Shown piece after piece: positions 1 through 45,042 of a DNA stretch of 45,042 nt. Below the pieces are notes generated by a model. The model did not search any database, was not told the origin of the DNA, and saw only the letters and a program-made list of their open reading frames with translations. Each line of letters begins with the position of its first letter. The first letter of the stretch is position 1. A program made the translations under genes and the position numbers. This DNA comes from Clostridiales bacterium GWF2_38_85 (GTDB taxonomy: Bacteria > Bacillota > Clostridia > Oscillospirales > CAG-382). The stretch is from contig MGOY01000002.1 of assembly GCA_001797275.1 (NCBI GenBank), positions 1 to 45,042 of the forward strand, in the 5' to 3' direction.

Positions 1-22
1 ATTCCTTTTCGTATTGTTGCAT
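1..22 (-). CDS. Start of an unidentified gene (partial, reads off the left edge)
   Basis: Reading leftward from an ATG at 22-20, the visible codons give MQQYEKE before the window ends. A purine-rich ribosome site (ggaaagaggaaag) precedes the ATG. The mirrored gene at the right edge begins with the same codons. Too little is visible to name the product. Confidence 0.45.
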
Positions 23-97
23 TTTTCTTTCCTCTTTCCTTTATAGTTATTATACTATATTAGGTCAAGGTGTTACAACTTTATTATACCATGACAA
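3..97. repeat. Left arm of a 95-bp perfect inverted repeat
   Basis: Positions 3-97 are the exact reverse complement of 44948-45042; position p pairs with 45045-p. Identity stops at 98, where the left arm has a short tandem copy of ccatgacaa. The arm includes a promoter and the first codons of an outward-reading gene, so the same control region occurs on both sides of the 45-kb segment. Whether the identity continues beyond the window cannot be seen. Confidence 0.95.
49..78 (-). promoter_or_regulatory. Promoter of the left outward gene
   Basis: On the minus strand TTGTAA (78-73) and TATAAT (54-49) lie 18 bp apart, about 27 bp upstream of the ATG at 22. This mirrors 44967-44996. It is a sigma-A-like call by inspection. 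Confidence 0.5.
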
Positions 98-531
98 CCA
101 TGACAAAGGTGCATTATCCATCAAATATGATATTAGACATGATATGTTAGTATAAAGATATTATACATATTTATTGCTTCACTAATTATATTAGGACGAT
201 AATATATAGAATTAAATTATTATCACATCTTATATTGGACATATCAAATAAAACTACATAAACTTAAAATTCATTATTAATTTATATGTGATACTATTTT
301 AAATACAAAAATAATAAAACTAAAGCATACTTAAATACAAAAATAATTAAAATAATTTATAAAAACCCTTGCATTTTTTGTTTTCATATGTTATATTCAT
401 TACAAGCGAAACAATATATTCAAGTAAATACAAAAAATATTGAATATAATGTTTGAAAGGATATATATTTATGTATTCATCAATATTAACTAGTTAAAAT
501 GCAAATTACATAAATATTAGGATGGTATTAT
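98..531. other. AT-rich non-coding leader region
   Basis: No convincing gene. It is mostly A/T with scattered short direct repeats such as aatacaaaaataat near 302 and 335. A weak promoter-like pair, TTGCAT (369-374) and TATATT (392-397) at 17 bp, could drive the surface-protein genes. An 8-codon reading frame at 471-497 follows gaaagga. I see no recognisable riboswitch. Confidence 0.35.
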
Positions 532-633
532 ATGAAATATATATCTCGACAAAAAAAGTGTTACCTTTATAAGGGGGGGATACTTCATAAGCAAAGGATC
601 TATTCAGATACTTTTAAAAAAAATAAATTTTAG
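532..633 (+). CDS. Possible 33-aa leader peptide
   Basis: An ATG at 532, preceded by aggatgg, opens a 33-codon frame whose TAG stop (631-633) overlaps the AGGAGG ribosome site of the large repeat protein. The product would be very basic (about ten Lys/Arg) with one Cys and no signal peptide. Placing the stop on the next gene's ribosome site is typical of translational coupling, but in AT-rich DNA a chance frame of this length is possible. Confidence 0.25.
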   Translation: MKYISRQKKCYLYKGGILHKQRIYSDTFKKNKF

Positions 634-646
634 GAGGCAAAAATTA

Positions 647-3600
647 ATGGCAAGATCTAAGAAATCTAAAATCATTGCAACTACTCTATCTACTTGCATG
701 GTTTTAAGTTTATCATCAGGCATTTTTGCTAATGCTGCAACGCCAACTCAAGCGATTGATGCAATTGTTGGTTATGCAAGTGATGATAATGCTTCTGCTT
801 TAACGATCCAATTATTAAAAGATGCAGGAGCTATTAGAACTATTGATGGTAATTTAGATGAATACAAAGTTGTAGTTGCTAACGCACCTGGCGATGGTGT
901 CGATACAACAGGAGAAATACAACTTCTGGTCGATATAGTTAATATTAATGTTGCAATCGATGTTATTGAAGGTTATGCGTCTGGAAATAATGCTAGTGCA
1001 CTTACTATTCAAAAATTAACTAACGCAGGTGTTACAACAGCGATCGAAGTAAATTTAAGTGAGTATAAGACTAAAATTGCTTCGCTTAATGCTACCGATG
1101 TTAATACCACTGCTAAGATTCAAAAAATAGTTAGTGATATTAACATAGCAAATTCTGCATCAGCCATTGTAAAAATCAAAACTTATGCAACAGGTACAGT
1201 TGGTGGTGCAAATGCTATGACAATTGATGAATTATTAGCAACAGGGATAACAAATACTATTGCTACTAATTTAGAATATTATCGTGATGCAATAGAAGTT
1301 TTAACCCCAACTGCTGTTGATACAGTTGCTGAAATTCAAACCATAATAAATAGTGCTAACACAAAAGCATCTGCTGATGCAGCAGCAGCACAAGAAGCTG
1401 CAAGAATTGCTGCAGTTAATACAATAAAAACATATGCAGCGAATGATGATGCTTCTTTATTAACAATTAATTTATTAAAAGCTACTGGTGTATCAACTGA
1501 CGCAGCAAAGGATGCTAATTTAACTGAATATAAAAAATCTATTGCTGATGCAACTGCAATGCAAGTAGATACAACTACAGAAATAGTAGCATTAATAAAT
1601 GAAGTAAATACTAGAATTGCTACTTCTGAAGCTGAAAAAGTAGCAGCGATCGAAGCAATTGCCGACTTTGCTGCAAATGATAATGCTTCGGAATTAACAC
1701 TTAACTTATTAGTTAAAGCTGGAGTTATAAATACGATTTCTGTTAATCTCGGCGTACATAATGCAGATATAACAAAATCGACTGGATATGTTGGTGCTAT
1801 TGAAGCAGCTACACTCTCAGGAGCTGATACAACTGCAGAGATACAAGTCATCATCAATACAGTAAATACTACAGCTAAGAACACAGCTATAACTGCTATA
1901 ATGGGTTATGCGAATGGAGATAATGCTAATTCTTTAACTATAGCACAATTACTTTCAGCAAATGTTAATATTGAAACTGCGAAAGTTGAGAACATTGCTG
2001 ATTATAAAACTGCTATCGTTGCTAAAGATGGTGTTGATTTAGATACACCTGAGGAAATACAAGCTTTAGTAGACTTAGTTAACCAATCTGTTAAAGATAA
2101 TGCAGCAGCAAAAGCAGCGGCTATCGAAAAAATAAGATTGTACGCAGCGAATGATAACGCAGCAGCATTAACAATAGTTGAATTAACTACTGCTGGTGTA
2201 ATTAATACAAATGTTGCAAATCTGGTTGCATATAAAACTGCTATAGCTAGTGCAACGTCAAGTGAAGCAGATACTACAGCAAAAATTCAAACAATTATCA
2301 ATAATGCTAATACAAATCAAGCATTATTAAATGCAATTAATGTAATCAAAGGATACGCCGGCGATGCAACTGCGATGACCATTCAACAACTTAAAGACGC
2401 AGGTGTTACAGGGACCAATGATTCATATTTAGCATATTACAAAGTTTCAATCGCAGCATTAACTGCTGATAAAATTGATACAACAGCTGAGATTCAAGCA
2501 GTTATAAGCTCCGTCAATGCTAGAGAAGCAGTTGTTAGTATTATTAGTGAATATGCTGGGAATGATGACGCTTCTGCACTCACAACTGATCAACTCAAAG
2601 CAGCCGGTGCAGTTGGAGTATTGGAAGTAAATTTTGCACAATATAAAGTTAAGATTTCTGATGCTACATTAGCTGCAACTTCAACAACATCAGGAATTCA
2701 AACAATAATAAACACAGTTAACCAAGCTGCTATTAATGCAACCATATTAGTAATAAAGGGTTATGCAAAAGCAAAAGATGCAAGTGCTTTAACAGTAGAA
2801 CAACTGAATTTTATTGGTTTATCGAATATTATTGTTTCTAATCTTGGTAGATACAAATCTGGAGTAGCAGCTGCAACTGAAGCAGGTGCAGATACGAAAG
2901 CGGAGATACAAGGTATAATTGATGCTGCCAATACAGCTGCAGTAAATTCTATTATAAATACGATCTCAGGTTTTGCCGGAAATGATAATGCAGATAACTT
3001 AACAACAGATATGTTGCTTTCAGCAGGTATTACTAATGTAGTAGCTCAAAACCTTACAAGATATAAGACTGCAATAGTAAACGCAATATCAAACACTGCT
3101 GACTCACAAGCAGAGATACAAGCATTAATTAATAATGCAAATACTGAAGCAGTAACAGCAGCTATCTCAGTAATTGGCGGTTATGCAACATTGGATGATG
3201 CAAGTGCATTAACTATTGATAAACTTGCTGAAGCCGGTGTAAAAACTGATGCCACATTATCTGGTAATGTTGCTGCAATAAGTGCAAATCTTAGTGCATA
3301 TAAACTTAAGATAGCATTATTAAATGCATCTGATATTGATACAACAGTTAAACTTCAAGCAGTAATAACAGAAGTTAATACTGACATTTATCTACAAAAT
3401 GCTATTAATATAATCGTAGGATATGCAAATAACAATGATGCTAGTGCATTAACAAAAGTTCAACTTGATAACATTAGTATTGCTAACTATGTTGTTGCAA
3501 ATCTTGGATTATATAAATCTGCAATTGCAGGAAAAACAGGAACTGCTGTCGATACTAAAGTAGAAATCCAAGCAGTAATAGATGCTACAAATACATTAGC

Positions 3601-4852
3601 GAATGCTATAAATAAAGTTGCAGCATTTGCTGGCAATGCTAATGCTTTAGAAATACTCGATTTAACAGTAATCGGCATCACAGGAGTACTTACACAAAAT
3701 CTTACTGCATATAGAGCAACAATTACAGCAAAAGCTAGTGCAGATGTTGATACAATAACAGAGATTCAAAAAGTTGTAAATGATACCAATACAGCAGAAA
3801 AAGCGAACGCAATAAATATTATCAAAGGTTATGCTGCTAATGACAATGCTGGTGGGTTAACACTTGATATGCTGACTGTAGCAGGTGTCATAGGTGGAAC
3901 TGGTTCAAACCTTGATCTTTATAAAACAGCAATTTCGAATTCAGTACCAGATTCTGTTGACTCCACGAGTGAAATACAAACAATAGTTTCTGAAATTAAT
4001 AGAAGCGAAGCAATTAAAACAATTAAAGCATATGCGGGCAACGATGATGCAAGCTTACTTACAATACCTCAGTTACAGACAGCCGGTGTAACTGGAACTA
4101 TTGATGAGTATATAGCAGCATATAGAGTTGCAATCGCAAAAGCAACAACTAATGATGTAGATTCATCAACTAAATTACAAACAATCATAAATTCAGTTAA
4201 TGATCAACTCAATGCCGAAAAAGTAGCGAAATCAATTGCAGCAATTAATGGAGTTACAATTGGTTCAATACAAGGTTCGATACCCGTTGGTTCAAAGGAT
4301 AAAGCGTATTTACCTGTATTAACAATTAATGTCCCTTCTGAATCAGCAATTACAAATTCAACATTTGCAGTAGAAGGACAAGGTGTTCTCAGCTTATATG
4401 CCAATAATGATTTTACTGGTATAGTAAGTGAAACAGGTGTTGTTGTTTCATCAAGCTCAACATTATATGCAAAAGTTGTAAGCAATGATACTACAAATAC
4501 TTCATACTATAAAGTAGTATTTAACATGGTTGATCCTTCAGTAGAGAGATATGGAATCCAAGGTAGTGAATTTATAGCTGTTGGTTCGAACTTTGAAGCA
4601 ACTGTTACTATCAACAGAGATAGTGCTACATTTATTAATGATCCAAAGTTATTATTAATCTATACATTATCAGATGGTCAAACTCAAGTTTATATAACTC
4701 AGAATGCGTCAGAAGGCGATAACCAAATAGTTGTTGGCGCTGGAGTTATGAAAGTTGATGTTGTACTGGTTGATGGTAGAGTAGATTGGACAGATCCACA
4801 GAGCCCACATATAAAATCATTATTTACAAGTTTGAATTTTCCGAATGAATAA
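647..4852 (+). CDS. Secreted protein with 16 helical tandem repeats
   Basis: A 1401-aa exported protein. The start follows AGGAGG (632-637) by 9 nt. Residues 1-30 form a signal peptide (Lys-rich n-region, hydrophobic core, likely cleavage after ANA). From about residue 36 to 1185 there are 16 repeats of about 63-75 residues. Each has a hydrophobic helix ending GYA, an acidic D/N-D/N-A-S-A-LT turn, an L..AGV segment, an NL..YK helix and a closing DT.AEIQ.IIN.VN helix. This resembles GA-like three-helix modules in large bacterial surface proteins (family link from memory). The last 215 residues are predicted beta-rich with no anchor or sorting signal, so attachment may go through partners. The next two genes each carry one copy of the repeat. 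Function is unknown; adhesion or scaffolding is a guess. Confidence 0.85.
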   Translation: MARSKKSKIIATTLSTCMVLSLSSGIFANAATPTQAIDAIVGYASDDNASALTIQLLKDAGAIRTIDGNLDEYKVVVANAPGDGVDTTGEIQLLVDIVNINVAIDVIEGYASGNNASALTIQKLTNAGVTTAIEVNLSEYKTKIASLNATDVNTTAKIQKIVSDINIANSASAIVKIKTYATGTVGGANAMTIDELLATGITNTIATNLEYYRDAIEVLTPTAVDTVAEIQTIINSANTKASADAAAAQEAARIAAVNTIKTYAANDDASLLTINLLKATGVSTDAAKDANLTEYKKSIADATAMQVDTTTEIVALINEVNTRIATSEAEKVAAIEAIADFAANDNASELTLNLLVKAGVINTISVNLGVHNADITKSTGYVGAIEAATLSGADTTAEIQVIINTVNTTAKNTAITAIMGYANGDNANSLTIAQLLSANVNIETAKVENIADYKTAIVAKDGVDLDTPEEIQALVDLVNQSVKDNAAAKAAAIEKIRLYAANDNAAALTIVELTTAGVINTNVANLVAYKTAIASATSSEADTTAKIQTIINNANTNQALLNAINVIKGYAGDATAMTIQQLKDAGVTGTNDSYLAYYKVSIAALTADKIDTTAEIQAVISSVNAREAVVSIISEYAGNDDASALTTDQLKAAGAVGVLEVNFAQYKVKISDATLAATSTTSGIQTIINTVNQAAINATILVIKGYAKAKDASALTVEQLNFIGLSNIIVSNLGRYKSGVAAATEAGADTKAEIQGIIDAANTAAVNSIINTISGFAGNDNADNLTTDMLLSAGITNVVAQNLTRYKTAIVNAISNTADSQAEIQALINNANTEAVTAAISVIGGYATLDDASALTIDKLAEAGVKTDATLSGNVAAISANLSAYKLKIALLNASDIDTTVKLQAVITEVNTDIYLQNAINIIVGYANNNDASALTKVQLDNISIANYVVANLGLYKSAIAGKTGTAVDTKVEIQAVIDATNTLANAINKVAAFAGNANALEILDLTVIGITGVLTQNLTAYRATITAKASADVDTITEIQKVVNDTNTAEKANAINIIKGYAANDNAGGLTLDMLTVAGVIGGTGSNLDLYKTAISNSVPDSVDSTSEIQTIVSEINRSEAIKTIKAYAGNDDASLLTIPQLQTAGVTGTIDEYIAAYRVAIAKATTNDVDSSTKLQTIINSVNDQLNAEKVAKSIAAINGVTIGSIQGSIPVGSKDKAYLPVLTINVPSESAITNSTFAVEGQGVLSLYANNDFTGIVSETGVVVSSSSTLYAKVVSNDTTNTSYYKVVFNMVDPSVERYGIQGSEFIAVGSNFEATVTINRDSATFINDPKLLLIYTLSDGQTQVYITQNASEGDNQIVVGAGVMKVDVVLVDGRVDWTDPQSPHIKSLFTSLNFPNE

Positions 4853-4876
4853 GTAATGTAGAAAGGTATCATACTG

Positions 4877-6367
4877 ATGAAAAAGAAAAAACTATTAGCA
4901 GTATTACTGGTTACTGTATTATGTTTAATGTCATCGACTTATGCTATAACAGTAAGTGCACAAGACGCAGTAACTGCTACATCGGTTTTTGATCCTGTAT
5001 CAAAGACAGTTACTATTTCGGGTACAGCTACTAGTACTCAAGTTGTCATAAAGATAACTACTAATGAGGATACATCACCGTTGTATTATGGATTCGCTAC
5101 AGTTAACGATAACAAATACTCTGTAACTAGACCATGGTCTAGTTTCGCAGAAGGAATTTATAATGTTACTGTTGAAAATCTTGATGATGGATCAATTATC
5201 ATAGACACATTTACAACTTCCGATAATAGTGGTGAAAATACTGCAATTGATGTAATAAAAGCATATGCAGACGCAAACGACGCTGATCCACTAACGATTT
5301 TACAGCTAAATGATACAGGTGTTATAGCTGTTATAATTGAAAATCTTGAAGCATATAAGATTAAAATAGCTTCAGTTAACAGTGTTGATGTTGATACCCA
5401 AGCTAAAATTCAATCATTGATAAACACAGTTAACAATGAAGAAGCTGCAAAACTAGGAACAGGTGTATCTATCTTGGCCACATATAATAATGTGGCTAAG
5501 ACAGTGACCATAACAGGAAGTGCAACCTGTTCGCAAGTTATTATAAAGATAACGAAGTCCGGAGAGGTTACTCCCGTATGGTATGGTAGCGCTGATGTGG
5601 CAAATGATTCGTTCGCAATAGTTAGACCAGTTTCAACCTATTCTGCAGGTGATTATAATGTTACTGTAGAAAATATTGACACAAACAGCATTGTAACGGA
5701 TGATTTTACAATAGAAGTTGATAATATTGCACCAATAATTACTATAGGTGATTATATTACGACACCTACCAATCAAAGTATTGCTGTAACAGTAACAACA
5801 AATGAGGGAACATTAAACTCAGAGAGTCACACATTCGATGAAAATGGTAGTTTTGAGTTTATTGCAACCGATGATGCTGGTAACGTAACTAAAATAACAG
5901 TTACAATAGTTAATATCGATAAAGTTGCGCCTGTTATAACAATTGGTAGTTACACAACAGAAGTTACTGATCAAGATATTCTTGTTAATGCTTCTGTTAA
6001 TGAGGGAACATTGAATGCTTCCAGCAATTTATTTAGTGAGAACGGTAGCTTTGAATTTATAGCTACTGATGCAGCAGGAAATGTTTCAAGAACTACTATT
6101 ATAATAACAAATATCGATAAGACATCAACATCAAGCACTGTTTCAGAAGAAGAATCAAATACTGTTTCAGAAGAATCAAATACAGTTTCGGAAGAGGAAT
6201 CAAATGTCGTTTCTGATGTATCTGAAGAAATATCAAATGATTCTAATGTTTCGGATACAACATCTGATTCAAATCCTGATACATATGACGCAGGTTACTT
6301 AATATGGATTTTAATTGCTATGGTTACATTAGCTTCTGTAGTAATTTTAGTTCGTAATAGGAAATAA
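4877..6367 (+). CDS. Membrane-anchored surface protein with beta modules and one helical repeat
   Basis: 496 aa, 24 nt after the repeat protein, with AGAAAGG before the ATG. It has a signal peptide (cleaved near VSA, about residue 28), then a beta module with a TVTISGTAT...QVVIKIT pattern, then one helical repeat like the 16 upstream (about 120-185), then a second copy of the beta module. Two Ig-like units follow, each with NEGTLN and ENGSFEFIATD.AGNV motifs. A low-complexity Ser/Glu/Val spacer (about 415-465) leads to a C-terminal transmembrane helix (about 473-492) and the tail RNRK. It is therefore tethered to the cytoplasmic membrane and projects outward. It probably works with its neighbours; no catalytic motif is visible. 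Confidence 0.85.
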   Translation: MKKKKLLAVLLVTVLCLMSSTYAITVSAQDAVTATSVFDPVSKTVTISGTATSTQVVIKITTNEDTSPLYYGFATVNDNKYSVTRPWSSFAEGIYNVTVENLDDGSIIIDTFTTSDNSGENTAIDVIKAYADANDADPLTILQLNDTGVIAVIIENLEAYKIKIASVNSVDVDTQAKIQSLINTVNNEEAAKLGTGVSILATYNNVAKTVTITGSATCSQVIIKITKSGEVTPVWYGSADVANDSFAIVRPVSTYSAGDYNVTVENIDTNSIVTDDFTIEVDNIAPIITIGDYITTPTNQSIAVTVTTNEGTLNSESHTFDENGSFEFIATDDAGNVTKITVTIVNIDKVAPVITIGSYTTEVTDQDILVNASVNEGTLNASSNLFSENGSFEFIATDAAGNVSRTTIIITNIDKTSTSSTVSEEESNTVSEESNTVSEEESNVVSDVSEEISNDSNVSDTTSDSNPDTYDAGYLIWILIAMVTLASVVILVRNRK

Positions 6368-6374
6368 ATCTAAT

Positions 6375-6414
6375 AGAAAACAGATAACAGGATTGGCTCC
6401 TGTTACTGTTTTCT
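6375..6414 (+). terminator. Hairpin terminator after the anchored surface protein
   Basis: Arms 6375-6392 and 6398-6414 pair over 17 bp with one bulged A around a 5-nt loop. There is no long T tract, so it may act as a partial terminator or an RNA stabiliser. Confidence 0.6.
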
Positions 6415-6431
6415 ATATAAATGTACTGATA

Positions 6432-6522
6432 AACTGAGTTACGTTAAAATAACTCAGTTGCAAGGGGTACTAATATATTATTAGTATTCCTTGCGGTTAC
6501 CAGAATACTATGTTCTGATAAC
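6432..6522 (+). other. Three consecutive hairpins before the dockerin gene
   Basis: Stems pair at 6432-6441 with 6450-6459 (10 bp, perfect), 6460-6475 with 6479-6494 (16 bp including two G-U pairs), and 6496-6505 with 6513-6522 (one mismatch). With the terminator just upstream they form an almost continuous chain of four stem-loops ending 27 nt before the next ATG. A leader-RNA role is inferred from position. Confidence 0.5.
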
Positions 6523-6549
6523 TTTATCATTAAGTAGAAAGGACCTTTT

Positions 6550-8456
6550 ATGATTAAAAAGTTACTTATTGTTCTATTGTGTCTAATCTTAAGTATTTCT
6601 ACTTGTTTTAATGCAATATGTTTAATAAACGATGATACTATCACAGCTCAAATGACATACAATGATAACACAAAAACAATATATGTAAATGGAACAGCGA
6701 CTTGTCCTCAAGTGGTAATTAAAATTAATAAAATGAATGATCCAGTTCCAGTTTCGTATAGTTATGTAGATACTATCGATAATAAATATCAATTTCAAAA
6801 GCTTTGCTCATTATTACTTGAAAACGATTATATAGTATATATTGCAAATATCGATAATGGTATGGAAATAATTAAGTATTTCTCTACAGTGGATGAGGAA
6901 AATCTAGTAGAAGAAATAAATATTATTATAAATTATGCGAGCACTAAAAATGCGTATAGGTTGACAATTGATCAACTCGAAAAAATTAAGCTTTATAACA
7001 TCGATGATGATTATTTAATATATTATAAAAATGCAATAGAAAATTCCACAATATCTGATGTTGATACAAGAGATAAAATACAAATATTAATCAATAATGT
7101 AAATTCGGAACATTCAATTGACAATGAAAATTTATCTGCGTTAATTAATTACAATTTTAATAATAAAACTATAAATATTGTTGGCAAGTCGAGTGACCCA
7201 CAGGTAATTATTAAAATAACAGAATCAACAGAGACTACACCGTTATTATATAAATATACAAATGTTCAAAATGGTAATTTTGAAATAAATATTCCATGGT
7301 CTATATATGATAAAAACGATTTCTTAATAACAATTGAGAATATTAATAATGGTGCTATATTAACTAAAGAATTTAAAAACTATGATATGACCCCCCCGTT
7401 ATAACAATTAGTGATTATATAAAAACTCCGACGAACCAAAATATTGTAGTTACTGCTTCAACAAATGAAGGTTCATTAAACATAGTAAGCCATATATTTT
7501 CAGAAAACGGTAGCTTTGAATTTATTGCAACCGATGAATTTGGCAATGTATCAAAAAAGCAAATTATAATAAACAATATTGACAAAGTCTATCCTATAGC
7601 CACAGGCGTTATAAACAATCAATACTATAAAAATGATGTTAGTATCACTTTTAACGAAGGCACCGCTAATATAAATGGAATAGACTTTGTAAGTGGTAAT
7701 AAAGTTTCTATTGAAGGAACAAATACATTATTAATCACAGATTTGGCAGGAAATACTACAAAAGTTGTTTTTTATATTGACAAAACAGCACCAACTGTTA
7801 GCATAAAAGACCAAAACAATAAGATTATTGGTAACAATGGTACGATAATTGGTCAAGCAATTGTTAAAGTAAGTGATAATTATCTACAAAGTACAACATT
7901 GAAGAAAGATGGTATAGAAACATCAATACCTGAAAATGGTATAATCTTGGTAGCTGGTAAATACGAAATAACCGCACAAGATAAGGCAGGTAATAAGTCT
8001 ATATTTGTTTTTAATATTATAATTAATAATGAAATAACATCTGATATTCTAAATGTGAATCAAACAAACAAATATATTAGTACGATACCAACCGGAACAA
8101 CAGTAATCCAATTTTTATCTAAAGTTAAGCAAGATAATGTACAAGTATATATCAACAATATAAAAGTTTCAGGCGATACTTTACTTTCAACAAACGCAAC
8201 TGTAAATCTTATGAGTGGAAATACAGTGATAAATACTTATACTATAATTCTTACAGGTGATATAAATGGTGATGGAAAAATTAATATTTCAGATATGATA
8301 GTGTTAAAGAGCCAGTTATTAAATCAAAAAGAATTAAGTAATGTATATGCAAAAGCAGCTGATACTAATGGTGACGGAAAGTTAAATATAACTGACTTTA
8401 TCCAATTAAAATCACATATAATTGGAAAAAGCACAATAACACCAAGAAGTTATTAA
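6550..8456 (+). pseudogene. Frameshifted secreted Ig-like/dockerin protein
   Basis: It starts at ATG 6550 behind AGAAAGGA. The first frame gives a signal peptide, a beta module, one helical repeat and a second beta module, then stops at 7404 just after a run of seven C (7391-7397). Homology to the preceding gene (PTNQ, NEGSLN, ENGSFEFIATD) continues in another frame to 8456. An eighth C would restore one protein of about 635 aa and align it with its neighbour without a gap. The C-terminus is a type I dockerin with two calcium-loop repeats (GDINGDGKINISD and ADTNGDGKLNITD) and has no membrane anchor. The shift may be a mutation, a sequencing error or homopolymer phase variation; the downstream half has no obvious ribosome site. 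Confidence 0.8.
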
Positions 8457-8469
8457 TATGGGGGATATC

Positions 8470-9951
8470 ATGAGACGTTATATTAAGTATGTAAGTAGTT
8501 TATTATTTATTTTACTGTTATCAATAAATGCATATGCAGCTTCTCCAAGCATTAGTGGGCCAAGTGTTATACGAGCGGGAGACCAAGTAACCCTTTCACT
8601 ACAATTAGAGGGAAAAGGATTCTATGGATTTGGAGGATCTATTACATATGATTCATCAAAACTTGTATTAACCTCTGTTACTACAAATTTGAATGGTTGG
8701 AAATTAGATATTAACAATAATAAATTTGTTGCATATGACGATACATTAACAAACCCCATAAACGGTACTAAAACAGTCTTAGTCGCAAAATTCAAAGTGT
8801 CTAATAATATCACTACAGGTTCATCGATAGTTGCAACAATAGATGGTTTATTGGCGACAGATGGTGATAATGAAATAACATACAGTAAATTAACTTATAG
8901 TTCAGTAATTTCTGCTCCAAAATCGAATGATGCATCAATTGCAAACCTTAACGTTTCGAATGCGACTATTTCACCTCAATTTTCTTCGAGTACTGCCAAT
9001 TATAATGCAACAGTTGATTATAGCGTAACATCATTAAATATATCAGTTACAACAAATAGTCAAAAAGCTTCTTATAAAATAGCAGGAAACAATTTAATAG
9101 TTGGCAGTAATAAAGTAAGTATTAATGTTACAGCTGAAAATGGTGCTACAAAAAGTTATGTTTTAAGTGTAACAAGAAAACCAGATCCAAATTACGTACC
9201 AAGCAATAATGCGTTAGTAAGTAACGTTACCATATCGGAAGGAATAATTTCTCCAATTTTTAGTTCTGAGATTGACAACTATATAATATATGTTACTAAT
9301 AAAACTAGTGAAATAACATTAGGTGGTGTCCCTGTAGACAATAAAGCTAAAAAAATAGAATCGATTTTATATAATATAGATGATAATAATTTGATAATAT
9401 TAACTTGTGAAGCAGAGGATGGTACGAAAAAAGAATATAAATTTAATATATTTAAACTACCTGAATTTGATGGATCTATCCCAATATTCAATGAAAACTC
9501 TGAAGTTCCTACTATAGATATATCTGGACATATAGAAATAGAGGGCACGCCGAACGTAGGTGAAACATTAAGAATTAAGCCAAAATTAAGTCCTGATGGT
9601 GCAAATATATCATATGCATGGTATGTAGCTGGGGAAAGAGTTGGTGAAGGTGAAATATACAATGTTTCCACATCGGATATCGGTAAAAATATAACAGTTC
9701 TAGCGATCGGAATTGGTGAATATAGTGGAGAGATTGTTTCAACTGACGAAATAATTGCATACATGGATAACGATAACGAATCATCTTATCCAATTCATTA
9801 TAACGATTCTGAAAAAGATAATATATTCATCATAGTACTTATAACATCAGTTATTGCTCTTGCTCTTGGTATATTAATAAGTTACTTTATTAATAAAAGA
9901 TCTAAAAAATTATTTTTAAACATTTCTTCTATTTTTAAACCCTATAATTAA
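8470..9951 (+). CDS. Membrane-anchored cohesin-domain protein
   Basis: 493 aa. The ATG at 8470 is preferred over 8458 because it follows GGGGGA and begins a clean signal peptide ending AYA. Residues about 24-148 match a cohesin fold: an opening VIRAGDQVTLSLQL strand, then the YGFGGSITYDSSKLVLTSV signature, then a closing GTKTVLVAKFKV strand. Two cadherin-like beta-sandwich units follow (NDASIANLNVSN.TISP.FSS and NALVSNVTISEGIISP.FSS), then an Ig-like unit (about 355-430). A transmembrane helix (about 455-478) and a basic tail end the protein. Type I cohesins bind dockerins, and the gene just upstream encodes a dockerin, so this is the likely surface receptor for it. Binding itself is inference. 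Confidence 0.85.
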   Translation: MRRYIKYVSSLLFILLLSINAYAASPSISGPSVIRAGDQVTLSLQLEGKGFYGFGGSITYDSSKLVLTSVTTNLNGWKLDINNNKFVAYDDTLTNPINGTKTVLVAKFKVSNNITTGSSIVATIDGLLATDGDNEITYSKLTYSSVISAPKSNDASIANLNVSNATISPQFSSSTANYNATVDYSVTSLNISVTTNSQKASYKIAGNNLIVGSNKVSINVTAENGATKSYVLSVTRKPDPNYVPSNNALVSNVTISEGIISPIFSSEIDNYIIYVTNKTSEITLGGVPVDNKAKKIESILYNIDDNNLIILTCEAEDGTKKEYKFNIFKLPEFDGSIPIFNENSEVPTIDISGHIEIEGTPNVGETLRIKPKLSPDGANISYAWYVAGERVGEGEIYNVSTSDIGKNITVLAIGIGEYSGEIVSTDEIIAYMDNDNESSYPIHYNDSEKDNIFIIVLITSVIALALGILISYFINKRSKKLFLNISSIFKPYN

Positions 9952-9987
9952 AGTTACAGCAAAATACTCAAAATCTGCTGTAATTTT
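9951..9987. terminator. Bidirectional terminator
   Basis: ttacagca (9954-9961) pairs with tgctgtaa (9976-9983), and flanking A and T runs extend the stem. It lies between the converging cohesin gene and the minus-strand regulator gene. Confidence 0.75.
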
Positions 9988-10010
9988 AATTTTTATTAGA
10001 TTTATTGTTA

Positions 10011-10943
10011 TTATAACATAACGTTGTCATTCGTCGAAAATGTTTTAATATATGTGCCTAAGTTTTCAAAGAATTGTATATTTAAGTTATAAATAACTTT
10101 TCGTCCTTCATTGCGAATTGTTACTATATTAGCCTGCTGCATTAAATCTAAATGATAGAAAATAGAAGCTAATTTTTTATCAAATGCTTTTGCAATTTCA
10201 GTTGTATTCATTTCTCCTTTTTCTTTTAATAAATTTAAAATATTTATACGCAATTCATCACTTAAAACTTTAGTTATAAAATTAAAATCAAAATTTTTAG
10301 GACTATTAATATTGTTTAATTGATCCTCACCTATTATTATATAAGAAATATTATTTAAATAATTAATTGATAAAATTTCTTTATTTACTAATGAAATATA
10401 GTAATATATTTCATTATAATTTGCTTTATTAATATAAAAATCTATATTTTCTTGCAATTTGTTTTCTAAAAGGGTAGTGTATTCAAAATTACTATTATAA
10501 TATTGTTCGAATTTCTTATTTAAAATAATTAATTCATCTATAAGAAGATTCTTATATTGGTTTCTATTAAAGCTAAAATCAATTAGTTTTAGTTTTATTT
10601 GATCTGGTATTATTAGTTTATTAATGATACTAAATATATTATTTATAGATATTGAATTATAATCGATATTATCATTTGAATAAAATTTTAATAATATTTC
10701 AAATAAATCATTGTTTTTGATTTTTTCTGAAATATACTCAAAATTAACAAAATTATTACCGATTATAAGATTATCTAAAAAAGAAATGTCATATTTATTA
10801 GGATAAAAGAACATCCAAAGATCTTTATTTATAGTAATATTAATATTGCAATTATTACTATAATTATTATTATTATTTACAAAGTTATTTTTACAATAAA
10901 ACAAAATATCATAAATATAGTCCTTAATTCTGATATATTTCAT
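10011..10943 (-). CDS. Winged-helix (ArsR-like) regulator with a large N-terminal domain
   Basis: 310 aa. The C-terminal 90 residues carry an ArsR-type winged helix: VLSDELRINILNLLKEKGE, then a helix-turn-helix (TTEIAKAFDKKLASIFYHLDLM), then a wing (VTIRNEGRKVIYNL). The N-terminal 215 residues are Asn/Ile/Tyr-rich and unrecognised. The same architecture occurs in the 350-aa regulator at 18698-19750, so they are probable paralogues. The gene diverges from a set that includes a PqqD-like protein, which it probably controls. The ribosome site is aaaggag. No metal-binding Cys set is visible, so the signal is unknown. Confidence 0.75.
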   Translation of the reverse strand: MKYIRIKDYIYDILFYCKNNFVNNNNNYSNNCNINITINKDLWMFFYPNKYDISFLDNLIIGNNFVNFEYISEKIKNNDLFEILLKFYSNDNIDYNSISINNIFSIINKLIIPDQIKLKLIDFSFNRNQYKNLLIDELIILNKKFEQYYNSNFEYTTLLENKLQENIDFYINKANYNEIYYYISLVNKEILSINYLNNISYIIIGEDQLNNINSPKNFDFNFITKVLSDELRINILNLLKEKGEMNTTEIAKAFDKKLASIFYHLDLMQQANIVTIRNEGRKVIYNLNIQFFENLGTYIKTFSTNDNVML

Positions 10944-11041
10944 ATATAACTCCTTTACTGTTTAAATTGATAATTGTAATTTATTATAACATATTTGAAA
11001 TAAAAAGTATAGTATTTATTTCAAATTAGATGGTGATTTAA

Positions 11042-11497
11042 ATGATTTCATTAGAAAAAATATATATAGAAATTGAAACAAAAAAGCTGTTTGATGTTAA
11101 ACAGCAAAAAAAGGTTCTAAATAATAACTATTTATTAATGAAAAAAAATAATAAATATGACTTTTTTTTATACTCTGATATAAAGAAGGATATTTCGTTA
11201 GCATTAATTAGTATATTCAATAAATTTCAAATTTCAATATATGCTGATGATTGGGATAGTTCAAGTGAACCTAAGTTATACACCTCACTTTTAATAGTAG
11301 CTAATGATAGTAAACATGAAATACTTAATGATGAAAGTTTTAAAAGCAAAAAGTGTTATATATTAATAAATTATAAAAAATATTATTATCCATATATTAC
11401 AATGGAATTAAATAATAATTACTACGATTTAAGAATTGTTTTTGAATTTAATAAAAGTAAAACACTAAAAGAATGGTTAAATGATAATGATATATAA
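11042..11497 (+). CDS. Hypothetical protein, 151 aa
   Basis: Not recognised. It starts at ATG 11042 after a weak ggtgat site and is soluble with no signal peptide. It is Lys/Asn/Tyr-rich, with a short acidic stretch (YADDWDSSSEP) near residue 74. It is the first gene diverging from the winged-helix regulator, and its end overlaps the start of the next small gene, so they are likely co-translated. Confidence 0.55.
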   Translation: MISLEKIYIEIETKKLFDVKQQKKVLNNNYLLMKKNNKYDFFLYSDIKKDISLALISIFNKFQISIYADDWDSSSEPKLYTSLLIVANDSKHEILNDESFKSKKCYILINYKKYYYPYITMELNNNYYDLRIVFEFNKSKTLKEWLNDNDI

Positions 11498-11660
11498 GAG
11501 TGAAGATAGATGTATAATGTGTGGTAAGATTATCCCTGAAGGAAGATATTGTTGTAAAATATGTGAGATAGAAGTGCAAGATAATAAACATAAAATAGAA
11601 AAAACCATAAAAAATCAATATATAGGATTATCAAACAATTATTGCTTTATAGATAAATGA
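11481..11660 (+). CDS. Small zinc-ribbon-like protein, 59 aa
   Basis: The ATG at 11481 (or 11487) lies inside the end of the 151-aa gene. The product has a four-cysteine pattern, CIMCGKIIPEGRYCCKICE (C-x2-C then C-x2-C), like small clostridial zinc-ribbon proteins, followed by a Lys-rich helix. The Cys spacing argues for a real gene. The role is unknown; a metal-stabilised adaptor is a guess. Confidence 0.6.
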   Translation: MIMIYKSEDRCIMCGKIIPEGRYCCKICEIEVQDNKHKIEKTIKNQYIGLSNNYCFIDK

Positions 11661-11745
11661 TGTAAATTTATATAGAAAAATCTTATTTTTTATTTTAATC
11701 ATAGTATACTGATAAATACAAAATTTAGTTAAGGGAAGTATAATC

Positions 11746-12033
11746 GTGAAGTTAAACAAAAATAGCAATTTAACCTATATTAAATCATCAGGATGTGAAT
11801 TAATAATATTTGATAAACAAAATAACACAACTCATATAGTAGATAAATTCGGTATTGAATTATTAAAGTTTATTGATAATAAAAATTTAGATATAAACGA
11901 ATTAATTGAAACTATGAAAAACAGATATCCATCAAATGAATGTATAAATGAAATTAGAAATTATATAAATATGTTATTGAAAAAAGAAATATTAGTTTAT
12001 GATGATGTTATAAATAATACTTTTATTTTATAA
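11746..12033 (+). CDS. PqqD-like peptide-binding protein
   Basis: 95 aa, starting with GTG at 11746 behind aagggaag. The pattern of early beta strands (GCELIIFDKQNNTTHIVDKFG), then IELLKFID and a helical VNELI..-type half ending in short strands, matches the PqqD/RRE fold that holds RiPP leader peptides. A second PqqD-like protein lies at 21155-21418. No radical SAM gene is nearby, so it is either orphaned or serves the enzymes encoded at 18-25 kb. A candidate -10 (tatact, 11705-11710) precedes it. Confidence 0.65.
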   Translation: MKLNKNSNLTYIKSSGCELIIFDKQNNTTHIVDKFGIELLKFIDNKNLDINELIETMKNRYPSNECINEIRNYINMLLKKEILVYDDVINNTFIL

Positions 12034-12089
12034 GGACATATATTACAAAAATAGTAGTTGATTACGATTTACATGAAATATTATTTATT

Positions 12090-12674
12090 ATGAAAATATT
12101 TGAGAAATATATAATAGCATTAACTAATTTAAATGGTATTATACCAATTAAAAAAGTCGTAGAGGTATATAATATTCATTATAATCAATACATTGATATA
12201 GAGAAAATTAAATTATATATCAATATTGATTTAAAACAAAATAATATTTATATATGTAAAAATTATTTTGTACATAAGATAATATTAGTATGCGATGATT
12301 ATGAAGTATATATGAGAAAAAAAAGGGATAAACCTTATTATACACCTAATATAAAAAAACTTCTGAAATTTTATGATATTTACTATTTTGAAAAATCAAA
12401 TCAATACTATAAATTATACAATTATATGTACAATATATGCCATAATAGTGAAATAGTAGAAAAAATAATAAAAGATTTTACAATTCTATATAAGTATATA
12501 AATGATCAAATTGAAATATATCGAATTATTAATATGTTAGGTATTTATTTAGAGGATAAAAAGAAACTTGATGAAGTAATGTATATCTTTAATCAATATA
12601 AAAATACTATTAGATTATGGGAAAATAATGGATTTACAAAATACGAAGATTGTGTCGCTCCTTGTATTAAATAA
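12090..12674 (+). CDS. Hypothetical protein, probably 3'-truncated
   Basis: 194 aa from ATG 12090, which lacks a good ribosome site. The frame stays open upstream to 12042 (ATT), where taagga sits at normal distance, so the true start may be 16 codons earlier with a rare codon. It is Tyr/Lys/Ile-rich, soluble and not recognised. The last ten residues (about 12645 onward) are encoded antisense to a subtilase remnant, so the native C-terminus seems to have been replaced by a rearrangement. Confidence 0.5.
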   Translation: MKIFEKYIIALTNLNGIIPIKKVVEVYNIHYNQYIDIEKIKLYINIDLKQNNIYICKNYFVHKIILVCDDYEVYMRKKRDKPYYTPNIKKLLKFYDIYYFEKSNQYYKLYNYMYNICHNSEIVEKIIKDFTILYKYINDQIEIYRIINMLGIYLEDKKKLDEVMYIFNQYKNTIRLWENNGFTKYEDCVAPCIK

Positions 12675-13072
12675 GCACGTATTTGATATGTGCTAAGTGA
12701 AATATCGTTTTTTTCTACAATTCCCCATTGTAGTATTTAAGCGCATGCTCCAGCTGTTATACCTGCAGCAACACTGGTTCCACTCATAAAACCAAATCCA
12801 TTCGGATAAATACCACCAACATTAACAACTGGTAATACAAAATCAAGTGTTATTAAAAATATTCGAGTTGGTCCCAAGAAAATTTTTTAAAGTAACTCAT
12901 TATTCCTTGTATTATAAGTTCTACAATCAACAGTACCTATTGATGTCGCTGGGACAGTAGTTGTAAAATACGAATCGGGTGCAACGAATTTTACGCTTGG
13001 ATCAATAAAACTCTGTCATTGTAAGGTATATATGATAATCACCTTCCTGCACCATGTCTCCAAAAGCAAGAA
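12645..13072 (-). pseudogene. Remnant of a subtilisin-like protease (C-terminal part)
   Basis: The minus strand closely follows the C-terminal third of the subtilase at 33651-35357. It contains GDMVQEGDYH, DPSVKFV, NVGGIYPNGFGFMSGTSVAA, QWGIVEKNDISLSTYQIRAYLIQG and the catalytic-Ser motif. It is broken by a frameshift after MTEF and by in-frame stops after NNELL and GACA. The Asp/His half is missing. This is a dead third copy of the tandem subtilases. Confidence 0.85.
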
Positions 13073-13209
13073 TTGTCGGAGCGATAGCAAACCACCGAAA
13101 AACACATACTCAGGTATATTAAATAATAGTTTGAATTTTTACGATAAATATAAAATCAATGTTGACTTTCAAACCATAAGCAAAGATGCAATTGATTTTG
13201 TAGAATAGT
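13073..13209. other. Junction sequence between two remnants
   Basis: Subtilase similarity ends near 13072 and the DUF255 remnant begins at 13210. Between them a plus-strand frame ending at a TAG (13206-13208) reads as a soluble tail (about 40 codons, YDKYKINVDF...). It may be the end of a lost gene. Nothing else is recognisable. Confidence 0.25.
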
Positions 13210-14425
13210 TTAAATATAAATCACTTTTTTCATATCGTTTGTTGATGGAAAACATGTGTGGTTTTTACAAATATAAAATGTTGTCATATCATTAAGCAGT
13301 TTATATTCATCTGTCGGTTGAGTGAGAATAATAATATTTGTACCAAATCTCGTTTTACCTTTAATTTTTTCGATATCTGAATACTCCTTTAACACACAAA
13401 CAATATTTTCTTTTGGGTTTTGGTATTTAGACAAAGCTAATAGATAGAAGCTATATCCCGCAGGATAAACTTTTGCTTGTGATGACATGAATTTTAATTG
13501 TTCTATTGCTTTGTCAACATAATTGTTATCATCGGCTAAACTGGATAAGTGGATTAAGTTATATGCCATAAAAGAATTACCGCTTGGAATGGCTCCATCA
13601 TAGGTGTCTTTCGGCTTTAAAATCAATTGTTCGTTATTGTTACCATACAGAAAGAAACCGCTATTTTCGTTGTCATAAAACTCTGATATTGTTATATCAC
13701 AGAGCTGCTTTGCTTTTTCGAGATACTTTGTATCAAGTGTTGTATCATACATATTGATTAAGGCAAATATATAAAATGCATAATCATCAAGAAACCCTGC
13801 ACCCGATTTAACTCCATTTCTGAAGCTGACGAATAAATTGTTATTTGAACACAGATTCTCTTCGATAAAATCAACAGCTTTCTTAGCAATTTGAAGATAC
13901 ATGTCATTTTGTGTTATGCGATACAGCATAGAGAATGCAGCTATCATCAATGAGTTCCAAGATGTCAGTTGTTTATCGTCAAGATGAAGTGTTGTTCGTG
14001 TCTTACGATACTCATAGAGTATATTTAAGCTGTTATTATATTTGTCATCAATTAATGAACCCCTCAATAAATTAGGAATATTCTTTCCTTCAAAATTTCC
14101 TTGCATAGTTATGTCATAATAGTCATCAAACTCTTTACCGACATCGCCAAGGAGCTTAATTGTTTCATTGTAATTGAAAACGTAGTATTTACCTTCAACT
14201 CCATCGCTGTCTGCATCTTGTGCAGAATAGAAACCACCATTTAATGAGGTCATCTCACGTATTATATATTTTGCTATCTTTTCCACTTATCGCTTATTGT
14301 TTGCAGTAATTCGCGAAAACTTATCATACCATATCGAGCAGTCTTCGGGAAGTATGTGCCTGCATAAAACGGTTTTTGATCAGGTGTCATAAAAATGCTT
14401 GTCGGCCAGCCGCCTTCAGCGGTGC
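13210..14425 (-). pseudogene. DUF255/YyaL-type protein with internal deletion
   Basis: Intact members have a thioredoxin-like N-terminal domain followed by an (alpha/alpha)6 domain and exceed 600 aa. Here the minus strand first gives a piece of the N-terminal domain (GGWPTSIFMTP, PFYAGTYFPK, RELLQTI..KW, about 14425-14289) ending in TAG. The frame then changes and the second domain runs from 14286 to 13210 (GGFYSAQDADSDGVEGKYYVF, YDGAIPSGNS). The residues normally linking these pieces, roughly 150-200, are missing, as is the extreme N-terminus. A shortened 358-aa product from a GTG could be made but is unlikely to work. Confidence 0.8.
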
Positions 14426-15077
14426 TGCTTTACTACCTCGGGCTCGGAGAATCTAAAAATATGCTGTCTTGATTTTTGGGCGTTTTTTCGACTGCACATT
14501 TCTTGACAAATCCAATTTAAGGGAGATGACAAATTCAAATTTTCGATTACAAATGGATTTTGCGAGGTAATCAACACTCCGACTATAAAAGTCAGAAAAG
14601 AAAAATAATGCCGAAAGATTATAATAGCTACGATTGTTTACACCTATTATGAATATAGTTAAAACATGAGCGAAAAATTCATTGTTTCTTCTTCTGTGTC
14701 AACATATCACTTGTCTGCAGTAATGCGCCTGTCTTTCAGACAGAAGTTTTATAAACAACACTATTTTTGATCTGTAATTACAGAAAGAGCGCTGTAGCAA
14801 AGGGCAGCTTCAAAAACGAAAAAAAGCAGAGCGAATCAAACCGAAATGGTTGAGAAAGCTCTGCTTTTTTGGTATGATTGAGTTGATGAAAAACAATAAA
14901 CACCGAAGGAGTATTTTCAACAAATAGGAAGATACGTATTCGATTTTGAGATGTGGAACGAGTGTGTATTTAATCCTTAACAAATTGCAACAAAACACTT
15001 GTATTATGGCACAATATGTATTACAATATAGTTATAGAATAGTTTGCCGTAATAATAATTTATGAGGTTATATAGTT
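14426..15077. other. Non-coding, remnant-like region
   Basis: No gene I can support. It has short dyads (ctgtct/agacag near 14730 and tctgtaattacaga near 14770) and one strong hairpin at 14820-14870. Base composition is slightly less AT-rich than the flanks, which fits decayed accessory DNA. Confidence 0.4.
14820..14870. terminator. Terminator-like hairpin
   Basis: aaaaaagcagagc (14820-14832) pairs with gctctgctttttt (14858-14870) around a 25-nt loop. The A and T runs allow it to work on either strand. No intact gene ends here, so it is probably left over from a lost one. Confidence 0.5.
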
Positions 15078-15326
15078 ATGATTTTTCAAATACTAAGTAA
15101 TACAATGGATTATGAATACAGACTTATGGAAACTCATAAAATTTTTGATGAAAATATCGAAAAAATTGTATACGGTATTGAAATCAAGTGGGGTAGCAAT
15201 ATCAAGCAAGTTGAAGATATATCAACAAATAAAGAACAGGTATTAATTTTACTTGAAAAATGTAAATATAATTTATGTTCTCCATATCATATTGAAGAAA
15301 TTATTGAGGATTTTATTTTATTTTAG
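15078..15326 (+). CDS. DUF6514-like small protein
   Basis: 82 aa, ATG 15078 behind gagg at slightly long spacing. The pattern YRLMETHK...VYGIEIKW....VEDIST..EQVLILLEKC...LCSPYHIEEIIEDFI matches my memory of the small clostridial DUF6514 family (function unknown). It ends 15 nt before the hydrolase gene and is probably co-transcribed with it. Confidence 0.6.
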   Translation: MIFQILSNTMDYEYRLMETHKIFDENIEKIVYGIEIKWGSNIKQVEDISTNKEQVLILLEKCKYNLCSPYHIEEIIEDFILF

Positions 15327-15341
15327 AAAATAGGAGTATAT

Positions 15342-17804
15342 ATGTTATCATCTGATTTTATGATCATCTCCCCCAGCACTGAATGGGATATTGAGTTTTT
15401 TCGACCTAATAAAGAGTACAGTCCATTTGACATTGCTTATAATGTTGTTGCTCATAACGAATATATTAATAATTACATTTCAAGTAATAACTCAAAAATT
15501 TATATAAATGAAAAATTAATGTTAAGTAGTTATAAAGGGGGAAGTGATACTTGGCAACGTTGTTTTAAAGCTGTCGAATGTAATTGTGATGAAGTTGCAA
15601 ATATAATCATATATACTTATGAAGCTATACGACTCTGGGTAAATGGAGTACTGGTCTATAATTATCGGTTGTTATATCCATGTAATCTTAAAATTCAATT
15701 AAATAAAGGGATTAATATTTTTTGCCTTGAGTTTTATAGCGGAAAAAGTGAACAAGCGTTTGAAATTCATATTTGTGCTGAAACAGAAAATTTTAATAAT
15801 TCATCATTATCTTTATTTGTTAAAAACAATTATTTAATCGATAATCATAATTGTATTCTTACAGATAAAAATTTAACTTACTCTTATATTGATGAAGATG
15901 AATATATGTTTATATTATCTTGCTGTGATACATCATTGGTGACAGTTTCAAAAGAATACACTTTAGATATTTATGCAAAATATAATCCCGATAACGGTAT
16001 TTATAATGATTATGATACTACAAAAAGTTTATATACATATCAAGGGAAATTCGGTCATATAGAAAAAGTAGATTTGAATTCATTAAGAAACAGCCTGCCG
16101 AATGATGTATATGCCGTACAACTTAGTTTTAGATATACACATAACAAAAAAACTGTTTATTTTAAAAGAGATATAACAATAAAAAACTTTCAAAATTATT
16201 TAAATCAAATATCTAAAATTGTTGGCGAAATGATAGAAAATGAGTCATTAAGCGTATTTGATAAATGGTATTTTGAATACTATTTTGATAAAATTCCTTT
16301 GAGCTTTTGGTATGCTGATATGTGTTCAATACTTATTAAATTAAAAAATCAAGGAATGAATATTGAACTGGAATATAAGGAAAATATTATTCAGAATAAA
16401 AAGAGATTGGTGTTTAAATCAAAACTAGATAGACAATATGAATATATAGAATATGTATTACCTGTAAATTATAATTCATCAAGCAAATATCCGTTATTAA
16501 TTATTTGCTCTGCATATTATCACGATTTCCATTCTCATGAGTTTTATGATCAAAATGAATATATTGTTGCAGATATATCTGGAAGAGGCATATTGACAGG
16601 TAGCTATATAGATGAAGTTCAATTCTTTGAAAGTCTGGAATATATATTATCAATGTGTTCTGTTAACCTTGATAAAATATTCTTAACCGGTTTTTCAAAC
16701 GGTGCATATACTGCATGGACTCTAGCTCAAAATTATCCTGATAGGTTTGCAGGTATTCTGCTTGGATCAGGAACCCCAGATATAGATAAACTAAAAAATT
16801 TGTGCAATATGAAAGTTATAACGCTTTCCTCAAAAGAAGATAAATTATATAAACATACTTACGAAATACCAATTCAGACATTAAATCAATATGGTAATAT
16901 CAACGGTTATATAATAAGTTCTTTATCTCATTCTCAGCTATATTTATGTATCTTCAATAAAGTAATTATAAACGACTTATTTTCTTTCTCGAATAAAAAA
17001 AATAAGGACCAAGTTTTATTTTTAACAAGAGATATAAATCATAATAAAATAGATGATTTAATAATTGAAGAAATTGATAAGAGAAATAATTATGCTGCTG
17101 TACAAATTAAGAGAACACATAAACAGGTAAATATCAATACAATTGGAGTTAAACAAATTTCTTATTATAATGCTTTTGATGATAAATTAATCATAAACAA
17201 AAAAGAAATAAAGACGGAGTCAAAATTAAACTTTTATAAAATATTAGATGATATTGAGGTTAACAAATCATCTTTTATTAAGAATAATTTTACTGGTTTA
17301 GGTTGGGCTCAAGTATATTTAGGCCCATTAGTTGTATGTTGTAATGAAAAATCTATTGTTAATAGTTTAGCGAATTCATTTGCAAAACCATATTCAATGG
17401 GTTATGATACAAATCTAAATGTAAAATATCCGATATTAAAAAATATAAGTAATAACAACACTAACATAATATATATTGATTTTAGAGGAGATAATTATGA
17501 GTACGAAAAAGTGAAAGATATATTTCCAATAAAGTGTTTGGCAGATAGTTTTATCTATATGAATCATGTATATAATTGTGATTATAGCATTATTCAGATT
17601 ATTAAATATCATCACGATAATTATTATGTTTCTGTAACAAGCAACAATGAATCACATTTTAAAAAAAATATTGTTTTTCGCAAGGTTATCCTATCAAGCT
17701 ATACAAACGGATTCAACCCCTACCTAAACTGCGAATCACTCATATTTATGAATGATAAATATTATATGATTAAGTATTATGGGGATGAATTAATAGAGAT
17801 ATAA
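15342..17804 (+). CDS. Large cytosolic serine hydrolase (prolyl-oligopeptidase/esterase-like)
   Basis: 820 aa with no signal peptide or membrane segment. Residues about 1-165 are predicted beta-rich (SDTWQR.F, IRLWVNGVLVY), like a carbohydrate-binding or jelly-roll module. An alpha/beta hydrolase domain spans about 360-560. Its nucleophile motif GFSNGAY puts Ser at 452, and Asp500 (SKEDK) and His530 (SLSHSQ) complete a triad in the right order and spacing. The last 250 residues are unrecognised. The combination resembles S9 peptidases and esterases. Its place 2 kb from the peptide locus allows a role in processing or degrading that peptide, but this is inference from position. Confidence 0.7.
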   Translation: MLSSDFMIISPSTEWDIEFFRPNKEYSPFDIAYNVVAHNEYINNYISSNNSKIYINEKLMLSSYKGGSDTWQRCFKAVECNCDEVANIIIYTYEAIRLWVNGVLVYNYRLLYPCNLKIQLNKGINIFCLEFYSGKSEQAFEIHICAETENFNNSSLSLFVKNNYLIDNHNCILTDKNLTYSYIDEDEYMFILSCCDTSLVTVSKEYTLDIYAKYNPDNGIYNDYDTTKSLYTYQGKFGHIEKVDLNSLRNSLPNDVYAVQLSFRYTHNKKTVYFKRDITIKNFQNYLNQISKIVGEMIENESLSVFDKWYFEYYFDKIPLSFWYADMCSILIKLKNQGMNIELEYKENIIQNKKRLVFKSKLDRQYEYIEYVLPVNYNSSSKYPLLIICSAYYHDFHSHEFYDQNEYIVADISGRGILTGSYIDEVQFFESLEYILSMCSVNLDKIFLTGFSNGAYTAWTLAQNYPDRFAGILLGSGTPDIDKLKNLCNMKVITLSSKEDKLYKHTYEIPIQTLNQYGNINGYIISSLSHSQLYLCIFNKVIINDLFSFSNKKNKDQVLFLTRDINHNKIDDLIIEEIDKRNNYAAVQIKRTHKQVNINTIGVKQISYYNAFDDKLIINKKEIKTESKLNFYKILDDIEVNKSSFIKNNFTGLGWAQVYLGPLVVCCNEKSIVNSLANSFAKPYSMGYDTNLNVKYPILKNISNNNTNIIYIDFRGDNYEYEKVKDIFPIKCLADSFIYMNHVYNCDYSIIQIIKYHHDNYYVSVTSNNESHFKKNIVFRKVILSSYTNGFNPYLNCESLIFMNDKYYMIKYYGDELIEI

Positions 17805-17808
17805 AAAA

Positions 17809-17839
17809 CAAAAGACCATCAAAATATGATGGTCTTTTG
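17809..17839. terminator. Bidirectional terminator
   Basis: caaaagaccatca (17809-17821) and tgatggtcttttg (17827-17839) form a perfect 13-bp stem with a 5-nt loop. It lies between the converging hydrolase and AbrB-like genes. Confidence 0.9.
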
Positions 17840-17854
17840 CTGGTGAGTGAGGGT

Positions 17855-18115
17855 TTATTCGTTAAAATAAGCTAAATGCTTTAAACAATCTTTACATATT
17901 TTTAATTTGCTCTCGCCAATTGGAATCAAATTCTCGGGGATACCACATATACAGCAGGTTTCATGTGTTTTTGAAATTTGCAATGTTTGTTTTTTATTAT
18001 TATAATTAAGATTTAAAATAGTTTTTGTATCAATACACATTTCGCGTCTTATATATAAAGGAATTAGTATTCGGCCAAGTTCATCAATTTTAACTATAAT
18101 TTCATCTGACTTCAT
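17855..18115 (-). CDS. AbrB/SpoVT-like regulator with a zinc-ribbon tail
   Basis: 86 aa. The start at 18115 is chosen because GGAG precedes it and the AbrB swapped-hairpin domain begins at once (VKIDELGRILIPLYIRREM). A second half carries CCICG and ICKDCLKHL, a probable zinc site. Such proteins are transition-state or sporulation-type DNA-binding regulators in Firmicutes. Upstream on the same strand is the structured region 18260-18461; target genes are unknown. Confidence 0.75.
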   Translation of the reverse strand: MKSDEIIVKIDELGRILIPLYIRREMCIDTKTILNLNYNNKKQTLQISKTHETCCICGIPENLIPIGESKLKICKDCLKHLAYFNE

Positions 18116-18259
18116 TAATTTTCTCCACAATAAGTTATATATAACATTCTCAATATCATTATACATAATGTAACATATGATAACAATACCCCAACATTCC
18201 CTCAATGTGGGAAATAGAATCTTTTCAAGCAGCCTTGTTTCCCTATATTCGGTAATTAC

Positions 18260-18288
18260 TTGACATAAAGAAACAGTCGATATATAAT
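18260..18288 (+). promoter_or_regulatory. Consensus sigma-A promoter
   Basis: TTGACA (18260-18265) and TATAAT (18283-18288) are separated by exactly 17 bp, a perfect consensus and the best promoter I found in the window. It fires rightward toward a region with no long gene. A start near 18295 is predicted. Confidence 0.8.
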
Positions 18289-18295
18289 CGACTGT
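18273..18295. promoter_or_regulatory. Palindromic operator over the -10 box
   Basis: acagtcgat (18273-18281) and atcgactgt (18287-18295) form a perfect 9-bp dyad with a 5-bp centre containing most of the -10. A repressor bound here would block the promoter. Possible binders include the winged-helix or AbrB-like proteins encoded nearby, but this is inference. Confidence 0.6.
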
Positions 18296-18328
18296 AAATA
18301 ATGCTTCGGCTTATTATGAGATGAAATT

Positions 18329-18394
18329 ATGAAAGAGGGTTACCAAATGGTGAGCAGCCATCTGGTAATATGTATGTTTATTTGTAACCTATAG
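18329..18394 (+). CDS. Possible 15-21 aa hydrophobic peptide
   Basis: Within the predicted small transcript, an ATG at 18347 sits 7 nt after gaggg and encodes MVSSHLVICMFICNL. An in-frame ATG at 18329 would add six residues. The peptide is short, hydrophobic and has two Cys, reminiscent of type I toxin peptides but shorter than those I know. The start is sequestered in a predicted stem. Evidence is limited to the ribosome site and the strong promoter. Confidence 0.25.
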   Translation: MKEGYQMVSSHLVICMFICNL

Positions 18395-18417
18395 ACATAC
18401 TTCAAATTACTTGTGCA

Positions 18418-18461
18418 CAAAACAAAAGTTTTGGCTTAATTAAGCCAAAGCTTTTGTTTTG
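18418..18461. terminator. Long bidirectional hairpin terminator
   Basis: caaaacaaaag (18418-18428) pairs with cttttgttttg (18451-18461), and inside it ttggcttaa pairs with ttaagccaa. It closes both the minus-strand precursor transcript and the rightward small transcript. Confidence 0.85.
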
Positions 18462-18503
18462 CTGTTTTCTACCGCTACAACGCCGAAGCAATAGCAGTTA
18501 TGT

Positions 18504-18671
18504 TTACCTAAACATGAATGGATCCTCAGGAATTGAACTTGTTTGAGAAATAAGACTACCACATGGAGTCCAATCTGAACATGCGTTAATCAAAATTTCT
18601 TTTCTTAATTCATCAGCTTTAATTGTCTTAATAATTGGCTTTCTCCATACAAGGCGATAAGTTTTTTCCAT
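18504..18671 (-). CDS. Candidate RiPP precursor peptide, 55 aa
   Basis: The start at 18671 follows AGAAAGGA; a longer in-frame form lacks such a site. The N-terminal half is a charged helix-like leader (RKPIIKTIKADELRKEIL) ending near INA. The C-terminal half looks like a core, CSDWTPCGSLISQTSSIPED then PFMFR, with two Cys five residues apart and five Ser/two Thr. It lies 26 nt behind the winged-helix regulator and diverges from an operon with PqqD-like and radical SAM/SPASM genes, the usual partners of such peptides. The class cannot be assigned: there is no lanthipeptide synthetase or lasso cyclase here. Cys thioether or other radical chemistry is possible. Confidence 0.65.
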   Translation of the reverse strand: MEKTYRLVWRKPIIKTIKADELRKEILINACSDWTPCGSLISQTSSIPEDPFMFR

Positions 18672-18697
18672 GTTGTCGCATCCTTTCTGAAATAAAA

Positions 18698-19750
18698 TCA
18701 AGAATCTTGTAGCTTGTTAAAAAACTCATTGATAGATATTATGGCAATCTTTATATATGGTATATTTAAAATATAATATAATTGCACATTTTCCTGCTTG
18801 CTTATTTTTATAATTTGATTTGTATAGAGTAAATGCAGATGTCTTTGCATTGTTGTCGTCGAAACATATAACAACCTGGATAATTGGCTTAATGTTAATT
18901 CCCCGTTTTTATCTAGTGCTTCAATTATATCTATTCTTAATGGGTCTGAAAATAAAGGCATTACATTTCTGATATCAATTATATTATTTAACTTTTTGTA
19001 TTGTATGTTTTCTTGATGTTTAATTCCGAGTAATAAAAATAACTCGTTGGTATTTTTCTTCTGATATTCAAAAAATATATATCGATTTAATAAGGAAATT
19101 GTAATTATTGATTTTTTAATTTTAGATTCGTCTATTTTCCATATGTCGCTATATAATTTCAAGGTGTTTTTGGTCTTTGAATTATTAAAAATTGATTTAA
19201 TAATTTTTGAATATTTAATATGTAGTTTATTTATAACAGAATAAATATTAATCAAATTATTTTCTAGTAGTTTTATAATATATTCGAAATTGGTTAAGGT
19301 GAACATTAACTTATATTTTATATCAACCGTATAATCTATATTATCTATCGATTTGTGAATGAATCTGATATCATTTTCTATAATTTCAAAATCTATTTCA
19401 ATTAAAGAATTTTTCAATACATAAATATAAAACGACTTTTTAAATTGTTTATCTTTTATAAAAGTTAATAATACATCTAAACTTGAAATTTCATAATAAT
19501 TCTTAATAAATATATCAATAAAAAATGGAATTGTCTCACCATCATAAAAAAAGAATGGTGTTATGTATTCAGAAAGTTCGACAATGTCATTTTTTATTTC
19601 GTCAAAATATTCAAAAGCACTTTCTAAAGTTTCTATTTTATGGATAATTTTCTTTTCTAATATTGATCTATTAAAATATATAACACCGTAATAAAGAGTG
19701 TCGAATATCTCCCCAATACTACTGTTATATGTCAATTCATTTACCTCCAT
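18698..19750 (-). CDS. Winged-helix regulator of the peptide locus
   Basis: 350 aa, with aatggaggtaa around the start. The C-terminal winged helix reads MPLFSDPLRIDIIEALDKNGE, LSQLSRLLYVSTTTMQRHLHLL, then a wing. The N-terminal 260 residues are Ile/Asn/Lys-rich and predicted helical, with no named domain. The layout is the same as the 310-aa protein at 10011-10943. It is the first gene of the precursor transcript and diverges from the biosynthetic operon, with 168 bp between them. This suits a regulator controlling both directions, perhaps sensing the product or a peptide through its large domain. Confidence 0.75.
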   Translation of the reverse strand: MEVNELTYNSSIGEIFDTLYYGVIYFNRSILEKKIIHKIETLESAFEYFDEIKNDIVELSEYITPFFFYDGETIPFFIDIFIKNYYEISSLDVLLTFIKDKQFKKSFYIYVLKNSLIEIDFEIIENDIRFIHKSIDNIDYTVDIKYKLMFTLTNFEYIIKLLENNLINIYSVINKLHIKYSKIIKSIFNNSKTKNTLKLYSDIWKIDESKIKKSIITISLLNRYIFFEYQKKNTNELFLLLGIKHQENIQYKKLNNIIDIRNVMPLFSDPLRIDIIEALDKNGELTLSQLSRLLYVSTTTMQRHLHLLYTNQIIKISKQENVQLYYILNIPYIKIAIISINEFFNKLQDS

Positions 19751-19918
19751 TAAATAACATTATATTTTAATTTAACAATATAATATCATAGAAAAATATA
19801 TATTGCAAGAGGTAAATGAAATAAATTAAGGGAAAATATCAAAATAAAGCGAAAATGTATTGATTTCTTATCTATCTTTATGTATAATTTATATAAAATA
19901 TATTTGGGATGGTAATAT

Positions 19919-20722
19919 ATGATCCAATACATTGTACGTCCGTTTCAAAATAATGATATTATGATAAAAACAGATGATCCTACAATAGTTGAAACATTAA
20001 AGATTGCGTATGGATGTTATGTAGTTGATTTCACAGAAAAGGAATGCATCCAAATATTTATAATAAAAACAAAAAAAATGATGTACGAGATATATTGTGA
20101 TAATAAAAAAACGGTAACAGAAACACCTTTACAATTAATTGAAAATATGATATTTGACACAACCTTTTATTATGAAAATATATTTGCATTACATGCAGGA
20201 GCTGTTTCTGTTAAAGATAATACCTTAATTTTTATTGCCCCAACAGGTGGCGGTAAAACAACTCTCATATCATATTTAAGCATTCAAGGATTTGAATATG
20301 TAACAGATGATTGCGTGTTTATTGATATGAATAATAATAATGTTTATCCATATCATAAGCCGATCCATTTAAGAAAAGGGGGTTATAATATTATAAAAAA
20401 TCATTTGTATGACTTAGATGAAATCCATGAGATATATAATGACGGAAACAAAAGGTATGTTTATTCACCTTCTCGATTCTCTAAAAACAATCTAAGACTA
20501 AACAAGATTTTTTTCATTGAAAGAAATGAAAAAATTAATGAGTTGTGCAATATGACAACCAATGAAGCAATTCAAAAATTAATGGCTAGTACAATTACAT
20601 CATATTCGATAAAAAAAGAATACTTAAAATTTTTAAGTATCATTGCAAGAGAATGTAGGATTTTAAAGTACAAGGATTTGGATTATGTTTATGATATATT
20701 AGAATATAGAAGGTATATATGA
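19919..20722 (+). CDS. HPr-kinase-like ATPase
   Basis: 267 aa, the first gene of the seven-gene operon, behind gggatgg. The core has ALHAGAVSVKDN, a P-loop at about 107-114 (APTGGGKT) and YVTDDCVFID, the signature of HprK/P-like proteins found in RiPP loci. The N-terminal HprK sensor domain is absent, as usual for these versions. In the paeninodin lasso cluster a homologue phosphorylates the precursor's C-terminal residue; here the substrate is unknown. Its stop overlaps the next ATG (ATGA). Confidence 0.75.
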   Translation: MIQYIVRPFQNNDIMIKTDDPTIVETLKIAYGCYVVDFTEKECIQIFIIKTKKMMYEIYCDNKKTVTETPLQLIENMIFDTTFYYENIFALHAGAVSVKDNTLIFIAPTGGGKTTLISYLSIQGFEYVTDDCVFIDMNNNNVYPYHKPIHLRKGGYNIIKNHLYDLDEIHEIYNDGNKRYVYSPSRFSKNNLRLNKIFFIERNEKINELCNMTTNEAIQKLMASTITSYSIKKEYLKFLSIIARECRILKYKDLDYVYDILEYRRYI

Positions 20723-21177
20723 CTACTGAAATTAAAGCAACAATTTTAAAAATGATGCTAAGAAAAAATTATTGTGTTGAGATGAGCGTGACAGGTAATA
20801 GTATGTACCCGCAACTTAAAGAAGGCGATTCTATTTTTCTGAGACCTTCATGTGAATATACAATTGGTGATATTATCGTATTTATATATAAAAATGATTT
20901 ATTAATACATAGGCTTATAAAAATAAAAGATGATATATACTATTGTAAAGGAGATAGCAGCTTTAGGTTAGAGGATATAAAAAAAGAGGATATAATTGGA
21001 TCGGTTCAAAATATGTCTAGTATAGATAACAAATTTATAGAAATGTCTTTAAGTGTTAACGAAGAATTCGTTAGTAATGGTTATGAAATTGAAGCAACTA
21101 AAGCCAGCGATATTTATCTTAAGTATAAAAATCAATATTTGGAGGGTGTTACATATGTTAATAATGAAAAACGATAG
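20719..21177 (+). CDS. Soluble S24/S26-like peptidase
   Basis: 152 aa. GNSMYPQLKEGDSIF carries the nucleophile Ser28, followed by GDIIVF, IHRLIKI and KGDSS boxes. His64 in IHRL occupies the position of the catalytic His in Sec11/SipW-type signal peptidases, and Lys68 is nearby. There is no transmembrane segment, so it would act in the cytoplasm and not on exported pre-proteins. Such small peptidases recur beside PqqD, HprK-like and nucleotidyltransferase genes. Leader removal is a plausible but unproven role. Confidence 0.7.
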   Translation: MTTEIKATILKMMLRKNYCVEMSVTGNSMYPQLKEGDSIFLRPSCEYTIGDIIVFIYKNDLLIHRLIKIKDDIYYCKGDSSFRLEDIKKEDIIGSVQNMSSIDNKFIEMSLSVNEEFVSNGYEIEATKASDIYLKYKNQYLEGVTYVNNEKR

Positions 21178-21418
21178 TTTTGATTTCATGGATGTTGATC
21201 CTGGCAACTTAGTCATATTTGATCCTGATGTTGGAGATACTCACTTTATTGAAGAAATTGGTATAGATATATTAAATCAAATAGATGGTGAAACAGATAT
21301 TGATGATTTAATAAATAGTTTATCTACGATTTATGATGTTGATATAGAAGTTATAAAGAAGGATGTTTATGATTTTATCAATGAACTTATTGATAAAAAA
21401 GTAATTATACAATTATGA
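21155..21418 (+). CDS. PqqD-like leader-binding protein
   Basis: 87 aa. The start at 21155 is set by GGAGGG (21141-21146); it overlaps the peptidase end by 23 nt. The pattern MDVDPGNLVIFDPDVGDTHFIEEIG, then a helical half (ILNQIDGETDIDDLINSLSTIYDV...) ending in VIIQL, matches the PqqD/RRE winged fold, which binds RiPP leaders and delivers them to radical SAM enzymes. It overlaps the radical SAM start by 4 nt. Confidence 0.8.
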   Translation: MLIMKNDSFDFMDVDPGNLVIFDPDVGDTHFIEEIGIDILNQIDGETDIDDLINSLSTIYDVDIEVIKKDVYDFINELIDKKVIIQL

Positions 21419-22452
21419 AGCCAAATATTATTGCATCATATATAGAAATAACTAATAAATGTAATTTAAATTGTATCACTTGTTATAATAGATCGGGTAT
21501 GAATACCTCACAACAAGAAATTACATTTGAACAACTAAAAATTATTATTAAGCAACTTAATGCTTATGGCTGTAAACGTTTTAGTATTTCAGGAGGAGAG
21601 CCATGCTTACACAGTGAATTTCTGAAGATATTAGACTATATAAAATGCACTCCTCAATATAAATTTGATATAGTAACAAATGGGACGATATTTAATAATA
21701 ATTTAATTGATTTATTTATCTCAAGTTCAAATTTATCTATTCAAATAAGTTTAGACGGATCATGCGAAAAAATTAATTCTGTTATCCGTGGCAAAGGAAA
21801 TTTTGCTAAGTCAGAAAAGCTTTTTAGAGCATTAAATGTTACCGGTAGAAAACCACATGTAAAAATGGTAATTTCAAAGCTAAATATTAATGATGTCGAG
21901 AATTTCTTTGATTATATATGCAACAATGGAGGTATCCCAGAATTTTCATTTATAAATAGAAGTGGAAACGCGGATAATGAATGGGAAAATAAAGTTATAA
22001 CAGCAAATGAGAAGCTTAATATTCTAAAATTAATCAATGAATTAAATATAAAATATAGCATCTCAGCAATTCTACCCTTATGCACCAATGAATGTCCACT
22101 TGATAAACAAGATTCACCGCTTAACATTGCAATAAAAACAGATGGTACAATAATTCCTTGTCAGCTGCTTTATTCAAATAAGTTTAAATTAAGTAATATA
22201 TTCGACTTTAATGAAACAGAGTTTTTGGATAATTACTCTCATATAAGTAAAATGGTTCAAATACGCAAGGAAACAAATTATGGTTGTTGTAAATGCATAC
22301 TTAAAGATGTATGTCAGAAAGGCTGTATGGCAATGGCTGAGTATTTTTCTGGTTATCCTTTGGGGACTGACGGAGAATGCAAGTACAGAAAATTACAATT
22401 CATTGGGTTTCAGCTTGACAAAATAATAAAAGAAAGAGTTGTATTAAAATGA
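21415..22452 (+). CDS. Radical SAM/SPASM peptide-modifying enzyme
   Basis: 345 aa. The radical SAM cluster motif is C16-x3-C20-x2-C23 (CNLNCITC), followed by the GGE-type motif ISGGEPCLH near residue 61 and QISLDGS. The C-terminal 90 residues have many Cys (LCTNEC, IIPCQLL, GCCKCILKDVCQKGC, GECKYR), fitting a SPASM or twitch domain with auxiliary clusters. Such enzymes form thioether or carbon-carbon crosslinks in peptides. The precursor at 18504-18671 is the obvious local substrate. Stop and next start overlap as ATGA. Confidence 0.85.
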   Translation: MKPNIIASYIEITNKCNLNCITCYNRSGMNTSQQEITFEQLKIIIKQLNAYGCKRFSISGGEPCLHSEFLKILDYIKCTPQYKFDIVTNGTIFNNNLIDLFISSSNLSIQISLDGSCEKINSVIRGKGNFAKSEKLFRALNVTGRKPHVKMVISKLNINDVENFFDYICNNGGIPEFSFINRSGNADNEWENKVITANEKLNILKLINELNIKYSISAILPLCTNECPLDKQDSPLNIAIKTDGTIIPCQLLYSNKFKLSNIFDFNETEFLDNYSHISKMVQIRKETNYGCCKCILKDVCQKGCMAMAEYFSGYPLGTDGECKYRKLQFIGFQLDKIIKERVVLK

Positions 22453-22697
22453 TAGAAAAAAACATCAGAGAAATTTTAACACAGCTTTTAAAAATTGATG
22501 TAATTATTATAAGAAGTGATGATTTGCTTTCTGAACATGATCTCGATTCAATTTTATTCATTAAGTTTATAATATTACTTGAAGAAAAGTTTCGTATTGT
22601 TATTCGTGACAGTGATTTAATACATAAAAATTTTAAAACGATAAATATGTGTATATCAACGATCTCTAAATATATAGAAGTAGATTGCTATGAATAA
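22449..22697 (+). CDS. Acyl carrier protein
   Basis: 82 aa. EHDLDSILFIKFIILLEEKF contains the DS site where phosphopantetheine attaches (Ser at about residue 34), in the right helix context. It overlaps both neighbours by 4-8 nt. With the FkbH-like gene next to it, it probably carries a glyceryl or similar acyl group. An ACP inside a radical SAM/PqqD peptide operon is unusual. Confidence 0.8.
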   Translation: MIEKNIREILTQLLKIDVIIIRSDDLLSEHDLDSILFIKFIILLEEKFRIVIRDSDLIHKNFKTINMCISTISKYIEVDCYE

Positions 22698-24339
22698 AGA
22701 CATTAAGTATAGTGATATCCTTGCATATATTAAAAATGTTAACACAGAAAATAAAGAAATTCAGGTGATAAGTAATTATACATTATCACCTATATTTGAT
22801 GATTATTTTAAGTTTTATAATAGCAAATATAATATTAAAATAATTGAATATAGTAATTATATGTCTTCTACGCTTTCAGGAAATCTTGTTTTTATTATAA
22901 TAAAATTAGAAGAATTATTCCCAAAATTATTTGATAATATTTACGAAGTGATAATTGAAGACGAAATAAAAATTATATATAACACAATAGACAGTATTAT
23001 AAAAAAAGCTGAAGATGAATTTAGTTGTGTATTTATATGTGATTTTGAATATGACTTTTTTGAGCCGGAACCAAAAGGGATTACCACAAAAAATTATATA
23101 ATAAAAAAAGCAAATGAATATTTACATAAGATATCTGACAAATATATAAATTTATATCTTATTAATATAAATAAAATTATTGCTCGTATAGGAGCTGATA
23201 ATTTCTACAACGATAGAACATATTATATGGCGAAAATACCATATTCGATACTTGGATATAATGCACTTGCTTACGATTGTGCTAAAATTGTAAACGCACA
23301 AAATATTCAAAGAAAAAAGTGCTTAATTCTTGACTGTGATAATGTGTTATGGGGAGGAATTGTAGCAGAAGATGGTATTAATAATATACGACTTTCCAGG
23401 AGCTTTATTGGCAGTGCATATAGAAATTTTCAAAAAGAAATAATTAGGTTATATCATTCGGGCATCATCATTTGTTTGTGTAGCAAGAATGATGAAAAAA
23501 CAATATGGGATGTTTTTGATAATCATCCAGACATGCTGTTAAACAAAAAACATATTTCCTCTTTTCGTATTAATAATCGAGATAAAGCAAATAACATTCG
23601 TGAAATAATTGAAGAGTTAAATATATCAAAAAATAGTGTGGTTTTTATAGATGATGATCCATATGAAACACAACTAGCTAAATCTATGATACCTGATATT
23701 GAAACAATAACCTTGAATAACGAACAACCTAACTCATACGTTAAATTTATAAAGAGTTGTAAGTTTTTCGATTCATTAGAAATTACTCAGCAAGACAGAT
23801 TAAGGGGAGAATCATATAAGTTTGAAGGTATACGAAAAATTGAATTGAAAGAAAATTATGATATTGAACAATATCATAAATCGTTAAAAACAAAAATTGA
23901 GATAATAAGTGCTGATAATTATGCTATTTCACGTATTGCTGAGCTTTCTCAAAGAACAAGTCAATTTAATTTATCTAATAAACGATATTCTATTGAGGAA
24001 TTGATTGAACTCAAAAATTCACCAACATATGAAATTCTATATTTAAAAGCAAGCGATATTTATGGAGATATGGGTATTATCACTGCTTGTGTTATAAAAT
24101 ATAATAATACTTGTTTATTAATAGAATCTTTCTTTTTGTCATGTAGAGTTTTTGGACGTAATTTCGAATTATTATTACTTGACAAAGTTAAAGATATTGC
24201 TTTTAAAAAAGGTATTACTGATATAATCGGGATTTACATAGAAACGGAAAAAAATAAAAAGTTCAATACATTTTATAAAATTAATGGAGTAAATACAGAT
24301 GGAATATTCAGAAATAATTTCATCAATACAACAAATTGA
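22690..24339 (+). CDS. FkbH-like HAD-family enzyme
   Basis: 549 aa. The C-terminal two-thirds match FkbH proteins: a HAD motif with D215 and D217 (LDCDNVLWGGIVAEDG), LCSKNDE, VFIDDDPYE, and a GNAT-like end with RTSQFNLS and SCRVFGRNFE. FkbH family members take a three-carbon unit from 1,3-bisphosphoglycerate, dephosphorylate it and load it onto an ACP, which is encoded just upstream. The N-terminal 200 residues (FEPEPKG, AKIPYS near the end) fit the SGNH-like part seen in longer family members. I infer it charges the local ACP. Which acceptor receives the group is unknown; the modified peptide is one option. Confidence 0.8.
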   Translation: MNKDIKYSDILAYIKNVNTENKEIQVISNYTLSPIFDDYFKFYNSKYNIKIIEYSNYMSSTLSGNLVFIIIKLEELFPKLFDNIYEVIIEDEIKIIYNTIDSIIKKAEDEFSCVFICDFEYDFFEPEPKGITTKNYIIKKANEYLHKISDKYINLYLININKIIARIGADNFYNDRTYYMAKIPYSILGYNALAYDCAKIVNAQNIQRKKCLILDCDNVLWGGIVAEDGINNIRLSRSFIGSAYRNFQKEIIRLYHSGIIICLCSKNDEKTIWDVFDNHPDMLLNKKHISSFRINNRDKANNIREIIEELNISKNSVVFIDDDPYETQLAKSMIPDIETITLNNEQPNSYVKFIKSCKFFDSLEITQQDRLRGESYKFEGIRKIELKENYDIEQYHKSLKTKIEIISADNYAISRIAELSQRTSQFNLSNKRYSIEELIELKNSPTYEILYLKASDIYGDMGIITACVIKYNNTCLLIESFFLSCRVFGRNFELLLLDKVKDIAFKKGITDIIGIYIETEKNKKFNTFYKINGVNTDGIFRNNFINTTN

Positions 24340-25345
24340 TAATAATATCGAACCTAAAATAAACATCTCAAAATTACTACTGGAACATGATTGTTTGTAC
24401 TTATTAACACGTATAAATAAAAATGATGATTATATTGAAAGCGCCAAAATAAAAATAATATCAAATTTGTTAATATCTAAAATATGTCATCATGCATGTC
24501 TCAATGTTTTCAATGAATTATCTTCGATTCCATATGCAGTAATAAAAGGAGCAGTTTTATCTAAAACTATTTATGACCGATTTGGCCTTCGATCATCAGG
24601 AGATATCGATATTTTGGTTTCAAAAGATAATATAGATACAATTAAAGAAATTCTACACGAAAATGGGTTTATTCAAGGAAAGATAATTAGTAACGAAATT
24701 GTCCCCTATACTAGAAAGGAATTAATATTTCAAGCAGTTAATAGTCATCAAATTGCGCCTTTTATGAAATACACTAACAATTCATTATATCCATTTGTCA
24801 ACATAGATATAAATATAGATATAATGTGGGGTGAAAATGATAATAAGGCTAATATAGATTATGTGCTAAATTATATTGTTGATGATCATATATGGAATTG
24901 TAATATAAAAAAGTTAATATCTGAAATAGAATTCATAACTTTATGTTTACATAATTATAAAGATTTAAATTCTATATACTTATTATCTCAAAGAGGTATA
25001 AAATTAAGATTATTTTGCGATATATATTACTATATTAAACATAATAAACTTGATATTAATAAACTCAAACAATTATCTGAAACACTTTGCGTTTCTGAAT
25101 ATATATATTATTGCCTATATTATACAAATATTATTTTCAATAACGATAAATTAATAGATTTGATAAAATGCTTTAAAAAAGATGATGAATTAATAAAGTC
25201 ATTTGGGTTATCTAAAAGCGAAAGAAAAGAATGGAAAATAGAATTTTATGATCGTATTTTCGATAAAGAATTTAACGAAAGATTTTATTCATTTTTATCA
25301 AAAGATGATATTATAAAGATAGAAAAAAACAAATATTTTATGTAA
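24299..25345 (+). CDS. Nucleotidyltransferase-fold protein (NTP_transf_5-like)
   Basis: 348 aa, overlapping the FkbH gene by 41 nt with GGAG in place. AVIKGAVLSKTIYDRFGLRSSGDIDILV has the GDxD catalytic pair (D102, D104), and HNYKDLNSI plus LRLFCDIYYYI are typical downstream features of this family. Homologues accompany HprK-like and PqqD genes in lasso and other RiPP loci, where their reaction is not settled. It could add or remove a nucleotide on the peptide or on a phosphorylated residue. It is the last gene of the operon. Confidence 0.75.
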   Translation: MEYSEIISSIQQIDNNIEPKINISKLLLEHDCLYLLTRINKNDDYIESAKIKIISNLLISKICHHACLNVFNELSSIPYAVIKGAVLSKTIYDRFGLRSSGDIDILVSKDNIDTIKEILHENGFIQGKIISNEIVPYTRKELIFQAVNSHQIAPFMKYTNNSLYPFVNIDINIDIMWGENDNKANIDYVLNYIVDDHIWNCNIKKLISEIEFITLCLHNYKDLNSIYLLSQRGIKLRLFCDIYYYIKHNKLDINKLKQLSETLCVSEYIYYCLYYTNIIFNNDKLIDLIKCFKKDDELIKSFGLSKSERKEWKIEFYDRIFDKEFNERFYSFLSKDDIIKIEKNKYFM

Positions 25346-25499
25346 AATAATCATAAATATTAAAGGCAATCATTCCTATGTTGAAGCGTTTTTCGTAAAA
25401 ATAAATAATGTTTGTTGTATCTATAATTCGCTGTACCTATGGCGGATCGGAATCAAATTATTACGTTTTCACATTAGGTCGCTGTGGTGTATTTGTGTA

Positions 25500-25563
25500 C
25501 ACTCGGTAGAGCATGCGGCTGTTAACCGCAGGGTCGTTGGTTCGAGCCCAACAGGGGGAGCCA
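25500..25563 (+). pseudogene. 3' part of tRNA-Asn(GTT), probable attachment site
   Basis: From the D-loop (actcggtagagc) onward it is a normal tRNA: anticodon arm tgcgg-ctgttaa-ccgca with GTT, variable loop, T arm gttgg-ttcgagc-ccaac, and 3' acceptor strand plus gcca. The upstream sequence does not supply the 5' acceptor strand or the 5' D stem, so the gene is incomplete. tRNA 3' ends are classic integrase targets; this is likely one att end of the island to the right. Confidence 0.75.
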
Positions 25564-25727
25564 AAATTATCTCTGTTAGTTTACTACTATCAGAGCTTTT
25601 TTCTATTTAATCGCAATTGTGAATTTGATTTTTAAAATCATGTCAGGCATAAAAATTGAGAGACGATAAAATTTAAACTCACACTATAAATTTTCAAATA
25701 ATATTATATTTTCCAATAGTATTACAT

Positions 25728-25763
25728 AAAGTGACTTGTGATGATAAATGCAGGTCGCTTTTT
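25728..25763 (+). terminator. Terminator-like hairpin
   Basis: aaagtgacttg (25728-25738) pairs with caggtcgcttt (25751-25761), with two G-U pairs and then T's. It lies upstream of the DUF6075-like gene. Confidence 0.55.
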
Positions 25764-25789
25764 AATTATTTATGGAGGGATGTGCAATT

Positions 25790-26173
25790 ATGTTTTACAA
25801 AAACAATGAGCATAAGAGAAGATTCGTTGAATCAATCCAATCGGTCAAAATTTCCATAACAAAATTGGAACCGCAATTCATATCTTCCTTGTATCTACTG
25901 ACTTCAAATAGTATGCTGTGGAGGCGAGCGGAGATATCTGTTGGATGGGATAAAATTATGTTTAAGAACATCGAGCTTAAATCCATTAGTCCGGATGGAT
26001 ATACTCTGTGTAAAGTTGCGCATGACATCTATGAGAACACATCACATATTAAGTTCAATGATCTTCATAACAATAAGCTTATCAGCGATGTGATGCTAAA
26101 GCTTATAATGAGAGCAATCGAAATACGCAGAAACGGCAGCAGTGCGTTCCTTTCGGCATCATCGTCCAGTTAA
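25790..26173 (+). CDS. DUF6075-like protein
   Basis: 127 aa. The start at 25790 is chosen because the upstream ATG (25772) is itself part of the ggaggg ribosome site. FYKNNEHKRRFVESI, LYLLTSNSMLWRRA, the GYTLCKVAHDIYENT stretch and MRAIEIRRNG fit my memory of a small family of unknown function in clostridial mobile regions (DUF6075). The Ser-rich end looks like a drifted C-terminus. Confidence 0.55.
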   Translation: MFYKNNEHKRRFVESIQSVKISITKLEPQFISSLYLLTSNSMLWRRAEISVGWDKIMFKNIELKSISPDGYTLCKVAHDIYENTSHIKFNDLHNNKLISDVMLKLIMRAIEIRRNGSSAFLSASSSS

Positions 26174-26273
26174 TTTATATAAATGTCTATTCAAACAGCG
26201 TTATATCAATAAGACCGTAGGATTTTAACGATATGATTTGAGACGGTTGCCTTCATTCCATCATTGCAAACAC

Positions 26274-27287
26274 TTATCCTTCCTTTGTCAGTGCGATAAA
26301 ATCCTCGCGGTCACGAATGGCATCGAATTCAGAGATTGTTATATAATCATGAAGTTGCCTCATCGGATTGAAATCGGATATCTTTTTCGTGTCAAAGGAC
26401 AACCTGTTCAAGATCGGTGTTGTATATGGTAGAAGCTGACCTTCTTTCTCTAATACCTTGCATTCTTTCGCATGTTGAAGTGCCGTTCGAAGTGCTTCTA
26501 TGGCTTCGTCGTGCCGGTTTTCCCTGACTAGGCACTGCGCCTGCCAGACATAATAATGCATAAGGGTGTCATGATACTCGAGATAGTTTCCGTCGCTTAT
26601 GATGATTTTAATGATATTCACTGCCGCTTGAATACAAAGCAGATTGTGACGGTTAGATATCAACTCAGTAATTAAATTAGTCATCTTCTGTTCGATCAGC
26701 TTTTGACGGTGCTTTTCTAATTCCTCTCCGGTCAGACAATGTTTGAGCAGACGGTCTTTATCGGGTTGCTTCATGGCATATGACAATGCTTCTTCATGCC
26801 GCCCGAGTTTGGGTAGAACCGTAACAAGCATTTCGACAGCGAAGTTGAAATCGGGGTATTCGGAAATAAGCATTTTAAAATGCCTGACAGAACGCTCTAA
26901 ATACTCCCGTTTTTGTTCTGCATCGGTTGTTTCGTCAGCATAAAAACTCTCGTCACAGGCGCGTCTGTATAAGAAAGTTTGGTCATGTGGATATTCCTTT
27001 AACGCAGCTTCGGACATTTTAAGGGTTTCATGTACACCGAGTTGCAAAGCTTTTTGCCACATCTTCTCAAGCACCGCACGGCGATCCTTATATCCCAGAA
27101 GCTCATCCGTGCTGACATGAAGCAGCCTTGCAAGCGGAACAATCAGTGATAAATCAGGGCAGGCTATACCAGTCTCCCATTTGCTCACCGCTTGATAGGA
27201 AACTCCAAGCTGCTCAGCCAGCTTTTCCTGAGTCATATCGTTTTTCTTACGCAGTTCCTTGATTCTTTCGCCAATATTATTCATCAT
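26274..27287 (-). CDS. XRE-family regulator with TPR-like domain
   Basis: 337 aa, with GGAG upstream. Residues 1-65 form a Cro/C1 helix-turn-helix (IKELRKKNDMTQEKLAEQLG then VSYQAVSKWETG). The remainder is helical with TPR-like repeats (YPHDQTFLYRRAC, NRHDEAIEALRTALQHA). Such regulators often sense peptides or cell state. It stands alone and is not linked to an obvious operon. Base composition is clearly less AT-rich than the peptide locus, consistent with acquired DNA. Confidence 0.85.
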   Translation of the reverse strand: MMNNIGERIKELRKKNDMTQEKLAEQLGVSYQAVSKWETGIACPDLSLIVPLARLLHVSTDELLGYKDRRAVLEKMWQKALQLGVHETLKMSEAALKEYPHDQTFLYRRACDESFYADETTDAEQKREYLERSVRHFKMLISEYPDFNFAVEMLVTVLPKLGRHEEALSYAMKQPDKDRLLKHCLTGEELEKHRQKLIEQKMTNLITELISNRHNLLCIQAAVNIIKIIISDGNYLEYHDTLMHYYVWQAQCLVRENRHDEAIEALRTALQHAKECKVLEKEGQLLPYTTPILNRLSFDTKKISDFNPMRQLHDYITISEFDAIRDREDFIALTKEG

Positions 27288-27589
27288 ATCACTCCGTCAT
27301 GTTTAGTAAATGTTATACTAATTCGATTTAGAAACAGTGATAAAATTCGAGGAAAAGTTCATGATATATGGACTTTTTCTTAACTAAACCCGAAGGATTT
27401 AGTCTTAATCCTGAAGGATTTAGTTTTGAATTATTATCTACCTGTTTCTTATGAGAAATAGTATTACTTTCTGTTTAGATTATATCACAACGCTTGAAAG
27501 AAAGAAATAACTCATTTTTTTACTCAACTCAACCGTTATTCGAGTTTTATAGTTGAGCGATGGTATTATTTCCATCTTTTAAATGTTCT
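27288..27589. other. Intergenic region with a short tandem repeat
   Basis: No gene. Two near-identical units of about 21 bp with the core gaaggatttagt lie side by side at 27389-27431. They could be a regulator site or a replication-slippage duplication. Confidence 0.4.
27389..27431. repeat. Tandem pair of ~21-bp units
   Basis: cccgaaggatttagtcttaa is followed directly by cctgaaggatttagttttga. They differ at few positions. It lies about 100 bp upstream of the XRE gene start and may be an operator for that regulator, but nothing proves this. Confidence 0.5.
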
Positions 27590-27976
27590 TCACTTTATCT
27601 CCATATCATTGGCAGGCTCATCGGTATGGAAAGCGTTCCTTACAGCATCCTCGCCCAGTTCGTTTATATAGCTGTTGTACTGCTCCCACGAACCACAGCA
27701 TCTGACACCCCAGTCCTTGCACAGCTTTTCGAAGTAAGTTATATCCTCGTCATTCCATCTGTGTTCGAACTCAGCATCAGGAAACATTTCTGACAGCCGC
27801 TTCACGATGGTGTCCGGAGCAGACCATGCTGTAAGGAATCTTATTACTGAGCTACCTTCTTCGTAATCTATGGTATCATCATGCCAATATGAATTCCACT
27901 TAGTGTGCCACTCCCGTGTACAGAAGTCGTTATGGATAGTTTGTGAATATGCTAAGTTACTCAAATAAATTGCCAT
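27590..27976 (-). CDS. Probable truncated DUF1281/YubB-like protein
   Basis: 128 aa. The middle (VIRFLTAWSAPDTIVKRLSEMF then FEHRWNDED) resembles the ferredoxin-like domain of plasmid/phage proteins in the DUF1281/YubB group. The usual N-terminal MANWC..N.L.V region is missing and no ribosome site stands at the right distance from the ATG at 27976, so the gene may have lost its start. Function is unknown. Confidence 0.45.
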   Translation of the reverse strand: MAIYLSNLAYSQTIHNDFCTREWHTKWNSYWHDDTIDYEEGSSVIRFLTAWSAPDTIVKRLSEMFPDAEFEHRWNDEDITYFEKLCKDWGVRCCGSWEQYNSYINELGEDAVRNAFHTDEPANDMEIK

Positions 27977-28084
27977 CCTTTCTTAAATTTTCGATATTTA
28001 ACTTTGCATAATAAAATTAAAGATATAGATTTTTGTTCCTTGGTATGCTATAATAAACAAAATAAAAAGCAAAGTAGGTGCGGC

Positions 28085-28564
28085 ATGCTAAAGATAAATT
28101 TAAAAGAACTTGTGGAACAAATGGACTTTATGCATGATGAGTGGAGCTATTTTGTCAAGAAAACAACAGGGAAAATCATATCTGTTCAGGACCGATATTT
28201 ATCAAGTGCTGACGATACCGAAGAAGAACTTGCAATAGAAATTTTGAAATGGGAACGTGATGAAATCAAAGTTGCAGAAGACATCCTACGGAATTTTGGT
28301 GATTACATTCCTTTGCCAGACAAGTATCTATGGGATGAATACAGCATAATGGAAAAATTCAGCGAGAACTTCCCTGATGGGCATATCAGTGAGTGTCTTT
28401 GTATTTCCATTTCCGGCAAAGGTGCATTTCGACGGTTTAAGGATACCATTAACCGACATGGAATTGCTGAAAAATGGTATTTGTTCAAGGAAACTGCTTT
28501 GACAGAGTTTGCAAAAAAATGGTGCAAGGAAAACGAGCTTGAATGGACGGAGGATACAAAATGA
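28085..28564 (+). CDS. UPF0158-family protein
   Basis: 159 aa from ATG 28085, with aggtg upstream; an upstream in-frame ATG (28004) has no such support. KINLKELVEQMDFM...YLWDEYSIMEKF and KGAFRRFKDTINRHGI...WYLFKE match the UPF0158 family (uncharacterised). It overlaps the next, broken gene as ATGA, so the two formed an operon. Confidence 0.7.
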   Translation: MLKINLKELVEQMDFMHDEWSYFVKKTTGKIISVQDRYLSSADDTEEELAIEILKWERDEIKVAEDILRNFGDYIPLPDKYLWDEYSIMEKFSENFPDGHISECLCISISGKGAFRRFKDTINRHGIAEKWYLFKETALTEFAKKWCKENELEWTEDTK

Positions 28565-29595
28565 GTAAAGTAAAGAATAAAAATACTGCCCCGACAAAGG
28601 AGCAGTGGGAAAAGTTATATGAAGTTGCAGGTGTGATAAAAAATATTGAACCTTGGAATTTTTTGTAGGATACAGATCTTATTACTATCAAGCTGCCGGA
28701 CAGGGATGAGCCTGTCTATATCTCTGTAATGAGACGGAACGGTGAGTGCTATGGAATTGGTGTGTATCCCGGCTATGAATCAATTATGGGATTTTACAGT
28801 TTGCTGAATGCTTCGGAAAATGAGCCCTTGTCATATACAATGAATTTACAAAATTGCTTAATGTGCTATTTTGGCGACCGTGATGAGCTTGCACCAGAAG
28901 AACGGGAGATTATCAAAGGTCTGGGGCTTAAATTCAGAGGGCAAAATAACTGGATATATTTCCGTTAAATGAAGGAAGGCTATTATCCGTGGTTTTTAAA
29001 TGCCCAGCAGGTTGATTTAATTACAACTGCACTGCAAAATTTTGTAATAGCATTCAAATATATTGCATCTGGCGAAATATCAGTGAACTTTGAAAATAAC
29101 GAAACGCTGTTACGATATTATTCGCCCGAAAAAAAGGATTGGCTAAACGGTGCTGTGATAATGCCGCCTATTCCTGTTGAAAAAAGATGCTTAATTATTA
29201 AAGATAAAGAGTTAATTGAAAAATTAAAGGCGCAAAAGAAAATTTCCGTCACACTGGATTTTGACCAGATTTACACATCTGTTCCGATACAGGAAAACAA
29301 GCATGACATTCCGTATTTCCCTCGTCTGCTTTTAATTGTGGACAGAAGCAGTGGCTACTGCATTACTCAAAATATGCTTGGAAAAGATGACATAAGTGAA
29401 AATGCCATTATTTCTGCACTGTATGATTACATTATGAAGTATGGCAGACCAAAGACCATTTATGTTCGAGACGAAAAATTCAGCTCATATATTGAACATC
29501 TGTGCAAACAAATAGGAGTTCAAATTATTTGTGGCAAAGGAATGAGGAACATAAACGCACTGGCAGAGGATATAGCGGAACTCATGAATAGATAA
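28561..29595 (+). pseudogene. DUF6930/DUF7309-like gene with two in-frame stops
   Basis: A single frame of 345 codons is interrupted by TAG (28666-28668) and TAA (28966-28968). All three pieces stay in the same frame and flow into one another: NFL-stop-DTDLI, then IYFR-stop-MKEGYYPW. The first stop is probably a changed Trp codon and the second a changed Ser codon. Recognisable blocks are IGVYPGYESIMGFYSLL, CYFGDRDEL, LGLKFRGQNNW and YYPWFLNAQQ. Family naming is from memory. Without readthrough only fragments would be made. Confidence 0.75.
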
Positions 29596-29599
29596 TTTA

Positions 29600-30337
29600 C
29601 TATTTTTTACCCAGTGCTTTTAACCACGATAAAAGCTCAGTGTCATTCTGCCAAACAGGAACTGTTTCAGGTGCCAATTGCATATACGCTTTTTCAAGAG
29701 CGTTCCGCTTCATTTCCGGATCAGCTTTCGCATAGACCTCAGTTGTAGAAATATCTACATGCCCTAAGAAATCTCGGATATAAATTAAGTTGACTCCAGA
29801 CTGAAGCAAATGCATGGCTTTGCTGTGCCGCAAACAATGTGACGAGAATTTTTTTGGTAAAGTAGTGTAAATGTCCACCCCATTGTCAGCCATTTGCTTT
29901 AATGAGTGAACGGCAAATGTATGCCGCAAATCGTGTAAACGACGATCTAATCCCTTACCTCTGTGTGGGATTCCCGATTCAAACAGTGCATCTCTGAAGA
30001 TATTGTATATGGCTTGTGTTGAATACTTCCGCTTTCCGCCATTAGGGGAAAAGAAAAAATCTTTTGTGTCGGAATTTTTAAGGAAAGCATCAAAATGTTT
30101 TTGACAAGCAGCTATTAAGCTTTTTGACATTGGAGCCAGTCTGTCTTTATCATATTTGGTTTCCCATATAGTCAAAACACCATTTATCAAGTCCACATCG
30201 CAAATTCTAAGATTAACTGCTTCAGATATTCTCAAACCGCTACCATAAAGAATTCGGACAATAACTGCACTGTTAATTCTGCTTATTGAATGTGGCTTTT
30301 TCCCTATCCATAAATCCAAAGCATTCAACAACTGCAA
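29600..30337 (-). pseudogene. Chimeric, truncated tyrosine recombinase
   Basis: 245 aa with two copies of the H-x-L-R-H box: RLHDLRHTFAVHSL is followed 30 residues later by SSHCLRHSKAMHLLQSG. The first part (ILYGSGLRISEA...) comes from one integrase and lacks its Tyr end. The second brings GHVDISTTEVYAKA with the catalytic Tyr from another. A deletion between two tandem integrases, as in Tn554-type or other clostridial arrangements, explains this. The N-terminal SAM-like domain is also missing; the frame runs on upstream to about 30418 without a convincing start. It is probably inactive and was the recombinase of this island. Confidence 0.8.
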
Positions 30338-30813
30338 AAATACAACATAAAATCGAATAACATAGCAAAGATATGCTTGAATTTTCGCTCGCCAAATGAA
30401 GTTTTGAATGATTATTTAGCATTGATGTAAGGTAAATATGGTTTATGCCTGACTGCGGTCAGTCAAACCCATACAAATATTATATCAAAAGTGTGTATCA
30501 AGGGTTTCGCAAGCGACTTTGTCGCCCTTGACAAAGTGAGCTTGAAGCAAATTTTATTTTTTACCTAAAGTGTCACCTGTCATTGACACTTGTACGGTGT
30601 TCCGCAGGATGAACTGAATATGTTTTTGCAATTCTTAAAAATGTCACATTTTTATGGTAATATATGAGCAAGAAACACTTTGTTAATCTTTATATAGTAT
30701 AATAATTTTAATAAGAGGACTTTCTTCGATGCATAGCCTTACATTATAATTTATATATTGCAAGGTTTATTTGGATTTGTTATGTTATACTGTATGAAAA
30801 AGGAGGGTGTTAA
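30338..30813. other. Intergenic region with hairpins
   Basis: The first part is decayed integrase sequence. Dyads occur near 30440-30470 (ggttt/aaacc with tgact/agtca inside) and 30508-30537 (caaggg/cccttg). They could be recombinase sites or terminators. No gene is supported. Confidence 0.35.
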
Positions 30814-31761
30814 ATGGATAGGGTTGAAAAGTTAAATAAGTCTATTGCATACATTGAAGAAAACCTTAATTCAAGTATTAATTACAATGAATTATGTCGT
30901 ATATGCTGTTGTTCTTTGCCGACATTTCAGCAGTTGTTTTCATTAACTTGCGGTATTCCAGTTTCAGAGTATATTCGCAATAGACGAATGTCAGTTGCAG
31001 CACATGAATTGATTTATACTGATATTAAAATTATCGACTTAGCTATGAATTTGGGATATGATTCCCCTGAAGCATTCACAAGAGCTTATCGATCATTTCA
31101 CGGGATACCACCTTCAGTTACAAGAAAAATAGGTGCGTATGAGGAATATCTTAGAGCGTCTATACAAATTCAAGTTTATGGGGGTAAATTTAAAATGGGA
31201 ACAAAACCTATTGTTTTAATTGAAACTGACAATTTGATAATACGCAAATTTAGACCTGATGACTGGAAAGACCTGCAAGAAATTTCTCTATCAAATGCAA
31301 ATTCTGAATTTGGTGATTGTGACGAACAATGGCCTACAGATGATAACGGAATTAAAGGAGCTTGTGATTATTTTTCAAACGAGCATCAATTTTGGGCAGT
31401 TGAGGTAAAAGCTCTTAAAAAGGTTGTCTGCTTTATAAATTTTAATTATATTGATGAAAACCAATCACTCAATATCGGGCATGTTATAAATCTAAAATAT
31501 CTCGGCAATAACTACGAATATGAGGCATTAAAAGCATTATATAATTATGGTTTTTTAGAACTGGGTGCATTGAGCATTTCTGCAACATGGACTTTAGCTG
31601 ATAACGAAAAATTAGCTCCATTACAAAAGCTTGGAATGAAAATTGTGAATACCTTTAATGCAAATAAGTTTTAACCAAATCCTGACGGGATTACATCTCA
31701 ATTTGAAGCTTGCAGTTTGAAGATTACAAGAGAAGAATGGATAACAAATCCAGCTAAATGA
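30814..31761 (+). pseudogene. AraC-type HTH fused to GNAT acetyltransferase, premature stop
   Basis: The start follows GGAGGG. Residues 1-110 are an AraC double helix-turn-helix (YIEENLNSSINYNELCRICC, MNLGYDSPEAFTRAYRSFHG, PPS). From about 130 a GNAT domain follows (ETDNLIIRKFRPDDWKDL, IGHVINLKYLGNN, ATWTLADNEKLAPLQKLGM). A TAA at 31672-31674 ends the 286-aa frame, but the same frame continues with FEACSLKITREEW, the normal end of such domains, to 31761. The stop is therefore probably a recent nonsense change. The truncated protein may keep its DNA-binding half. Confidence 0.7.
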
Positions 31762-31818
31762 GTAGCAAGTTATTTTATAAACAAATTTCATTTATAAAAG
31801 AAACCAATATCACCTCCA

Positions 31819-31847
31819 AGCGAGTAGATAATCTGCTCGCTTTTTTT
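31819..31847 (+). terminator. Rho-independent terminator
   Basis: agcgagtaga (31819-31828) pairs with tctgctcgct (31832-31841), including one G-U, followed by seven T's. It ends the AraC-GNAT transcript. Confidence 0.85.
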
Positions 31848-31896
31848 ATACCCAAAATCAACTCTTGCGAGTATTATATAATTTCATATGAAAGTA

Positions 31897-33612
31897 TTAT
31901 GTCTCTCTCATTGAAATAAATGATTGTAATAGATTCAATCTTCCATAACCCCATTGTAGATTAGGATATATTGTTTCTGGCGAACGAGAACATCCCCTGA
32001 TAAGGTAAGCTTTAATCTGATATGTACTGAGTGCAATATCATTTTTTTCAATAATCCCCCATTGCATCATGAGTGCACACGCTCCGGAAGTTATTGCAGT
32101 GGAAACACTAGTACCATTCATTGTCCCATATCCTTCAGGATAAACACCACCTATATCAACACCGGGAGCTACAAAATCAGGCGCCATCATGGGAAGCCTT
32201 GTTGGTCCCCATGATGTTTGAGAATAAAGACTATTATCAAACGAATTATATGATCCGCAAGAAATCGGCCCTAGAGCTGTGCTGGGTATTACAACTGTTG
32301 TATAAGGATTTGGTAATAAAAATTCGACATTTGGTGAAATAAAACCTGTTATTGGTAACCATGCATGATATTCACCATTTAAAATAATATCCCCTCGTAC
32401 AATTATATTCCATATACCACGAGTTGCATTAATTAATTTTATTACCGTCCTTTGACTTCCACTACCTCTGCTTGGAAAGTAGTATTCAACAATAACCGTT
32501 GCTTTCTCAAAAACAAGCTTTGCTTCAAATTTGACACCTGATTTTGCTGGTATTCTGGTTATTAATTCACCTGTCGGAGATCGTATAGCCACTGAAATTC
32601 TATCAGAAGCATTATTCCACATTGATATATAAATATCACTTGCATTATCACCAACTCTTAGTTCAACATTCTGTTCCTCACCTTGCTTAATCATTTTTCC
32701 AAAGAAATGGTGCTTTGCCTGACTTTCGTTACCAACGGATGTGCAAATACAAATACCTGTTAATTTACTAATATCACTCAAGTAATCTTCAAATAACGAA
32801 TAGCCGTCATGACTGCCAAAACTCGTACCAATTCCTAGACATATGACTGCAGGACGACCAAGTTCCTCCGATTTTTTTACTATGTATTCAATCCCTACCA
32901 TTACTGCGGATGATTCGTAAGCATTATCTTGCTCAGGAGGAATAAGATATTTTTCTAAATAATATGGTCTTGCTTTTTTTAATTTCACAATAAGTAATTC
33001 AGCGTCAGGTGCAGCACCTATAAAATCATCTACTTCACGTCCTGCTGCAATAGATGCTAAAAAGGTACCATGACCAACTGTATCTTTTTGAGGAACAATT
33101 GAATAAGGATCATCAGACTTTAGGGCTTGATTTATTTGTTCTTGAGTATATTCCGTTCCGAGCATAAATCCATATGGTAATGAATGCCCAAATGTTTGAT
33201 CAAAAATACCTACTATTTTACTTGTACCGTCTTCATATTTAAAAACATCTTTTGTATAATCTATCCCAGTATCAATAATCCCAATTAACACGCCTTGACC
33301 CCGTAGATTTAGAAATGGTTGTTGTATGACTTGAATTATACCGGCTGCTTCAAGAGCTTGATGATCTAAAAGTCCTAATACTGTGGATTCTGCTGCTATA
33401 AAAGCAGATCCTAGTTCCTGACTAACCTTTTCTATTTTTTCTTTGCTTGTATATGCTACTAAATATTCACCGATTAATGAAAATGTTGGATATATATATG
33501 GTTTATCTTTGATGTATTCAAGAAAATATTCGCTATTTTGTACAATAAAATCAACTGTATCCGGAGCTACGAGAAATTCATTAAAAGTATCATATCCATT
33601 ATATGAACTCAT
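31897..33612 (-). CDS. Subtilisin-like serine protease (Csp-type), copy 2
   Basis: 571 aa, with GGAGG upstream. The S8 triad is intact: Asp114 (IIDTGIDYT), His181 (GHGTFLASIAAG) and Ser502 (MNGTSVSTA). Between His and Ser lies the large jelly-roll-like insert typical of clostridial Csp germination proteases. The N-terminal 100 residues look like a prodomain with no export signal. Csp proteases activate cortex hydrolases during spore germination, and related proteins occur elsewhere in clostridia, so the substrate is open. It follows a near-identical copy after a 38-bp gap. Confidence 0.85.
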   Translation of the reverse strand: MSSYNGYDTFNEFLVAPDTVDFIVQNSEYFLEYIKDKPYIYPTFSLIGEYLVAYTSKEKIEKVSQELGSAFIAAESTVLGLLDHQALEAAGIIQVIQQPFLNLRGQGVLIGIIDTGIDYTKDVFKYEDGTSKIVGIFDQTFGHSLPYGFMLGTEYTQEQINQALKSDDPYSIVPQKDTVGHGTFLASIAAGREVDDFIGAAPDAELLIVKLKKARPYYLEKYLIPPEQDNAYESSAVMVGIEYIVKKSEELGRPAVICLGIGTSFGSHDGYSLFEDYLSDISKLTGICICTSVGNESQAKHHFFGKMIKQGEEQNVELRVGDNASDIYISMWNNASDRISVAIRSPTGELITRIPAKSGVKFEAKLVFEKATVIVEYYFPSRGSGSQRTVIKLINATRGIWNIIVRGDIILNGEYHAWLPITGFISPNVEFLLPNPYTTVVIPSTALGPISCGSYNSFDNSLYSQTSWGPTRLPMMAPDFVAPGVDIGGVYPEGYGTMNGTSVSTAITSGACALMMQWGIIEKNDIALSTYQIKAYLIRGCSRSPETIYPNLQWGYGRLNLLQSFISMRET

Positions 33613-33650
33613 TTATTTAATGTACCTCCCATATAATTTTAGTTTCATTA

Positions 33651-35357
33651 TTAAATACCTTTAATAATTTTATAAGCTTGATACAAATTCAATCTGCCAT
33701 AACCCCATTGAAAATTTGGATAATCAATATCTGGTGATTGCGATGCGCCTTGTATCAGGTAAGCACGTATCTGATATGTACTAAGTGAAATATCGTTTTT
33801 TTCTACTATACCCCATTGCAATATTAAGGCACAAGCTCCAGCAGTTATTGCAGCAGCAACACTTGTACCACTCATAACACCAAATCCATCCGGATAAACA
33901 CCACCAACATTAACACCGGGTGCTACAAAATCTGGTGTAATTAAATATATGCGATTTGGACCCCATGAAGATTCAGGATATAAATTATTATTTCTTGTAT
34001 TATAAGCGCCACAATTAATGGTACCTATAGCTGTTGCCGGTATAGTTGTCGTAAAATATGGATCAGGTGTAACGAATTTTACGCTTGGATCTACAAATCC
34101 TGTCATCGGCAGGTATACATGATAATCGCCTTCCTGCACCATATCTCCATGAACAAGTACAGTCCATATGCCCGGTGATGGGTTGTAAATTTTAATATCA
34201 GTATTCTGTCCTCCCGTAACTCGTATGGGCATATAATATTCCACAACAATACTGGATTTATCAAAAATAAAAGTTGAACTATATTTAATGCCAGGTTTAG
34301 CGGGAATTCGTTGAAGCAATTCACCATATGGAGACTTTATAGATACCGATAACCTGTCTGAATTTTTATTCCACATTGATAAGTATATACAGCCGACGTT
34401 TTCACCAACTGTTACTTGAACCGGCTGTATGTCATTTGTAAAATTCAATTTACCAGAGAAATGATGATCTGCTTGACTTTCATTACCGGTTGCTACGCAA
34501 ACACAAACTCCGATTTGTTGTCCGACAAAAGTAATATATTGTTCAAGAATTGAAAAGCCATTACGGCTGCCGAAATTTGTACCAATACCTAGACAAATGA
34601 CAACAGACCGATCAAGCTCATTAGCTTTTTTTAGTATATAATCCACACCAATTATAAGGCCAGTTGATGAAAAAGCATTTTCTTGTTCCATAGGTACACA
34701 ATATTTTTCTCGATAATAAGATCTTGCTTTTTTCAATTTAACAACTATAAGTTCAGCATCTGGTGCTGCTCCTGTGAAACCATTTATTTTTCGCCCAGCT
34801 GCAATAGATGCTAAGAATGTACCATGACCAACTGTATCTTTTTGCGGCACAATTGAATAAGGATCATTAGACTTTAATGCTTCATTTATTTGTTCTTGAG
34901 TATATTCAATACCAATTACAAGGTCCTTCGAATAAGAACTTCTTGTTGTTTGATCATATAAACTAACAATTTTACTTGTACCATCTTTATATCTAAACGC
35001 TTCATTTGTATAGTCTATACCGGTATCAACTATACCAACTAAAACACCTTTACCCGTCAAATTTAAATTTGGATCTTGTTGAACTTGTGTAATACCAGAT
35101 GCTTCGAGACTCTCCTGATCAAGTAACCCCATAACCATTGATTCCGCACCTTTAAAAGTAGAACCTAAATCTTCTATAGCTTTATCAATGTTTTTTTTAT
35201 CTATATATGCAACAACATACCCGCCGGCTAATTCTCTTGCAAGAAGAATATATGGATTCTTTTCTACATATTTATATAAACCGTCACTTTTTTGTATTGT
35301 AAAATCTACTGTATTTGGTGAATCAATAAATTCCTCAATAGTTTTATATCCATCCAT
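33651..35357 (-). CDS. Subtilisin-like serine protease (Csp-type), copy 1
   Basis: 568 aa, with ATGGAGG-type spacing before the start. The triad is Asp111 (IVDTGIDYT), His178 and Ser499 (MSGTSVAAA). It shares most motifs with the next gene, including WGYGRLNL at the C-terminus. A dead relative at 12645-13072 is closer to this copy, sharing GDMVQEGDYH and EKNDISLSTYQIRAYLIQG. Unlike the CspC and CspA proteins of some species, both copies here keep all three catalytic residues. It is first in a two-gene operon, with a 530-bp gap upstream. Confidence 0.85.
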   Translation of the reverse strand: MDGYKTIEEFIDSPNTVDFTIQKSDGLYKYVEKNPYILLARELAGGYVVAYIDKKNIDKAIEDLGSTFKGAESMVMGLLDQESLEASGITQVQQDPNLNLTGKGVLVGIVDTGIDYTNEAFRYKDGTSKIVSLYDQTTRSSYSKDLVIGIEYTQEQINEALKSNDPYSIVPQKDTVGHGTFLASIAAGRKINGFTGAAPDAELIVVKLKKARSYYREKYCVPMEQENAFSSTGLIIGVDYILKKANELDRSVVICLGIGTNFGSRNGFSILEQYITFVGQQIGVCVCVATGNESQADHHFSGKLNFTNDIQPVQVTVGENVGCIYLSMWNKNSDRLSVSIKSPYGELLQRIPAKPGIKYSSTFIFDKSSIVVEYYMPIRVTGGQNTDIKIYNPSPGIWTVLVHGDMVQEGDYHVYLPMTGFVDPSVKFVTPDPYFTTTIPATAIGTINCGAYNTRNNNLYPESSWGPNRIYLITPDFVAPGVNVGGVYPDGFGVMSGTSVAAAITAGACALILQWGIVEKNDISLSTYQIRAYLIQGASQSPDIDYPNFQWGYGRLNLYQAYKIIKGI

Positions 35358-35887
35358 AACAATTCCTCCATTTTAGTATTAATCAATATATTATATGTTA
35401 TGTTAAACAAATCGGAACTATAACATTTGTGATAATAATTAATGAAAGTATTATTTAAAAAATAAAAATGTAATTAATATTTTATATGTAATGTCCTCAA
35501 TAGTCCTATCATATCAAATTTCATACTACTGCACAATGAGTATTTCCGACTGCTATTATCTTATCTGCGAATATATAAAAGATGAAAAATAGAATGGATA
35601 AAGTTATATATAGCAAAGTAATTCAAGGATATATAACTATAACTTAAAATTGAATACATATGATACTTGAATATGTAAGTCAGAGGAATGTTCTGAAAAA
35701 ATAAAAGACAGAATAGAAGTTTGATTGAAATGAAAAACTTGGAAAAAATAAAGTATGGGAAATCTATACTATAAACGATCATCTATTTTTTTATGACATT
35801 TTAATATATAATTTAAAAGAGAGGGTACTATACCCTCTCATAGTCATTTTTAATCATATATAAATATAGATTATAATTAAATAATCA
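35358..35887. other. Intergenic region between protease and gas vesicle operons
   Basis: Strongly AT-rich, no gene supported. It presumably holds the protease promoter (right of 35357 on the minus strand) and ends with the gas vesicle operon terminator at 35820-35838. Confidence 0.5.
35820..35838 (-). terminator. Terminator of the gas vesicle operon
   Basis: agagggta (35820-35827) pairs perfectly with taccctct (35831-35838) around a 3-nt loop. On the minus strand it is followed by ctttt. It lies 50 bp past the last gene. Confidence 0.75.
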
Positions 35888-36286
35888 TTAACAGTCATCT
35901 GTTAATGGCATGCTTATTCTTTCAGTTCCTGAAGTTAATTGTAGTAATGGTATATATAAAAGCTTAAGATTGAATTCACTGTGTTCTCGCATATACTCAC
36001 CATTATATTTATGGGGATGATGGTGAGTATACATATTGTCATATTCTTTATAACTATTATTAAGCTGAGTATCCTTTATTTTATTATCTGAAAGCTTCAA
36101 AGCCAGTTTATTTGCAAGTTCCTCCGAAGAACATAAATAATTTTTAATCTCATCTATATTTGAACACTCCATCGCTTTCATAATATTTCTGATGAGTTCA
36201 TTTTCCAACCGTGTTTTGTATTCATCTGGAATATCTACTTTAGAGACTACATTATCGACATAGTTTAATATTTCCTGGTTCTGCAT
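35888..36286 (-). CDS. HAAS-like domain protein at the operon end
   Basis: 132 aa; the ATG at 36286 follows aagggg at 8 nt. The N-terminal 70 residues (YKTRLENELIRNIMKAMECS then SSEELANKLA) resemble the helical HAAS domain that precedes membrane parts of Bacillus signalling proteins. A His-rich linker (THHHPHK) follows, and the end (EFNLKLLYIPLLQLTSG) recalls the short strand after HAAS. No membrane helix is present. Its gas vesicle role, if any, is unknown; it may just be transcribed with the operon. Confidence 0.5.
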   Translation of the reverse strand: MQNQEILNYVDNVVSKVDIPDEYKTRLENELIRNIMKAMECSNIDEIKNYLCSSEELANKLALKLSDNKIKDTQLNNSYKEYDNMYTHHHPHKYNGEYMREHSEFNLKLLYIPLLQLTSGTERISMPLTDDC

Positions 36287-36389
36287 TGATGTCACCCCTT
36301 TTACGAAAGCTTAATACAAATGAAGACCTCTATATTTATTATATGTAGATAACTGTATAATAGTTAATTCAACAATGAGCATTGCCGTG

Positions 36390-37169
36390 TTAACAAAAGC
36401 TGTAAGGCGGCCATGGACCGGTCATCTCTATCGTCAGACCGCTTTTTTCATAGTCACTAATAGATACATCGATCTGCTCCTTAAATAATTCTTTGTTTTC
36501 TTTTTTTATGAGAAAAGCGTAATTTGATATCATCGGAATATTAATCCCTGTAATTTCTTTCGCAAGTATTTTATTTGATTTTGTCTCGGCTGCAACAGCA
36601 CTTACCTTATCTATAATACCGTTAACAATCTTATATACCTTGGCTTGTATTTTATCATCCAGTTCACTTTCAAATTTTTTCTTTAAAAAAAAGGCAGCTC
36701 CCTTGGACTTACCAACCAATATTTTTTCAAAATTCTTTATCTCTTCGTCCATGCAACTATCTTTGTATTTTTTTAAATCACAGTATATTTTTACACTCAT
36801 TTCCTCATTGCCGATTATTTTTACAAAAGTTTCGGCAAACAACTTGGAATTATCGGATATCATATTCTTGACATGCTCGGAATCAGTGAAAATAGTTAAA
36901 AATTTCATAGGGATAATATCTATTACCGAATTTATTTCCAATATGACATTCATGAAATCTGTAGCCTTTTCCTTAAGCCAGTTTATATCCTCGCCTTTTC
37001 CTGCCATTTTTTCTTCGCTGTATTCGTCCAGGTCTACATCGCTGACTATAGCATATAGATTTTCATTGTTTATAAGATACAATTTATTTATACCGTCAAG
37101 ACCATATATGTTAAAAGTATTTTCATCGATTGTATTTGCAATGCAATAAACGAGAATACCTGTATTCAT
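36390..37169 (-). CDS. GvpF/GvpL-family gas vesicle protein (third copy)
   Basis: 259 aa; the ATG at 37169 follows GGAGGG at 8 nt. LVYCIAN, NLYAIVSDVDLDEY, IIPMKFLTIF, the ISNYAFLIKKE block and TGPWPPYSFC at the end are hallmarks of GvpF/L. GvpF/L proteins bind GvpA and other accessory proteins and help nucleate vesicles. It is the last recognisable gvp gene and one of three F/L copies. Confidence 0.9.
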   Translation of the reverse strand: MNTGILVYCIANTIDENTFNIYGLDGINKLYLINNENLYAIVSDVDLDEYSEEKMAGKGEDINWLKEKATDFMNVILEINSVIDIIPMKFLTIFTDSEHVKNMISDNSKLFAETFVKIIGNEEMSVKIYCDLKKYKDSCMDEEIKNFEKILVGKSKGAAFFLKKKFESELDDKIQAKVYKIVNGIIDKVSAVAAETKSNKILAKEITGINIPMISNYAFLIKKENKELFKEQIDVSISDYEKSGLTIEMTGPWPPYSFC

Positions 37170-37188
37170 CAATTTCACCCTCCCAGCA

Positions 37189-37536
37189 TTATTGTAATTT
37201 TTCTTCTAATTTATTTAACTTTTCAAGCAGCAGTTTATTTTGTTCCTGCAACTGCTTTGTCTGCAATTCCTCTTCTCTTTTTAGAGCTTCCTTTTTCTCC
37301 TGCTCTTCTTTAGCTTTACTCGATAAATTTGGATCTGTTTTCCACCAATCAATACCCATTTCTTCTGCTTTATCAATCGATGCAATCACTAATCTGATTT
37401 TTATTGTTAACAGCTCAACATCCGCTAATGCAATACTTATATCACCGGCAATTACTACGCCTTTATCAAGTACTTTTTCTAAAATCTCTCCCAGACTTGA
37501 GCCTGAAGTAGATTGATTCAATGAACTCGAACCCAT
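37189..37536 (-). CDS. gvpJ: GvpJ-type minor gas vesicle protein
   Basis: 115 aa, behind AGGAGG. A GvpA-like core (LGEILEKVLDKGVVIAGDISIALADVELLTIKIRLVIAS) is followed by WWKTDP and a long charged coiled coil (about 80-115). GvpJ/M/S homologues of GvpA are minor components that seed or cap the vesicle. The coiled-coil tail is longer than in GvpA. Confidence 0.85.
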   Translation of the reverse strand: MGSSSLNQSTSGSSLGEILEKVLDKGVVIAGDISIALADVELLTIKIRLVIASIDKAEEMGIDWWKTDPNLSSKAKEEQEKKEALKREEELQTKQLQEQNKLLLEKLNKLEEKLQ

Positions 37537-37571
37537 ATAATACCTCCTGAAGTTTACAATGTTTTTATTTA

Positions 37572-37913
37572 TTACATTAAATCGCCTAATGGCCCTAAAT
37601 TTAAATTTAAATCTTCTTCTGTGAGATTAAATACCTCTCTTAGTTCAGCCATTTTTATGTCAAGATTCATAAATGCTTCTCCCAGCTTTTCGATTTCTGC
37701 ATCATTTACCGTCCCATTCTCAATCCTTCGCATAGCTTGCTTTTCCATTAGTTGTCTCAGCAATTCAATCAATGTCAATACCAGCTTTGCCAATCCTTGC
37801 TGTACGCCTTCGGGATCTGCATTTAATCTATTTTTTATGCTGTTATTAAGATTGCTTATTTCATCAGTAAAATCCTGATTGCTAAGATTATCTAAATTTT
37901 TTATATTACTCAT
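37572..37913 (-). CDS. gvpK: GvpK gas vesicle protein
   Basis: 113 aa; the start at 37913 has aaggtg at 6 nt and overlaps gvpL by 8 nt. NADPEGVQQGLAKLVLTLIELLRQLMEKQAMRRIE and LGEAFM.LD..M.ELRE.F.L.EEDLNL are diagnostic. GvpK is an essential accessory factor in most gvp loci. Confidence 0.9.
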   Translation of the reverse strand: MSNIKNLDNLSNQDFTDEISNLNNSIKNRLNADPEGVQQGLAKLVLTLIELLRQLMEKQAMRRIENGTVNDAEIEKLGEAFMNLDIKMAELREVFNLTEEDLNLNLGPLGDLM

Positions 37914-38622
37914 TTTCATCACCTTGCCAATCAATTTTAATAAAATGATATGCTGGCCATGGACCGCTGTACATTATCATATAATCAGTCAATTCATCTT
38001 TCATTTTTCCAATTGTTTTGTCAAAATCACTTTTCTTTTCATCAAATACTAGATATGAAGCATTAAAAAGTAAATTGTTTTTTATCGGGGTTGTATAACA
38101 GCTGTCATGTGAAAGATCGGATAGCTGTTTATGATATTTTATTATTTTTGATATGTGATTGTTTATTTGCTTTTGCCTGTTTTGATATAATTCATACTTT
38201 CTAAGCATATAATCTTTCGGATTTTTATATATATTTTTTACCTTTTTATCTTCCTCGTCAAAATTCAATTTATAAAAAACCTTTATACCAAGCTCAATTT
38301 TTCCATCAAGATATTTAAGGTTTGATATAAACTGATCATAATATTTTTCCAAAAGTAATTTAATTTTTTCTTCGGTTTTACAGATCGTTGAAAAGCTCAT
38401 CGGCAGAAGTGTACAATTTTTTATTATTTCCGATATAACATTTTCATGGCATTGTAAATTATCATAACTTAGGTCTACATGAGTGCAGTCAATCTTGCTG
38501 ATAAAAGCACTTATATCCTTATACATAACTTCATAAATTGCTTCGTTCCGGTGTCCCGTTGTTTCCGGAACATAATCTGATCTGTATGTGATACAATATA
38601 TATAATAATTAAATTCCGACAT
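37906..38622 (-). CDS. gvpL: GvpL/GvpF-family gas vesicle protein (second copy)
   Basis: 238 aa from ATG 38622, behind aaaggtg. YYIYCITYRS, LLPMSFSTI, the NNLLFNASYLV block and MYSGPWPAYHFIKI define the family. Named gvpL by its position between gvpS-like and gvpK. It overlaps both neighbours, so expression is coupled. It differs a lot in sequence from the other two F/L copies, suggesting distinct jobs and not recent duplication. Confidence 0.85.
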   Translation of the reverse strand: MSEFNYYIYCITYRSDYVPETTGHRNEAIYEVMYKDISAFISKIDCTHVDLSYDNLQCHENVISEIIKNCTLLPMSFSTICKTEEKIKLLLEKYYDQFISNLKYLDGKIELGIKVFYKLNFDEEDKKVKNIYKNPKDYMLRKYELYQNRQKQINNHISKIIKYHKQLSDLSHDSCYTTPIKNNLLFNASYLVFDEKKSDFDKTIGKMKDELTDYMIMYSGPWPAYHFIKIDWQGDENE

Positions 38623-38812
38623 TCTTTTCACCTTTCTTGTCCCTTTTTATTGTATCGATCGATCCAATTACCAGTCTTAATCCTACATATATCAAATCAA
38701 TATCTGCAATTGACAGCATAATATCTCCGTGTATCACAATACCTTTATCCAACAGCCTATCAAGCAATTCAAGAAGACTTATTTCCTTTTGCTCTTCTGA
38801 TTGATTGCTCAT
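38609..38812 (-). CDS. gvpS: GvpS-like short GvpA homologue
   Basis: 67 aa, behind GGAGG. LLELLDRLLDKGIVIHGDIMLSIADIDLIYVGLRLVIGSID is the GvpA-family core with little else. The symbol follows the F-G-(L,S)-K-J order of Bacillus loci; the protein could equally be called GvpJ- or GvpM-like. It overlaps gvpL by 14 nt. Confidence 0.8.
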   Translation of the reverse strand: MSNQSEEQKEISLLELLDRLLDKGIVIHGDIMLSIADIDLIYVGLRLVIGSIDTIKRDKKGEKNVGI

Positions 38813-38844
38813 ATTGACCTCCCCAATAAAAATTAAAGAATTAT

Positions 38845-39072
38845 TTAATCATTAGTATAACCGTGTTCTTTTTTATATTTGCGTACAGTCCTAAGCTGCT
38901 CCAGTATTTTTTCTTCATTTTTTTCATATTCATCTTCTGATATTCTGCCGCTTTCAAGTTTGATGTATAACTCATTTAAAGCTTCTTTATATTTTGTTTC
39001 ATCAAGCCATTCTTTTTCGCCTTCTTCGTATATAAGTTGAAAAATTTTCAATACTCCATTAAGAATGCCCAT
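38845..39072 (-). CDS. gvpG: GvpG gas vesicle protein
   Basis: 75 aa. A hydrophobic start (ILNGVLKIFQLI) leads into a charged helix with SGRISEDEYEKNEEKILEQL, the GvpG pattern. It lies 4 nt after gvpF, the usual pairing. Confidence 0.85.
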   Translation of the reverse strand: MGILNGVLKIFQLIYEEGEKEWLDETKYKEALNELYIKLESGRISEDEYEKNEEKILEQLRTVRKYKKEHGYTND

Positions 39073-39076
39073 ATGT

Positions 39077-39844
39077 TTATTTCCTTTTTTTATTATCAGA
39101 TTCTATCTTCAATTTTATATTAACAAAATTATAAGGAGGCCATGGTCCTGTATAACTGAAATTCAGCTTTTTATCATACGGTTTACATAGCTTCTCAACC
39201 ATATTATCGAAGGAATCACTATCTGTTTTATTTATTAGGAAGTTTGCATTAAATACAGTTTTTATCGGTAGATCATCTTTTGTATTACTTTCAACGGCAA
39301 TTTTACTTAATGGTTCGTATATTAGGGCAATATATTCCTCTTTTTTTCTCAGAGTCGCTTGCTCTACGAACTTTCCTAACTGGACTTTATCAATCAATAC
39401 TTCATTTTCATCTTTTCCGGATACTATTGCTTTCAATGCCTTTATATCGTCATTTTCGATGTCTTCGTTAAAAAAATCATCATTCCATGTAGCTCGCAAG
39501 CCTACTTCAAATTTATCTTTAAAATAATCTAGTTGCTTAACAAGATTATCGTAATTATTTGCTATATATTTTTCTGTTTCAAGTTTATTATTGCTGACAG
39601 TTCCAAACGCAACAGGAATGATAGTATAGCTTTCCATTATTCTTGATACAATTTGTTGGTGCGAACGTACATTTTTTCTTGATGGATCATACTCATAAAT
39701 ATTTGTATCACTGACTATTGCAGAAATTCCTTTATATGGTATTGAGTATACTGCTGAAGTTACACTTGATAAAGTTGAGTTGCAGAAAATTTTCTTTTCA
39801 TTTTCAGCTATAAAACAATATATATATTTGCCCGTCATCGACAT
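39077..39844 (-). CDS. gvpF: GvpF gas vesicle protein (first copy)
   Basis: 255 aa, with aaggtgat upstream. YIYCFIAENEK, ISAIVSDTNIYEY, IIPVAFGTV, VFNANFLINK and YTGPWPPYNFVNI are GvpF/L hallmarks. Called gvpF because it directly precedes gvpG. It follows the AAA ATPase gene by 4 nt. A highly charged tail (KLKIESDNKKRK) ends the protein. Confidence 0.88.
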   Translation of the reverse strand: MSMTGKYIYCFIAENEKKIFCNSTLSSVTSAVYSIPYKGISAIVSDTNIYEYDPSRKNVRSHQQIVSRIMESYTIIPVAFGTVSNNKLETEKYIANNYDNLVKQLDYFKDKFEVGLRATWNDDFFNEDIENDDIKALKAIVSGKDENEVLIDKVQLGKFVEQATLRKKEEYIALIYEPLSKIAVESNTKDDLPIKTVFNANFLINKTDSDSFDNMVEKLCKPYDKKLNFSYTGPWPPYNFVNIKLKIESDNKKRK

Positions 39845-39848
39845 ATAA

Positions 39849-41954
39849 TCACCTTGTTTCTATAATATTCAAAAAATTCGCAAGAGAAATAACTCTTTTT
39901 TTATTTTTTGTATTTATATCATTTCCGTATTTTTCAATATATTCCGATAATGCATTAAGAGCTGCTCGCTGACATAAATCCATAATATCCGCACCTGTAT
40001 AACCTTCTGACATATTTGCCAACATTATTATATTGACATCGTCTGCTATAGGCTTATTTTTTAGATGAATTTTAAATATTTCTATCCTATCACCTAAATC
40101 TGGAACCTTGAATTCAAGCAATATATCGAATCTTCCAGGTCTTAATAACGCTGGATCAACAATATCAAGGCGATTTGTCGCTCCTATTATAGTTACACCA
40201 TTCAATTCCTCTATACCATCTATTTCGGAAAGCATTTGACATATGATTCTTCCAGTAGTATCGTTATCACTGTTCCTACCTCTCGCAGGGACGAGTGAAT
40301 CAATTTCATCGAAAAAGATAATGCATGGTGCTGCTTGTTTCGCTTTCTTGAAAACCTCCCTTAAACCCTTTTCAGACTCCCCAACCCATTTTGATAATAT
40401 CTCAGGACCCTTGATCGAGATGAAATTTGAATTTTTAAAAGATGCGATAGCCTTTGCAACCAGAGTTTTTCCCGTACCAGGTGCTCCGTAGAATAAAATA
40501 CCCTTCGGAACTCTGCAACCGTAGAAGTTATACAATTCCCTATATTTATCGGGCCATATTATGTTTTCAGTTATTTTCTTCTTTATATAATTAAGCCCAC
40601 CTATATCATCGAAGCTTGTATTGGGAATTTCTACAAAGATTTCTCTTATCGCAGACGGTTCAATCTCATTTAGCGAGCTGTAGAAATCATCCATTGTTAC
40701 TTTTAAATTACTGATTATGCTTTCCGAGATGATTGATGGAGCCAAATCAGGAACAATTGAAATTTTTCTGAAAGCTGACATTGCAGCTTCGCGACATAAC
40801 GATTGCAGATCAGCTCCTACATAACCATGGGTAAACTCTGCCAACTTATTTAGATCGACAGTGTCGTCAAGTGGCATATCACGGGTATGTATCAATAGAA
40901 TTTTATATCTTGCATTTTTATCTGGGATCCCGATTTCAATTTCTCTATCGAATCTGCCCGGTCTACGCAATGCTGGATCTATAGCGTTCGGGATATTTGT
41001 TGCTCCGATAATGATAACCTGACCTCTATCGTTTATACCGTCCATCAAAGCTAAAAGCTGTGCAACAACTCTCTTTTCTACATCTCCATTTACATTCTCT
41101 CTTTTGGGCGATATCGCATCAATTTCATCGAGAAAAATTATACTCGGAGCGTTTTTTTTCGCAATTTCAAATATTTCTCTTAGTTTCGCTTCGCTTTCTC
41201 CGTAGAATTTATTTATAATCTCAGGACCGTTTATATGAATGAAATACGCTTTTGTTTCGTTTGCTACTGCTCTTGCAATCAATGTTTTTCCGGTCCCAGG
41301 GGGACCATATAACAATAATCCTTTTGGTGCTTCGATACCCAACTGATTGAACAACTCCGGGAATTTCAAAGGAAGTTCAATCATTTCGCGTATACGTAGA
41401 ACTTGTTTGTCAAAGCCGCCTATATCTTCATATGAAACTCTATTATCTTTTTTTACAGCGCCTTCGTTTTTTATTTTTATAATACTGTTCTGTGTTATTC
41501 GCACTACTCCCTCAGGTTTTGTTTCCACTACAATATACTCATTTGAATTATATTCAGTCATTTTTAATTTTATATGGTTATCTTTTATAACCGGAATGCC
41601 ATCCATTAATATATTTATTTTTTTAATATCCTCAAAAGTGGATTCCTTTTTATCTATACAGCATAATATAATTATTTGAGCATTTTCTGTATCAATGTGT
41701 TTAATGCTAACCTGTTCACCTGTCTCTACTCCCGCATTTTTTCTCAGAATCTCATCCATCAGGATGATGTCTCTGCCTGTCTTTTCGTTTTGTACAGGTA
41801 GGATTCGGGCGACAGCAGACGATTTTCCTTTTATCTCAACTATATCGCCTATTCCGACACCCAAATTTATTATTTCATTAATATCAATCCTGATGATTGC
41901 TTTTCCGACATCTACCTCTGAAGCTTCTGCTACTTTGAAGTTATAATCATACAT
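39849..41954 (-). CDS. CDC48/p97-type double AAA ATPase
   Basis: About 701 aa. The ATG at 41954 is 10 nt after GGAG; a TTG one codon earlier also fits. Residues 1-150 are a CDC48-like N domain (double-psi barrel, [15 protein letters not shown]). D1 has Walker A GPPGTGKT (218-225), Walker B FLDEID (about 275-280) and RRPGRFD; D2 has GAPGTGKT (491-498), FFDEID (about 548-553) and LRPGRFD. Both rings appear catalytically complete. CDC48 proteins unfold or extract client proteins. Here it sits inside the gvp operon, 4 nt from gvpF, so gas vesicle assembly or turnover is the likely task. Such ATPases occur in some bacterial gvp loci, but their function is not established as far as I know. Confidence 0.9.
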
Positions 41955-41986
41955 CAATGAATCACTCCGATAATTGAAAAGATATT

Positions 41987-42481
41987 TTATATAATTTTAT
42001 ATATTATTGCTGAATATATTGAATTGTTGAAATTTTCAACTGTTTTATCTGGATCTGGTATGAATCTTAAAGGTATTTTTTTTATATATCTGACTCCGTT
42101 TTTTAAAACAGATAATTCAATTGATTTTTCTGATAGTGAAAGCTGGATGTTTTCTCTATTTACTCCAAGTAGTTCGGAAATTATTGTGATCTTATCTTCA
42201 TATTCGATAATATCAACATTCAATTCCTCTGTTTTACCGGGATCTTCCTTCTTGTTGAAGATATCATCAAAGGCTTTAATCTTTTCTATGCTTTCTTTAC
42301 TATCCGGTCCCAGCTTGATATTAAAATTGTATTTACCGGTTACTTTTCTTTGAGAATCGGGTCCAATATCTCCTTTTATGTCAACTTCTTTCTTATCGTT
42401 GTCGACCATATCTGAGATTATATTTATCAGTCTGTCAAATCCTCCAAACAATGAAAAATTGTTGTTATCTTTGTTATACAA
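41987..42481 (-). CDS. gvpH: GvpH-like small heat-shock-fold protein
   Basis: 164 aa, starting with TTG at 42481 behind aaggtg. The C-terminal half (LNVDIIEYEDKITIISELLGVNRENIQLSLSEKSIEL then YIKKIPL) is an alpha-crystallin/Hsp20 fold; the N-terminal half is charged and disordered-looking. GvpH acts as a chaperone for GvpA and partners in haloarchaea. It lies between gvpO and the AAA ATPase. Confidence 0.75.
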   Translation of the reverse strand: MYNKDNNNFSLFGGFDRLINIISDMVDNDKKEVDIKGDIGPDSQRKVTGKYNFNIKLGPDSKESIEKIKAFDDIFNKKEDPGKTEELNVDIIEYEDKITIISELLGVNRENIQLSLSEKSIELSVLKNGVRYIKKIPLRFIPDPDKTVENFNNSIYSAIIYKII

Positions 42482-42494
42482 ATTATTTCACCTT

Positions 42495-42755
42495 CTATTC
42501 ATTATCGACAGTGGCTTTTCTTTTTGTTTCTTTTAGTTTGAAGCCGGTTACCGCCATGTCACAGTTTAAATAAACTTCATATATTTCAACAATATCACCG
42601 ATCCCTTTTCTCACTGTATAATCCGGATCGACCATTACTTCACAGGTAACTATCCAATTTTTATCATCCGGCATAATTGATAATATTCTGCATTTTTGTT
42701 TCATATCTTTTTCAAAAAAAATATTTATGCTGTTTGTTAATTCAGAGATTTTCAT
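42495..42755 (-). CDS. gvpO: GvpO-family gas vesicle protein
   Basis: 86 aa from ATG 42755, with GGAG 7 nt upstream. [37 protein letters not shown] matches the GvpO pattern (a strand-rich domain with a YEV..D..G core). GvpO is required for or promotes vesicle formation. It ends 13 nt before gvpH. Confidence 0.75.
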   Translation of the reverse strand: MKISELTNSINIFFEKDMKQKCRILSIMPDDKNWIVTCEVMVDPDYTVRKGIGDIVEIYEVYLNCDMAVTGFKLKETKRKATVDNE

Positions 42756-42838
42756 AAGCACACTCCGTTTCTGATCTTATATTCGTAAGTCTAAATATAT
42801 TTATATTCACTAAGCTCATAATATATTATTAAATTTAT

Positions 42839-43753
42839 TTAGTTTTCAGTCAATATTATATTTATTGCATTATCGATAACTGTATTTAAATCGTTTTTTT
42901 GCTCTTCTGTCAATCCCATAGAGATATTTGAAGAATTATATATATCTCTACATACGTTTTTAAAGTTCAGATTTGTTGGAGACATTTTTATTTTTCCAGA
43001 CTGAATCACTTGTGCAAGCATTATACTGCTTCTGATTGATGCATAGGCTTTATTACTTATATTTTTTCTGATCAGTCTTGATAAATTTGTTATTTTGTTT
43101 GCGATAGCTGCACTGATTCCCGTTTGAGATATAATAATGCTTCTTTCAGTTTCTTCATCAACAGAATCCATATCTATAGTAATCATTCTATCGAGTAAAG
43201 CGTCGGGTGATTTATATACCCCGATATATTCGTCAGGATTACTGGTAAATATCATTTTAAAATTAGGATTAATTTTCAAATATTCTTTGTAATTTATATA
43301 TGGTATATCTATAATTCTTTCTTCCAAAATTGAAAGCAAGACATTATTTATATTCGAAGGTGTCCTTGTAAATTCGTCATATATTACTGTATATCCTTCT
43401 TTACATGCAGTCAACAATCTACCGTCTTTCCATAATTTATCTGATATCTCCTTCTGTTTATAAACAGAAGATACAAAATTATCCTCAATATAATATTTTT
43501 TTATTCCTACATAACCGCCAATTAAATTTTCATCATTAATTTCTTCACTCCCGCAAATAAACAAGATTGTGTTTCCGATTTTATTGGCTATGTGAAAAGC
43601 AAGCGATGTTTTACCAACTCCGGCCGATCCCCTCAGATGTATCGGGAAGCCACTGTTAATATATATTAATGCTCTGTCTGTTAAGCTTTTTATATAACTT
43701 GTTATAATATAGTTTTTTTTTGTTTCGATGTTATTACTATTCGATTCATTCAT
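42839..43753 (-). CDS. gvpN: GvpN AAA ATPase
   Basis: 304 aa; the second ATG (43753) has GGAGG at 8 nt and is preferred over 43759. IHLRGSAGVGKTSLAFHIA is the Walker A region, YTVIYDEFTR the Walker B, and LSILEERIIDIP with FKMIFTSNPDEYIGV is the MoxR-type sensor region. GvpN ATPases enable vesicles to grow to full width. It starts the accessory operon, separated from gvpA by a hairpin. Confidence 0.92.
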   Translation of the reverse strand: MNESNSNNIETKKNYIITSYIKSLTDRALIYINSGFPIHLRGSAGVGKTSLAFHIANKIGNTILFICGSEEINDENLIGGYVGIKKYYIEDNFVSSVYKQKEISDKLWKDGRLLTACKEGYTVIYDEFTRTPSNINNVLLSILEERIIDIPYINYKEYLKINPNFKMIFTSNPDEYIGVYKSPDALLDRMITIDMDSVDEETERSIIISQTGISAAIANKITNLSRLIRKNISNKAYASIRSSIMLAQVIQSGKIKMSPTNLNFKNVCRDIYNSSNISMGLTEEQKNDLNTVIDNAINIILTEN

Positions 43754-43922
43754 ATTCATATCCTCCGATATTTATATCTAATTATATATACTACTGATCT
43801 CTCATAAAATATAATGTTATATTTCAACATAATTTGCCATAATTCAAAGGCTTTGCCCTAAATTTTATTTATATTTTTTAATCGAGATAAGTATAAAATA
43901 TTTATATAATAATTATCCAAAT

Positions 43923-43956
43923 ACGAGGTTCTTGCTTAAAAATGCAAAAACCTCGC
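43923..43956 (-). terminator. Imperfect hairpin between gvpA and gvpN
   Basis: acgaggttcttgc (43923-43935) pairs with gcaaaaacctcgc (43944-43956) apart from one internal and one end mismatch, with an 8-nt loop. It probably makes gvpA mRNA far more abundant than the accessory genes by partial termination. Confidence 0.6.
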
Positions 43957-44060
43957 ATTTCTTCTGAAACTCAAGTTTCAAAATTCAGATTAAAAATCCT
44001 CTTATTTAAAACAAAATATATACTAGCATAAACTATTTGTATTTGCTTAACCGGGATTAT

Positions 44061-44291
44061 TTATGCTAATGCTAATTCTTCCTGTTCCCGATCATGTTCA
44101 TGTTTTAATAAGCCAACAGCATTTGCATAGCATAGCCATGTTCTAACGCTTGCTATAACAACTCTAGCCTCAATAGATAACAATTCAATACCAACAAGAT
44201 TAACTCTTGCCCATATATCGATTACAATACCTTTATCCAGTATTCTATCGATAACTTCTACTAAGCTAGCACTGTCTGTCGATTTTTTCAT
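44061..44291 (-). CDS. gvpA: GvpA major gas vesicle shell protein
   Basis: 76 aa from ATG 44291, behind GGAGGAG. The sequence is canonical: [20 protein letters not shown], then [20 protein letters not shown], then [11 protein letters not shown]. This small amphipathic protein forms the ribs of the gas-filled vesicle wall, giving buoyancy. A Cys in WLCYA and the acidic tail [12 protein letters not shown] are local traits. It stands first, between two terminator-like hairpins, suggesting its own strong transcript. Confidence 0.96.
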
Positions 44292-44322
44292 AGATACTCC
44301 TCCTTGATTGAAATTCCGAGAA

Positions 44323-44351
44323 ATTATATTCTCGTCTAACATCATAATATG
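44323..44351 (-). promoter_or_regulatory. Possible sigma-E-like promoter of gvpA
   Basis: On the minus strand GCATATT (44351-44345) and AATATAAT (44330-44323) are 15 bp apart. The first fits the sporulation sigma-E -35 (KMATATT) exactly and the second matches most of CATACANT. A sigma-A reading would need a 19-20 bp spacer. The leader would be about 25-30 nt. Confidence 0.35.
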
Positions 44352-44514
44352 CAATAATAATCAATGAAGTTACATATTTAATAAGAGTATTAATCTTCAG
44401 AATGATATAAAATACTTCAAAATTTTACGTACTATTTTAATTTTGTGATACATGTATAAGGTGATAACATATGTGGTACAACCGCCATAAAAGCATATCA
44501 TTTATAGTGAGAAA

Positions 44515-44538
44515 GCCTCCCATGTAAAGAAGGGAGGC
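44515..44538 (-). terminator. Terminator hairpin of the Cys-rich gene
   Basis: gcctccc (44515-44521) pairs with gggaggc (44532-44538) around a 10-nt loop. On the minus strand it is followed by tttctc. It separates the Cys-rich gene from gvpA. Confidence 0.65.
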
Positions 44539-44590
44539 CTTAATTCTATAAATGAATATTTAATTTATTTGAGTTTTAATACAAGAACCA

Positions 44591-44773
44591 TTAATCATCC
44601 TGTTCTTTATAATCTCCTTTATAGCAGGGTGGTTCCGGCCATTTTCTTTGACATTCACAGATAAATTTTCTGTAACCGCGACCGCAGATAAAATCTTTAT
44701 CCCAGCATTTGCATGGTGATGGTTTTTTACATTTAACAACGTTATTATCGGCATCACAGGTATCACATTTCAT
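44591..44773 (-). CDS. Small cysteine-rich protein
   Basis: 60 aa from ATG 44773, with GGAG upstream (ttaggagctgttatt). It has nine Cys, starting with CDTCD, then CKKPSPCKCW, ICGRGYRKFICECQRKW and PPCYKG, and no signal peptide. I do not recognise the family. The Cys-rich, charged, Pro-containing sequence could bind metal or form a structural (for example spore-coat or surface) peptide. It is the gene just upstream of gvpA, with its own terminator, so a link to the vesicles is positional only. Confidence 0.6.
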   Translation of the reverse strand: MKCDTCDADNNVVKCKKPSPCKCWDKDFICGRGYRKFICECQRKWPEPPCYKGDYKEQDD

Positions 44774-44966
44774 AATAACAGCTCCTAACTTTATATCAAA
44801 ATTATTTTTGATACATAATAGCATGCCTTTAATATATTATTAAATATCGTGATATTTTGTTATTAGTAACACTTTCATGTATAGTACATATAATATAAGA
44901 AACATTGACGAATAACTTCTACGATTGCGGAAAGCTTTTGTGTGCTTTTGTCATGGTATAATAAAG

Positions 44967-44996
44967 TTGTAACACCTTGACCTAATATAGTATAAT
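44967..44996 (+). promoter_or_regulatory. Promoter of the right outward gene
   Basis: TTGTAA (44967-44972) and TATAAT (44991-44996) are 18 bp apart. A TTGACC also lies at 44978-44983 but too close to the -10. The leader to the ATG at 45023 is about 20 nt. Confidence 0.5.
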
Positions 44997-45022
44997 AACT
45001 ATAAAGGAAAGAGGAAAGAAAA

Positions 45023-45042
45023 ATGCAACAATACGAAAAGGA
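45023..45042 (+). CDS. Start of an unidentified gene (partial, reads off the right edge)
   Basis: ATG 45023 follows ggaaagaggaaag and the visible codons give MQQYEK, identical to the left-edge gene. The product cannot be named. Confidence 0.45.

Follow-up and report, generated by a model that had tools for sequence, protein, structure and literature searches.

The window, a 45,042-nucleotide stretch of contig MGOY01000002.1 (assembly GCA_001797275.1, Clostridiales bacterium GWF2_38_85), harbors an operon in which a radical SAM/SPASM enzyme is encoded together with an acyl carrier protein (ACP) and an FkbH-type enzyme. We consider it fairly probable that the operon makes a RiPP of a family not described to date and includes a branch that runs through the ACP; the product would be crosslinked by the radical SAM enzyme, phosphorylated and nucleotidylated or glycosylated at a serine, and acylated (probably glycerylated) from the ACP. 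The gene-level part of this reading is strong and comprises gene content, synteny, a precursor family, catalytic motifs, an FkbH clade, co-occurrence and predicted folds; every chemical step, the order of the steps and the product are what we infer from it.

Organization of the operon and family assignments

Seven genes with overlapping ends (19919 to 25345) encode the modifying enzymes, and a transcription regulator and a 55-aa open reading frame (ORF) lie divergent from them (18504 to 19750) (Table 1). This gene set had been named by the original prediction, and the coordinates do overlap. Family calls were judged against curated Pfam and NCBIfam cut-offs, given in brackets after the scores. 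All seven proteins scored above a cut-off except the HprK-like kinase, whose best match, TIGR04352, reached 43.9 bits, a long way short of the required 200. This makes HprK the weaker call; its support comes from the P-loop and the DD motif, which relatives conserve: the P-loop Gly-Lys-Thr and Asp131 are found in 18/18 kinases and Asp130 in 17/18.

Table 1. Features of the RiPP-type locus and a neighboring gene, in positions of the window
Feature	Position	Strand	Remark
Weak alpha/beta-hydrolase (esterase-like) region in an 820-aa protein; cluster membership uncertain	15342..17804	+	All family scores below cut-off
RiPP precursor gene (very probable), 55 aa	18504..18671	-	Homologues in related loci, Ser register
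Transcription regulator, 350 aa, ArsR-like winged helix near C-terminus	18698..19750	-	Directly upstream of precursor gene
Divergent intergenic region, regulator/precursor versus modification operon	19751..19918		
HprK-like putative peptide kinase, 267 aa	19919..20722	+	P-loop GKTTL and DD motif
S24/S26-type protease, 152 aa; probable leader peptidase	20719..21177	+	Ser28-Met, His64
PqqD-type putative leader-binding protein, 87 aa from ATG 21155	21155..21418	+	
Radical SAM/SPASM putative peptide maturase, 345 aa	21415..22452	+	
Acyl carrier protein, 82 aa	22449..22697	+	Pantetheine Ser in HDLDSI
FkbH-type HAD-IIIC predicted glyceryl transferase/phosphatase, 549 aa	22690..24339	+	Motifs DCDNVLWGG, LSCRVFGR
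NTP_transf_5 nucleotidyltransferase-fold enzyme, 348 aa	24299..25345	+	RxSxDxD kept

The protease matched Peptidase_S24 at 39.3 bits (23.3) and TIGR02228 at 45.7, below the cut-off of 51.85; its Ser, Met and His are kept in 17/17 relatives, and it was called soluble by eye, from the lack of an obvious transmembrane stretch. The PqqD-type protein (50.1 bits; 23.4) starts nine bases downstream of a GGAGG (21141 to 21145); many relatives encode it in one polypeptide with the protease. The maturase scored 75.8 bits for Radical_SAM (29.5), and its CX3CX2C cysteines and C-terminal cluster cysteines, the latter in a SPASM pattern, are invariant in 10/10 sequences. Scores were 92.1 bits for NTP_transf_5 (31.2), 32.5 for the PP-binding family in the ACP (20.8) and 251.2 for TIGR01686 in FkbH (146.65), which also carries the HAD and Cys motifs of the FkbH family. 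These FkbH motifs are kept in 18/18 relatives and the ACP Ser in 19/19. The regulator matched HTH_24 at 23.3 bits (21.9), HTH_20 at 26.5 (27) and NF033788 at 32 (55).

Elsewhere in the window, a second PqqD-like region (10011 to 12674; PqqD-like ORF at 11746 to 12033) carries no detectable precursor, and queries of the window for transporter, deacetylase-like, BtrH-like and YcaO proteins gave no match. One scan of viral contigs with a single query sequence found no relative of the radical SAM enzyme. Related bacteria, represented by many separate assemblies, have the same genes along with a peptide gene of their own, and many of the carriers come from animal guts, as judged by record titles.

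A family of precursor peptides with a fixed serine

The 55-aa ORF very probably encodes the RiPP precursor, judging from what it shares with homologues in related loci. Its ATG is preceded by AAAGGATG; the peptide has no Pfam or NCBIfam match, and it shows W-R-K-P in the leader and a core of the form S-DWTP-C-...-FMFR. Precursor genes could be assigned to 19 of the 23 clade loci (for L072, the gene lies elsewhere in the genome, on a different contig), as expected from the earlier claim of a short peptide gene beside the regulator. In all but one (L080) of the 18 clade loci with an in-locus precursor, 17 as counted by hand from coordinates, the gene immediately preceding it encodes a regulator of this family, and, given these homologues and this position, the short ORF is more than a chance frame. 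In L066, L069, L070 and L073 no precursor was seen and a relaxed motif search gave only chance-like ORFs; three of these contigs end no more than 1.4 kb from the cluster, and that of L073 does not.

In 28/28 tabulated peptides, read from DNA, a Ser lies exactly 23 residues past the leader Trp (W+23), against 7/53 of the other small W-x-x-P ORFs on the same contigs; the peptides are mutually related, those of loci fetched twice (e.g., L023 and L082) were counted once, and the shared W-x-x-P motif stems in part from the way they were selected. All 28 have a Cys C-terminal to the fixed Ser. Three weak Tyr-for-Trp matches were left out of this count (L094 9342-9536, L038 8428-8637 and L143 11653-11787), and they hold the Ser at +23 in two cases and at +22 in the third. 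The 20 cores compared, which include the L094 peptide despite its remote radical SAM gene, each have one fixed Ser and, at varying distances beyond it, a single Cys (two in L082), and 18/19 precursor peptides of the clade end in Arg once L094 is excluded. Cores measure about 9 to 15 residues in most relatives; the window peptide is atypical, its core being 24 residues long and an additional Cys immediately preceding the Ser. Two outlying precursors matched the PadeA model weakly (L088, 18.1 bits; L143, 14.7; cut-off 27). The family presents what is expected of a RiPP, namely a short gene-encoded precursor with a conserved leader and a variable core, beside modifying enzymes.

As to a relation between leader end and protease, L084, which lacks A-x-A and in which no S24 gene was seen, speaks for it, and L078, which keeps A-Y-A, speaks against it; on the short contig of L078, the region around the radical SAM gene showed neither an HprK nor an S24 gene.

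The FkbH of the ACP-FkbH module belongs to a distinct clade

Among the 23 clade loci, which were collected by a search built on the radical SAM enzyme, 16 have ACP-FkbH no farther than about 6 kb from the radical SAM gene. ACP and FkbH form one fused protein in 12 of those 16, and the fused FkbH is too short for the N-terminal domain. In three of the remaining seven genomes, an FkbH of the same clade lies on a different contig, in one case together with a precursor; one of these FkbH (L150) sits on a long branch. No FkbH was detected in four of the 23 clade genomes (L064, L079, L082 and L084, genome completeness not given), and FkbH is therefore not essential to the family. In the FkbH tree, 21 rows form one clade with support of 100/98 that excludes 10 FkbH from other contexts as well as 2 further off-locus FkbH. 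The same clade occurs in two further RiPP-like clusters, one with YcaO (L038/L144) and one with another radical SAM enzyme and a Cys-rich short ORF (L057/L143). Plasmid records yielded 69 FkbH matches, none reaching 60 percent identity; the 20 that were listed did not exceed 34.5 percent. FkbH co-occurs with the short form of NTP_transf_5, often adjacent, and the four loci free of FkbH carry a longer NTP_transf_5-family protein (only the L064 copy was scanned).

The original prediction joined a RiPP pathway to FkbH and named, as what would speak against this, homologous loci lacking the ACP-FkbH pair or never carrying a peptide gene. The pair in 16 and a precursor for 19 of the 23 clade loci support reading the locus as a RiPP cluster and linking FkbH to it.

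BtrH/CcbD/CtaG-fold proteins in related loci

An association unforeseen by the original prediction concerns proteins predicted to share the BtrH/CcbD/CtaG fold, found in 11/21 places with this FkbH clade and in 0/75 other places, in a count whose HMM seeds all came from FkbH places and whose loci are mutually related. The model of the L070 protein (pLDDT 76.8) aligned to CcbD with a Z score of 16.6 over 297 residues (rmsd 4.3), followed by AziU3/U2 (16.1) and CtaG (15.0), with the next family at 10.7; Foldseek TM-scores were only 0.41 to 0.52. In this model, a C39-like and a helical domain cover most of the chain, as in this fold. The L076 copy exceeded the BtrH_N cut-off (36.5 versus 29.7), and the other scanned copies scored below it or gave no match. 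A His is nearly invariant in the alignment; read by eye, a Cys near CcbD Cys19/CtaG Cys11 is present in some copies and missing from several, including that of L070. By predicted fold, these proteins may be carrier-protein-dependent acyltransferases, and for CtaG a transfer from a carrier protein has been proposed (PMC6772006). All L077-type components (precursor, S24-PqqD, radical SAM, HprK, NTP_transf, ACP-FkbH and BtrH-like) occur in one locus.

The genome of the window gave no match to a BtrH-like gene in a search run without a positive control. The 820-aa protein was considered as the missing transferase and left as an uncertain candidate: besides its weak matches, it resembles one ORF beside the L071 cluster (1798 to 3294; 26 percent, 171 bits), for which a Pfam scan found no family.

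Proposed pathway

The PqqD-type protein would bind the W-x-x-P leader and deliver the substrate to the radical SAM/SPASM maturase, whose probable role is to link the conserved core Cys. Phosphorylation of the Ser at W+23 would fall to the HprK-like kinase, and NTP_transf_5 may then add a nucleotide or sugar to the phosphoserine phosphate, comparable to PsmK/PsmN. FkbH would use 1,3-bisphosphoglycerate to place a glyceryl unit on the ACP. Cleavage past the A-x-A-like leader end by the Ser/His protease would free an N-terminal amine, and in about half of the FkbH places the BtrH/CcbD/CtaG-fold enzyme may transfer the acyl group onto the peptide, with this amine as the simplest acceptor. ABC transporter pairs, seen in 8/22 other clade loci and not in the window, would export the product. 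The earlier claim of a peptide that is both crosslinked and acylated or glycerylated is thus supported in part, as a RiPP linked to FkbH; its chemistry is a proposal, four clade genomes gave no FkbH, and the window's genome yielded no BtrH-like enzyme. Only tentatively do we picture a gut-bacterial RiPP family of peptides (about 9 to 15 residues for most relatives and more for the window) with a radical-SAM crosslink, a nucleotide- or sugar-modified phosphoserine and an N-glyceryl group from ACP-FkbH via CcbD/CtaG-like transferases.

Comparison with known systems

The pseudomycoidin and paeninodin lasso clusters (PsmK/PadeK kinase, PsmN, PqqD-like B1) share the HprK-like kinase, nucleotidyltransferase and PqqD-type leader binding, whereas the window operon has a radical SAM enzyme, ACP and FkbH and gave no lasso cyclase or B2 protease match. 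Both tailoring enzymes carry the active-site motifs, the kinase scoring below curated cut-offs. Their pairing has a precedent in PsmK/PsmN, where PsmN puts hexoses on phosphoserine (PMC9266682). A lasso peptide was rejected, as no asparagine-synthetase-like cyclase or transglutaminase-like B2 match was found among the operon proteins (Pfam; NCBIfam for those other than the NTP_transf protein).

A SPASM enzyme, PqqD and a short Cys-bearing precursor are shared with sactipeptides, ranthipeptides and mycofactocin, and the first and last of these fit a sactipeptide or ranthipeptide at the gene level; unlike these systems, the window adds the kinase, nucleotidyltransferase and ACP-FkbH. Among the 25 of 66 rows listed, the radical SAM enzyme reached no curated maturase cut-off, and the best NCBIfam model, the mycofactocin MftC-type maturase TIGR03962, scored 121 bits against a cut-off of 265, for which mycofactocin was rejected.

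FkbH with an ACP, the FkbH domain scoring above cut-off, is also found in the glycerate modules of polyketide and tetronate pathways (FK520, tetromadurin), and OzmB is a further example of FkbH glycerate utilization; the window operon differs in having no polyketide synthase and an FkbH of a separate clade. BtrH is regarded as forming amides on amines. With the amide-forming BtrH/CcbD/CtaG enzymes, the relatives share the predicted fold and a nearby carrier protein, but the partner is a RiPP-type locus, the catalytic Cys is not kept in several copies, and the window's genome gave no match to such a protein. Lipolanthines, goadvionins and selidamides are acylated RiPP hybrids bearing fatty or polyketide acyl chains; an acyl group on a ribosomal peptide would be common to both, whereas a glycolysis-derived C3 unit is predicted here. 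An acylated PKS/FAS-RiPP hybrid was rejected, with no ketosynthase, fatty-acyl donor or stand-alone GNAT Pfam match among the operon proteins. Among the open-licence papers listed, we found no described class matching this gene set, in agreement with the original prediction, and no paper joining HprK and radical SAM enzymes to ribosomally synthesized peptides.

Alternative explanations

The three-carbon unit might be attached not directly to the peptide chain but to the sugar or nucleotide with which NTP_transf_5 modifies the phosphoserine. We regard this as unlikely, yet the most plausible of the alternatives: FkbH accompanies the short NTP_transf_5 and its absence the longer protein, and PsmN modifies phosphoserine with hexoses, while BtrH/CcbD/CtaG relatives are thought, going by structure entry titles and, for CtaG, PMC6772006, to form amides with amines. 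It is improbable that ACP-FkbH makes an acyl or glyceryl unit for another product, such as a cell-surface glycan or a small molecule, as a mere neighbor of the RiPP genes. FkbH is known in other contexts, four clade genomes lack a detected copy and the window has no identified acyltransferase; against this, the ACP and FkbH genes overlap their operon neighbors, most clade loci hold them near the radical SAM gene, and their clade stands apart from other FkbH and recurs in the YcaO and L057/L143 clusters.

A lanthionine-like path, in which the kinase phosphorylates the fixed Ser and elimination and Cys attack follow in place of a radical SAM thioether, would suit the order of Ser and Cys in all 20 cores. 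We hold it to be slightly less probable still, as no lyase or LanC-like family was found among the operon proteins (Pfam), and the radical SAM enzyme, the basis of the locus search, keeps its SPASM cysteines; an ORF outside the operon (13210 to 14286) matched LANC_like at 17.9 bits (23.2) and glycoside hydrolase models better. The assembly is a draft of 47 contigs, and the precursor-less PqqD-like ORF suggests that such loci can decay, but a degraded or chimeric locus without function is very improbable: none of the seven frames is interrupted, the catalytic motifs scored are conserved and many separate assemblies carry the set.

Significance

If the preferred reading of a RiPP operon with an ACP branch is true, ribosomal peptide tailoring would be joined to carrier-protein chemistry fed by a glycolytic intermediate, a RiPP donor of which we found no description among the open-licence papers listed. 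The family would offer a ready set of short natural substrates, each with a Ser in fixed register and a core Cys, on which to test the kinase, nucleotidyltransferase, FkbH and CcbD/CtaG-like enzymes. Since its carriers are often gut-derived by record titles, it may represent an untapped pool of modified peptides in animal guts.

Organization of the operon and its surroundings

The original prediction had described a seven-gene operon with overlapping ends, and this was borne out, each gene overlapping the next. In family scans, PqqD, the radical SAM enzyme, the S24 peptidase, ACP, FkbH, and NTP_transf_5 all scored above curated cut-offs. The identity of the kinase rests on weaker matches, namely, TIGR04352 (43.9 bits; cut-off, 200) together with a P-loop and a DD motif.

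Elsewhere in the window, another member of the regulator family lies near a PqqD-like ORF. No precursor was found beside them, and the region is perhaps a decayed sister cluster. The window also harbors two tandem subtilase-family proteases and a gas vesicle gene cluster, whose products are a Gas_vesicle family member (51.2 bits), three GvpL/GvpF proteins, an AAA ATPase resembling GvpN, and, separately, a CDC48-like AAA protein.

Features located in the window and in compared loci
Feature	Sequence	Coordinates	Strand	Detail
Second regulator region	Window	10011-12674	minus	same family as the operon's regulator
PqqD-like ORF	Window	11746-12033		23.6 bits (cut-off, 23.4)
55-aa ORF	Window	18504-18671	minus	good ribosome-binding site
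Regulator	Window		minus	350 aa; upstream of 55-aa ORF
Seven-gene operon	Window	19919-25345	plus
Tandem subtilase-family proteases	Window	31897-35357	minus
Gas vesicle gene cluster	Window	36390-44354	minus
Second FkbH and NTP_transf gene pair	L081	15103-16862	minus	apparently incomplete; close to intact cluster
Cys-rich short ORF	L143	11653-11787
RHS-repeat, pretoxin-HINT protein	L154	223-7257	minus	2,344 aa

Related loci and conservation of ACP-FkbH

Among 99 genomes, the window's own included, two carried strong relatives of the radical SAM enzyme (G008, 43 percent; G097, 40 percent), and most others gave only remote matches. A class-wide sample of 391 genomes, again including the window's own, added 7 more at E values of 1e-30 or better. 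Ten of these enzymes were then aligned to query named genomes. Among the best 80 of 191 loci kept, L063 to L093 were separated by E value from remote loci. The window and L063 to L084 form its clade of 23 loci, a number that overstates the independent cases, since L075/L077 and L067/L069 are near-copies and L080, L081, and L082 are the same stretches as those of G008, G112, and G097, respectively. L067 is labeled Opitutales (Verrucomicrobiota), yet its radical SAM enzyme and FkbH closely resemble the L069 (Clostridia) proteins, suggesting either a mis-binned contig or a recent transfer.

If the two chemistries form one pathway, as proposed, homologous loci should keep ACP-FkbH; in 16 of the 23 clade loci, no more than about 6 kb indeed separates the pair from the radical SAM gene. 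Of the seven remaining genomes, three (those of L072, L074, and L078) have an FkbH of the same clade on a separate contig. That of L072 neighbors genes for a regulator, ACP, BtrH-like protein, and precursor peptide, and that of L078 (L150) sits on a long branch. FkbH was not detected in searches of the genomes of L064, L079, L082, and L084, which have a longer NTP_transf-family protein (family scan on the L064 copy only). Nor was FkbH seen on the stretches examined of the outer clade (L085 to L093), and a remote FkbH in the genome of L088 falls outside the RiPP clade.

A single clade of the FkbH tree (support, 100/98) holds 18 rows from within the loci and 3 off-locus ones; the 10 FkbH proteins from other contexts and 2 more off-locus proteins fall outside it. 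ACP and FkbH are fused into one protein in 12 loci (391 to 445 residues in mechanical ORFs), a length insufficient for the usual N-terminal domain, and the window's unfused FkbH is sister to these fusions (support, 100/97). All 18 aligned sequences retain the listed FkbH motifs, and all 19 ACPs retain the pantetheine Ser. Overall, these results support the assignment of ACP-FkbH to the RiPP pathway. By analogy with FkbH as described in PMC7489565, the group loaded onto the ACP would be glyceryl.

A conserved precursor family

With a model derived from eight seed peptides and run over 9,863 small ORFs, 18 of the 23 loci in the clade were found to have a peptide gene; a nineteenth precursor, that of L072, is located on L153, a separate contig of the same genome. 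The short ORF anticipated beside the regulator recurs in relatives: by hand count, the local precursor directly follows the regulator gene in 17 of the 18 loci, as in the window. All 28 peptides read from DNA (19 from the clade, that of L094, and 8 from the outer clade) have a Ser exactly 23 residues past the leader Trp and a Cys C-terminal to it, versus a Ser at that position in 7 of 53 other small Trp-x-x-Pro ORFs on the same contigs. A C-terminal Arg occurs in 18/19 clade peptides versus 0/8 outer-clade peptides. In the outer clade, L090, L091, and L092 have two precursor types, whose cores end in, for example, DICVSFH and RVARIF. L089 to L093 encode an approximately 710-aa protease fusion, with NTP_transf similarity seen in two of them.

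The leader frequently ends in A-x-A-like residues right before the fixed Ser, and such ends are preferred by signal-peptidase-type enzymes. L084 has a different leader end and no S24 gene was seen there; because L078 keeps A-Y-A yet shows no S24 gene either, the leader end is only a hint of an S24 protease site.

Putative BtrH-like transferases and other hybrid clusters

An iterated profile search over 1,730 ORFs (98 stretches, representing 96 distinct places) yielded a BtrH_N-like family of 17 ORFs. By hand count, these occur in 11 of 21 places with RiPP-clade FkbH versus 0 of 75 others (loci that lack FkbH or carry a different FkbH, plus remote radical SAM loci), a count in which all profile seeds came from FkbH places and the loci are related. 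The L076 copy exceeds the Pfam BtrH_N cut-off (36.5 versus 29.7), with the other copies scanned falling below it or unmatched. Among solved structures, the predicted structure of the L070 copy (pLDDT, 76.8) is closest to CcbD (Z, 16.6 over 297 residues), AziU3/U2 (16.1), and CtaG (15.0), the next family reaching a Z of 10.7 over residues 1 to 174 only; Foldseek returned the same top three (E, 7.7e-8 to 1.6e-4; TM, 0.41 to 0.52). According to structure entry titles, CcbD was solved together with the PCP domain of CcbZ, and PMC6772006 proposes that CtaG transfers an acyl group from one carrier protein. The BtrH-like proteins of relatives are predicted to be carrier-protein-dependent transferases. 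No BtrH-like match was found in a search of the window's genome.

Related genes also occur in other settings. L038 with L144 (G310:C3) is a larger hybrid cluster with HprK, PqqD, radical SAM, YcaO, S24, NTP_transf_5, and ACP-FkbH; BtrH-like proteins and additional genes of ACP-like and adenylation-like types are also present, several names in the cluster having been assigned by eye. L143 with L057 (G813:C6) is another type of radical SAM RiPP-like cluster, encoding a B12-binding radical SAM enzyme, M16 peptidase, HprK, S24, NTP_transf, BtrH-like protein, and Cys-rich short ORF, in which AcpS- and MetK-like genes (MetK named by eye) adjoin ACP and FkbH. In the genome of L074, the 2,344-aa RHS-repeat protein on L154 adjoins BtrH-like and FkbH genes, and large ORFs also lie close to L071, L079, and L153.

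Each of the components (RiPPs, FkbH modules, and CcbD/CtaG enzymes) has precedent, but searches of open-licence papers turned up no case in which they are combined with a radical SAM enzyme, a kinase, and a nucleotidyltransferase around this precursor family.

Putative chemistry at the fixed Ser

The NTP_transf_5 model (pLDDT, 93.1) best matches nucleotidyltransferases, with middling Z scores that fit the family name (MenT1, 12.1; TglT, 10.3; ANT(2'')-Ia, 10.1; LnuA, 8.4). The locus failed the tests for a lasso peptide and for mycofactocin, which makes only those two names less likely. In pseudomycoidin, as PMC9266682 describes, PsmK phosphorylates a Ser and PsmN then puts hexoses on the same phosphoserine. 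The fixed Ser would be the obvious analogue of that residue, and the Ser chemistry of the locus may be like that of a kinase-tailored lasso cluster.
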